Assembly (NCBI RefSeq): GCF_040183065.1
Contig: NC_091120.1
Coordinates: 181,954,896 to 182,018,895 of the forward strand
Reading direction: 5' to 3'
Length of the DNA: 64,000 nt
DNA from: Periplaneta americana
Lineage: Eukaryota; Arthropoda; Insecta; Blattodea; Blattidae
Each line of letters begins with the position of its first letter. Positions within the stretch are counted from its first letter, which is position 1. A program made the translations under genes and the position numbers. Under the pieces are notes generated by a model that ran no database searches, was not told the DNA's origin, and saw only the letters and a program-made list of their open reading frames with translations. This document shows positions 1 to 64,000 of this stretch, in pieces.

Positions 1-959
1 AACAATTGATAATTTTATTTAATCTATTCTTACTTAAATAATCTTCATTTTTAAGCCATATTTCCTAGCTTTTTTGTCAAATGTTGAGAAAATATAAACA
101 AGTGACTTGATATTTCAAAATCTAATTCAGGATTTCAAGCTTACATAATGTCTGCTTTGTATAAAATTTTCTCCTAAATGTATCGCATTGCAGACAGTAA
201 GAAAATGGAAGTCTGGAACATCCTTACATTTCCATATTCTAGGTATAAAATGCCAATATTCAAATTTACGTAAATGTTAAGCTGACTACACCCCAAACAA
301 TTGCAATATTAATAGCATAAATTCTCCACCTGCATTTTACTCACACTTTCTCAGCACCCATTCCAAAACTGTGGAACATATAACAATTTTGATGCAAGGA
401 ATAATAATTTACCTTGCACCAAGTTAGACTATCCTTATGACTGATTAAAATGGTCCCCTGTACTAGATTAGTCAAAATTGTACATGCATTCTGAGAATAC
501 AATTATACAGCACTTCCCTGTTGCCCTTTAGCAAACTATTCCCCAGTTATGTGTCACGTATTTACAAACATACACAGCATTGTACAGTGTTCACCATTAC
601 AAACATCATGTTATTCTCACTGGCTTATTGGCTTGCAAAGCAAGAGTTGACACATTTTTACAGGAACATACAATGAGAGCTAGTAATATGCTCAATATTA
701 CAGTAGTATATTTTATTTATACTTCAGGACTCATTAAACAATGAAGAAATCGGAGACAAATGACTGCAGGCTTCGATATCATAAACAGTTAACAGGCAGA
801 ACATTACCGGTAATTTGAGTACCTTTTCCAGGAGTGGTCCTAGCTAGAGCTATTCTAGAAGTCTGGCAACGAGAAAAATCCCGCCAAGTTTCGTGACTAT
901 AAATTAATGTACCGGCATATTTCTTGGAAGAGATGTTAGTTCTTGTCATTAAATTATTT
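1..959. other. AT-rich stretch, no gene seen
   Basis: No exon-like open frame, inverted-repeat element or recognisable domain was found on either strand. It could be intron or 3' flank of a plus-strand gene whose last exon lies at 4324, but nothing in the bases shows this. Confidence 0.4.
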
Positions 960-1045
960 GTCTTTTTTCTTTTATTAAGGGAGGAATGGAACCCAGAACC
1001 TTCCAGTCCACAGTCAGCTGCTCTACCAAATGAGATACCCGTCCG
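960..1045 (-). repeat. tRNA-derived SINE head (relic)
   Basis: Read on the minus strand, this holds an A-box-like TGGTAGAGCAG and, about 30 bases on, a B-box-like GGTTCCATTCC, the spacing of a tRNA promoter. It abuts a long AAT microsatellite, as SINE ends often do. It does not fold as an intact tRNA by eye, so I call it a SINE relic rather than a gene. Confidence 0.5.
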
Positions 1046-1046
1046 T

Positions 1047-1047
1047 A

Positions 1048-1100
<53 letters not shown>
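1047..1100. repeat. (AAT)n microsatellite
   Basis: About 18 uninterrupted AAT units directly beside the SINE relic. The run reads as polyasparagine in one frame and should not be taken as coding. Confidence 0.9.
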
Positions 1101-1908
1101 TTTTGAAAAAGAATTATAATAACAAGATACAGTACTTCAATTCAATGCTACAAGTGGTCACGCTCTTTCTTATCTACTAGCTGCCAGTGTATTTAAACAT
1201 AAATCTTAAGATCTAGTTATAAAAACAACTTTCTAGTGTTAAATTAAAACCGAGAGGTATATTACTACTATAGGGAAACAACTTAGTAAACTCCGTTGGT
1301 CTGCACATGCGTCAACCTTAAAGAATGACACAATATACTATTCACCTTCTTCTTAATTGTCAACTAATACCTAACCTAAGAATGTGTTACTTACATAAAC
1401 TTTCAATGAAGCAGAATATTTTCGCATTTTTTATACTTAATAATAACTCAAAAAGTAGTAGTCAGATTCTAATAAGGAAAAAAAACATGTTGAAGAGTAT
1501 TGTTTGCAGATTTTTAAGATGTCTGAGTCACCACAATATAACAAATGTAAGACTTCGCAGAATATGGACAAGACAAGTGCATGAAATGTGTTGAGCAAGT
1601 CAAAAATAACAAAGAACAATATTTTTCTAGTGCTAATGTAATAGACAGCGAAACTGACAGAATAATTTCGTTAGGAGAATATTTAACTGATAGCAGTGAT
1701 GCATCAGATGACTTGTCAATCAGCAGCGACAAAGGTTCAGATTAATGGAGGGAAACTCCAACTCTGTCTCCAGCGCAACAGTAAGGTTTAGTAACCTCCT
1801 ACAACAGAGTTTTGCCAGTTGTTAAACAATAGTAACTAGACAGGGCTAGTTCTGAAGATGGCTAACAGTGCAGTCGAAACTAGTCAACTATGGTAATTTA
1901 CCATTTGA

Positions 1909-2156
1909 AGGGTACACGGGAAAAATGATCAAGGTCCATCAAAAATCGAAATTGAGTTAATAATGTTATCTTATAGTGGAAAGGAAGTACTATCATGCGA
2001 TCTAGCTAGCAATAAGGAATCATTGTTCTTGACATTCCACTACGTCAATTTCTATTAAATACACACATAACTAACTATTAAGTGCTTAAACTTTAAAATT
2101 AATTTTTCTCGAAACTTTCTAAAATGGACCTTGATCGTTATTCCCTTGTACCTTTC
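1909..2156. mobile_element. short inverted-repeat element (MITE-like)
   Basis: The left end (AAGGGTACACGGGA, then GATCAAGGTCCAT at about 1928-1940) is the reverse complement, with a few changes, of the right end at about 2123-2155. The roughly 32-bp terminal inverted repeats (TIRs) enclose about 185 AT-rich bases without coding capacity. A target duplication is not clear, so the superfamily cannot be given. Confidence 0.6.
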
Positions 2157-3559
2157 ATTTTAGTTTCAAAATAACACTAGCGAGTTGTTATTATAACTGA
2201 ATCTTAAGTGATACAAATTACTAAAAGCGTGTAATTAAGGTATATAAACATAAATTCCTTAAATTTGCCAACTGGAAATGACAAATATCATAAAAAGTCT
2301 AAAAAATATTCAACTTTTATGTAATATTAAAAAAATGTCGAAGGTATATACCTTTTTTAAAAATCTTAACACTTTTTAACGTGTGACTAAGTAATTTTAT
2401 AGTTTTAACAAACAAAGTGTTAACGTGAACTTTAATCAATAAAAAAAGAATTGCAATTGGCATCTTCACTGAACATTTAAAACCAATACTTCAAAATGAA
2501 ATTCAAAGTGTAATGATGGACATTTTAAACCACTATCGATACCGGTATTTCGTAAGCCAGGTAAGCAGCAAGAGAACATGAAGTTTATAATGGTATTATG
2601 CTGTATTTATAGCAACCATTCTAAACTAATAGAATTATAGTTCAAACACAACAATAATAATAGCATTATTTACAACGTAAACGTAACAGCTTCTTACAGC
2701 AACTAAACCAAGTATGAAAATACAATTTCTGTAACACTGAACTTTTTGTACAAAACAGAGTGTTTCTTAGGAACACAACAGACATACATACAACATTAAC
2801 TCTGCTTCCCCCACTACGAGGGTAATGCTTGTGTTGACTGGACCACAGAAAATGAATACAGGTTGTCTGGCGACTATGTAATATTAATTGAAGGATGATT
2901 TTGTCTTTATCTCTTCTCCCATTCATGCTATATGCACCACTTATTTTAATTTTATAAGCAATGTAGGCGTCTAAGAGAAATGGTTACCTACGTTTCATGT
3001 TTATTAACTTCCCATACGACAGCTCTAGAGATGTCCATTTGTAATTTGAGAGCGAGGCTAAGCACACATCCATGTAGTAATTCATTGACACTTGCTTCAC
3101 GTCAATGGAGAATAAAAACCTAACCTAAATAAAAAGACACTAAAATTTTGCAAAACAAAACCTATTCTGCTGTATAATTTGAAAGGGCAAAATGAAAAAC
3201 AAAATTAGAAAAACACTTCGAAACTGAAAGTGACAAAAAAAAAAAACCCAGTAGTGAAAATTTGAAGAATAAACTCCTAATCCCAGATTGAGTGTTGAGC
3301 TTCAGTTTGCACTATCTGACCTTCAAATTACAAGAAAAGGCAATGAAAAATATTAGCCTTCCAGTGACGGACAGTGAGTTTGAAGTTGAGAAGGCCAAGA
3401 CGTGATTGATGAGAGGTTGTATTTTATGTTTTAAAAATAAAGAGTCTGTCACATACCTCATTACCAAGAGACCGGTACTTTGGCAGAATGCCTTTTTAAA
3501 TGTGTTAAATCTATTTTAATTTTGAAAGTAAATCTATACGAATTATACCTTTGTTATTG
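2157..3559. other. AT-rich stretch, no gene seen
   Basis: Only short chance frames occur here, including an 86-codon minus frame at 2666-2926 with no recognisable composition or domain. An A-run lies near 3236-3246. Confidence 0.4.
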
Positions 3560-3949
3560 AAACGTCACAGTTTTATGTTGCCCTTTTCTGCCTTTTTTAA
3601 TATAAATGCCTAATTTACAAAAGAAATCCTTTTTTTTTTGCCTTTATTTGATTATTTATCTATTATTTGTCAATTTATTATTAAAAATTGCCTACAGGTA
3701 TATTTTAATTTATTTCTATAACCGCTACAATGAAAGTGACTTCACCAAATGTATATTATTGTCTTTCAGTTCATATTCTCTTTGCAACAATGAGTGCTGC
3801 CGTGCAAAAATGTATAACAGTAAGCGTTTTAATTATCACTTGTGTTTATTTGACAAGGCAACAATGAGTGCAGGTCTAACGTTATTTTTAACAGTTATTT
3901 TTCTTTCAGTTTTCATTGTGATGTTGTTGTAGCTAGCTAAATATTTCAT

Positions 3950-4132
3950 ATCGCAACATATCAGTACAACCAAACACAAAAATGCACTTTCCAAGATTAC
4001 TGGGAAGAAGATTTCTTTGCTTCCAACAGTAATTGCAACTCGAGTCAAAAATCTCAATTTGCATTCGACTTCTGTAAAGCTTTTCTTGCTGCCGAAATCC
4101 CTTTGTGGAAAGTGCAAGGTTGTGAAGTCTAG
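3950..4132 (+). pseudogene. hAT-like (CGGBP1-type) transposase fragment
   Basis: Sixty open codons ending in TAG carry a stretch reading FDFCKAFLAAEIPLWK. This lines up with [16 protein letters not shown] in the intact hAT transposase at 41730-43214 of this window. Only the segment after the N-terminal zinc finger survives: upstream is in another frame or broken, and the match stops at the TAG. The surrounding 3.56-4.26 kb has the repeated 'gcctattttagc' composition that I associate with relatives of this hAT group, so the whole block is probably a decayed element. Confidence 0.6.
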
Positions 4133-4323
4133 TCCAAGGTTTTTGTAATTGCCTTTTATTGCGTATTTTAGCTATTTATAATGACTTTTTGCCTGCCTAT
4201 TTTAGCTATTTATGATGCCTTTTTCCTGCCTATTTTAACGATTCATAATGTCTAAACTTCCAGTCTCGCTCATTATTATTACATACTTGTACAGCAAATT
4301 CACTCAATGATCCTCTTTCTTAG

Positions 4324-4706
4324 CAAATCGATTGATTAGGTCACAACATACTGAACAACTACTACTAGAAGAACCTAGAAACAAATCTGCATTTATTTCT
4401 AAACTATCAACTATCAACTTCGGCGTCAAGTGCAAGATCTTCGAACTGGACGCTTGCCAAGGCATCGGAAAGGTGTGTCTGGTGTACCTTCACAAGAGCG
4501 AGTGCGAATCCGATCTAAAACGAGAGGACCCCAAGATCTGGCTGCTGGACAGAAGTTTCGAGTGGCACTACCTGGCTGCAGACTTCACGCAGTACTTCCG
4601 CATGATGCTGGTACACCAGGGTCTCCCCCAGTGGCAGTTCAAATTCACGCCCATGGACCATTATTATGAAATTAGTTTACAATGTTATACTTATCGCATG
4701 AGCTAA
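4324..4706 (+). CDS. TPGS2: TPGS2-like exon (tubulin polyglutamylase complex subunit 2)
   Basis: TPGS2 is a non-catalytic subunit of the complex that adds glutamate side chains to tubulin in cilia and neurons. The frame reads CKIFELDACQGIGKVCLVY and, after a charged loop, WLLDRSFEWHYLAADF and GLPQWQFKFTP, which I recognise as the conserved core of TPGS2. A polypyrimidine tract and TAG end at 4323, so 4324 is a plausible acceptor; the TTG at 4332 is not a credible start. Known TPGS2 proteins continue well beyond the FTPM segment. Here homology stops and about 14 unrelated residues lead to a stop. Two AATAAA signals and an A-tract follow. It may be the terminal exon of a gene entering from the left, an alternative ending, or a truncated copy. 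No other TPGS2 exon is visible in 1-4323. Confidence 0.65.
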
Positions 4707-4724
4707 TATATGAAGAAACAGTAA

Positions 4725-4797
4725 AATAAAATGTAACATCTGCAAAATTCTAAAATAAAGATTTTATCTTTTCATAAAAAAAAAAAAAATAAAAAAA
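4725..4797 (+). terminator. polyadenylation signals and A-tract after the TPGS2-like exon
   Basis: AATAAA occurs at 4725-4730 and 4754-4759. Seventeen bases after the second, an A-run starts (4776-4789, one T, then 4791-4797). A genomic A-tract right at the expected cleavage distance is typical of a reverse-transcribed mRNA, but it can also occur by chance in such AT-rich DNA. Confidence 0.5.
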
Positions 4798-4806
4798 CTA
4801 TCAATA

Positions 4807-6107
4807 CAGGGCAATTACAAATGATTCATCAGGTTTTAAGTCAAATATTTGCGAAAACTATGGATCCAATATGTTTGTGCTAATCATGAATCGAAAGAAA
4901 AACTCTGAAAGTTTATTTTTCCATTGTTGTAGCTCTGGAGTGTGTAGACAGACAGTAGCACAAGCATAGTTTTCAAAATGGTGCCTATACATCAGAAAGC
5001 ATTCGCAATTTTGGAATATGAGAAGTAATTTTTCTTTGTTACCATACAGCATCGTTCTGGAGACATACCCTGGAACTTCACCACCAGTTCACCAAAGCAT
5101 TCTGCAATGGCATCGTCAATTTAAGGCAACTGGTACAGTGAGTAAAGGTAAAAGCAATGGATGCCCAAGCGTTTCTAATGAAACAGTAGAGTGAGTGAGA
5201 GTTTCATTTGCAGCCTCAGAAATCAACATACTGCACCAGTCAGGAAATTGATATTCCACAACAGACTCTATGGAAAATTTTACGAACCCGACTGCGAATG
5301 AAATCCTACCGCATACACTTACTCCAAAAGCTAAAATCGGAAGACCTCGTCAAACGATATAAATTTTGTAATTCTATGCAGACTGCTATGGAGGAGAAAG
5401 ATGGTTTTGAGAACCTACTAGTATTTAGTGACAAGCCCACATTTCGCATGAGTGGCAAAGTTAATCGCCATAATGTACGCATCTGGGGTACTGAAAAACC
5501 ACGTTTGACAGTGCAACATGAACTAGATTCTCCAAAAGTGAATGTGTTTGCTGCAATGTCTAAATCAAGATGTATGGCTTTTTTTCTTTTTCATGGAGAT
5601 AATTGTGACCAGTATGTCATACCTCAATATGCTGCAGCAATGGTTGTTTCCTCAAGTGACTGAGGATTTCAATAACTTCATATTCCAACTTGATGGTCAC
5701 CATCCCATTGGAACACTGAAGTGTGTCGCTACCTAAACACAGAACTCCCTTGGCGTTGGATTGGGCAATGCGCTGAAGATGATTTAGAGTTGTTATAGTG
5801 GCCTCCTAGATCCCCCGACCTAACAGTCTGTGATTTTTTTCTCTGGGGATGTGTAAAAGACAAAGTGTACGTGCCACCAATGTGCATTACAGATGCATTT
5901 ACGACCATTACCAGGGATATGTATGGGACAAACTTCAATATCGCATCGATGTGTGTCATGTAATGAGACAAAGCCACATCGAACATTTGAGATTGTCCGA
6001 AACTTGGACAGTTTGTGTTTATTTTGATGTATCATACATTATTCTAAGTTTTATACTTTTCTTTATGCAGCCACTTTAAACCTCATGAATCATTTGTAAC
6101 TGCCCTG
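4807..6107 (+). mobile_element. mariner-like element, full length, inactive
   Basis: Ends are visible: TIRs of about 33 bp (CAGGGCAATTACAAATGATT at 4807 and its complement ending at 6107, two or three mismatches) flanked by TA at 4805-4806 and 6108-6109. The interior is a plus-strand transposase relic. A frame at 5208-5663 keeps [17 protein letters not shown] (normally FSDEATFH, first catalytic Asp) and, after a stop and frameshifts, FQLDGHH (second Asp position) and PPRSPDLTVCDFFLWG (third). At least five stops or shifts make it a pseudogene. It sits just after the A-tract of the TPGS2-like exon. Confidence 0.85.
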
Positions 6108-6109
6108 TA

Positions 6110-7260
6110 TTTAATATACTGTATAAATAAATATATCTCGTAACACAAAATAAAAAATAACAGGAACACCTGCAAAGAAGAAAAAATCTGCCATCATAAA
6201 ACAAAACTTTTATGCAGCAAGAGAAAACTAACAATACATGACGCGAGTTTCTAAAGCCAAGAAGAAAAAGAAAGAGAGCTTGCTAATACAGCCGAAAGCA
6301 GCCAAGACTTGAGGTAGGCCGTCACTTGTCAACGGTGAGCAGGATTTCTCCAAATTCGCCTCCTCTCACAGATTCTAGCCAGGTTTAAACATTCTGCTAA
6401 CCAGCTATCTTATTGGTTGAACTGCTGTTGTCATGGTTACCAGGGAGGAGAGTCATATAGTTGTCTCCACTGTCCTGCTCTCACATAGGCACTCCAGGCT
6501 GCTCGTTGTCGATTATACAGGTTACAGCGCTGTTTTCTTTCGTTACAAATTATTTGTACCAAGTGAGCATCATCAACTGGGTGTGGTCGGCTTGACGTAA
6601 CTTACATTTTAGTAGTACTGAATAGTAAAATTAATATGAAAGAAAAATATCCGTCATTTGCTGTAACTTGTCCATGATCTTACTTCAGCTGGAATTAATA
6701 CTGTCGTATTCTGGTAAAATATTAGGGGAGGCACGGCCTCCCTTGCCTCCCCTGAAAATTCGCCGCTGTATAATGCCTTCTCCTGTTACTCAAGCTTCAA
6801 TGTACAAATCCAATGGTGACAATGCACTTCATAATAAATAACAGTACCGGTATTATAACTTTTATGTCTGGGGCAAGTCTCTAGTTAAAGAACCATTGGC
6901 GAAATTTGTGATTAACAGAAAGACGTCGGTACCAGGTTCGTAAGATTAATGGGATAATTATAGGACATGGCCTGTTAGGAAATAATTACAGACTAGACTA
7001 GGTTGCTTTAACACGAAGACTGCCTAGGTCTAAAATGTCGACAATGTGAACAATCAATAACTGAGACTAATACACACATTAGTAAAAAAAAATGTGAAGT
7101 TGTAAGAGCACGAATACAATCTCTCTTTGAGGGACAACAACTTTCGAGAGAGAAACGTCCTGATTGTCTAAAGAAAATTCTTGAACTGCAACTACAAAAC
7201 TGGACTACTTGAAACATACAGAAAGCCATTTCAGCTTAGCTGTCTTAGTGGTACCTTAGT
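6110..7260. other. no gene seen
   Basis: Mixed-composition DNA. A short G/C-rich block near 6724-6775 (GGGGAGGCACGGCCTCCC) looks like part of an old repeat, but I cannot assign it. No open frame has coding character. Confidence 0.35.
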
Positions 7261-7402
7261 AATGATAATGATAATGATTATGATAATGATGATAATGAAA
7301 ATAATGATAATAATAATAATAATAATGATAATAATAATAATGATAATAATGATAATAATAATAATGATAATAATAATAATAATGATAATAATAATAATAA
7401 TG

Positions 7403-7448
<46 letters not shown>

Positions 7449-7457
7449 TAATAATAA
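7261..7457. repeat. (AAT)n/(AATGAT)n compound microsatellite
   Basis: About 195 bases of AAT units interrupted by regular ATGAT variants. The poly-isoleucine/methionine frames across it on both strands are artefacts of the repeat. Confidence 0.9.
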
Positions 7458-7467
7458 ATGTATATAC

Positions 7468-7667
7468 AACTTGATTACACAACTTTTAACACTGTATCAC
7501 TTCGGAATATGTATGGTAAGACTTTCCTGTGTTAAATTTCAAAGTACCTCGTTTACATGTTTCGACCTATTTATGGGTCATTTTCAGAACTGCATAAATA
7601 GGTCGAAACATGTAAACGAGGTACGTTGAAATTTAACACAGGAAAGTCTTACCATACATATTCCGAA
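7468..7667. mobile_element. Penelope-like element flanks, inverted pair
   Basis: A lead-in (TTGATTACACAACTTTTAAC) is followed by two 74-base arms in inverted orientation (7501-7574 and 7593-7667) that meet across an 18-base spacer. Each arm carries GTTTCGACCTATTT, as do the arms of the Penelope-like copy at 24200-24640, which still holds coding remains. This copy has lost all coding sequence. Confidence 0.6.
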
Positions 7668-9526
7668 ATAATAAATGTATCGAACACATAATTAACAAAT
7701 GGTGGACTATTCCCTGAGACAGAAGGCTTCATTTGTGCTTCTGGTATTCAAAATAATATGTTAGAAACTAGAAATTATAAAAAAAAAAAAAAAAAAAACA
7801 CATAATTAAGGCTGGAACACAAAGTTATTTATGCAGATGCAAAACTTCAATTGAAAATATTCAGCATATAATACCAGGATGCCACATAATAAATCTGATT
7901 GCTTATAAATTGAAACTTGATCATTTATGCCAGAGTAAGGCAATCTGGCTCCTAGAGCCAGATACGTCACGTGTCTTATTTCTCCCTCCACCACGATCTA
8001 ATTTCTTTCCCTATTTCTAACTTTCTCTTTGTCTTTCCATGCTCCTAAATTCACGTTGTCTTTGTGCTAATGATTTTGCAATAACAGAAACAAATCTTGT
8101 TTAACAAACTGATATAGACTTAGCTTTAACAGCAACTAAACGCACATTCACCTCCACCAACATCTCGCTTATTATGCCTAATTAGTAGTAACTGAGAATA
8201 TGAAGAGTCGGAGAAAAACGCGCTATACTGATCTGACATTTTTGTCATGGCGCCCGTACCCAGAAAAACTTACTTCAAAGAAAAACGGGTAAGTATTTTT
8301 TTGTTTGTTTGTAATTTAGATTTTGAATCTGAATGGAAATTTTATTCCATTGTTTATTATGCTGTTTAGGAAAGTATTTACATATCGAGAATTACACTCT
8401 GATCAGACGTAGCAGTGAGTATTTAGATGTTATAGGTGACTTAATTATGTAGTAATTATTACAATGTATGATGCTCTACATTGAAGTACCAAAGTGTGAC
8501 ATGGAGGAAAATAAATTGTATAAAATGAAATGTCTTCTTTCTTCTTCTTTTCCAATGGCATCAGGCTGGTGATAATTAAACCATTCTCTTTCGAGCATCC
8601 CAATACAGGAATGTTATATATCTGTTACATTATTCAGTATGTTACACTGACTGAAGTGGTTCGAATACATTATGAAGTTTGGTAGACAGCAAAAAGCGCA
8701 GTTGTCAGAATCCAGAATTTTGAATCAAAGTAACTGCTTTTCTAGACAATTGTGTACTGTCTTGAATCGAAAAGCTGCTACTGCTTTTTTCTTGTTTTTT
8801 CCTGATTTTCTCTCCGTAATGTTTCTATATTTCTTCAAATTTTATATGTGCTATTTCAGTTTTTTTGCTGTTTATTTTTTTCGATCAGATGTTGTTTTGA
8901 CTACCAATATTATTTTTAGTAAGGCTAAATGTAGGTTGTCGTTTTTTTTTATCATCTTGGTTCTCTTATTTGCAAGATTATTAGCAAATTCATTTCCATA
9001 CATGTGAAGGGACATACTCGAAAAGTATTTTCTTATCCATTCCAGTTAATAGTTGCATTTTACTTCTTATATCTGTTATTAAGGAACTTTCCGAGGCATT
9101 TTGTGAGCTTGTTTTTTGTATGGCAAATTTTGAGTCCACTATAAATACGTACTACTTTCTTTAAATTTGTCACATTATAAATCAACTGAACTGCCTCTAG
9201 TTCGGATTCAGAATTGGTTTTATGGTCTTCTACTTAAATATAGTGAAATCTCATCTTGAAAAGCGCAGGTTGTATTACGATTTTAACACAATGTTTAATA
9301 CCGCAAGATTTTATTTGTGATGTATACATTTACGACAATTTTTTACATTTTCTTATTGAATAAGACATTTGGGCAATTTAAGAACACATTTCATAAATAA
9401 GAAACAATCCAACTATAGTTTCAATTTTTATCTTTTGGGTTAACATAGGCCATAGTCATGGAATTACTCTTCACATCAGCTAATGACCCAATCAATTCCA
9501 TTTAGTGAAAAGTCAAGCAGATATTC
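7668..9526. other. no gene seen
   Basis: Contains an A-run at about 7780-7798. A 111-codon frame at 8672-9007 is rich in Phe/Leu from T-rich DNA and has no recognisable motif. Confidence 0.35.
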
Positions 9527-9784
9527 CAATTGAAGAGTCCACTGCAAGAATGATGGATGTCATTTGGAATACATTTTGCAGGAGAAGCAACTGAAAGTTT
9601 GAAATGCTTAGCGCTCAAAGCTTAACTGTGATTTTCCGATCATTACTGGACAATGACTATCAGTGTTAATGCCATACAACTCTCTATGTACATTCTATAT
9701 GTCTTAAGTTATGAATTGCCAGTCTTGGTTCATTTTCGACAAGAAAGTGACATCCATCATTCTTGCAGTGGACTCTTCAATTAG
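9527..9784. mobile_element. MITE with about 36-bp inverted ends
   Basis: The left end (AATTGAAGAGTCCACTGCAA at 9527) and right end (complement ending about 9784) match over about 36 bases, without an obvious mismatch. About 185 noncoding bases lie between. The flanking AATT is palindromic and could be either TSD or end, so the family is left open. Confidence 0.75.
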
Positions 9785-9788
9785 TGTT

Positions 9789-9890
9789 TTCTCCGCTGTG
9801 GAGTAATGGTTAGTATTTGTGACCTTGAAACAAGCGGACCTGGTTTTAAATTATAGTTGGGACAAGTTACATGGTTTAGGGTTGCCATAA
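9789..9890 (+). repeat. SINE head (tRNA-derived), decayed
   Basis: TGTGGAGTAATGGTTAG resembles an A box and GGGACAAGTTACATGG the tail after a degraded B box. The matching body of the same SINE family appears separately at 10640-10735. Confidence 0.5.
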
Positions 9891-10149
9891 GGTGAGGCAT
9901 GAATCCAGGACTCCAACCGTCCAACGCAACATATTGTAATTACGACTTAATTTTTTAGCATGGTTATAAAATACACAGAAACTTTACAATGTGCAACAAA
10001 TAACATAGAACTATTAACACTACACAATTATACAATTGAATTCATGATTCAGTTCGTTACTTCATAATCTTAAACCAGTCATATATTTCTGAAGATGAAA
10101 TCTTCTTCAGCAACACATTGTTTTACATCAGATATTCATGAAATTGCAA

Positions 10150-10420
10150 GCATGACATGTCTATTGAACCACCAGAATTGCTCTAATGGATTCAATTTTT
10201 AGTCTATTCCTGTCACCTGTGCATTGCGCATTCATGATAGAAAAGATTCTTTCGGCAGGTGAACAGAAATAGAACTGGACAATCTTTAGTAATTCTGAAT
10301 ATTGCTCACTATTTTTACAAGAACTAAAAAATTCAACCCATTTATCACTAGCTAGTTTTTGCATGAAATTATCATCAGAGTCAGGTTCATTCAGTTTTTC
10401 TTTCACAAACAAGAATGATT
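10150..10420 (-). pseudogene. hAT transposase C-terminal fragment
   Basis: The minus frame ends in FCSPAERIFSIMNAQ followed by RNRLKIESIRAILVVQ, the hAT C-terminal dimerisation region (usually S..VERIFS). The canonical VER reads AER. Only this last domain remains; a stop follows, and similar residues continue in a shifted frame. It differs from the CGGBP1-like hAT at 41256-43451, so at least two hAT lineages are present. Confidence 0.7.
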
Positions 10421-10639
10421 GAATGCTGCTGAGTCATAAACTTTGTAATCATGCTTCAATAAGTATTTAGCAATGCCTTCTAACAGAGGAAACGCAATAA
10501 AGTTCACTCGTGCACCCTTCCCAAAGACCCTATAGTGAGAGTTTTAAATCAATCTTAAAATTAAGGACATTTGCCGATTTGTCGAAAATCGGGAAGGACA
10601 CTTCTCCATGCTCTAATATTCAGAAAAATCCCACACAGC

Positions 10640-10735
10640 AACCCTATATCTGGTTGAGGTTTTTTCCGGGGTTTTCCCTCAACCCAATAAGAGCAAATGC
10701 TGGGTAACTTTCGGCATTGGACCCAGAACACATTT
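10640..10735 (+). repeat. SINE body fragment
   Basis: Carries GGTTTTTTCCGGGGTTTTCC and GAGCAAATGCTGGGTAACTT, the conserved body of a tRNA-headed SINE common in arthropod genomes. A related body is present on the minus strand at about 32140-32425. Confidence 0.55.
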
Positions 10736-11240
10736 CATCTTATTCAGAAGCAATATACTTAACCATAGCAGTTCAAAAAAAGTAGTAAAATAACCAATTA
10801 AAAAAATTCCATTTAGTAAGAAGCCATGTTGCCTACCAGATTAAAATAACCTCGTATTAATCTTTTCAACCTGATATTCAAATAATATAAACATGAAAAG
10901 GAAAAGAGGTGTTATGTCTTGAACTAGGTACCAGGTATGTTGAGTAAACACCTTTCTGTTTCTATTGAGATCTACTGATATTTACTAAAAAGCGAATGAT
11001 ATTCAAAGGAACAAGAATTATAGTTGGAAGAGCTTTAAACCTGTAGTTCAGTCAACACTAGACACTTTACAGTTTATATTGTACATCCCCCATCATCAAA
11101 CAACTTACTACAACAGCAGCTCAGACAGAATGTCCACCCACCAGACAGTACAAAGCCATCTCTACCTGCATCCCTGACTTCCTTTGTGCGAAGGACTGAT
11201 CCAGCTGCAACTCTCAATGGTGAATGGACATGTTGGAAGG

Positions 11241-11336
11241 TCACGTGTCTGAGAAACGTTGATTTAATCTTTGAGCAATAGCTGCCACGAGGCCTGCTCC
11301 TTTTCCACTACCATCTTCTGCTAGCAACAGCCGGAA
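11241..11336 (-). CDS. hexokinase, last exon
   Basis: Acceptor ATCTGTTTCAG at 11337; 96 bases ending in TGA at 11243-11241. Encodes [20 protein letters not shown] and a short tail [17 protein letters not shown] is the C-terminal nucleotide-contact motif (GSGRGA in many members). Confidence 0.92.
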   Translation of the reverse strand, partial: FRLLLAEDGSGKGAGLVAAIAQRLNQRFSDT

Positions 11337-13024
11337 CTGAAACAGATTACAAATATTTTAAGTAACATTTCAACAGGCTTTGAAGTTAAAGTTACCGGTA
11401 TGGTAAGCTTATACAAATAGACCTCTGCACTCTCATGAAAATGACTGACCAATGCGCACCAATCAGTCTTCGGTTGTGAAGAAGGTAGCTGGGTAATGAT
11501 TCACTTGAGCCCATAATTGAGTATTTATAACCAATTGGTTGAAGCGTTTACTCAGTCGGGTGTGAGTGCTCGAAGTTGTTGCACTACACTTATATCACCT
11601 TTTAATGCCCGATACTCAAAACAACCTACCTAAAGAGGTTACCATTTGTTTTTATTTCAGATAGCACGAAAAACAGGACGTATTTGAATATTTAAATAAG
11701 GGAACATAATTTTTAAAGGGCACAGTTCGTTAAATGAAATAATGCTTTATATCATCAATAATATTATTCAGCATCCTTCTTGTCAAACACGAAGTGATAG
11801 AAATATCGGGCATATGGGTTACGGTATGTTAGACTTAAGTGTATATGTATAGGCTACATGAAATAAATTAATACACTACAGTACAGTGTTAAAGAAAGTA
11901 TTATTACTTCAATTCCAGTATAGAGCCCAAGGGAGCTAAATTTGGTGAATATGGAAGATGGTCAATCATTTTAAAACCAACTTCATCATTTTTCAGCAAT
12001 GCAGTCAGAGACTTGTGAGTCGGTGCATTGTCTTGCAAGAGCACCTCACAAGTATAATAATTTTATTGTCAACTTACTTTCACAAAAGCGATAGCAAGCT
12101 CATTATGTGACTGAAGCCGATAGTCTAGATTGTCATTTTGTGGAATCTCTACTAGCTTTTCACCCAGTACTTCGACAGAAACTCAGTATAATCTCCCGTG
12201 TTCATAATATTATCTGTATCATTAAATGACAATTAAAACATGTATTAATGTTTACACAAATCTCCTGCCCATTTAATCCACCAATTTAAATTCAGCAATA
12301 TCCTGAACTCATTGGAGCAATCTGTGACGTCACAAGTATTCATCAATGTCTGACAGATTTAGCAACAAATTAAAAAAGAGCTCAATTTAGGCCCTAAAGT
12401 GGGGTATCTATGAGATTATTTCCTAAAATGCTAATATGGCCGTCTTTTCAATGTTGTCAACTGTTACCTGATATCACGAAAGCAAGTAAAATCACACTTC
12501 TATGTATTGAAACTATAATATTTATTTATTTATGATTAATTGATCTAATATTAAAATGCATTTTGTCTCGCAACATGAAATTTGCTGATTAGATAAACAA
12601 TTTTACAATTCATGAAACCTAACCTAAAAATTTTTATTTTGTATGACGACAATATGAACTCCGAAAACCCAATACAAATTTAAAAGGTATGCTGTTTATT
12701 AATTATTACTTTATTATTTATTAACATTAATAATTATTAATTATGTTCAAAATTTCAAATAACACTTCCTCAGTAACTTTGGTTGAATGTTGGCATCATC
12801 TTCAAAGGCAAACGATGCTGTCAACACAACAGAAAATATAATCACTGCGGCCTCATGCTTAACATGCCGGCATCATACAATAACATGCGGTGTGCTTTTA
12901 AAACCTAATTTTGCCGACCGATTGTTGCTCTGTAGGTTTCACTCTAAGTGTCATGTTGTTGCATCTTCTTTCTCGATAAGAATAAGCACTAGTTTGTTAT
13001 ATTGTTAAATGGCTATTATTATTA

Positions 13025-13067
<43 letters not shown>

Positions 13068-16000
13068 TCATATACAAGTATGTTGACATTCTTAACTCTT
13101 AATAATAACTCTTTAATAATAATTTTAATCACATACCTTAAGGGGAGAGGATGGTATTTTTTAAAACTTTTTTCTTATTTGGTGTAAAATATTAATTTTT
13201 TGTATGTAGAGAGCTCATAGCTGTAGGAACTCAACCAAATATAAATATTTTGAAAGAAAATTATTTGGGGGCCCAAATTTGAAAAAAATATACCCAATGC
13301 AGGATTGTACTAAAGCCAATATATCTAAACCGTTTTTAAAGATAGATGCAAACTCTTTTTTGCAATGTATTTGCAAAAGCATGTCCTACAAACTGACTGT
13401 AACAGAATTTTGATATCAGTCCCTACGTTTGTAAAATAAACAATTAAAATTTAATAACGATTTTCTGATTTCCTTTCTTGCAAACAAACAGAAGTATTTT
13501 TAAAATGAAATCAATTAACAAAATTCTGTTACAGAGAAACGTTTCCTAATAGTCTAAAGAAGTGTATTCTAAATTTCATGCATGTATCTTTAATAGTCCA
13601 GAAATTATATCCATTTTTGTCTGGAAATGTAGCAAAATAAATTAAGTTACTGGAAACCGATAAAAGTGGGCAAGTGATTTAAAAATCCATAGTGCAGGAA
13701 GTTTAAAAATGACGTCTCAACATCCGATAAGGGCATAAATACCCACCAAATGTTATGCAATGTATTCCACACATATCAAAGAGTATTTTAAAGAAAAAAA
13801 TTTTTTTTTTAAATTTAATTTACCGGAAACAACAATAAAAATGGGCGAGTGATTTAAAAATCCATAACGCAGGAAGTTTAAAAATGGCGACTCAACATCC
13901 GATAAGGGCACAAATACCCACAAAATGTCATGCTATGCATTCCACACATATCACAGAGTATTTTAAAGAAAAAAATTTTTGTTTGTTTTAAATTTACTCA
14001 TTTTTCACAAAAAATACCATCCTCTCCCCTTAATGTTCGTCCTCAGCACAAGACATTGCAACCTCGGTTTTAGTCCATGTGGATTAGACAAGTAGGTGTC
14101 ATTTTATAATGGAAGCAGCTTATTGGTTGCAACATTGAAATTGAGGCGAGTGATTGGAGTGGCGAAATAAGAAATTGAAAACAATAATACAAGTAAATTT
14201 TAAAGACCTGCCGAATGTTAAGCATGAGACCGTGGCGATAATAACTGCGAGTTGTATTGTACTTGTCAGTACCGAAATTTGAAACAAAGTTGGCAACAGA
14301 AAATTCAACCTGACAACTAGAACATCACTATAATCCACTAGCACAGGACTGGGCATCAAGAGCTGATTCTACTCTCTCACAGGGAGCCATATGACTTCTC
14401 TTCATCCCCTTTCTTCCCTGCCGAACACTGCGCAGCATTGATTCAGTGACGAATATTAAGCATCCCCGTTTAGAGTCTGGATGCGGTCCCGATGTCCAGC
14501 CCTGCACTAGCATATGTAGTAATATGGAGAAAGTGATTAGTTTTCTCCCTTAGGGTATAAAGTAAGATGACCCGGATTGTAAGTAATTAAGTAATTACCT
14601 TTTTACCAGGAGCAAGTAGTCGAATGTACTTGTTAATCCAACCTTTAAGACGAGGATGATATTTGTAGAGAGAGCCGTCTACTGCAATTGTGGTGTCTGG
14701 GCGATCCAATCTCTCAAGTAGTGTTGCTGTACCTATAAGGAGACATAGCAATCAATCAATAAATGTCACCATCATTCCAGTGTGGAATATAGGATTCTCA
14801 GAAAACTCCTCCATTTGACCCTGCTCTTAGCGAGCTCCTTGATTTCTCCCAACATCTTGCCTCTGCTTTTGCTATTGCATGTACGTAGCACATTTTATTG
14901 CAGTTATGAAATGTTAACTCAAAGTATTTCTGGTATCCTTTGGAAGTAAGTGTGTATGAATTTATTCAATAATATTTCTTTTTTCTTTGGAGATGAATGC
15001 GTATGAATCTAATAAACAGGTATGAAGTGTTTACTCAATTTAATTTATTTCTGTTTTTTTTTCTAAGTGAATGTGTACGAGTTTGCTCAGAAATATTTCT
15101 GCTTCTTTAGAGATCAGTGTATATAAATCCAATAAATAGATATGAAGTGTTAATTCAATTTTATTAATGTACTTCTGGTTTCTTTGGAAGCAAATGTGTG
15201 TATAAGTTTACTCAGAAATATTTTTGGTTCTTTTGGAAGTGAGTGTGTATGAATCCAATAAATAGATATGAAGTGTTAATTCAATTTTATTAATGTACTT
15301 CTGGTTTCTTTGGAAGCAAATGTGTGTATAAGTTTACTCAGAAATATTTTTGGTTCTTTTGGAAGTGAGTGTGTATGAATCCAATAAATAGATATGAAGT
15401 GTTAATTCAATTTTATTAATGTACTTCTGGTTTCTTTGGAAGCAAATGTGTGTATAAGTTTACTCAGAAATATTTTTGGTTCTTTTGGAAGTGAGTGTGT
15501 ATGAATCCAATAAATAGATATGAAGTGTTAATTCAATTTTATTAATGTACTTCTGGTTTCTTTGGAAGCAAATGTGTGTATAAGTTTACTCAGAAATATT
15601 TTTGGTTCTTTTGGAAGTGAGTGTGTATGAATCCAATAAATAGATATGAAGTGTTAATTCAATTTTATTAATGTACTTCTGGTTTCTTTGGAAGCAAATG
15701 TGTGTATAAGTTTACTCAGAAATATTTTTGGTTCTTTTGGAAGTGAGTGTGTATGAATCCAATAAATAGATATGAAATGTTAATTCAATTTTATTAATGT
15801 ACTTCTGGTTTCTTTGGAAGCAAATGTGTGTATAAGTTTACTCAGAAATATTTTTGGTTCTTTTGGAAGTGAGTGTGTATGAATCCAATAAATAGATATG
15901 AAGTGTTAATTCAATTTTATTAATGTACTTCTGGTTTCTTTGGAAGCAAATGTGTGTATATGTTTACTCAGAAATATTTTTGGTTCCTTTGGAAGTGAGT

Positions 16001-19000
16001 GTGTATGAATCCAATAAACAGATATGAAGTGTTAAGTCATTTAAAGTATTTCTGGTTTCTTTGAAAGCGAGTGTGTATGAGTTATTCAGAAATATTTCTG
16101 CCTCCTTTGGAGGTGAATGTGTATGAATCCAATAACAGATATGAAATATTAACTCAATGTATTTCTGGTTTCTTTGGAAGTGGGAATGTATGATCCATTA
16201 GACGGATTGTAGTGTTAATTCAAGTACTTGTACTTTCTTTAATAGTTTGTATGAGTCTACCCTACAGATTTGGAATATCAGCTCATATGATTGAGAGTGT
16301 ACAAGTGTGAGTCCACTCAACTGATCAATGATGTGTTAATTTAAATAAGCAAGCTAAATTCACGTCTTTATTATGTATGATCTGCCATTTTAATAATGGC
16401 AGTGCTTATTTTGTATTCTGATTATATTTTACCATGACTAAACTTCACAAACAACCATTGAATTTTACGACATTTAATATGAGGCGCTCAGCGCACAAAA
16501 AGCCCAACCCACAAAATTTGCATATTGAGTTTATTGCTTTAAAGAGCTCCTCATATTGTTCTCTTCAAAGTGTAAATCGGCCTAATCTTCCTTCCCAGTT
16601 TTTCGTAAGATTTCAGCACAATTTTCGTTTGTGTATCGCATTTCGCACACTGTTAAAAAATCGGTGAAGTGGAGATATAATTGTGTCAGTTGGACCATTT
16701 GTGCCATATTATATCATTAGCAGCAAATTTGGAAAGTGTTTAGTCTGTTAATAAAAATTGTGTGAGAGCTATTTTCATATTACATTGCATGAAATCTACT
16801 GTTGTTTTATATAATTACCGGCAGCACTTTTTTTCAGCCGGAATGCGTTCTGGTAAACTTTTTGCCATTACTAATTCCAACGAGATATATTTTATAAGCG
16901 AAATTGAAAATTAAAATTGCCGCCACTGCCAAGTCCAAGAGTTTACATTTTCTCATTATCGTTGGTGCAAAAGTAACTCATGCAATCTAGTTCTGCCATC
17001 TTCCGTTATTGATCCTGAAACTATAGCTCAAAATAGCAAAATTTCCGTTATGCTTAAATTCGATGAGCTCCGTTTGGAACTTATTGAAATATAAGGTATG
17101 TACGCCTAATATTTTTAAACCTACGTTTTTGTTGTATAATGTGATCGAGTGATAGAGTTCCGGTAAACTTTTTTCCAGAAAAAAAGCACTGATTACCGGT
17201 ATATTGATTTAGAACTAAACTGATTACAGAATATACAAATAAACAGTAATAACAGCAATGAATTTACTTACATATGGACACTAACAATGCAGCTCGGTTG
17301 GATACAATCTCACACACGTGTTTCACAATTGCCATGTCGTCAGCATCATACGAAAGTCCCATCTTGTCCAAAATCTCAGATGTGTTCTCAACGCTGTTGT
17401 CTACAGTGTCCCTGCAAATGGAATTCTTTGAAATTACGATTTCATGAATTGTTAGGAAATTCAATTTGCAGTAAATCTGCAGACAATTTTCACATGTATA
17501 CAGATTGATCTACCTCTGATTGAGATTCTGGCTGATATGTATATCTATTATCTGGCAGTATATCTCACTTGACGATATGTGTCAGTGGAAGAACAATTGT
17601 TTGTATAAATCTGAAGTCTGATTAGTGTTACTAGTTGGCAATGTATGCAATAGAGGGAGAAAGGAACTAGCCACCCTATCCCATTATCCCCTGGCATAGT
17701 TGCCTCGTGAGTGATGCATTATTGGTGTCCCTTGTGGGGTCCAGACCTGTCTACTGACAATTGACTAAACAACAACAACAGATGGATCACGAAACCCTGA
17801 TAATGTAACATCAGGAGCAGGATATTTCATTCCAAAAACCAAGATAGTTACTTCATGCTCTGTTCATCTTCAAATAAAGAGATAGGTTTGGAAGTAAATC
17901 CCGAAAAGACAAAGTATATGATTATGTCTCGTGACGAGAATACACCGTGTTCCGCTTATAAGTATAACAAAAGAAATAGCTATAACTTCTAAATTAATAC
18001 AAGTATATAGTTGAAACCAACTGCTACAAAGAATGAAAACTGGGAATTTTTGTTACCTTATGTTCCATAAACCTCAACATGGCTTCCATTGGTGGCACGG
18101 GAAATATCCAACCGGTATTCAACCTCGACCCAAGTGTTATGAAGCATCTGTGGTGTAACATTGTTGACAGCAGCATAAATTCTTTCTTGTAAGTCTGCCA
18201 AATCACGTACTGGCGTCCTGTAGACCTGGTCCTTAACAAACCCCCACAGGAAAAAATCAGGTGGTGTTAGATCTGGTGATCTGGCAGGCCATGTGATGTA
18301 CGGTGATCCTCTTCCGATCCATCTTGCAGGGAATTGTTCGTCTAAGAATGTGCGAACCATGTTGGCAAAGTGTGGTGGAGCCCCATCTTGCACATTTCTA
18401 ACTCGAGTCTGTTTCTCAGATGAGGCAACCTTCCACGTCAGTGGAAAAGTAAACCGACACAATTGTCGCATCTGGGGGTCGGAAAATCCATGTGTCGTAA
18501 TTGAACACCAACGGGATTCCCCTAAATGGAATGTTTGGTGTGGGATCATGCGTGACAGAATCATTGGTCCCTATTTCTTTGCTGAAAAGACAGTCACTGC
18601 AAACACGTACCTGGATATGTTGCAACTGTATGCTGTGCCACAACTCCCAGATGGAGCAATTTTCCAGCAAGATGGGGCTCCACCACACTTTGCCAACATG
18701 GTTCGCACATTCTTAGACGAACAATTCCCTGCAAGATGGATCGGAAGAGGATCACCGTACATCACATGGCCTGCCAGATCACCAGATCTAACACCACCTG
18801 ATTTTTTCCTGTGGGGGTTTGTTAAGGACCAGGTCTACAGGACGCCAGTACGTGATTTGGCAGACTTACAAGAAAGAATTTATGCTGCTGTCAACAATGT
18901 TACACCACAGATGCTTCATAACACTTGGGTCGAGGTTGAATACCGGTTGGATATTTCCCGTGCCACCAATGGAAGCCATGTTGAGGTTTATGGAACATAA

Positions 19001-22000
19001 GGTAACAAAAATTCCCAATTTTCATTCTTTGTAGCAGTTGGTTTCAACTATATACTTGTATTAATTCAGAAGTTATAGCTATTTCTTTTGTTATACTTAT
19101 AAGCGGAACACGGTGTATTGTACGAAATGGAAATATAAAAATTGGAAATTTATCTTTTGAAGAGGTGGAGAAGTTCAAATATCTTGGAGGAAATTAAACA
19201 CAGTATAAATATGGGAAATGCCTGTTATTATTCGGTTGAAAAGCTTTTATCATCCAGTCTGCTGTCAAAAAATCTGAAAGTTAGAATTTATAAAACAGTT
19301 ATATTACCGGTTGTTCTTTATGGTTGTGAAACTTGGACTCTCACTTTGAGAGAGGAACACAGATTAAGGGTGTTTGAAAATAAGGTGCTTAGGAAAATAT
19401 TTGGGGCTAAGAGGGATGAAGTTACAGGAGAATGGAGAAAGTTACGCAACACAGAACTGCACGCATTGTATTCTTCACCTGACATAATTAGGAACATTAA
19501 ATCCAGGCATTTGAGATGGGCAGGGCATGTAGCACGTATGGGCGAATCCAGAAATGCATATAGAGTGTTAGTTGGGAGGCCGGAGGGAAAAAGACCTTTA
19601 GAGAGGCCAAGACGTAGATGGGAAGGTAATATTAAAATGGATTTGAGGGAGGTGGGATATGATGATAGAGAATTGATTAATCTTGCTCAGGATAGGGACC
19701 AATGGCGGGCTTATGTGAGGGCAGCAATGAAACTCCGGGTTCCTTAAAAGCCAGTAAGTAAGTAAGTATGTTCATCTTCATCCGAACTTTCGGCTATTGG
19801 CTCTGCTCTTCAATGTGTTTCTCAATTAACCTATCGTTGGACTGTGTGACTGTCTTTCTCATGTTTTTTTTTTCTTTCACAGAAAATAATATGAAGTAGA
19901 TCCTTAGCATACATTATGTTAGTATTTTATGTATTTTTTTAGAGAATTATTAGAATCTTTACCGTTACATAGTATGTAGTGGGAATGCAGCCACTGACAG
20001 TTACATGTGGGAGGGGGTGTTTTTCTGAAGTTGTAAAATAGTCACTACCTGCTTTCAAAGAATGACACCAACATCTTTCACACAATTGCAAAATCTCACT
20101 AGCAAAAATTAGCGTCATTACATATTTCTTTTGATTAAAATTACATGAATAAAATCTTAACTTTTGTAACCAATGTCTAGTAACTCCTAAGTTATTTTTT
20201 TCTATTTTATCTGAATATGCCCTGTGTATCTTTATTTTGGAGTTTTGTATATATTCTTAATGACATCAATTAGATGTAATGGGATATCTCATTTTGTCAT
20301 AATGTCCCACAGCAAGGACCTATTTACTGGTACCTTATCAAATGCCTTACTATAATCTATAAACAGAATACAGTAGAACCCCGATTATCCGTCACCCTAT
20401 TAACCGATCAGAGGATTATCCGACCGTCTTTCTCTCACTCTATTCTTTCTTTCTTTGCTGCGGAAAAAAAAGTATGTAGTGCTGTTCCTTATATTAATAC
20501 CTATTCTTTTCTAGAGTCTATTATTATAAGTCTTTACCCTTACATATTACAAGTGTACTGTCAGCAATAGGAACAGTTACCAGTAGGCCTACTTGAAGGT
20601 GTTTTTCCCAAATTGTAAAATAATCACTACCTGCTTTCAAAGAAATGGTCCCCAAAACTTCCGCAAAATTTAGAGCAAACTCGTGAAGCATTCAGTTTTT
20701 ATTCCACTGTTCGAGTGCTCGTACTATTTAATTTCTATCCAAAATACCTTCCACAGGTGTCAAAAGTGTTTTACTAAGTATCAAAATAAAATACAAATAA
20801 ATAATTGATCGATTTGGGAAAAGACAAATCGCGGCTCCTCTCGCATCAGAATAAGAGATTGGAATTACAAATGTGCGCGATTTAATTAAAAACAAGAATG
20901 AAGTGTGTAAAATCTGTAAATCTACAACAAGAAACCTCTACTATTCCTATCTTTCCACAAAGAATCAAGGAATTTACTTGGCCCTTATAAAACCATTGTT
21001 GACAACTGGAGTTAAATTATTACGGTAAACTTCTGATTCACTATCTAGCATGTTAAACAAAAGACCACAGAGGAAATTATGAAACTGTGTTATGCACTTA
21101 ATTTACGAATAATACATTATGCAACGAGCCTATAATGATAGTAATTAAGAAGCAAGTATGGATGTTTATGAAACTAGCGCAAGCGAGTTTCATAATTTTC
21201 ATACAAGCTTCTTAATTACCATTATAGGCGAGTTTCATACGACTTTTTATGCTCGACCATATTTCTAACTTGAAATTATTCAGATGTATACATTTTATTT
21301 GTATCTGACAAGATCGGAAGTGACCTTGTTCTAGGTCGTGAATTGTGAGATGTGCGCAGATGCGAAAGTATTGATTTTTTCCGAGGAACAATGTCATTGA
21401 CCTTGATGTAATTCCGTTAAACTTGATATAACTTTGATTATTGAATTCGACATTGAAAAACGAAATGACAAATTGAATTTATTTGAATATTATTTACAAT
21501 TAACGCTAATTATTATAGTAACAGAACATAACCTTCTGCGACAGTATTGGATTTCCAGCCTCCGTGACTTTTCGCTAATTCTCTTTCGATTGCATATCCG
21601 AGAATAATCGATACTTGCGGTTTTATAACCGTACAAAGCTGACTTGTCATTGGCTGAACACCTGTAAGCTGAGTTGTCATTGGCTGAACACCTGTACTTT
21701 AATGAGTAGGTGTACTTTAATGACCTGCATTAAAGGACTGCTACCAGGTGTATAATTATTACATTTCGGCATGGTCGAGCATAAAATATTTTATGATACG
21801 GATTATCAAATTTTTTCGGTTAACCATCCAATCTACCCCCTTCATTACCATGGATAATAGAGGTTCTACTGTATGTGTTTCTTGGTTGAATATGAGAGAT
21901 TGTAATGTTCATAAATAACTTCCCTGTACTTTTCATGAAAGGCAGAAACGTTGGTTGGTTTATCAGAATATTAATATTGCATCATAGTGAATTCAGTTTA

Positions 22001-25000
22001 CATAATGAATTACAGATTTACAGAATCTTGCTAAATGATTGCCCCTATTTTAAGTATTGACGTATGACTTACTGTTCTATGAGTGACACGAAGCTCGTGG
22101 TGAAGGCTCCAGATGTCAGAAGGGTATCAGACGCAGTTCCTCCAAACAAAACACAGTCTTCAACAAGCTTCACGAGAACTACACGAACAATCTCGCCCAG
22201 ATACTTGCCACTGATGTACTTCTCAAACCTATCAAAATGCAGTAACAATATTTTAATTTAATTATTTATTTATTTATTTATATATTTATTTATTTATCTA
22301 TTTATATGTCTATAATAGGGCAAAGCTTCAATTACAATAGACAGTACAAACACCTGCTTAGAACATAAAAAAATGGAGCCAATTTTTGACACTGTATTTG
22401 AAATAGTCTAGCGAAAAAAAAAAAATTATGATGAACAGTGCAACTGAAGAATACCCATGGCATCTCATTAAGTCCATATTTTACAAAGTCGACCTGGTTG
22501 GCGAGTTGGTATAGCGCTGGCCTTCTATGCCCAAGCCAGGTCGATGGCATTTAAGTGTGCTTAAATGCGTCAGGCTCATGTCAGTAGATTTACTGGCATG
22601 TAAAAGAACTCCTGCAGGACAAAATTCCTGCACATCCGGCGACGCTGATATAACCTCTGCAGTTGCGAGCATCGTTAAATAAACATAACATGTAACATTT
22701 ATTTTACAAATACAGGGACATCATTTTATTTTTACTAACATTTCTAATATTAACCTGGCTATACCTTTTGATTAACGGATGAGAACTGAAAACACCGTTT
22801 GCTACCCCCTTCCACGACTGGAGTTCGATGATACTGGCGTAAAATACAATCAAATCACTTTACTAGGTATAGGAGAGAAGAAAAGTATTTCATCCATATC
22901 GCAATTTTGAGTTTGATAATTTTTATTAGTATTTTGTTTAATCACGAATTGAGCTGTCCATTCGGACGTATTCATTATGCAGTGTATATTATACTGTCTA
23001 CAGCACATTAGCGTACGATATAGAGAATGAAGTTAAATTGAAAAATAATCATAATATAGATATTTAAACATATTTTTTAAAATCGTGACCATTCATTTCT
23101 ATACAGGCTTCAGTTCTTTTGTGCCTATTATCGTACTATAGGCTATTGTATCTAATTCCAATTACCAGTTTCGTCATTCGTACTAGTAACTCATGTTGAA
23201 ATAATTCTGTACCTACTCTATAAAAGAGTACCTTACGTACTGTAAATTGAATATTCACTTCTGCCCGATCCGAAAAGATAAAATTATTCAGACATACTAT
23301 CTACTGTCCTTCCAAGTGGTTTTGTCGTAGGGTTGTAGAAAAGGGTGAAATCACGTGACAGTTAATTACTTAACAAGGCCCTTTTATTTAAGTTATTTTA
23401 AACAGTTGTATAATATTACGTAGACGTCCAATTACTAACAGAAATTAATGTTTTCAGAAAAGAGCTAAGACAGCTCAGCCACTAGCCTTTACAGGGGGGG
23501 GGGAGCGCGAGCAGAAGCGGGTGGGGGAAACCGGGATGCGACGTAGGCAAACTGACGACAATACCTGTGCGAAAATATGATTCAATATTGAAAGCTCTTT
23601 CATCACCAGAAAACGCGAACATATTTCTGGAATGTACTACACTCACTAACTCAGTACGGTTTATTATGACCGCAAGGCGACTTTGACTGGATACATGGCC
23701 TTGGTTCTGTGTGGAGGATGGTTGGAAGTTTATTAGTAGAGGAGGTGGGAGTGAAGTACATTCAAAAACTCAAGTACAATAAAAATTGAAGTAAAAATAA
23801 AATGATGTCCCTGTACAATGACTGTTATAGATATAGGCTAGGTCCTAAAAACTGAAGAAATTTTAACAATGGAACTTTTAATGAGCTCATGTCGAAACAC
23901 ACTGTTAAGGCCCACTCCCACTAGTGGAATTGAATCGAACAGAATTTCTCTTTACAATGTATTTAAATGGAAGATAGCAGATAGTGACACGTCGAATCGA
24001 ACCGAATGGAATCTAATAAAATTCATGAGGGAGAATATTTATTCCACTGCCGAAAGAGAATTTCTTGTTTCAGGTATGATCATATGTTCTCGTGAAGCTT
24101 TCGTAAAAAAACAAATGAAACATATCCATTTTGGTAGCATAATTTGCTTAGTAAAGTTATTGCTGAAATAGTACGTAGGCTATACAGAAAATTACACATC
24201 TTGATTACACACTTTTAACACTGTATCACTTCGGAATATGTATGATAAGAACTTTGTGTTAAATTTTAACGTACCTTGTTAACATGTTTCGACCTATTTT
24301 CGGTCATCTTGTGGTCTTGCCAACCACACCTACAGAGACATCAACACAGACATGGAAATACTGCACGTCCAACTAAAAAGCCAGAAACTCAACACACTAG
24401 AACAATATGAAATATACAGACACACGAAAACACACCCCAATGATTTTCTCAACACACAATTCAATTTCAAAATACATACACTCTTTGACCTACACTATGA
24501 ACGCACCCACACAGGAAACAAGAGGTGCCAAGACCAACAACGACCAGTTCCGAAGATGACCGAAAATAGGTCGAAACATGTTAACAAGGTACGTTAAAAT
24601 TTAACACAAGAAAGTTCTTATCATACATATTCCGAAGAAAATCACAATTCAATAATATGAATGAAGGGAAATTAATCAATTTTATTCATAATTATCCGCT
24701 ATTGTATGTCAAAACATAAAATTACTACTGTAATAAATCATTCCCGTGATAGTGCTTGAAGCGAAATAAGTAAATTAATGACAGATAGATTTATTGATAT
24801 TATTTCACAAAAGTACAAAACTTAATAATTTAACAAAACGATCAATATACAAAAGTAGTTATACCTAATAAATATACAATTTCCTAAACTAATTTATTTA
24901 TCGCAAATCTCAATAATTTATTGGTTCAAACTTGCAAGTAAATTAATGAAAATATCATGTAAAAATTAAAATCCAATGAAGCGCTATAGCACGAAATTTG

Positions 25001-28000
25001 GTTTCATCTCTCAGAATATGGTAAAACAAAGTGGAAAATTCTCCATGCATGCTATATTCCTAGTTAAAAATATCATTAATCCAATATTTCCCTGTCTTGT
25101 TTTGGATATGTAATGCGCCCGAATTTCCTACCATATTAAATTAAATGGAAATGATCTCAAAAAATCTACAACCACAAAGTTTTTTGGGTTGGAATTGGAT
25201 AATCACTTGAACTGGAAAACACACATAGAATAAATTACTCCTTAATTGAGCAATGCTTGTTATGCATTAACATCCCTGTCTTCTACTAGCAATATAAACA
25301 CTCTTAAAATAGTACACTTTGCATAACTTTATTCTGGAGCAAGTAACATCAAACTACCATTCTTGTTTTACAAAACAAAGCTATAAGAATAATGACAAAT
25401 GTGCATAAAAGTACATCACATAAAAAGATTTTCCAAAATTTAGAAATATTGACCTCCCTTTGTATGTACATTCTTTCGCTGATAACATTTCATGTTAAAA
25501 GTCAAGATACTTTTCGTAATAATAGAACATAAATAATTTTAATATAAGACACAAATCATATACTCTATTTTTTTTCAAGGAGTGCAGTTTCATAGAAAGG
25601 GCTTTGCCGACAGACCTTCTACTGCCCCCTACTAATTGGTTGTCATAAATAAATATCTTCCTTACGGTGGCGGAAATCTTGTCTTCTCCTGTTGGTAACC
25701 AATCACAACCCTTGTTCAGAAGAATTGACAGGCTCTGGTCAAATCCACGTGGAGGCAGAGTTGCTGCATCTTTTCCGAATTCCACGAATCCCGTCAGTCT
25801 CATTTCAGGGTCACCAGGATTGTGGCAACTGTGCAATGTTGGGACGAGGGGACAGGATGGAATTGTCAGAGGTGTTTGTGTAGGAAGTCATAAATCTGTA
25901 AGTGGGTGTTCAAAGGAGCCACCGAACTGCACTCCTTGAAATAAAATAAGGTATATCTACATCTACCCTGTAGCCTCAACTGTCATAAAAAAGGAGTTCA
26001 CTATTTATGTGTATTGTATTGTATTGTATTTATTTACATTCCATGGTATTCATATATCACTTCACAGTTAGAATATGGAACATGTCAAAAAAATCTTAAT
26101 AGTACTACAAAGTCTAGTTGAAATATATACAGAAGAGTTTTACAATATAGTCTACTAGTACAACACAAGGGGTTAGTATTGATACTTAATACAAGACAGA
26201 AACATTCACGCAGCATTGTTGAGTGTCATAAATTCACCTACAGAATATAAGGCGTGAGAAATAGAATGATGCTGAAACTGATCAGAAAGAGAAAAAGGAA
26301 TTGGTTGGGTCACTGGCAGAGAAGGAACTGGCTAGGCCTACTGAAGAATGCGCTGGAAAGAATGATGAAAGGTAGCAGAAGATACAGATGATAGACGACA
26401 TTAAGATATGTGGATCATATGCGGAGACTAAGAGGAAGGCAGAAAAGAGGAAAGATTGGAGAATGCTGGGTTTGCAGTGAAAGACCTGCCCAGGAACAGA
26501 ACACTTGTGTAAGTATTACTTATTTCATTTAAAACTTAAGTAAAATGTAACTTACGTGAAGGAATTTCTAATTAGTGAGTTGCTATCAACCTTTCGATCA
26601 TAATCTGTTTTGATGAAGTCTAGCACACCATTATCTCCAAATGCTCCCCATTCAATATCGATTATGACCTGCAACAGAGGTTACTAGAATAAGTAGAGAT
26701 AATTCACACTAAGTTTCACAAAATGAACCAATCAGCTGTTTGTGAAGTCTATCTTACTAATATTCACGTAATTATTACAAAAAGTAAAAGCATGCATTAA
26801 GCGATTTAACATTATATTGCACATATCTTAAGAAACCTGTACAAGAAAAGTTGAAATTCGTAACAGTGTAATTCAGCATTAATGAACTCAACAAGATTTC
26901 TGTTTCCTGCATCTGTCCATTTATTATTCATAAGTGAGAACACTGTTTCCTGAGGGCATATGATCCTGGAAAACTCGTCATTTTGTTAACCATGGTGCAA
27001 TAAATATTTTTTTTTAGCAAAGGAAGGAAATAATAAACGTGTAATGTGAAAGTGAAAGAACCAGAGGCTTCGAGAGACGTGGAGAATTTAACGGAAAATT
27101 ATAATAAATAAACAAAAATTAGAATTTATGAAATACGGAAGAAATGTTCTTAAATATGTGAAATGGGAGACTGAAAAAAAATAAGTGTAGAATAAGGGAA
27201 GACCTGGGAAATATGGAAGACCTGGCAACCCTAAACAATTTAAACACAAAAGTAACTGCAAATCGAAAATTAAGCGTCATAAACCATGCACTGTATAAAC
27301 ATCTTTGCTTTTTATTAGGTTCTCCACTGGTCCCTCAAAATAATCTCCACTTATTATGTACCGGTAATATTCTGTATAATAAGGTTACTAATCAAAATAT
27401 GAAACTTCCAAACCTGTACTAAAAGCGCTAGCATTAGAAGTTGTGAACAATAGATACCCACCAGAAGAATGGTTACATATCTACACAGATGGGTCTACTA
27501 TCGATAACAACTCAGGATCAGGAATTACGTGTGCATTATTCTCATTTTATCAACCAGCAGGATATCATACAACAAATTTTGATGCGTAAATAATGGCTAT
27601 TCATATCTCACTCCAACACCTACTATACAGAATAGATCAATTTCAAAATGCTGTCATTCTCTCCGATTCTAAAGCAGCATTATATGCAATAAATTCATAT
27701 AAAATGATGTCAATCCAAATTAAAGAATGTCACAAAATGATCCAACAACTTCAAAAACTACTGAAAAGAATTCAATTGCAATGGATACCTGCACATTGCG
27801 GAATTGCTGGAAATGAAACTGCTGACTTTCTTGCCAAAAAAGGATCCAATTTAATTCAGAATACAAATACAAGCCTACCTTTTGCATCCATCATGAGACT
27901 AATTAAAAATACATATAAAATCAAGCAAAACCAAGCATTATATACCAAAGCCAAAGATAAAAAATGGAGTATTTTAATAAAAAAACAGAAATTATTCCAT

Positions 28001-31000
28001 AAATCCCACGTAAATCTGCAGTAGCAAAATTCAGACTGCTTATAGAACACGATTATTTGGCCAAACACTTGAATAAAATAGGAATTTACACAAATCCAAA
28101 CTGCCCTCTATGCAACAAAGAAGAAGAAATGACTGAAGATCATCTACAAACCTGTGAAGTTCTACCTGATGGATCCACCACAGAAAAATATTGGAGAGCA
28201 AGAACGCTAATGGCTTCGTTGCCAAAGCCCGGCATTAGATAACAACAGGTTACTAATCATCCTTGATGAGCACCATCTTGAGAACTGAGAGGTAGAACTT
28301 AAACTGAGGGGATTCGATCTGGCATCGGAGCTGGAATCCAATGTGGCTTAGTGAATAAAGCGTTAGCACTTAGAGCTGAAAACCCGGGTTCGAGTCCTGG
28401 TGCCGGAGAGAATTTTTCTCTGTTCTATCCATCCTTCATCATATGGTAACGCAGAATTACTGCACGGAAATATCATACATACTTCGGTACATCATAATAA
28501 TATGATACGCGTAAGTAATCACTTAGTGATTCAAGACTGCACTCATCCCGTCGGATCCCGACCACTTAGTCATTCGTAATGAGTGCACCTCTGTACATAG
28601 TGCGTTGAACATTGTGCCACTGTCACATATTCTGTGACACAGTACATGAGGGTAGGCCACTAAAAGGAAAAGTGAGAAGTAGAACTTAAACTGAGGGGAT
28701 TCGATCTGGCATCAGAGCTGGAATCCGGTGTGGCTTAGTGGATAAAACGTCAGCACATAGGGCTGAAAACCCAGGTTCGAGTCCTGGTGCCAGAGAGAAT
28801 TTTTCTCTGTTCTATACATCCTTCATCATGTGACTTAGAATGTTTTAATTCTCTTCGATTCAGTAAGAAGCAGATATTAATTAGATGCAAAGTGAGATTA
28901 CTCAATACGTGAAGCTGACATTTCTGTTGATGAATTTAAATTTAAGATCACCTGCTTCTCTCCATGCCGCTGTCCTTCCCAGTGCTGCACTCTGTCAGCT
29001 CGCTCCATGTAGCAAGCATTGCTCCCTGTACCCAGGATCAGGGCGATGGCAGTCTTCTTGTCCAGCACAGCTCCCTGCACCAATGTACCTGGCCAACACA
29101 CACTACAATTGAAGACTCCCCAGAATAAGGATATAACCAACAAAACTGTAATTCATGTTTCAGGAGAAAGGAAAATAATTTTAGGGGCATATTTCATTAG
29201 GCCTATATTTACTATCACAACCATTTGACTAATGAAAGATACAAGTTTATTCCGCCAATGAACATGCTACAATTGAAGGGTTCAGAACCATAGTGGGCCA
29301 AGCGCCATTTACTAAAACCGTAGAAAACAAGGGATAAAATGAAGTTATTACCATAATTCAATGGAAACATATAGCAAGTAATATAAAGTATATATACTGT
29401 ACATACAAATGGCTTTTAAGGAACCCGAAGGTTCATTGCCGCCCTCACATAAGCCCGCCATCGGTCACTATCCTGTGCAAGATTAATCCAGTCTCTATCA
29501 TCATATCCCACCTCCCTCAAATCCATTTTAATATTATCCTCCCATCTATGTCTCGGCCTCCCCAAAGGTCTTTTTCCCTCCGCTCTCCCAACTAACACTC
29601 TATATGCATTCCTGGATTCGCCCATACGTGCTACATGCCCTGCCCATCGCAAACATCTGGATTTAATGTTCCTAATTATGTCAGGTGAAGAATACAATGC
29701 GTGCAGTTCTGCGTTGTGTAACTTTCTCCATTCTCCCGTAACTTCATCCTTCTTAGCCCCCAAATACTTTCCTAAGCACCTTATTCTCAAACACCCTTAA
29801 CCTATGTTCCTCTCTCAGAGTGAGAGTCCAAGTTTCACAACCATAAAGAACAACCGGTAATATAACTGTTTATAAATTCTAACTTTCAGATTTTTTGACA
29901 GCAGACTAGATGATAAAAGCTTCTCAACCGAATAATAACACGCATTTCCCATATTTATTCTGCGTCATTTATATTTGTTACTGTTGCTCCAAGATATTTG
30001 AATTTTTCCACCTCTTCGAAGGATAAATCTCCAATTTTTATATTTTCATTTCATACAATATTCTGGTCACGAGACATAATCATATACTTTGTCTTTTCGG
30101 GATTTACTTCCAAACCTATCTCTTTACTTGCTTCCAGTAAAATTCCCGTGTTTTCCCTAATTGTTTGTGCATTTTCTCCTAACATATTCATGTCATCTGC
30201 ATAGCCAAGCAGCTGATGTAACCTGTTCAATTCCAAACCCTCTCTGTTATCCTGGACTTTCCTAATGGCATACTCTAGAGCAAAGTTAAAAAGTAAAGGT
30301 GATAGTGCATCTCCTTGCTTTAGCCCACAGTGAATTGGAAATGCATCTGACAGAAACTGACCTATACAAACTCTGCTATACGTTTCACTGAGACACATTT
30401 TAATTAATCGAACTAGTTTCTTGAGAATACCAAATTCAATAAGAATATCACATAATATTTCCCTCTTAACCGAGTCATATGCCTTTTTGAAATCTATGAA
30501 TAACTGATGTGCTGTACCCTTATACTCCCATTTTTTCTCCATTATCTGTCGAATACAAAAGATCTGATCAATAGTCGATCTATTACGTCTAAAACCACAC
30601 TGATGATCCCCAATAATTTCATCTACATATGGAGTTAATCTTCTCAAAAGAATATTGGACAAAATTTTGTACGACGTCAACAAAAGTGATATTCCTCGAA
30701 AGTTACCATAGTTGGTTTTGTCCCCCTTCTTAAAAATAGGTACAATTATGGACTCCTTCCAGTGTTCTGGTACAATTTCCTTTTCCCAAATAGAAAGTAC
30801 AAGTTTATAAATTTCGCTATATAATGCACTTCCACCCTCTTGTATTAATTCTGCTGGAATTTGATCGATACCTGGAGACTTGTACTTTTTCAGATTTTCT
30901 ATCGCAATTTCGACTTCTGAAAGTGTGGGTTCAGGTATAAATGGCTCAGCAGTTTGTACTTCAATTTCGTCCCGATCATTTCTATTTGGCCTATGTACAT

Positions 31001-34000
31001 TTAATAGTTGCGCAAAATAGTTTTTCCATCTGTTTAGGAGTGATGGAGAGTCTGCAAGCAAGTCACCATTCTCATCCTTGATCACGTTTACCCTTGGCTG
31101 ATATCCGTTCTTAAATTCCTTTATACCCTTATATAAAGTATACACATTAAAACTAAATGATATGTTAATCTTCATTAAACTATGGTATTCACTTAACTTT
31201 AACTCTTGCTTTCTCAGTTTTTAATAAATGGTGCTTGGTCCACTATGGCTCTGAACCCTTCAATTAGCAGCTGTGTGAGTAATACACAAAACAATGTACC
31301 AGTTGTATCATTGAGCACAGCGAGGACTTCCACGTGTGTGTCTCCACGTTTGTTGATGGCATCCCTCAGCATCTGAACTGCATCCCGACCAACGACATTG
31401 TGGCAGTTGAACGATTTGGTCCATGTGACGAGTATGCCCACATCGAGACCTTTCTGGATCATGGGAAAAGAGAAAGTAAACCCTGAAACAGAAAATAACA
31501 AAACATTACCAATAAGGCTCCTTGCAAGTTGGTTGGTTGGTGGTTTCCAAGGGTTAGGTATTGGCTTGCGCCATTAAAACTCTTGCTTCCCAATAGAGTG
31601 CTGGAAGATCTTTGTTCATGATTTCCAGCTTTGTTGTACTGATTCCTACTTTATTCTCAAATAGCAGTGGTAAGGAACAGACGCGTCAAAGCAGTGTTGC
31701 TCAGTAATGAGAAGTAACACAGAGCAAGAAGAGGAATGTACAGTGCTTGACCATGAACGACAGTCTGTTGTGCTAAGTTTCTTAAAGATTTTGTGAGAAC
31801 TGTTGTAGCTAGGGTTGCCAGATTGTATGCTTTTCCCGTATTCTTACTTTTTTTCTACTTTAAAATAAGTCTTTCTTTATTTGAGGGTTACCTACTTTTT
31901 CCCCCCTCCCCATAATATTTATATTTTCAACATCAATTTACTAGATTCATTCATTCATTTATTTTATTCCACAGATCTTACATGAGCAATGAAGCTTTAA
32001 GATGTGGAACAAGTCAAAATTTTACAATATTGCAATTACAATTTTTACAAATTTTTATAGTTTTACAATTTAGTAATTTTCTACAATTTTTACAATTTTG
32101 TGCAATTTTTTACAATATTTTGGCGAGATGTAGTGAGATGAGGTGAGGTCCGAGGATTCGCCAAAATATTACTCGGCATTTGCCTTTTGGTTGGGGAAAA
32201 CCTCGGAAAAACCCAACCAGGTAATCAAATCAAAGGGGGGGTAATCAAATCAAAGGGGTTGATGCCAAGGATTCGCTATAGACTCGCCACAGACCATCCG
32301 GCTTCAGTCCCACGGCTGTGGAAAACCTCGGAAGAAGCCAAAGACCAAAGCGGGATCCAACCCAAGCCCGAACGCAGCTCCGGATCAGCAGCCCAGCGAG
32401 TCTGCCGACTGAGCTACATCGATGGCTCTACTAAAAGTATATAATACATAACCAATCAGATTATTAAATTTACAAACGCAAACGATCATTCATCAGTTGA
32501 GCTATATGTATAATACAAAAACAAGTAAGTTAATTAAATTTAAGGCATAAACAATTCAGCCAGTTGTGATATACAGAAATTGATAATACGTATCATGCAA
32601 ACTACTTCAAATTACAAACACAAACAATTATCAATAGAGCTATATAGATTACTATTCAATTTAAAGCATATACAATTCATCGGCCAAAACTATACAAATA
32701 TATACAATACAAAGTAGCATACTTTCATTAAGCTATATAAATTTGTGCAATTAATATCAAGTAGATTAATTCAATTTATAATCATAAACAATATCTAACA
32801 AGATCTATGTGCAGAGATTTATTTTTATAATGCTATGAAATTTAGCCTAAGTGATCAGATGTAAAAGTGTTCTGTGGACTTGATAGAGGCTGAATTACAA
32901 GTATTGGTATTGTACTGGAACCTGTGTGACACTTGCTTGTGTATTAATAATCGATTGGAAAATGAAGTATATGGTTGAACAGCAAATTTATTTGGTGGAC
33001 TGTTACGTGAAAAAAGGTAACTACAGAAGATGCGTTCGGAGATCTACCAATAGTAATGGAACACGCTCCCCATATATTGTCAGTTGCTTTGTACAGATTT
33101 TGTTTTTCAGTTTTTAACTAAAAATTATATCATTCTTACGCACTTATCACAAGAATTGTTACAAATCATACGACTTTAAGAACTCGATTCTTTACAGTTT
33201 AATTATGCATCCTAATGTACAGTCTTGAAGAATTTATAAGAGTGGAGTGATTTGTAACAATTGTTGTGATAAATGCGTAAATGTAATTTTGTAGTTAAAA
33301 ATCGAAAAAAAAAAAAAAAAATCTGTACGAAGCAACTATGAAATTCACATCACATTTTTAGCTTCAGAATACTAGCTAATTAAAGAAATGATACTACTGA
33401 ATAGTTCATTCTTTATCTGTAATATTAGTTCACCCTTAAAACTCAAGAATAAAGGTATTGTGAATTTTATTAGTAACAACAATGTAATTTATTCCTCACA
33501 ACAATAATTCCTTTCTACAATTCGCCTTAAACGCTCTCGGCAACAATTGGAATTTTCACTCAACACAGTATTCGTTATAGCACTCCACCGACGCCAATGA
33601 CAATTTACTTGGACTAGTACGAACAACAATGAACTGTTAATCTTAACTAATATTTACAAAGCACTATTTACAAATCAGAACTACCAGTTCTCAGTTCACA
33701 GTTCTTCTATCTCAGTCACTGGAGTTCACAATATCTCGAACCACAGACCTTCAGAGACAGTTCACTGTACTCGAACTCGGGTCCCTCCAACTGCGGTCCA
33801 CTGCACTCGAACTCAGGTCCCTCCAACTGCGGTCCACTGCACTCGAACTCAGGCCTTCGGATGCTGACGCAGATGCGGACGCACACTCGAGTCGAACTCC
33901 GGCACACAAGTCTGGCTTGCTTGCTCTGGCTTACTCACTGACTGAATAACTGAAAACTCTGAAACTGGAAACTCTGCTGTCGTTCCTTCGCGTCCGTAAT

Positions 34001-37000
34001 TTATAACCACAGCGACGTAGCCTCGAAGGTTCCACGCGTCTCTAGAGATGGCACTCCAGAAAAAGCCAGAGCCCTCTCCTCTCTACCAGCACCAGATGCG
34101 CGCGCACTCTCGCTCCACTCTCTCGCCGCGTTGGCGTCCCGCAAGAGAGAAGATCGCGCGGAGCACTTGGGATGGCACGCGGCGGAGAGGGGAAAAGGGC
34201 CAACGCGGCGAGAGAGTGGAGCGAGAGTGCGCGCGCATCTGGTGCTGGTAGAGAGGAGAGGGCTCTGGCTTTTTCTGGAGTGCCATCTCTAGAGACGCGT
34301 GGAACCTTCGAGGCTACGTCGCTGTGGTTATAAATTACGGACGCGAAGGAACGACAGCAGAGTTTCCAGTTTCAGAGTTTTCAGTTATTCAGTCAGTGAG
34401 TAAGCCAGAGCAAGCAAGCCAGACTTGTGTGCCGGAGTTCGACTCGAGTGTGCGTCCGCATCTGCGTCAGCATCCGAAGGCCTGAGTTCGAGTGCAGTGG
34501 ACCGCAGTTGGAGGGACCTGAGTTCGAGTGCAGTGGACCGCAGTTGGAGGGACCCGAGTTCGAGTACAGTGAACTGTCTCTGAAGGTCTGTGGTTCGAGA
34601 TATTGTGAACTCCAGTGACTGAGATAGAAGAACTGTGAACTGAGAACTGGTAGTTCTGATTTGTAAATAGTGCTTTGTAAATATTAGTTAAGATTAACAG
34701 TTCATTGTTGTTCGTACTAGTCCAAGTAAATTGTCATTGGCGTCGGTGGAGTGCTATAACGAATACTGTGTTGAGTGAAAATTCCAATTGTTGCCGAGAG
34801 CGTTTAAGGCGAATTGTAGAAAGGAATTATTGTTGTGAGTTGAAATAAAATTCACAGTATTTTACAAACAACTTCAAGTTAGTGTAACTCTGAAAATATT
34901 GAGATTGGGACATTTTTTGCTCAGAATGTCTTCGGAAATAAGCTCCGTAAGGGACGGTAAATCCTCATGAATCACTCTGTGTATGTAGGGCTAACATACA
35001 GGTTCTGTAATTGTACGGTATTTTATAATGTTAAATGTCTAAAACAGAGTTAAGAATAGTAATGATCCTACAGCTTAAATAAACAATCAAAATTATACCA
35101 CCAAATCCCTGGGATGTTCAAAGTATATTCCTTACTTTTTGTAAAGATATTCCTTTTTTTTTTTCCTAAAACAAATCTGGCAACCCTAGTTGTAGCCTAT
35201 ATCGTATGTGTCGAGATTTTCTTCAGTTAGAACGCGATTTATGAGCCTTCATTTTGTATTTCAAAATTGACCAGTTTCTCTCATTCTTTTTTTCAATAAA
35301 TTCTGGACTGCTGAATGACATGATTGTTGGAAGTTAGGATATTTACGCAGAATACAGCACGACACTTTTTGTAAGTTTTCTTCGTAATTACGAATCATAA
35401 ATGACAATTCGCCATTCTGTTGCCAAGAACTCTACGGCACTGAATGGAAGCCAGCTTTATACTAATCCTCTAATCTTGACGTCCCTTCAGTCTGTGTTAT
35501 CTGTCCATACTAAACACAAAATCTTCCCACGCTCGATCCAGGGGAAGGCGTAAATACAGAGTAGGCTTAAAAATCTGAGTACCTTATATCTTTTTATAGA
35601 GCAGGTGTTTCTAGACTTTTCTATCATTTTTTGTGACGTATCACATAAGATGACGACCACTCATTTTCATCCCCAAACAGAATACAGGTTTATCAATATA
35701 ACTTATTTGTCTCAGAGCACCCTGTTAGCCAAGGATATTTCTTATATCCATGACAAATGAAAACTTATATTTCGTCTTCCTCCATCCGCTATTTTGATAT
35801 GTAAATGTGGTGTCGATCTAATATCTCTGTAAGCACATTTTGTTTCATACGTCCAACTTGAAAACTGTTTCTCTTTTAATTCTACAAATAATAACCTCAA
35901 TATTCTCTCAGTATGAGCCATTTTACACAAAATTAATATGTAACACATACACGCATGCGCTTTTGATTAAACTAACACTCAACAACGCACCCCATTCACA
36001 TAACACCAATATAGCGCGACGTATTATTGTGACGGAAGGCTAGCCTCGTTTCATACGGAGATGTAGCGAATCCCGGTCCCCCTCAAGCTTGCGAGTCAAG
36101 ATCGTAGCCATGTCTTTAGAGGCTTCTGCCGTAAGCCTCGTACTGAAACTCTCCATCCTGGAATGACTGTCAATAGTGAACTTAATATATGGAAAGATCG
36201 GAATGAAACTAAGTGTTACGATAGATTGTTATTACGAAGTTATAGGCCTGCTGTTACTGGGTATAATAACTGAAATTTTTTGGGTAGACTATGTCTCAAA
36301 AGCCTCTTAAGAGCTTCGCCATTGATGTATACATTATTTCCTTGGCATGTACTCAAGCAAAACTTGTTTCTTGGCGAACACTCTGTATAAAGCAGCAAAC
36401 TGCATATAAATATATAAATCGCCCTTATAGGTTAAATAACAAAAACAATCCTTACCTAGAGGTAACCTTGCGCCTGTGAGGTTCTGGCTTCGAACGAAGT
36501 CGCTGACACTTTCCGCTAAGAAGTCGAAGAGTTTCTCTCCACAGCCCAGTCTCAGCTCCTCTCCTATGTGGTAGTGCTTCACCTCCTCTCGGATCAGGAC
36601 GCCCTCTGAGAGTTCCAGCAGTATCACTCGGAAGTTAGTTCCACCCAGGTCCAGTGCAAGGAACAGACCTTCCTCTGCACAACAAGAAAGAAATGTTACA
36701 CTGCTCCGTCGATGTGGCAGTCAATGTTCACCTACTTAGATATAACACGTGGAGCAAGTCCCCTGCAATTGGCAAGCGGCAGAGCATGAAAGTCCAAGAA
36801 TACTATGGACAAGAAAACATCGATCATACGGAATGGGTATTTAAGAGCTGTTAATTCACTATAAAAAGTGAACCTGATACAACGTTAATACAAATTAATT
36901 TTATTTCCTTCAATATTGGCCTATCTATCTATAAAATACAATAATATATCTACAGGATGATTCGTTTGGATATGAATAAAATAAAAACACCGCAAAACAT

Positions 37001-39879
37001 TTACTACTGAATTTTATTTGTTGAAACTTTGTGCATACAACACTGAAGGATGGTAGATTCCTCAGAGCTCAACATGACCCCCATTACGTACCCTGCACAA
37101 CTCATAACGGTGATGCAATTCAGCCCATGTCCGTTGTAACAAAAGAGGGGTGATTTGTTAAAAAGCCTGAGTAATTTTTACTCTCACATCATCAATGTTT
37201 CTGGGTTTCTGTGAATAGACAATGTCTTTAACAAAACCCTACACGAAGAAGTAAGGAAGGGTTAGATCTGGGGAGTTTGGGGACCAAGCCAAGAGATAGC
37301 TGCTTCTCGTACTGGGTATCGCCTGCGATCTCCTGTATGTTTTTTAAAACACAGAACTTGTTTCTACAAATGTTCGATACCACAACTTTGAAACTTTGTG
37401 CATACAATACTGAAAGATGGGAGATTCCTCAGAGCTCAACATGAACCCCATTGCGTACCCTGCACAACTCATAACGGTGATGCAATTCAGCCCATGTCCG
37501 TTGTAACATAAGAGAGGTGATTTGCTGAAAGGCTTGAGTAATTTTTACTCTCAGGTCATCAATGTTCCTGGGTTTCTGTGAATAGACAATGTCTTTAACA
37601 AAACCCCACACGAAGAAGTCATGAGGAGTTAGATCTGGGGAGTTTGGGGACCAAGTCAAGAGATAGCTGCTTCTCGTACTGGGTTTCGCCTGCGATCGCC
37701 TGTATGTTTTTTTTAAACACAGAACTTGTTTCTACAAATGTTCAATACCACAACATTATGGAATCGTATTTAGGTACATTACACACACCATATTCGCGTC
37801 GAAATTCCCTTTGAACTCTTAACACACTCAAATTTAGTATACCAAAGAACACATTGTGCCCGCTGTTGATTCATTTGTCCTTTCAGATTATGCATTGTTG
37901 ATCGTCATACATGGAAACTCCCATCTTTTAATCATAGTATAACCAGCAAGAAATTTTTCCTACTATCATAATTGATTTATAATAATAAATTAATATCTGG
38001 TGAGCGAGGTGGTCATACAGTTGGCCCTGCACGACCAATCAAACGACCTGGGAAACTCTGATCAAGTAGCTCACAAACCTCATAGCGGTAGTGCGGTGGT
38101 GACCTATCTTGATGTTAGTAAATGCATCCATCTTGGTCATCTTCGTCAATCTACAGAATGTTGGCATTTTCGAGCATATCTTGATACACAATACCGTCTA
38201 TGGTGAATTTCATACTACGGCACTAAATGAGTCAAACGTGATGTATTGTCCTTTAAATTGACACCTGAACTGATTCTGTAAGATATGTGGATAAATTTCT
38301 ATAAGTTTCTGAAGTTGTGAAGTTCTTTTTAATCATGCTGTATAGAGAGAGATAGCCTACAGTTGCAAGCTAGAGCTAACAAAAAATGTTCAATTTTTTA
38401 GAACAGCTGATTATTATTAATTTCCGATTAAGCTGTCTAGAGGGAACGTCAATATTACTTCATAAAGTTTTTGTGCAATAATATTCATCGTCTAGGACCG
38501 CTTCAACGGCGTTTTCGTAATCGCCCGATCCACTTCACCATCTATTTGCTATTTACTTGCTGAAATCCTCAATGTGTGCATATAATTTTCTTGATTTTTA
38601 TTTGTTCCTTGATTGGATTCTGTTTTAAGTAATACAGTTTCCTGTTTAATGTTGTTTTGTGAATGTAACTCAAGGCGGGTCAGATTAACTCTGAACACTT
38701 CATTGTCAATCGGTATATTGTGCGTACCTCTTTATCAGAAGTCTTAGTTCTATCCGATCTGACTATCCGGGGAATTCGGGGTGGAGAAAGCGAAAACTTC
38801 TTAAGTTTAATTGTGAGAATAGAAAGATAATTAAGGGAAGAGGATGGTATTTTTTGGTGAAAAAATGAGTAAATTTACAAAAAAAAATCTTTTAAATACT
38901 CTGTGATATGTGTGGAATGCATAGCATAACATTTTGCGGGTATTTGTGCCCTTATCGGATGTTGAGTCGCCATATTTAAACTTCCTGCGTTATGGATTTT
39001 TAAATCATTCGCCCACTTTTATTGTTGTTTCCGGTAAACTAAATAAAAAAATATTCTTTAAAATACCCTTTGATATGTGTGGAATGCATTGCATAACATT
39101 TTGTGGGTATTTGTGCCCTTATCGGATGTTGAGACGTCATTTTTAAACTTCCTGCGCTATGGATTTTTAAATCAGTCGCCCGCTTTTATCGGTTTCCAGT
39201 AACCTTTTTTTTTTTTTGCCAGACAAAAATGGATATAATTTCTGAACCATTAAAGATGCATGCAAGAAATTTAGAACACGCATTCTTTAGACTATTAGGA
39301 AACTTTTCTCTGTAACAGAATTTTGTTAATTGATTTCATTTTAAAAATACGTCCGTTTGTTTGCAAGAAAGGAAATCAGAAAATTGTTATTAAATTTTAA
39401 TTGTTTATTTTATAAACGTAGGGACTAATATCTAAATTTTGTTACAGACAATTTGTAGAACATGCTTTTGCAAATACATTGCATAAAACTGTTTGAATTT
39501 ATCTTTAAAAACGGTTTAGATATATCGGTTTTAGTACAATCCTGCATTGGGTATATTTGTTCAAATTTGGGTCCCCAAATAATTTTTTTTTTTCAAAATA
39601 TTTTTATTTGGTTTAGTTGCCACAGCTATGAGCTCTCTACATACAAAAAATATATATTTTACATCAAATATGAAAATAGTTTTAAAAATACCATCCTCTC
39701 CCCTTAAGCAGTTTTCGGCTTGTACCTGTTCCATCGGGCAACTCGGGGATGTACGTGTTCTCCATCTGCAGAGAGGACTCTTTCTCGTGGATGCCCAGCT
39801 CCATCTCGTTCAGGAACACTTCCTTGATCCGCATCACTTTCGCCCCCGATAACTGGATCCTGCTGAGGGCAGCCTCCAC
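11241..39879 (-). CDS. hexokinase (type 2-like), nine exons found, 5' end missing
   Basis: Cytosolic hexokinase phosphorylates glucose and other hexoses with ATP, the entry step of glycolysis. Joining 39879-39726, 36674-36456, 31482-31300, 29088-28952, 26668-26556, 22228-22073, 17411-17272, 14732-14599 and 11336-11241 gives 443 open codons and TGA; all junctions are AG/GT and in phase. In order: [20 protein letters not shown] (ATP-binding loop), LPLGFTFSFP, the sugar-binding loop [11 protein letters not shown] (usually TKGFKA), catalytic Asp in [31 protein letters not shown] (usually NTEWGAFG), the Glu of [12 protein letters not shown], and the second nucleotide-binding part [12 protein letters not shown]. 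About 450-480 residues is usual, so perhaps 10-35 N-terminal residues lie in an unseen upstream exon. The introns (2.2-5.0 kb) are packed with transposons. Divergence from the canonical loop suggests a paralogue, as with testis-type hexokinases of flies; that is inference. Confidence 0.93.
11910..12050 (-). pseudogene. mariner transposase fragment
   Basis: On the minus strand the frame reads [19 protein letters not shown] and [15 protein letters not shown]. These are the second and third catalytic blocks of mariner (usually LLQDNAPAHKS and PPYSPDLAPSDFH). The third Asp is Asn and the rest is missing. It lies in hexokinase 3' flank, a different subfamily from the copies at 4807 and 17943. Confidence 0.65.
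13014..13067. repeat. (ATT)n microsatellite
   Basis: About 17 ATT units with one early interruption, 75 bases outside the piggyBac-like MITE. Confidence 0.85.
13142..14029 (+). mobile_element. piggyBac-like MITE, copy 1 (TTAA target)
   Basis: GGGGAGAGGATGGTATTTTT at 13142 is matched by its complement ending at 14029. TTAA flanks both ends (13138-13141, 14030-14033), the target of piggyBac-type elements. The 888-base interior lacks a transposase. It holds two diverged direct repeats of about 175 bases (starting near 13672 and 13848), each with CATCCGATAAGGGCA. It lies beyond the last hexokinase intron's neighbour exon, in the 11.3-14.6 kb intron, in the opposite orientation to copy 2 (38835-39703). 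Confidence 0.88.
14344..14504. mobile_element. hAT MITE with 8-bp TSD
   Basis: Ends CAGGACTGGGCATC and GATGTCCAGCCCTG are inverted with few mismatches. The eight bases CACTAGCA flank both sides exactly (14336-14343 and 14505-14512). CAG...CTG ends and an 8-bp duplication are hAT hallmarks. At 161 bases there is no coding capacity. It lies 95 bases from the AVDGS hexokinase exon. Confidence 0.88.
14599..14732 (-). CDS. hexokinase exon, [11 protein letters not shown]
   Basis: Acceptor CTTATAG; donor GTAATT (weaker); 134 bases, phase 1 in and 0 out. Encodes [20 protein letters not shown] and [12 protein letters not shown]. The AVDGS motif is a conserved hexokinase signature. Confidence 0.92.
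14935..16200. repeat. tandem array, 126-bp unit
   Basis: The block beginning CTGGTTTCTTTGGAAGCAAA recurs every 126 bases (for example at 15175 and 15301). About seven near-identical central units are flanked on both sides by diverged ones. Within a unit, two half-repeats are visible (TTTGGAAGCAAATGTGTG and TTTGGAAGTGAGTGTG), so the 126-mer is itself an old dimer. It sits in a hexokinase intron. Confidence 0.9.
16434..16667 (+). other. unrecognised 77-codon frame, probably not a gene
   Basis: Open frame in the intron between 14.7 and 17.3 kb; no domain recognised and no splice or initiation context. The DNA from 16200 to 17260 otherwise shows only AT-rich sequence. Confidence 0.12.
17272..17411 (-). 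CDS. hexokinase exon, C-terminal lobe
   Basis: Acceptor CATTTGCAG; donor GTAAGTAA; 140 bases, phase 2 in and 1 out. Encodes [20 protein letters not shown] to [15 protein letters not shown], which packs around the nucleotide site. Confidence 0.9.
17640..17775 (+). repeat. SINE/LINE 3' tail family with (CAA)n end
   Basis: Ends in GACTAAACAACAACAACAG. A second copy of the same tail (TCGGACAGTTGACTAAACAA) is at about 59430-59503. Sharing between distant sites and a simple-repeat 3' end point to a retroposed repeat. Confidence 0.55.
17943..19115. mobile_element. fold-back mariner-like element with 449-bp inverted arms
   Basis: Arms 17943-18391 and 18667-19115 are inverted copies (only a few mismatches seen) around a 275-base centre, flanked by TA (17941-17942, 19116-19117). 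Each arm holds the 3' third of a transposase gene ([25 protein letters not shown], ending in HVEVYGT). The centre holds [20 protein letters not shown]. The usual 5' part with the DNA-binding domain is missing and replaced by the inverted 3' copy. Ends read CACCGTGTTCCGCTTATAAG. Confidence 0.88.
18293..19000 (+). pseudogene. mariner-like transposase, catalytic part only
   Basis: An open frame of 235 codons. Residues 1-33 are antisense arm sequence; real homology starts at about residue 39 with [16 protein letters not shown]. The three catalytic positions appear intact (SDEATF, QDGAPPH, SPDLTP) and the C-terminus is complete. The N-terminal helix-turn-helix is absent, so it cannot bind its own ends in the usual way. 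A 168-codon minus frame at 18058-18564 carries the same C-terminus from the other arm. Confidence 0.75.
19142..19747 (+). pseudogene. LINE ORF2 C-terminal part
   Basis: Continues the LINE after the mariner insertion: [17 protein letters not shown], then [17 protein letters not shown] and a basic tail ending in MKLRVP. These lie downstream of the reverse transcriptase catalytic domain. The frame is open for 201 codons but has lost the RT core, so it is a dead copy. Confidence 0.8.
19860..20100 (+). repeat. partial second copy of pogo-like internal sequence
   Basis: Matches 20437-20655 inside the neighbouring pogo-like element, for example CACTACCTGCTTTCAAAGAA in both. Ends are not preserved, so it is a fragment, perhaps left by local duplication. 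Confidence 0.55.
20371..21871. mobile_element. pogo/Tigger-like element, non-autonomous
   Basis: CAGTAGAACCCCGATTATCC at 20371 and the complement of CAGTAGAACCTCTATTATCC ending at 21871 are typical pogo/Tigger ends. TA flanks both sides (20369-20370, 21872-21873). Of 1501 bases, about 670 are a second nested repeat (21113-21786). No transposase frame is recognisable. Confidence 0.85.
21113..21786. mobile_element. hairpin-headed repeat, copy 1
   Basis: Shares its full length with 59525-60161. It starts with a hairpin (CCTATAATG...CATTATAGG with GCGAGTTTCAT repeats in the stem) and then has a 540-base part whose ends (TTTTATGCTCGACCAT at 21245 and its complement ending at 21786) are inverted. 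No coding capacity. Both parts occur together in both copies, so they form one unit. Confidence 0.7.
22073..22228 (-). CDS. hexokinase exon with [12 protein letters not shown]
   Basis: Acceptor TTTTGATAG; donor GTAAGTCA; 156 bases, phase 2 both ends. Encodes [20 protein letters not shown] to [11 protein letters not shown]; the first Glu is the conserved glucose contact. Confidence 0.92.
22254..22308. repeat. (TTTA)n microsatellite
   Basis: About 13 imperfect TTTA units in the hexokinase intron, 26 bases upstream of an exon acceptor on the minus strand. Confidence 0.8.
22491..22687 (+). repeat. tRNA-headed SINE, copy with B-box deletion
   Basis: Starts GACCTGGTTGGCGAGTTGGT like the copy at 47139-47357 and keeps the same body (CATCCGGCGACGCTGATATA). 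A clean 20-base deletion removes the internal promoter B box and part of the T-arm, joining CCCAAG to CCAGGTC. Confidence 0.85.
22713..23813 (-). mobile_element. internally deleted mariner-like element, copy 1
   Basis: CAGGGACATCATTTTATTTT at 22713 is inverted at the end (23813), with TA on both sides (22711-22712, 23814-23815). On the minus strand near the right end a short frame reads [19 protein letters not shown], the N-terminus of a transposase also seen in the plus-strand copy at 46226-47528. The catalytic part is gone. Confidence 0.82.
23869..24171 (+). other. unrecognised 100-codon frame
   Basis: Begins ATG in the hexokinase intron, ends TAG. No domain recognised; composition is not clearly coding. 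It could be part of an old repeat lying between the mariner-like and Penelope-like elements. Confidence 0.15.
24200..24640 (+). mobile_element. Penelope-like retroelement, 3' remnant with inverted flanks
   Basis: Arms 24230-24310 and 24553-24636 are inverted copies of the same flank found at 7468-7667. Between them the frame from about 24320 reads [16 protein letters not shown], then [14 protein letters not shown]. This matches the C-terminal end of Penelope-like proteins, after the GIY-YIG endonuclease (typically LNTLERF.IY). The reverse transcriptase part is absent. Confidence 0.7.
25180..25500 (+). pseudogene. Jockey/CR1-like LINE RT C-terminal relic
   Basis: [17 protein letters not shown] and [20 protein letters not shown] match the thumb region of Jockey-like reverse transcriptases (FLGL.LD..L.W..HI). 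Further blocks ([36 protein letters not shown]) follow after frameshifts. Stops throughout. Confidence 0.6.
25573..25941. mobile_element. MITE with 17-bp perfect TIRs
   Basis: TTTCAAGGAGTGCAGTT at 25573-25589 is exactly inverted at 25925-25941. The 369-base element contains relatively GC-rich noncoding DNA. Overlapping frames on both strands (113 and 90 codons) are unsupported. TSD not clear. Confidence 0.65.
26005..26110 (+). repeat. retroposon tail with (ATTGT)n
   Basis: Starts with repeated ATTGT and contains GAATATGGAACATGTCAAAA. A diverged relative (GATGTGGAACAAGTCAAAA) is at about 31945-32025. Confidence 0.45.
26230..26510 (+). pseudogene. LINE C-terminal relic
   Basis: Fragments such as [17 protein letters not shown] and, after frame changes, [19 protein letters not shown] and GKIGECWV resemble the basic C-terminal tails of arthropod LINE proteins. 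Frame breaks show it is dead. It lies 46 bases from the EWGAFG hexokinase exon. Confidence 0.5.
26556..26668 (-). CDS. hexokinase exon with EWGAFG motif
   Basis: Acceptor CTGTTGCAG; donor GTAAGTTA; 113 bases, phase 0 in and 2 out. Encodes [20 protein letters not shown] to NSLIRNSF. The glucose-contact Glu of the motif is kept, while the usual Asn two residues before it is Asp. Confidence 0.92.
27420..28250 (+). pseudogene. LINE RNase H domain and C-terminal zinc knuckle, decayed
   Basis: RNase H order is intact: [14 protein letters not shown] (first Asp), then FDA followed by TAA where the catalytic Glu codon is expected, then [10 protein letters not shown] (Asp) and [20 protein letters not shown] (Asp). 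The Glu has apparently mutated to a stop, so the domain is dead at that point. Downstream, another frame carries [19 protein letters not shown], the CCHC-like motif that often ends Jockey/I-type LINEs. The 143-codon frame at 27593-28024 is the part after the stop. Confidence 0.8.
28290..28835 (+). repeat. two direct copies of a tRNA-derived SINE
   Basis: The segment from AACTTAAACTGAGGGGATTC to GAGAATTTTTCTCTGTTCTA occurs twice, about 386 bases apart. Each has an A-box-like TGGCTTAGTGGATAAA and a B box GGTTCGAGTCC. The DNA between (28445-28675) looks like the SINE body, so the second copy may have inserted next to the first. Confidence 0.75.
28952..29088 (-). CDS. hexokinase exon with GTGSNACY motif
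   Basis: Acceptor TTGGCCAG at 29089; donor GTGATC at 28951; 137 bases, phase 1 in and 0 out. Encodes [20 protein letters not shown] and [11 protein letters not shown], part of the glucose and nucleotide site. Confidence 0.92.
29416..29790 (-). pseudogene. LINE C-terminal part, frameshifted from the RT frame
   Basis: Carries [34 protein letters not shown] and the terminal AAMNLRVP, nearly the same as 19142-19747. Shifts between 29790 and 30051 separate it from the RT. Confidence 0.8.
30051..31175 (-). pseudogene. LINE reverse transcriptase (RTE-like), partial
   Basis: A 374-codon frame with RT motifs in order: [13 protein letters not shown] (motif 0), [44 protein letters not shown] (motif A), [19 protein letters not shown] (motif B) and [13 protein letters not shown] (motif C, catalytic YADD). 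It lacks an N-terminal endonuclease and stops at the position where copy 17873-19768 continues without a break. The remaining C-terminus is in another frame at 29416-29790, so the gene is frameshifted. The core catalytic Asp residues are present. Confidence 0.85.
31300..31482 (-). CDS. hexokinase exon with sugar-binding loop and catalytic Asp
   Basis: Acceptor TTCTGTTTCAG; donor GTACATTG; 183 bases, phase 1 in and out. Encodes FTFSFPMIQ, the hexose-binding segment [16 protein letters not shown] and [10 protein letters not shown] with the catalytic Asp. The motif Gly-Phe-Lys after Thr-Lys is Ser-Phe-Asn here. The intron starts with the same eight bases (GTACATTG) that begin the next exon, so the donor is placed by frame and homology. 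Confidence 0.92.
31945..32025. repeat. retroposon tail with (ATTC)n start
   Basis: A short ATTCATTC run followed by GATGTGGAACAAGTCAAAA, a diverged relative of 26005-26110. Confidence 0.4.
32140..32425 (-). repeat. tRNA-derived SINE, minus strand
   Basis: On the minus strand: A box in GATGTAGCTCAGTCGGCAGA, B-box-like GGGTTGGATCC, then the SINE body with GGTTGGGTTTTTCCGAGG. A 19-base direct duplication (GTAATCAAATCAAAGGGG) sits inside. Related to the pieces at 9789 and 10640. Confidence 0.75.
33495..34839. repeat. near-perfect palindrome, 641-bp arms, 63-bp spacer
   Basis: Arms 33495-34135 and 34199-34839 are inverted copies in which I found no mismatch. Homology resumes outside after a roughly 25-base gap (AATAAAATTCACA on both sides). 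Arms are CpG-rich near the centre. Each carries TATAAA (34329-34334 plus; 34000-34005 minus) pointing outward and about 2.5 copies of a 35-base repeat (GAGTTCGAGTGCAGTGGACC). A 63-codon frame occurs identically in each arm but looks repeat-derived. The arms may be retroelement long terminal repeats in head-to-head arrangement; that is a guess. Confidence 0.9.
35197..36050. other. intron DNA, no gene seen
   Basis: No element ends or exon-like frames recognised; a 68-codon minus frame at 35742-35948 has no known motif. Confidence 0.35.
36057..36157 (-). other. exon-like block of unknown identity
   Basis: On the minus strand an AG (TTGACAGTCATTCCAG) precedes a GC-richer 101-base block starting GATGGAGAGTTTC and ending before GTATGA. 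The frame from ATG reads [20 protein letters not shown]. Including it between hexokinase exons would shift the frame, so it is not a standard hexokinase exon. It may be an exon of something else, a cryptic exon, or a repeat. Confidence 0.2.
36456..36674 (-). CDS. hexokinase exon with ATP-binding loop
   Basis: Acceptor TTGTGCAG and donor GTAAGG; 219 bases, phase 1 both ends. Encodes [19 protein letters not shown], the phosphate-binding loop, and ends in GARLPLG. Its GC content is far above that of the introns. Confidence 0.93.
36951..37755 (-). mobile_element. mariner-like 3' end, tandemly duplicated
   Basis: After a possible end (TACAGGATGATTCGTTTGGA) come two direct copies with a 367-base period (37021-37387 and 37388-37755). 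Each encodes, on the minus strand, the transposase C-terminus. The second copy is open over 76 codons: [20 protein letters not shown] to the terminal VRNGVHVEL. The first copy is more mutated. Only the third catalytic Asp region is present. Confidence 0.75.
37756..38830. other. intron DNA, no gene seen
   Basis: AT-rich with degraded frames. The part near 37980-38220 may be old transposon debris, but I could not assign it. Confidence 0.3.
38835..39703 (-). mobile_element. piggyBac-like MITE, copy 2 (TTAA target)
   Basis: GGGAAGAGGATGGTATTTTT at 38835 pairs with AATACCATCCTCTCCCC ending 39703. TTAA lies on both sides (38831-38834, 39704-39707). Homologous over its length to copy 1 (13142-14029) but inverted. 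The right TTAA ends 18 bases from the 5' splice site of the first hexokinase exon found. Confidence 0.88.
39726..39879 (-). CDS. hexokinase, first exon found
   Basis: Acceptor TTTGTTTGCAG ends at 39880 and donor GTACAAG starts at 39725; 154 bases, phase 0 in and phase 1 out. It encodes [20 protein letters not shown] through IPELPDGT, the N-terminal helix before the ATP-binding lobe. There is no Met before the acceptor, so an earlier exon must exist. A TTAA target site of a MITE lies only 18 bases past the donor. Confidence 0.9.
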
Positions 39880-41255
39880 CTGCAAACAAACAAAACGATC
39901 TTAAAATTATGAGTAACATAACAAATGCAAACTACGATTCAACGAGATGGTAATGTCTTCAAATATTTAACGTAACTGGATTTTTTCCCCGACATTACAA
40001 ACATATGAAAAATTCCTGCTTCAGACGAGGATAAAATGTAATCTGTGACGATGAAACTGTTAATGGAAGTATCTAAAAGGCGAAATACCGTTAAAATGAC
40101 ATTTGGAATGTTTTCGTGTAGGCCTATAAATAAATAACTGAATGAATTAATAAAGAAATAAATTAATAATAAATAAATAAATAAACAAACAAACAGAAAA
40201 GTAAAAATAAGTAATAAATAAGTAAACATTGATTCAGTATTGATAAAGTAATAACCTTTAAATCATATTCAAAATTTCTCGGTTGTAAATAAATCAATAT
40301 TCTCTCGTCAATAAATCTATACTAATAATAAATCTGTAGGCGAAATTTTTCTGGTAATTTTCGATTTTCCAAAAATAATTGGTCTTAACATATATAATTA
40401 ACCGTCCTGAAACCGAAAATCGCTTTTTTGAAAATTTTGTTTATGTGTCTGTCTGTCTGGATGTTTGTTACCTTTTCACGCGATAATGGCTGAACCGATT
40501 TATATGAAAATTGGAATATAAATTAAGTTCGTTGTAACTTAGAATTTAGGCTATATGGCATTCAAAATATTTTATTTAAAAGGGCGGTTATAAGGGGGCT
40601 TGAATGAAATAAATCGAAATATCTCCCTTATTATTAATTTTCATGAAAAATGTTACATAACAAAAGTTTCTTTAAAAATAATTTCCGATAAGTTTTATCC
40701 TATGCAAAATTTTGATAGGACTGATATTTAATGAGATAAATGAGTTTTAAAATTACAATAACAACGCCATCTAAGGCGGTGTAATGAAATAAAAAACAAA
40801 TGACTTCGTCTATAAGGGGCCTTGGACAACAACAATCGAAAGCTATGAAACACAGCCTACAGAGAATGTTTCTGTGTTTGTATGAAGTAATATCGGAAGC
40901 TAAATTAACCGATTTGTATAATTAATTATTAGGCCTAATTCACCATTGGAAAGTTTCTCTAGATGGACATAATGCTATAATATTATTACAGTAACTTCTG
41001 AGTGAATCGAGGACAGGTAAGATTAAAATAGCTTCTTATGCACAGAAAACGTTATAGGCTATTCTGTACATTCGTTTCCTGCATTTCCTAAAATAATTTG
41101 TATGACCAACTGAATGACCTCTGGATCAAAATGATCGCATTTTAATTTTTTTAATACAATTTAAATTTAGTAACATAGGCCTAACAAACGATTTATCCTT
41201 CTATCAAACACGAATGTTCCCTAGATCAAATGTCCTATTTTAATTATGTAATTAC

Positions 41256-43451
<2,196 letters not shown>

Positions 43452-43498
43452 GTAATTACTTTATATTTATTTCTAACGGGTGCAGCGGAGCGCACGGG

Positions 43499-43648
43499 TA
43501 CGGCTAGTAAATAAATAGGTAAATAAATAAATAAATAAATAAATATTCTCTCGTCAATTAAATAAATAAATATCCGCTCGTCAATAAATAAATAAATAAA
43601 TAAATAAATAAATATTCTCTCGTAAATAAATAAATATTCTCCCGCCAA

Positions 43649-43679
<31 letters not shown>

Positions 43680-43985
43680 ACAAATAAATAAATATTCTCC
43701 CGTCAATAAATATGTAATAAATAAATAAATAAACATTGCTTCAATATTGATAAAGTAATGACCTTCTTTAAGCCATATTCCAAATTTCTCGGTTGTAAAT
43801 AAATAAATAAATAAATAAATATTTTCTCGTAAATAAATAAATATTTTCTCGTCAATAAATAAGTAACAAATAAATAAATATTGCTTCAATATTGATAAAG
43901 TAATGACCTTCTTTAAATCATATTCCAAATTTCTTGTAAATAAATAAATAAAATAAATAAGTAAATAAAAATAAATAAACACTGT
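43499..43985. repeat. (AAAT)n-based compound repeat
   Basis: Runs of AAAT alternate with a motif TATTCTCTCGTCAATAAAT and a longer unit (GCTTCAATATTGATAAAGTA, at least twice). It resembles a microsatellite that captured and amplified nearby sequence. Frames across it are artefacts. Confidence 0.85.
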
Positions 43986-44349
43986 CTCAATGTTGATTGA
44001 TCATCATTTAATCACAGTTAAAATGGTTCGGCTGTAAATAAGTAGGGTACCTAAGCGCATTAATTAAGATTAAATTAAATTATGTTTCATTATTAAGAGT
44101 TATTTTATTTGTAACCTTCTATAATGTTGCATCTTGCATCGGCTACCTGCCGCTAAGGAGTAATAATATGTTGCTGATCGCATCGGCGTGCTCCCGCTAA
44201 GGAGCAATGTGCGCGTAGTCGTTTTACAGAAATGGTAACGGACACTTCCCGAACAGACGCCCACTTAAACGTTTCACGTTAAAAAATAACCACTAGCAGA
44301 TCTGCTACAACAGCGGTCATTATTTTGGAAACCGACTTCTAATTCTTGT

Positions 44350-44898
44350 TTGCTATTGGACTATACATTGTCTGAAATATTCATTTTGTCGGGTGCCGAA
44401 CATCCGGGAAATTTGCGAAGTTTACGAACCAGACTATGGCAATACAGCACAACTTCCGCTCTGCCCCCTCCCCTTTTTACCAAATCGTCACTGTACGCTA
44501 AAGCAGAAGTTGACCTTGGCCCCCAATGTTCATCCTCACAAGGTCACGGTCTGACCTTCATATCTCAACAGCAAGAGCGGCACAAGTTCCAATCGACAGT
44601 GACGGTGCATATTACCAATATGCACGTGACCGAAGTCGAGCCGCTTGACCAAGTTTCTCAGATTTCGCGGGGTCTGTCAAGAATAGAAGCATTCTCTCGA
44701 CTTGTGAATTCATTCATTTTCAAACACTGGTGTTCAAAATGGTTAGCTAATTGTTCCCTTTATCTACGAGTACTAGTGAGTCTCGCTCTAAACGGGGAAG
44801 GGAAATGTGAAGAAGTATTAAAACTAAACAGAAATCACGAGAAATTAGCAACAGAACTTTTCAAGAGGCAAATTCCCAAGGAGAATCACATGTATTAG
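44350..44898 (+). other. 182-codon frame of unknown nature
   Basis: Longest unexplained open frame outside transposons (SGAEHPGNLRSLRTRL ... FKRQIPKENHMY). No domain, signal peptide or membrane segment recognised. Its last 23 codons are the first unit of the 161-bp tandem array, which argues against a conserved protein. It may be a repeat-derived chance frame. Confidence 0.2.
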
Positions 44899-45954
44899 AC
44901 CAGGCCTGGGCATTATAACTGAAGAGAGTCATCGCCGACTATCCCTTAACTCTCCATTTCACTTTCCCTGGACCGATAGAAGATACAAACAGAAATCACG
45001 AGAAATTAGCAACAGAACTTTTCAAGAGGCAAATTCCCAAGGAGAATCACATGTATTAGACCAGGCCTGGGCATTATAACTGAAGAGAGTCATCGCCGAC
45101 TATCCCTTAACTCTCCATTTCACTTTCCCTGGACCGATAGAAGATACAAACAGAAATCACGAGAAATTAGCAACAGAACTTTTCAAGAGGCAAATTCCCA
45201 AGGAGAATCACATGTATTAGACCAGGCCTGGGCATTATAACTGAAGAGAGTCATCGCCGACTATCCCTTAACTCTCCATTTCACTTTCCCTGGACCGATA
45301 GAAGATACAAACAGAAATCACGAGAAATTAGCAACAGAACTTTTCAAGAGGCAAATTCCCAAGGAGAATCACATGTATTAGACCAGGCCTGGGCATTATA
45401 ACTGAAGAGAGTCATCGCCGACTATCCCTTAACTCTCCATTTCACTTTCCCTGGACCGATAGAAGATACAAACAGAAATCACGAGAAATTAGCAACAGAA
45501 CTTTTCAAGAGGCAAATTCCCAAGGAGAATCACATGTATTAGACCAGGCCTGGGCATTATAACTGAAGAGAGTCATCGCCGACTATCCCTTAACTCTCCA
45601 TTTCACTTTCCCTGGACCGATAGAAGATACAAACAGAAATCACGAGAAATTAGCAACAGAACTTTTCAAGAGGCAAATTCCCAAGGAGAATCACATGTAT
45701 TAGACCAGGCCTGGGCATTATAACTGAAGAGAGTCATCGCCGACTATCCCTTAACTCTCCATTTCACTTTCCCTGGACCGATAGAGATACAAACAGAAAT
45801 CACGAGAAATTAGCAACAGAACTTTTCAAGAGGCAAATTCCCAAGGAGAATCACATGTATTAGACCAGGCCTGGGCATTATAACTGAAGAGAGTCATCGC
45901 CGACTATCCCTTAACTCTCCATTTCACTTTCCCTGGACCGATAGAAAATACAAA
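44829..45954. repeat. tandem array, seven units of 161 bp
   Basis: Starts CAGAAATCACGAGAAATTAG; unit starts at 44829, 44990, 45151, 45312, 45473, 45634 and 45794. The spacing is exactly 161 bases except the last interval, which has one base deleted. Units look nearly identical, indicating recent expansion. Each contains CAGGCCTGGGCATTATAAC, similar to the ends of the hAT MITE at 14344. Confidence 0.93.
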
Positions 45955-46225
45955 GCAAGATACCAAACTATTGCTCTGTGACTGATTATACAGAGTGAAT
46001 CCTATGTCAATTTCAATGGGTTATTCTTTGAGATATTTGAAACAAACATGTTTAATTAAATTCTACTCGTTTTTTGCTTTCTTTTTGAGAAAAAAAACTT
46101 TTATATGAAATATTTCATAGCATGTTTTGGTAAAATCATTTTATTTAATTCCCAATGTCATTATTTACTTTGCCCGATACGTACGCTAAAGCAGTTATCT
46201 GTTACTCTGTGATGCCTCTGTTGTA

Positions 46226-47528
46226 CAGGGACATCATTTTATTTTTACTTCAATTTTTATTGTACCTGCATTTCTAAATGTATTTGACTTCCACCCCTTT
46301 CACTAATGTCCTTGCTAACGTCAGTCACACAAACTTACGGCCGCTATTGCTAGCAGTGAAGTAAACAGTACAGAGTACAGTGTGTTTCAGAAATATGTTG
46401 CGTTTTCTATAGAAGAAAGAGCTTATATTATTGAAGTTTATTTTCACACAGGTATGGTGTGTATCATAACTGAATTTATCTGTGTGGACTGAGCACAAGT
46501 GAAGATTAGAGTTACCGAAAGTACGGTACTCTATAATATGGTACGGTACTTAACAGCATTAATTAAACGAGAGTTTTGTTTTACTGTTTGTAGGTATAAA
46601 GGACGATGATGGAAACTGGAATATTACAATTTAACCGAATGTGAACAATAGTTTTTTTCACAACTTCCCTATTACGTTATTACGGAATATTTTCGTAGAA
46701 ATGTCATTAATCTGGTAGATAAATTTAGAGCAACAGAGTGTACAGAAAGGAAGAAAAGTGTAAGATGGCCAATAAAGGTGACAGAAGATGCTGAAGAAGA
46801 TGCTAAAGAAAGGATGCAGGGAAGTCCTAATAAGTCAGTCAAGAAGTCAGCTATAGAAATTGGGGTTTCTTACGGAAGTGCTCACAAAATTCTCAGAAAT
46901 AAATTAGGTTATAAAATAAATTATTAATATAAAGATCATTTACCAATAAAGGAATATATAATAAACAGTAATATGCTGAATAAAGTAGACATTACATAAT
47001 GAATATAACCGCCTGAAGAGTTGAGTTTGTGAAAAAAAAATGTTACTACTCTACTGTTTTTTGATAAAATACCGTAAAAGTAATGATCAAACTGAAAATC
47101 ATAATACTGTATTTCCCTGTAACATAAATGGATACGTCGACCTGGTTGGCGAGTTGGTATAGCACTGGCCTTCTATGCCCAAGGTTGCGGGTTCGATCCC
47201 GGGCCAGGTCGATGGCATTTAAGTGTGCTTAAATGCGCCAGGCTCATGTCAGTAGATTTACTGGATTGTAAAAGAACTCCTGCGGGACAAAATTCCGGCA
47301 CATCCGGCGACGCTGATATAACCTCTGCAGTTGCGAGCGTCGTTAAATAAAACATAATATCAATATAAATGGATACACTACTTTTCTCTCCTCCTATAGC
47401 TAGTAAAATGATTTGTTTACATATTGCACTAGCAATTCCAAACTCCTGTAATGGAAGGGGGTAACAGTGTTTCCGAGTATAGCCATGTTAATGTTAAAAA
47501 TGTTGGTAAAAATAAAGTGATGTCCCTG
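46226..47528 (+). mobile_element. mariner-like element, copy 2, with N-terminal transposase and a SINE inside
   Basis: Ends CAGGGACATCATTTTATTTT at 46226 and the complement ending 47528, flanked by TA. On the plus strand FSIEERAYIIEVYFHTG (about 46400) and later SPNKSVKKSAIEIGVSYGSA then HKILRNKLGYK (46800-46925) are the helix-turn-helix DNA-binding part of a mariner-like transposase. The catalytic domain is missing. A SINE at 47139-47357 lies in the right part. Homologous to 22713-23813 in inverse orientation. Confidence 0.85.
47139..47357 (+). repeat. tRNA-headed SINE, full head
   Basis: GACCTGGTTGGCGAGTTGGT opens the head and CCAGGTC closes it, pairing as a 7-bp acceptor stem. B box GGGTTCGATCC is intact. 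The body ends in GCGAGCGTCGTTAAATAAAA. The T-arm pairing is imperfect and a body follows, so it is a SINE and not a tRNA gene. Confidence 0.85.
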
Positions 47529-47530
47529 TA

Positions 47531-48340
47531 TATTGGTATGTATTGGGCGCAAAGTCATTGGCAATGGTATTCACGTTCAGTCGAAATGCAAACAATTATT
47601 TACACTACTATCAATCTTTAAAAAATGGCAATTTACAAATTAAAAATAGAAGTACAAGAAATGATTAAATTCCAGTCGATATTTTGTTTAGTAGACCAAT
47701 ATATACTGTCTGTATTATTTTAGCAGTTCATATCGTTTACACTCTACATTTACTAGTAGAACCATTTAATTAATCAAAGATACAAGTTTATTCAGCTGTT
47801 AAATGCAATAATTTATTGTTATAAATGAGTGCTTAAAAATTACTTTTTTCACGTAAGCCGCACATTTCAATTTGATGTTAGACCCGTTTTCCGGGAAGGT
47901 CTTTACCCATTAATGAAATTTCAAATAAGAAAATCAACCACCACGAAAAGGGAACGCCTGTGGTATAGAGAACAAGTACAACAGAAGTGCAGGAGAAGTA
48001 GTATCGCCACCAAGGCGCACTGCTCCGCTACCTCACTTACAGGTGAAATGTTCGTGGAAGAAATCTTAACCCTTACTTATGATAGTTGAAATTCCACCTG
48101 CATATAAATAGCATGTCCGACAGCCTGTGGAACACTCGTAACGCTCTGTTCGATGTATACTGAAAAAAGTACAGAGGCAGTGTTGATAGAAATTACACAT
48201 CATGAATTCTACCGATGCAAAGCGATGTACTGTAATACAAAATTTAGCAATAGGATGAAGTTGTCACGACCATTTAACCGATGTACTTCTGTAAATACCT
48301 AGTTGCAGAAATGAATCCATGCCTCTCCTATTCGCTCACT
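47531..48340. other. no gene seen
   Basis: An AAAGATACAAGTTTATTC motif at about 47778 also occurs at about 29236, hinting at a shared repeat. The 86-codon frame at 47829-48089 has no recognisable features. Confidence 0.3.
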
Positions 48341-48349
48341 TAAGTTGGG

Positions 48350-48935
48350 ATACATGCTTGTTGACATCTTTGTATTCCCCTTGCTCTCCTTGTCATACTC
48401 TTTTCGTCCCTGTCTTCCCCTTATTCTCCTTGTATCCCCCGTTTTCCTGTGTATTCCCCTTGTTCTCCTTGTCTTCCTCTTGTTATTCCTGTCTCCCTTT
48501 GTTTTCCCTGCATTCCCCTTGTTCTGTTTGTTCCCCTTTCCCCCCTTTTTTCCCCCTTGTTCTCCTTTCCCCCCCCTTGTTATCCCTGTCTCCCGTTCTT
48601 TTCCTTGCATTCTCCTTGTTCTCCTTACATTCACCTTGTTCTTATTGTCTTCCTCTTGTTCTCCTTACCTTCCTCTCGTTACCCTTGCCATCCCCTTGTT
48701 AGGCCTATCCTTGCCTTCCCCCTTTCTGTCTTCACTTCCCTCTCTCCTTGTCTTTCCCTTGTTCTCCTTGCCTTCCCCTTGTTCTCCTTACCTTCTCCTT
48801 GTCCTTCTTGCCTCCCCTTTTTTAGGTCTATTCTTGTCTTTCCCTTGTTCTCCTTGTCTTCCTCTTTTCTGTCTTCTCTTCACTCTCCTTGCCTTCACCC
48901 TGTTCTCTTTGTATTTCCTATGTTTTTCTTCTATG
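48350..48935. repeat. pyrimidine-rich minisatellite
   Basis: About 585 bases of imperfect CTTGTTCTCCTTGTCTTCC-like units, with almost no A or G beyond the regular TTG. Three plus frames and a complementary minus frame stay open simply because the repeat lacks stops. Confidence 0.88.
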
Positions 48936-48955
48936 TAAATATATGCAGCATAATA

Positions 48956-49156
48956 CAGTGCGATCGAGAAGTCTCTCCGCAGTGCTTGTGTAGCCGAGGA
49001 TACACTAGGCAGAGAATTCAAGTGGCAGCACTGGCCGCTAAGCATATGATGGTCTGAAGGTGTGAGGTTGTCAAACCGGAATGAACGGAGGAGTGCCAAC
49101 TTTCTAAAGGGTTACTAGAACTAATGGAGCTGCGGAGGGACTTTTCGATCGCACTG
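48956..49156. mobile_element. mariner/Tc1-type MITE, 201 bp
   Basis: CAGTGCGATCGAGAAGTCTC at 48956 and its complement (ending 49156) are inverted over about 28 bases with a few mismatches, flanked by TA (48954-48955, 49157-49158). No coding capacity. Confidence 0.85.
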
Positions 49157-49234
49157 TAGCACCTATGCATCTGCCGAAAAGTGATCGCACTCACACACAT
49201 TTATACTTAAATATAGAATGCAGTATAGTATGCT

Positions 49235-49835
49235 AAAACTAACAACCAAACATTTTCATGGGTGCAGATAAAAAGTAATGTTTTTTCTTTCACCGTGTTA
49301 ATAATGTCAAAACAAGTGCTCATACACATTTTGGCCACTCGAGAGCAATTACGAGGGCCGTAAAAATAAGTTTTCCTGGAGATGTTCACAGAAAGAAAAC
49401 ACAACTTCATGAAGAGATTTATTGGAACAGATACAGCAACTGTTGAGCTATTTTTCAACATATTCCCCACTAGAACTGAGACATTTGTTATACCATGGGA
49501 TCAACTTTTATATCCCTGTGTCTTAGAAGTCTTCCACCTGGGATCGGAACCAATGTGTGACAGCCGTCTACACCTCTCTGTCTATCCCACGGTATGACAA
49601 ATGTCTCAGTTTCAGTGGGGAATATGTTGAAAAATATCTCAGATGTTGTTGTATCTGTTCCAGTAAATTTTTCCAATGAAATTGTTTTTTTCTGTAAACG
49701 GTCCCAGGAAAACTTCTTTTTTCATGGCCCTCGTAATTGTGCTCGAGTGTCCAAAATATGTATAAGCACTTGTTTTGACATTATTAACATGGTGTAAAAA
49801 AATAACTTTTTAAATCTGCTCATGAGAATGTTTGC
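49235..49835. repeat. diverged inverted duplication, about 260-bp arms
   Basis: The left arm (about 49235-49500) and right arm (about 49583-49835) are inverted copies at perhaps 80 percent identity by eye, for example GTTAATAATGTCAAAACAAG in both. The centre near 49500-49580 is unique. Each arm has a short frame with FFNIFPT-TETFVIPWD. Probably a fold-back derivative of a DNA transposon, far older than the palindromes at 17943 and 33495. Confidence 0.7.
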
Positions 49836-49839
49836 TTGT

Positions 49840-52800
49840 AAGTAGCTGTCAATTTTATTATTTTTTATAACACCTGAGCTTTATAATATTGGTTTACGCT
49901 AAAATTGTACAAATGTCTATGGAGTATGTCTTATTAGGTGTTTAGACGCCAGTCAATAAAGTGTTTAAATGTATTTTGAGATTCGTGGTATTAATACAAA
50001 TGTTTGGAAACATTTGAAGTAAAAACTAAACCTGCCATAACGGGATAAAGATTCAGTAAATACATCGTATTCAAAAACAAATGACTTTTTAAAAAATAAT
50101 TTATATTGAAATCGAAAGTTATTGAGAGATGAAGTATTTCGTTTCATTTAACGAACTTTTAAGTCTTTTTAAACTTACATTAGGCCTACAATAATTCAAT
50201 ATGAACACGTCAAGTAATTTTGCTTAAACCTCTGTATATCTCTTGATAGATACGTTGTAGTTCATCTCTAGCAAGTACCTTCTTTCTCAATTATGTAACA
50301 AAATCTGATTGACCCATTGCAATACTAGGGACGGTCAGAGTTCCTCCTACATCACTGCATATTACGTACCACGATGCAATTGCAATAATAGTAATTGTTC
50401 CCGGCATGCGATGTACATTCCTTCAGGACTGTCCAAACTGGCGAGCCCAATGATCGTCACTTAAATGTAACATTTTATACAGTAGTTACAGTGTCAGATG
50501 TTTAAAATACCATTAGATATTGGTGAGATCTGTGAATTTGTTCACTCCAGTCAATGATGTGTCTAGTGCAGTGTTGCCAACTTGATTATTTTCCGACTAA
50601 ATCTGATTTTTTTAATGAGAGTTTAGTTGGGAAATTGCTAATGAGAAATCTAAAGTCTCGTTCAAATCTAGTTCTTCTCGTCAAATGCAACGTCTATGCT
50701 ATCATCCTATAAAAAAAAAAAAAGAATATTCCAAGTCCGACTCTAAGTCTGTTTTTTTCTAATCAAATATTTATTTCAATACTCTTATATTGCAAGCCTG
50801 TGTAATTTTCTTACTCTCCTGAACAATTTACTTCAATGGCTTGGGACGTTCGTCGATAATTCAGGTCTTCAATTTAGAACGTTGCTGCAATAAGAGTTTC
50901 AGCCCCATGGACCCTTTTCCGGAAAATATATAGATAGATTCTCCATAGTTTCTCTGATAGACTAACCGAGTGTCGTGGAGAAATTCTGAACAGTAATGCT
51001 AGCAAAACGGTTTATTTTAATGAATGTTAAGGGCCCTTTATCTACAGAACATAGGCCTATTCATTGTTGAGTATCATTAGTAAGCAATGCAAAATGTTAC
51101 ATAGATGTACAATAAATTAATTCAGAAAGTAAAGGGGTAAAAGTAAAATATTTTAATAAAAATACTTGAAAAAAGACAGAAAACCCCAGACGACAGAATG
51201 GACAAGCAGAAAAAATTGCTCTTAAATGCTGAATCTTTAATCAGAACTTCGAGTTCCAGAAAAGAAAAGCAAGTTAAGGATGTTAGACACATATTTCCGT
51301 AGGTAGAAGTGGAAAGCAAACAAAAATTGTTCTACCTCGTTTGAAAAACATTTTTTTATACTCAACATGTTCGTGATGTGCTACGTCGTTTCATGATTTG
51401 TTATTTTGTTTCTAAAATAATTTTAACCTTTCCTGATTTACTATTTTGTTTGACAAATACCTCAAGTTCAAAAAAAAAAAAAAAAAAAAAAAAAAACGTT
51501 CATGATTATATTAATACTATTATTGTATTTTATTCCAAACAAATAAATAACAGTTTTATAAAGATTACACACTGCTTAATTTTATTTTTAATTTAAAACA
51601 TTTTCTCCGGAAACGGGGTTCATATTACTGTAGACTATGTATACTGTATGTACTCGTATTTAACTCATTGTTTCGATGTCAGAACATAGGTGCCCCTAGA
51701 GGCGGTTTCAGTACCTACAAGGAATTTAGTTACACTCATTGGCGACAAGGGCAGAGAAACAAATGGTAAACTCATCGCCTCAAAGCCACCTAATATGCAA
51801 CTGTGGTATTAGGATGAAGTGGAAAAATTCAGCTCTAATTCAGGCTTGAAGGTCTTTAGCGTGCCGGAAAACTCCGATACGGGACGAATGGCTTAAAATT
51901 CCTCTCAAAGGCCTAGCGCTCCGGATTTCTGCGTCCTGAAAAACCCATCGACCAAGACCTGATTTGAAGTCGCAATCCTTCGGTCTAGAGGTATAACAAT
52001 AGATTAAAAATCTTTGAGCGTTTCTGTTCAACTCGTATTCTATAAATAACACACTAGTCTACTTCTCAAGCAGTTTTTTTTGTTCATTGGTTAGTACATT
52101 TAGTGCACTGCTATGAGAAATTTAACTAAAAAAAAAAAAAACAGCCATTCCAGTTGTCATGGACGTTACATTTTTACTATTTTCAAACTCTATATATTCA
52201 AAATGAAATGACTTTTGTCAACTTTTATTATTAGAGTCAATTTAGAAGATCAATATAATTTTACAGAAAAAAAGTTGTTGGATAAAATTGATTATAAGTG
52301 CAGAAAATAAAGAAAAGATTCCGTCAAGCGTCCATGTGGAAGCTATGCACATTTCATGGTATCCAATTAATTTCCATAAACATAATCGGTAGGCTAAATA
52401 TTTTATAGCTGTTTTTTTTTTCATGTCATGGATGTTACACACATTTTGTCACGGATGTTACAGATGAGTTAATGCCCTTCATTTTTCGCGTTTCAAAACA
52501 ACTGTGACATTTCTAAGTCAAAATAAATATTCACTTGAACTGTAAGATTGCCAATTGTTATTAATGCAAACACTGAAAATAAATTACAGAAATAATATTG
52601 TACAGAGTAAAAAATTTCTTGATCCTAGAGCTCTGGAATTAACAGTGCAGGCTCTCAAAATATTTCTTCAACAATAGCATCTTGAAAAACATACATTTAC
52701 AGCTGATCTTTCTATGAGTAAGTGCTGCAAACGTCAGGAAAACAAAATAAGACCACTTAGATTTAGTGTCCATAAAACTATTTTCCTTTTGAAAATAAAA

Positions 52801-53290
52801 CATTAAAATATTTAAATGTAGAGCCTTATCTACGCCTTACACTAATATAAATATTTCTAAAAAAGACTTTTCCATTGGAATTCCTAGTTTGCCCGAAATG
52901 GCTGAAAAGCATTTTGGAGTAAGGGCTCTTGTTGCAGCTACGTCCCCAATTCCGTTATAACCACATCTTGCAGGATGAATAGACTCTGTTGTATCAAAAG
53001 CAACTAATTAAAGTGCTTCTAAGTGTGAGTTCTTACGCCACGGCCCGAGGGTTTGAACCACAAGTTGTACAATCCTGATTTACGAGAGGACAGCTCGGCA
53101 CAGATTAGCGGACCCAGGAGGCCTTGCATAACAGAGCGCTTGTTGCTACAATCAGGTCGATCCTAATCGTCTGCGATCGCCATGATAAACGGAGACAGAA
53201 CAACGCTCTCATTTTCTGTAGCTTTCAATATTCGCAGATTTCTGCTATTGAAACACAGTTACTCCCAATAAATATTGCAATTTCTTTAGT
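49840..53290. other. no gene seen; A-tract at about 51468-51497
   Basis: The largest unannotated block. A 30-base A-tract could mark a retroposed end. 51660-52010 is somewhat GC-richer and has broken frames that I could not assign. Possible old hAT end CAGTGTTGCCAACTT at about 50573 has no partner. Confidence 0.3.
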
Positions 53291-53299
53291 AGGCGTTGT

Positions 53300-54029
53300 A
53301 TAATGCATACTGTAAATAATACTAAGGCAGGAAAGTTCGGATTTACACCACACTGCTGCAAGAACCACTGACAGAACCTAACTCGTGCAGGGTAATCTGC
53401 TGGTGACAGGGCCTATACACGTTACAAATGATAAGGATACAATTGATACTCTTTCAACAGTCTCCAGACAGTCGTATGAGGAACATTGACTTGCAACGCT
53501 ACCCTTCGTGTGCTGATAGGAGGAGTCATGTTCACAGCCTCCAGAATCTCCTCCTGTACTTCTGGAGTTGTAGATCTTGGTCGTCCCCTTCCCAAACCAG
53601 GAGAGTTAAATTTTCCATACTCGCACAGACGGTAATGGAGACGTACAAATATCTTCCGATCTGGACATTGTCGCTGTGGGTACCTCTCCTGGTACAAACG
53701 ACGAGCCAGCGCAGCATTGCCGTCCGCCTTACCGTACATGAAGTGTACCTCTGACAACTCTTGATTTGAATACATGTCGCACAGTCTAACGCCTACACAA
53801 CACTGAATGTAACCTTCGCCTCGGAATGAACTGTCAGAGTGCCCTCTTAATGTCTCCTTTGACGGCAACGACCTGCGGAAAGAACAACGTTCCGGTGAAT
53901 TTCAATGTTGTGAAGGCCATAACTCGGAAATAAAGCATTTCCGGACACATGTTGTAATGAACTATTTTGATTGTCTACATGTGGGAAATACATACCTGAA
54001 ATTATGCCCCGTATTTTTGAAACACCCTG
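53300..54029 (-). mobile_element. mariner-like element with HTH (DUF4817-type) transposase N-terminus
   Basis: The 5' end on the minus strand is CAGGGTGTTTCAAAAATACG (ending 54029) beside TA. The other end is lost somewhere below 53300. Confidence 0.7.
53422..53868 (-). pseudogene. transposase N-terminal DNA-binding domain
   Basis: The frame has MYSNQELSEVHFMYGKADGN, a helix-turn-helix of the DUF4817 kind (first about 60 residues after that Met), then GRGRPRSTTPEVQEEILEAV and STRRVALQVNVPHTTVWRLL, the second helix-turn-helix. A stop falls after YQLYPYHL, and the same protein continues in frame as ALSPADYPARVRFCQWFL. The catalytic Asp domain is missing, so it is a truncated pseudogene. The 30 codons before MYSN are probably 5' leader. 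Confidence 0.75.
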
Positions 54030-54455
54030 TATGATTGTCCAGTCTTTTGCCGTGAAAAATACGATCTTGAGTTGTTACTAAACACTTTGAATTATACATT
54101 TACCAAACCGTTAACCAATATCCTTACCAACTCCAAATCATATAAGTATTTCATGTCCTTCTTGAATAGAATATTCGTGAAACTGTAACATGTTAAATTA
54201 TTCCGGGAAAAAAATCGTATTAGTTCTAATCCGCTATAAAGAAACTGTAAGTCTTCAATTTCGCATACTATAATATTGGTTTTAATTTTTATTTTAATTA
54301 GGCATATGATTTCTAATTTTGAGCCATTTCATGTAATAGGCCTACCTCCTTATTGCCAACTGTTGTTACTAAATAATGTATTTAATTCGTAAATTTTAAG
54401 TAATCTCTTAGTATAGCTATTTATTGCTTCTAAAATAATATGTTTAATAGCTATA

Positions 54456-54461
54456 TATATG

Positions 54462-54509
<48 letters not shown>
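54456..54509. repeat. (TA)n microsatellite
   Basis: About 26 TA units; the Tyr-Ile frames over it are artefacts. Confidence 0.9.
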
Positions 54510-54511
<2 letters not shown>

Positions 54512-54663
54512 CTTCCTATAACCATTACAGGTTGCCATTGACAAAGAGTACCGTGATACAATAAATATAGAGAAATGTCTTGAGGCTTTATGAAACATAT
54601 TTTTGTTGTTACAGTGAATAATAACAAATTGAAATAGATTGAAACACAATAGTAATATGCGTT

Positions 54664-54772
54664 ACAAGAGCGGTATGTTGACGTTTTCATGTTCGAGGAA
54701 AAGATTGAAAAAGCGAAACGTAGTTGACCTCTTTCAATTTCCGAGAACATGAAAACAAACATACTGCTCGTG
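54664..54772. repeat. imperfect 109-bp palindrome (hairpin)
   Basis: GTATGTTGACGTTTTCATGT near the left is mirrored by ACATGAAAACAAACATAC near the right. The inner segments (GAAAAGATTGAAAAAG / CTCTTTCAATTTCC) also pair, so the whole block can fold. Nature unknown; may be a minimal MITE. Confidence 0.6.
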
Positions 54773-56039
54773 TATCGTACATTATTTTGTGCGAAGATCG
54801 TTTATTACATACCTGAAAGACGAATTTCTAACTAGTTGCAATGAAATCTCCATCTTGGTTTCTGTTCAATGACGGCAACTTTGGAAAACAAATATATCTA
54901 TCTTCAACATTGTTGCTATAAAATGTTTTCTGTGTTTACTATATTCCAGCAGGCCGTGATATACGTCTGTCTTTTTTTTCCCCCCCAGTCTTTAAATGCG
55001 AACTTAACACAAACGGTAAGGTTATGTAATGATTTATTTTTCATTTTAATATTTTAACAATATTTATATAACATATTGCAGTAATAACATCGGCATCTAG
55101 AATCTTGTTGATTTTTTCACGGCTTCCTTAATGTTACTTGCATTACAAATGCAGTAACTTTTGTGGTGTTGTAGAGTTTACTTAATTTTTGCAAATATTT
55201 AAAAACAATAATTAACAGTGGAATTTAGGTGAAATTGCAGTGGTAAGTTTCCAATTTATAATTATTACTATGTTAAACGTCTCTAAAAATAATATGTTAA
55301 AAGCCTAAAGCAGTAAAATGAATATGGCGCTTAAGCGGTAAGAAGAGGGAAATTGTTATGTGTGTTACGTTGGGAATACTGAATGTGGTATTTCACACTT
55401 ACCGCATATTGGTTTTGTGCGGAAAGCAAGCAAATACGCAAGATCTCGCACAAAATAATATACGAAGTAACGTCAAAAAGATGTGAATTAAAAACATGGT
55501 GCATGTATATAATGCCTGAAAATAGCTATTGATCCTTTGCGTGTTTGCTTTTAAAATAATGTGTTTAATCTGTAACTACAGTCAGTGTATTGTTATTAGT
55601 ATCTCTTTAATGTGTAATTTTAAGTCAATTTTTCTACTATTCCTTTACTGTTCACATTTGTTTTTAAATCTTTTGTATTGCCCCTACCATTATATATTGC
55701 CCTTCAAGAATTTCGTTAGTTATAAGTCATTATTTGTGCTATTATTTCAATTACTGTACTTGTTCCTGAATCACGTATTTAACTTGTAACCGTAAATCAT
55801 TGCTTGTAATATCCTTTTATTACTCTTAACTGTTTCATTGTTCATGGATTAAGTATAAATTTGAAAGTGAAAGTCAGACTTTGTTATATTAATGTATTAA
55901 TGATTATCTTTTTAGATTGTGTATTTACTCCGAAACGGTTGGAAATTCTTGTGTATCTTTTAATTGATTATTCCTCAAACATCTCATTAATCTTTAACAG
56001 GATCCATTCTTTCATTAAGGTGCATTCTTCTACACAATT
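54773..56039. other. no gene seen
   Basis: T-rich frames at 55529-55789 and 55861-56112 encode Phe/Leu/Tyr-rich peptides of chance type; the second runs into the satellite array. Confidence 0.3.
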
Positions 56040-58245
56040 CATGTGTCTGTGTCTGTGTCGCCTGTCTCGGTCGCTTGTCTCTGTCTCGCACTCTCAAATG
56101 TACTTCATATAATTCTATAGGAAGCAGACAGAAGGCGACTAGTCTCGGTCTCTCGTCTGTGTCGCCTGTCTCGGTCGCTTGTCTCTGTCTCGCGCTCTCA
56201 AATGTACTTCATATAATTCTATAGGAAGCAGACAGAAGGCGACTAGTCTCGGTCTCTCGTCTGTGTCGCCTGTCTCGGTCGCTTGTCTCTGTCTCGCACT
56301 CTCAAATGTACTTCATATAATTCTATAGGAAGCAGACAGAAGGCGACTAGTCTCGGTCTCTCGTCTGTGTCGCCTGTCTCGGTCGCTTGTCTCTGTCTCG
56401 CGCTCTCAAATGTACTTCATATAATTCTATAGGAAGCAGACAGAAGGCGACTAGTCTCGGTCTCTCGTCTGTGTCGCCAGTCTCGGTCGCTTGTCTCTGT
56501 CTCGCGCTCTCAAATGTACTTCATATAATTCTATAGGAAGCAGACAGAAGGCGACTAGTCTCGGTCTCTCGTCTGTGTCGCCTGTCTCGGTCGCTTGTCT
56601 CTGTCTCGCGCTCTCAAATGTACTTCATACAATTCTATAGGAAGCAGACACAAGGCGACTAGTCTCGATCTCTCGTCTGTGTCGCCTGTCTCGGTCGCTT
56701 GTCTCTGTCTCGCGCTCTCAAATGTACTTCATATAATTCTATAGGAAGCAGACAGAAGGCGACTAGTCTCGGTCTCTCGTCTGTGTCGCCTGTCTCGGTC
56801 GCTTGTCTCTGTCTCGCACTCTTAAATGTACTTCATATAATTCTATAGGAAGCAGACAGAAGGCGACTAGTCTCGGTCTCTCGTCTGTGTCGCCTGTCTC
56901 GGTCGCTTGTCTCTGTCTCGCGCTCTCAAATGTACTTCATATAATTCTATAGGAAGCAGACAGAAGGCGACTAGTCTCGGTCTCTCGTCTGTGTCGCCTG
57001 TCTCGGTCGCTTGTCTCTGTCTCGCACTCTCAAATGTACTTCATATAATTCTATAGGAAGCAGACAGAAGGCGACTAGTCTCGGTCTCTCGTCTGTGTCG
57101 CCTGTCTCGGTCGCTTGTCTCTGTCTCGCACTCTCAAATGTACTTCATATAATTCTATAGGAAGCAGACAGAAGGAGACTAGTCTCGGTCTCTCGTCTGT
57201 GTCGCCTGTCTCGGTCGCTTGTCTCTGTCTCGCACTCTCAAATGTACTTCATATAATTCTATAGGAAGCAGACAGAAGGCGACTAGTCTCGGTCTCTCGT
57301 CTGTGTCGCCTGTCTCGGTCGCTTGTCTCTGTCTCGTGCTCTCAAATGTACTTCATATAATTCTATAGGAAGCAGACAGAAGGCGACTAGTCTCGGTCTC
57401 TCGTCTGTGTCGCCTGTCTCAGTCGCTTGTCTCTGTCTCGCGCTCTCAAATGTACTTCATATAATTCTATAGGAAGCAGACAGAAGGCGACTAGTCTCGG
57501 TCTCTCGTCTGTGTCGACTGTCTCGGTCGCTTGTCTCTGTCTCGCACTCTCAAATGTACTTCATATAATTCTATAGGAAGCAGACAGAAGGCGACTAGTC
57601 TCGGTCTCTCGTCTGTGTTGCCTGTCTCGGTCGCTTGTCTCTGTCTCGCGCTCAAATGTACTTCATATAATTCTATAGGAAGCAGACAGAAGGCGACTAG
57701 TCTCGGTCTCTCGTCTGTGTCGCCTGTCTCGGTCGCTTGTCTCTGTCTCGCACTCTCAAATGTACTTCATATAATTCTATAGGAAGCAGACAGAAGGCGA
57801 CTAGTCTCGGTCTCTCGTCTGTGTCGCCTGTCTCGGTCGCTTGTCTCTGTCTCGCACTCTCAAATGTACTTCATATAATTCTATAGGAAGCAGACAGAAG
57901 GCGACTAGTCTCGGTCTCTCGTCTGTGTCGCCTGTCTCGGTCGCTTGTCTCTGTCTCGCGCTCTCAAATGTACTTCATATAATTCTATAGGAAGCAGACA
58001 GAAGGCGACTAGTCTCGGTCTCTCGTCTGTGTCGCCTGTCTCGGTCGCTTGTCTCTGTCTCGCACTCTCAAATGTACTTCATATAATTCTATAGGAAGCA
58101 GACAGAAGGCGACTAGTCTCGGTCTCTCGTCTGTGTCGCCTGTCTCGGTCGCTTGTCTCTGTCTCGCACTCTCAAATGTACTTCATATAATTCTATAGGA
58201 AGCAGACAGAAGGCGACTAGTCTCGGTCTCTCGTCTGTGTCGCGT
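56040..58245. repeat. tandem array, 21 units of 104 bp (satellite-like)
   Basis: TACTTCATATAATTCTATAG recurs every 104 bases from 56101 to 58179; one unit lacks two bases (near 57650). Units differ at a few positions, such as CGCACTC versus CGCGCTC, in a patchwork order. Each unit pairs a pyrimidine-rich part (GTCTCGGTCGCTTGTCTCTG) with an AT-rich part. Confidence 0.95.
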
Positions 58246-59223
58246 GCACCCAAATGGTACCTTTAGTTGCCTTTTATACCACTGAATTCAGAATGATTGA
58301 TTATATAATAAGCTTGGAAATTTTTATTCCACTCTGAGCACTAAAAGCCTAGAAATACTGAACTAAACTTTTGAATTGAAATTTTTTAATCGCACAGACT
58401 ACTTCCCTTAAAGATATGGCCCAGTTATCTGTAATAATTCAAAACACGTTTCCCCACTAATGCTCCAATATGAATTCAAAGTGCAAAATCCTAATTTCGC
58501 AATGCTACAAGTCACCACTTATTTTATCTTCCCACTCTATCCGTGATTAGATACTATAGTCGTTAGATATTTATGAATGAACTCACTTATTTCGCAAACT
58601 AAACGAGTTTGCAAAATTAAATCATGCAACAGTTCTAGTGACACAGTCAATGATTTACTGTCTTCTTTTTAAAGACTGACAGTACAACGAATTTCTGACA
58701 CGTCTCAACTTAATTTTTTCATTACACATTCAGTGCACGAACCCTCTATCTAGGACAGTTGATTAATGCTCTAGTGTTACAAGAAGTCGTTTTTGCTATA
58801 GAAGTTCTGCTGAGCACTGTAATGGGATAGAGAGTACAGCAAATGTATACACGCTGAAAGATACGATCTCCACACAGGGTCGGGAATCTGATTTTTATCT
58901 TCGCCTAAGTTCCAGACTTTCATTATCAACTACAGTACATAGAGACTTCATTGATTATATCAATCTGAGAATGACGACAAATTATTGCTGCAGTATATAT
59001 TAAATCTTAGACTTACATTTCCCTAATAGGTCTAATATCTATGTAGATTTTCAATAAAAGACTATGAAAGGGTATTTCAGAAATTACATCTTACGACGTC
59101 TATTTTCCTTCTAACAATATATGATCTTATTTAAAAAACCAACACTTTAGAAATGAAATTTTGGACGATAAAAAGGAACACTTTATAAATCAAATTTTGG
59201 ATTTGTATTTCGCCTATCAACAT
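58246..59223. other. no gene seen
   Basis: AT-rich DNA without recognisable repeats or exons. Confidence 0.3.
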
Positions 59224-59225
59224 AT

Positions 59226-59261
<36 letters not shown>

Positions 59262-59262
59262 T
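59224..59262. repeat. (TTTA)n microsatellite
   Basis: Nine to ten TTTA units, then TCTGGCGGAGTTAAGGTCAT, which begins a SINE-like piece running to about 59503. Confidence 0.85.
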
Positions 59263-59503
59263 CTGGCGGAGTTAAGGTCATCAGGCCTTCTCTACCACAC
59301 CACCAGAATACAAAGAGACATATACAAGAAACAAATGAAGAGAGAAGAAGCAAATAAGAAATAGAAGTAAAATTACAGATACAAATACAAAAAGCACAAA
59401 CACAAAAATAATGAGATACTTGTATAGTTGTCTCATAAGTGGTGCCTTGTTAGTATCACTTGTGAGGTTCAGATCTGTCTTCGGACAGTTGACTAAACAA
59501 CAA
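59263..59503 (+). repeat. SINE-like repeat with GACTAAACAACAAC tail
   Basis: The last 75 bases (CACTTGTGAGGTTCAGATCT to GTTGACTAAACAACAAC) are shared with 17640-17775. Confidence 0.5.
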
Positions 59504-59524
59504 CATGGTTTTTAATAGTAGGCC

Positions 59525-60161
59525 TACATTATGCAACGAGCCTATAATGGTAGTAATTAAGACGCGAGTATGTTTGTTTATGAAACGAGCACAAGCGAGT
59601 TTCATAATTTTCATACGAGCGTCTTAATTACCATTATAGGCAAGTTTCATACAACTTTTTATGCTCGACCATATTTCTAACTTGAAATTATTCACAAGTA
59701 TTCATGTTATGGTTACGTAAGTAAGGAGTGGAACTGACCTAAATTGTGAGATGTGCGCAGACGCGAAAGTATTGATTTTTTCTGGGGAACGAATGTCATT
59801 GACCTTGATATAATCTAGAGAATAACATGAACATTAGTCTTGATATAACCTGAAAATTGATTTAGAATTGAAAAACGAGATGACAAATTGAATTTATTTG
59901 AATATTATTTACAATTAACGCTAATTATTATAGTAACAGAACATAACCTTCTGCGACATTATTGGATTTCCAGCCTCCGTGACTTTTCGCTAGTTGTCTT
60001 TCGATTGCATATCCGATAATAATCGATACTTGCGCTTTTACAATGGTACAATGGTGATTTCTCATTGGCTGAACAACTGAACTATAATGAATAGGTGTAC
60101 TTTAATGAGGTGCTACTACCAGGTGTATAATTACTACATTTCGGCATGGTCGAGCATAAAA
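59525..60161. mobile_element. hairpin-headed repeat, copy 2
   Basis: Homologous to 21113-21786 from TACATTATGCAACGAGCCTA to ATGGTCGAGCATAAAA. Here it stands alone, showing that this unit moves independently of the pogo-like element that contains copy 1. Confidence 0.7.
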
Positions 60162-60809
60162 GATATATCCTTATCCGCGGGAAGAAGCAGCTGTTGTTCA
60201 AGTTGATGATATTATTGAAAAATAAAGGGTATTCGTTACGCTTTTAATTAATTTTTAATTATCTTATAAATAGCTCGAAATTTAAGTATTTTTTTTCGTA
60301 AGCATGGGAAGGAAAAGAGTTTTATCTGTCTGATTCGAAACTCCCAATTTGGGACACCCCTAGAATTTTTTACAGCACATACGTGTTCCACAGCACTACA
60401 CAGAATAGTTCCAAGAAAGAATTAAACTGAACTACACCATTACACTTAGTACAACAGATTCTTCCACCATTATGTCATTCTTCCATTAAACTTAAGAGTT
60501 TCTCAAAACTGTCGTATGGTTGTGATTATTAGATTAATAAACATTGTTAAATATGAACATGACCTCGCGCAGTCCTTTCATTATATAATAACTGTGTACA
60601 TACAAAATAAAAGTAAATTTATAGTAGCCTACTAGAAGTGAAGGTCGGTAAGATGAATAGAATTCTTTGAAATCGTTTTCACTGTGAGGATCATTTGTGA
60701 CAAGTCTCAGAAAGTCGTGTTTATCAATATACATTAGTTTGTATTTATAAATATTATGCTTTCATGAAATAAAATCGGTGTGAAGATGAAGATATATTTA
60801 CTCATTATA
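60162..60809. other. no gene seen
   Basis: AT-rich; short chance frames only. Confidence 0.3.
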
Positions 60810-61110
60810 CAGGGTCATTCAAAACGAATATATCAATTTTAAAGTGAAATAAAAAGATACGATTGTGTAGTTTTCACTAGACGACTACAAAATTCAGCAA
60901 ATTTCGCGTGTCATATGTCATTTATTTTCCAAAGCTGTAAGCACCTAGGTAACTCACGCGAACGAAATGACGACTTTTCAACAAAAAAATAATATATTCG
61001 AGAGTTTAACATTCCTCAGACAATAGTGAGACGCATTTTTCAAAAGCAGCTGAACATTAGAGGGTAGAAGCTGTTGTAAACGTTACAAGCTCTATAACCC
61101 GTTGACTACA
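60810..61110 (+). pseudogene. mariner-like 5' end with decayed HTH region
   Basis: CAGGGTCATTCAAAACGAAT after TA (60808-60809) looks like a terminal repeat. Downstream fragments FNIPQTIVRRIFQKQLNIR-like in shifted frames match the second helix-turn-helix (NIPQTTVWRI) of this family. No matching right end found. Confidence 0.5.
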
Positions 61111-62969
61111 GTAAATTCCAGATGTGAACAGAAATACCGTCAACAATGCTGTTGTGATCTTCACGATAACGGAGCGCCCTGATTGGCTAGTTCAGGTCTG
61201 CAGAACCCGTAAGTAGGGGAAATATGACGTCAGCCTCACTCCACTTCTATTGGGGATGATCGACTTCCGCGTAGAGTTGTTTACATTCTCTGCCCGTGCA
61301 AAGGTCCATCAGTGGCGACATGTAATTTTCAAAAAGAATTGTAAGAAATTCTTTGTATTTATAATGCGTTATCTCGTTTTAAAGTTTACAGTTATGCTAG
61401 ATTTCCTGTCGGTAATTTCTTTGCGATTTCTTTGCTTTAGATTTTCGAAAACTTTCCTCCTATCATCACATACGGAAACATAAATGTACAGCATTTAAGT
61501 AATGAGCTTTGAAAGTAACTATTAATTTCAATTAAAAATGAACACAACGAGTGACGTCCTTAATTTAACAGTAAGTTATATAAATAAATAATCAATATAC
61601 AGTTCGTAATAATGAACTTACCTCAAAGTTTGTGCCTTCCACAATTCTTAATATGGGCTTTGTTGAAATGTGGTTTAATATTGAAATGACGAGTAGAAAT
61701 AAATTGGATGGGACACAGTAAACAAACAATTCTTTCGTCTTCAACAACAAAATAATCATATTTTCATTTCCTTTGGAAGTAGTATTTCTTCACGGGTTTA
61801 GATTTTGCCATCTTTCTATTCTCTTTAAACTGCAGTACGATTTGTTCATTGATTTCATGATTTCTTGATTTCTTTCTTTCTTTCCTTCCTTCCTTATTGA
61901 TTTATTTATTTATGTATATATATTTATTTATGTATATATATATACTTATTTATATATATTTATTATTTATTTATTTGGCTGGAGTGTGTTACAATGTTGA
62001 ATGACAGCATTGACATCCGGTCATACAGCTATCACTCACTTATCAACGTACAATTTATTTATTGTCCCATTACTAGTAAAATCAGTTAAGACCGGTAATG
62101 CAAGTTTTGTAAAAACAGGACTTAAAATTTTATTAATGCACGAAAAATCATAATAAATTCTTCAAATAAAGTAATTGGTTTGTTGCCTGCATGCAACATT
62201 TCGGACTTATTTCATTTTAGTAGAATACAGAGTACAGAAAGACAAGTCGGGGACTGTACTCAACTTATTTTACACAAAAAGTGGACTTAATCGGCTTTAC
62301 TAGTAATAGGACGATATATACATAGGTAGACCTTCTTACATTACATGCATACATACATTTTAAAATTTATTTTACATGTCTTTTAACTTATTTATTTCCC
62401 TCATTCATTTTTCTCTTACTTTCTAAAGGTATGTTCCTAAAGATTTTATTATCTGTTCATTTGTAATTCTTGATAGCGTACTGTATACCTGCCGCCGCGA
62501 GAATGAATGTTGATGCAGCCGAGCTTAACTAGAACGCCATGACCGCACTGGTAGAAAAGGTGGGTGAGGTAAGAAGAGGTAGTAAAGCAGTCGCTCTGAA
62601 GAGCTATAGTTCTGCAGGTCTGGGCTAGTTGGCAGGAGAGACTATGTCCGAGTATGCTCACTTTACTCGTGCTCGTAACAGCGATACAGTTATGTTTCGC
62701 GTTTGTGAACACAAGTCGTGCTAAAGTTTTACATCGAATTATCGTGCTCGTGACAGCAATACACAGCGATAACGCGACAGACGCAGCATTTTTATAACTG
62801 GCACTGACAAACAGTCCTAATAATATGAACAACATCTATTGAACAGAGGTTCTCTCTTCTGTTTGTGCGCCCTCTATTCACATCTGGAATATACTTTGGG
62901 ATAGGCGGCTTGACTCTTGCAATGCCATGGTAACAGAAATGGAACATAATGATTTCGCTTCCTGCATAG
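61111..62969. other. no gene seen; simple repeats at 61880-61976
   Basis: TTTA/TATA-rich low-complexity DNA at 61880-61976. A 128-codon minus frame at 62449-62835 is the most GC-balanced piece but shows no known motif. A T-run of about 24 ends at 63005. Confidence 0.3.
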
Positions 62970-62970
62970 T

Positions 62971-63003
<33 letters not shown>

Positions 63004-63009
63004 TTCAGA

Positions 63010-63475
63010 TGTAGCATCACTCCACTTGAAAGAAAAAATTAATCGTCACAACATGCGTACCTGAGGCACAGAAAAACACAAATAATCACAGAGCACAAAC
63101 AGAGCTCACCGAAGGTTCACGTTTTCTGTGTTATTTGTCAACCAAAGGCGTATGGACCTTTCTTATCCGTACAGACGACTGGACCTCCCGACATTGACAC
63201 GTTACAAAACTGATTATTCTCACAGCTAGATGATGATTCCGATGACTTCATTTTCTACCAACATGACGCTCTATCCATTTTTATCAGAAAATCACTAAAT
63301 TTCTAATAACGATAGAAAGCGTTGGTATCCATAATTTCCCCTACATCGCTAGCCACCTCGATCTCCGGACTTAACGCCGTGTGATTTCTTTGAGTGGGGT
63401 TATGTAAAAGACGTCGTCTATGTGCCACCACTATTCGCAATCTCCAAGAACTGAAGAAAATAATCGTAGCAGTTA
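63010..63475 (+). pseudogene. mariner-like transposase relic, catalytic part
   Basis: LKEKINRHNMRT (normally [13 protein letters not shown]), DDFIFYQHD-like remains and PPRSPDLTPCDFFEWGYVKD in three frames. Same subfamily as 4807-6107. Many stops. Confidence 0.65.
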
Positions 63476-63697
63476 CACCAGTATATAAATATATTATGAT
63501 TAGGGAATGGAATTTGGAGCAGTAAAAGCTAGTATTGGCATCTACACAGCCATTTGTTTACAACCCTTTATACCAAGTCCTCCCCTCCATGACATACTCG
63601 CAGATCTCTGCACGTCAACAACAGGTGAACGGAACAGTTGTCGCATAAGAACTTCAACATGCAGATTTACAGTTCAGAGTAGTGAAGTGCAGGTACA

Positions 63698-64000
63698 ATG
63701 CCGAAAGTGAAACCAACTAACAATACAAAATTGAAAGACTAGCCTATATTTGTAAAAGCTCCAGATCGAGTATCAAAATTCAGGAAACAGTTCCCTAAAT
63801 TGTCGCTTCCCCCATGTCCAGTTCTTAAGAGCTGGGGGTCAAGGTTAGAAGCTTGCAATTATTACGCACATCACCTCCAATCTGTGAAGAAAGTGGTCCA
63901 GGCTTTCGATCCCGATCACGCGGCTGCGATTCAAATACGCCAGGAACTGCTAAATGATAGAACAATCGAAAAAGAAGTCATGGATATTAAGTCAAATTTG
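63698..64000 (+). pseudogene. internally deleted hAT (CGGBP1-like) transposase, cut by window end
   Basis: MPKVKPTNNTKLKD and a TAG are followed in the same frame by IFVKAPDRVSKFRKQFPKL, PPCPVLKSWGSRLEACNYYA and on to the window edge. These align with residues 1-14 and about 275 onward of the intact protein at 41730 ([20 protein letters not shown]). About 260-270 codons, including the zinc finger and both catalytic Asp residues, are missing. Confidence 0.75.

Follow-up and report, generated by a model that had tools for sequence, protein, structure and literature searches.

A young fold-back element with two 3′ ends and its intact putative Tc1/mariner-superfamily parent in the genome of Periplaneta americana

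Introduction

Replacement of one half of a mariner by an inverted copy of the other half, which gives the element long inverted repeats, is already published for Rhodnius and Drosophila (these and the other papers are cited here from excerpts). In Rhodnius prolixus, the 5′ part of the mariner Rpmar49 is replaced by 221 bp of its 3′ part in 13 independent copies, which according to the authors go back to one progenitor amplified by an autonomous element, and Rpmar17 is a half-replacement mariner too (PMC4678618). The Drosophila elements Dromar7, 11, 28 and 36 are rearranged mariner MITEs, i.e. amplified non-autonomous lineages with long terminal repeats. In all seven rearranged Drosophila sublineages it is the 3′ part that has given way to the 5′ part, and the origin of these rearrangements is called elusive by the authors (PMC4161770). 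The available part of a study of aphid mariners (PMC5490172) offers no closer case than the Rhodnius and Drosophila ones.

Three further systems are related to these by the arrangement of their ends. Mos1 and Mboumar-9 have been engineered with the same end on both sides. In vitro, Mos1 carrying two right repeats has 26 times the activity of the natural arrangement, and Mboumar-9 carrying two left ones has twice that of its own (PMC4505599). The excerpt of another Mos1 study describes a donor with two 3′ repeats (PMC2642840). In D. rhopaloa, a putatively autonomous Bari1 has two identical long terminal repeats (PMC4877112). In Mu killer, a locus that silences Mutator, part of a transposase gene is duplicated in inverted orientation, and one of the terminal repeats is present twice (PMC3440606).

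The element described here occupies positions 17943–19115 of a stretch of 64,000 nucleotides (the window) of contig NC_091120.1 of the P. americana assembly GCF_040183065.1 (positions 181,954,896 to 182,018,895, forward strand). The element itself was not found in the limited collection of literature searched. As judged from its sequence and that of its relatives, it very probably derives from an intact parent of the Tc1/mariner superfamily, as a young MITE-like element that is not autonomous and is moved in trans via two 3′ ends. Like Rpmar49 and Rpmar17 as excerpted, it has a 5′ part replaced by a 3′ copy and long terminal repeats. Unlike these mariners proper, it belongs to another family, has arms of 449 bp, is present in nearly identical copies and coexists with an intact parent that is identical to it in sequence. 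It shares half-replacement with the Dromar MITEs of the cited excerpt, but keeps the 3′ end twice. The two copies of one end are a feature in common with the engineered Mos1 and Mboumar-9, which were made by design and are of another family (PMC4505599), while the Bari1 of D. rhopaloa is related in shape but has an intact gene (PMC4877112). Mu killer resembles the fold-back both in the partial inverted duplication and in the doubled terminal repeat; as far as the excerpt goes, however, it is a Mutator silencing locus, whereas the fold-back is a mobile multi-copy family with a predicted hairpin.

What is new here is another transposase family, an unusually young age and an intact parent. Because parent and derivative occur together with ordinary deletion forms and a head-to-head pair, all with almost no sequence divergence, origin, end preference and any hairpin silencing become testable free of the decay that obscures them in old families.

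Results and discussion

Structure and insertion site of the fold-back

A preliminary description of the window had reported a fold-back between two TA dinucleotides, with the 5′ half of the element swapped for an inverted 3′ half. The coordinates proved exact, and so did the architecture: the 1173 bp consist of the reverse complement of the 3′ 449 bp, a 275-bp centre and the 3′ 449 bp (Table 1). The arms of the window copy mismatch at two of 449 positions, and an identity of 447/449 is not a matter of chance. An inverted-repeat finder delimits slightly longer arms of 453 nt (17939–18391 and 18667–19119), in which the excess is made up of the TA and two chance bases.

The fold-back interrupts the 3′ end of a LINE, whose frame rejoins cleanly once the fold-back is removed, as described earlier; an uninterrupted copy of the same LINE elsewhere in the window has a single TA at the corresponding point. 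Some 75 bp past the join, the host LINE fragment has a separate defect of its own.

Table 1. Features of the fold-back and of its insertion site in window coordinates
Feature	Position	Strand	Basis or remark
Left TA target-site duplication	17941..17942	.	Sequence; TA on both sides in 30/30 fold-back copies
Left arm, reverse complement of parent 918–1366	17943..18391	-	3′ terminal inverted repeat in place of the 5′ one
Arm/centre junction	18391..18392	.	Parent 918 abuts parent 642/643, with the base C in common
Centre, 275 bp, parent 643–917	18392..18666	+	Collinear with right arm
Right arm, parent 918–1366	18667..19115	+	Native 3′ half with 3′ terminal inverted repeat
Right TA target-site duplication	19116..19117	.	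Sequence
Open frame, 258 codons and stop in the consensus	18224..19000	+	Consensus 282–1055 shifted to the window
LINE 3′-end fragment, left of insertion	17871..17942	+	Sequence comparison; frame across join
LINE 3′-end fragment, right of insertion	19118..19769	+	Sequence comparison
Paralogous empty site, LINE copy without interruption, single TA at insertion point	29394..30130	-	

Copies of the fold-back in the genome

The window's own genome (3.23 Gb) was searched with the fold-back as query, and 40 of the 1175 first-look candidates were scored. Full fold-back copies, the window's included, account for 30 of the 40 and are spread over 14 contigs; this proportion is not a frequency because the query was the fold-back itself. 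Nine of the remaining scored candidates contain a contiguous 3′ 725 bp of the non-inverted parent type. The last one, L018, is a fold-back with a right arm reduced to ~100 bp of the 3′ end and with its TA flanks kept.

Each of the 30 full copies lies between two TAs (one of them, L038, is without the terminal G), and their eight-base flanks form 30 different pairs. The copies are 1158–1174 bp long, with exactly 1173 bp in 25 cases and 1172 bp in L038. Palindromy stops 2–6 bp beyond the element edge, TA included, in 29 copies and extends 15 bp from the edge in one copy that lies inside a TA run. The copies are nearly identical: seven of the 25 with a length of 1173 bp equal the consensus, and there are 53 substitutions over all 30 (one of which may stem from L038 having been delimited two bases too long), or ~0.15% per site, a value biased towards young copies because the best-scoring ones were taken.

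The different insertion sites and the copies identical to the consensus show that the element moves in the fold-back form, which had previously been considered probable. They also support the earlier idea that no end other than the 3′ one, present on both sides, is needed in cis. Furthermore, several fold-backs have variants in common (268T in four copies, a double change at 937–938 in two and a change at 944 in two), so copies descend from copies that were already fold-backs, and the uniform architecture suggests that all most likely go back to one founder. With another 29 full-length copies built in the same way at other TA sites, the chance that the inversion arose in place at the window locus after a normal insertion, or that it is an assembly error, is negligible; its sole support is the general instability of palindromes, and it is rejected.

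Joined flanks of all 30 copies were compared with the window and the fetched loci. Clean paralogous empty sites, in which a single TA corresponds to the two that flank the insertion, were obtained for the window copy (L001) and for L033 only. The candidate empty sites of L003 and L028 are paralogues without an intact TA, which counts against the explanation preferred here. The joined-flank matches of L021 and L032 were discarded as empty sites or duplications, each being a copy's own flank that matches its own locus.

The parent transposon and its classification

Six of the nine parental-type matches are intact parents of 1366 bp with TA flanks and an open frame of 350 codons, and each differs from the parent consensus at 0–3 positions. 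In L015 and L016, ordinary internal deletions have removed 317 and 270 bp while both the 5′ and the 3′ end are kept, and the ninth match (L041) is part of a head-to-head pair. The TA target-site duplication is present in all eight parent or deletion copies inspected. Eight of the nine matches lie on one contig (C1), which probably reflects list order among equal candidates.

The fold-back and parent consensuses are identical at every position of the arms and the centre. The former can be written as the reverse complement of parent positions 918–1366 followed by positions 643–1366, the two segments sharing a single base (C) where they meet. Of the first 47 positions of the parent's 5′ and 3′ repeats, 44 are alike: no mismatch occurs in the first 25 bp, and the three that exist are at positions 26, 38 and 44. 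It is the 3′ version that the fold-back holds twice.

Terminal inverted repeats and an uninterrupted transposase ORF of ~350 codons are found in six of six full-length parents. The protein contains a DUF4817 helix-turn-helix (above the Pfam cut-off) and aspartates at residues 158, 242 and 285; 83 residues separate the first two and 42 the last two (37 if counted to the aspartate of an SPD motif). Its catalytic part matches the catalytic domain of Sleeping Beauty weakly (E = 0.0029), and no DDE family of Pfam matches the transposase at E values up to 1. A DDE/D transposase with an N-terminal helix-turn-helix points, if weakly, to the Tc1/mariner superfamily. Mariners proper are characterised by a DD34D catalytic spacing. 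The name "mariner", under which the element was first described, is thus appropriate at the level of the superfamily and not for mariner proper, given the D-83-D-42-D spacing; membership of the parent in the DD34D family was rejected on the second interval, which is 42 residues or, to the SPD aspartate, 37. The derivative has the properties of long-TIR MITEs of the Rpmar49 kind: one half is replaced by the inverted other half, and independent copies have different flanks.

A possible mechanism of mobilisation

The fold-back form stems from one rearrangement, in which the last 449 bp of the parent, copied in inverted orientation, took the place of its 5′ 641–642 bp. The founder would be the product either of fold-back repair in place or of an internal deletion between two head-to-head parents. 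The 350-residue transposase of the parent would then bind the 3′ terminal repeat at both ends of the fold-back, cut the element out and paste it elsewhere in trans. We infer mobilisation by this transposase because the 3′ repeat is common to parent and derivative and the divergence of their consensuses is zero. By analogy with the Mos1 and Mboumar-9 results, movement in trans through two 3′ ends is plausible.

That one end, possibly a preferred one, is present twice may also help the fold-back to spread, of which we are less sure. In the laboratory, mariners with two identical preferred ends transpose better according to the excerpt (PMC4505599), and the fold-back may represent such a case in nature.

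Origin of the fold-back form

The two routes to a founder appear comparably probable. The first, which comes close to an even chance, starts from two parents arranged 5′ to 5′, in which a deletion from position 917 of one to position 642 of the other would in one step leave exactly two joined 3′ halves. The single shared base at the junction is as in ordinary end joining, and a same-family pair with its 3′ ends outward and TA outside both does exist. This pair (L041) includes a copy in minus orientation, which is full-length apart from mutations in its last bases; a short TA-rich spacer separates it from the second copy, which begins at position 58. Nevertheless, no feature of the junction ties L041 to the fold-back, so that it is not the founder itself, and it is the only head-to-head pair met among the scored candidates.

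The second route, a serious possibility though somewhat short of even, is fold-back repair in place. A break inside the element, e.g. during interrupted gap repair after excision, would let a strand switch template to its own 3′ half; copying would run outward through the 3′ end into the flank, and a later transposition would trim the product at two TAs. A second fold-back in the window (49352–49733), which we take to be a mariner by its YDKCLSFSGEYVEK motif and CGAGGGCC end, bears on this route. It is older than the fold-back at 17943–19115, and a 34-residue piece of it has no Pfam match. Its inverted arms (49238–49501 and 49584–49843) run past the TA into the flanks, and they agree at 95 of 107 aligned positions outside the element and 128 of 144 inside. 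The equal divergence suggests that one event copied the element together with its flank, so this fold-back may preserve the initial stage of the process, as it should look before the element has transposed for the first time. However, it belongs to a different family, and an older hairpin may already have been there, with the element inserting into the TA at its centre.

A predicted hairpin and possible silencing of the parent

Beyond its movement, the fold-back could in principle act as a brake on the parent, either by a 449-bp hairpin that feeds small RNAs or by a poisoning fragment of the transposase. In the predicted fold of a hypothetical consensus transcript, every one of the 449 arm positions is paired. 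The open frame of 258 codons would encode transposase residues 149–350, which comprise the catalytic D-D-D part and lack the helix-turn-helix of the N-terminus. Moreover, Mu killer of maize, according to the excerpt, can silence its parent (PMC3440606). In the genome, on the other hand, both the parents and the fold-backs seen are very young, so no silencing is evident, and we regard a brake of either kind as unlikely.

More doubtful still is a reading in which this genome displays the whole path of a fold-back. An in-place palindrome that includes flanking DNA (as at 49 kb) or a head-to-head pair (as in L041) would give rise to the 3′–3′ element. With its doubled preferred end this element would outrun the parent, whose activity would at the same time be lowered by hairpin transcripts of the fold-back. 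The parasite would thereby limit its own host element, and its arms would be kept alike by conversion. The reading that we prefer is that of a young derivative moved in trans via two 3′ ends.

Variants mirrored between the arms

Among the 25 fold-back copies of exact length there are 12 distinct substitutions in the left arm and 17 in the right arm, and two of the left-arm substitutions have a right-arm mirror. At least two mirror variants occurred in 0.8% of 20,000 uniform draws, a simple null applied to few events. The two members of one mirror pair are found within a single copy (L032), and those of the other are split between L037 and L030. The mirror variants hint at arm-to-arm conversion or at flipping of the centre.

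Other rearranged and repeated elements

The window holds a second fold-back mariner (element 49352–49733, whole span 49238–49843), which belongs to another family than the fold-back at 17943–19115 and is flanked by TA. Its inverted arms extend past the element into the sequence on either side and are equally diverged outside the element and inside it; it is the older of the two fold-backs. The 641-bp inverted repeat encloses a GC-rich centre of 63 bp and carries a TATA-like sequence in both arms; a further fold-back element is one possible explanation, inverted copies of a promoter or an LTR are another, and an effect of the assembly is a third. The shorter inverted repeat is a small hairpin element.

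At locus L041, two copies of the parent, a transposon of 1366 bp when intact, stand head to head. The right member of the L041 pair lacks its first 57 bp. L018 is a derivative of the fold-back in which a deletion has removed the right arm except for about 100 bp; the left arm is complete and the TA flanks are retained.

Related elements and repeats (window positions unless a locus is named)
Feature	Position	Strand	Details
Decayed transposase cousin	5199–5663	+	34% identical to parent transposase
Decayed transposase cousin	37429–37731	-	43% identical to parent transposase
641-bp inverted repeat	33495–34135 and 34199–34839		arms 100% alike (repeat tool)
81-bp inverted repeat	7495–7673		96%, around 17 bp
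Long tandem array	14980–16161		period 126 bp
Long tandem array	44826–46090		period 161 bp
Long tandem array	55947–58353		period 104 bp
Head-to-head parent elements	L041:1403–4095		3' ends facing out
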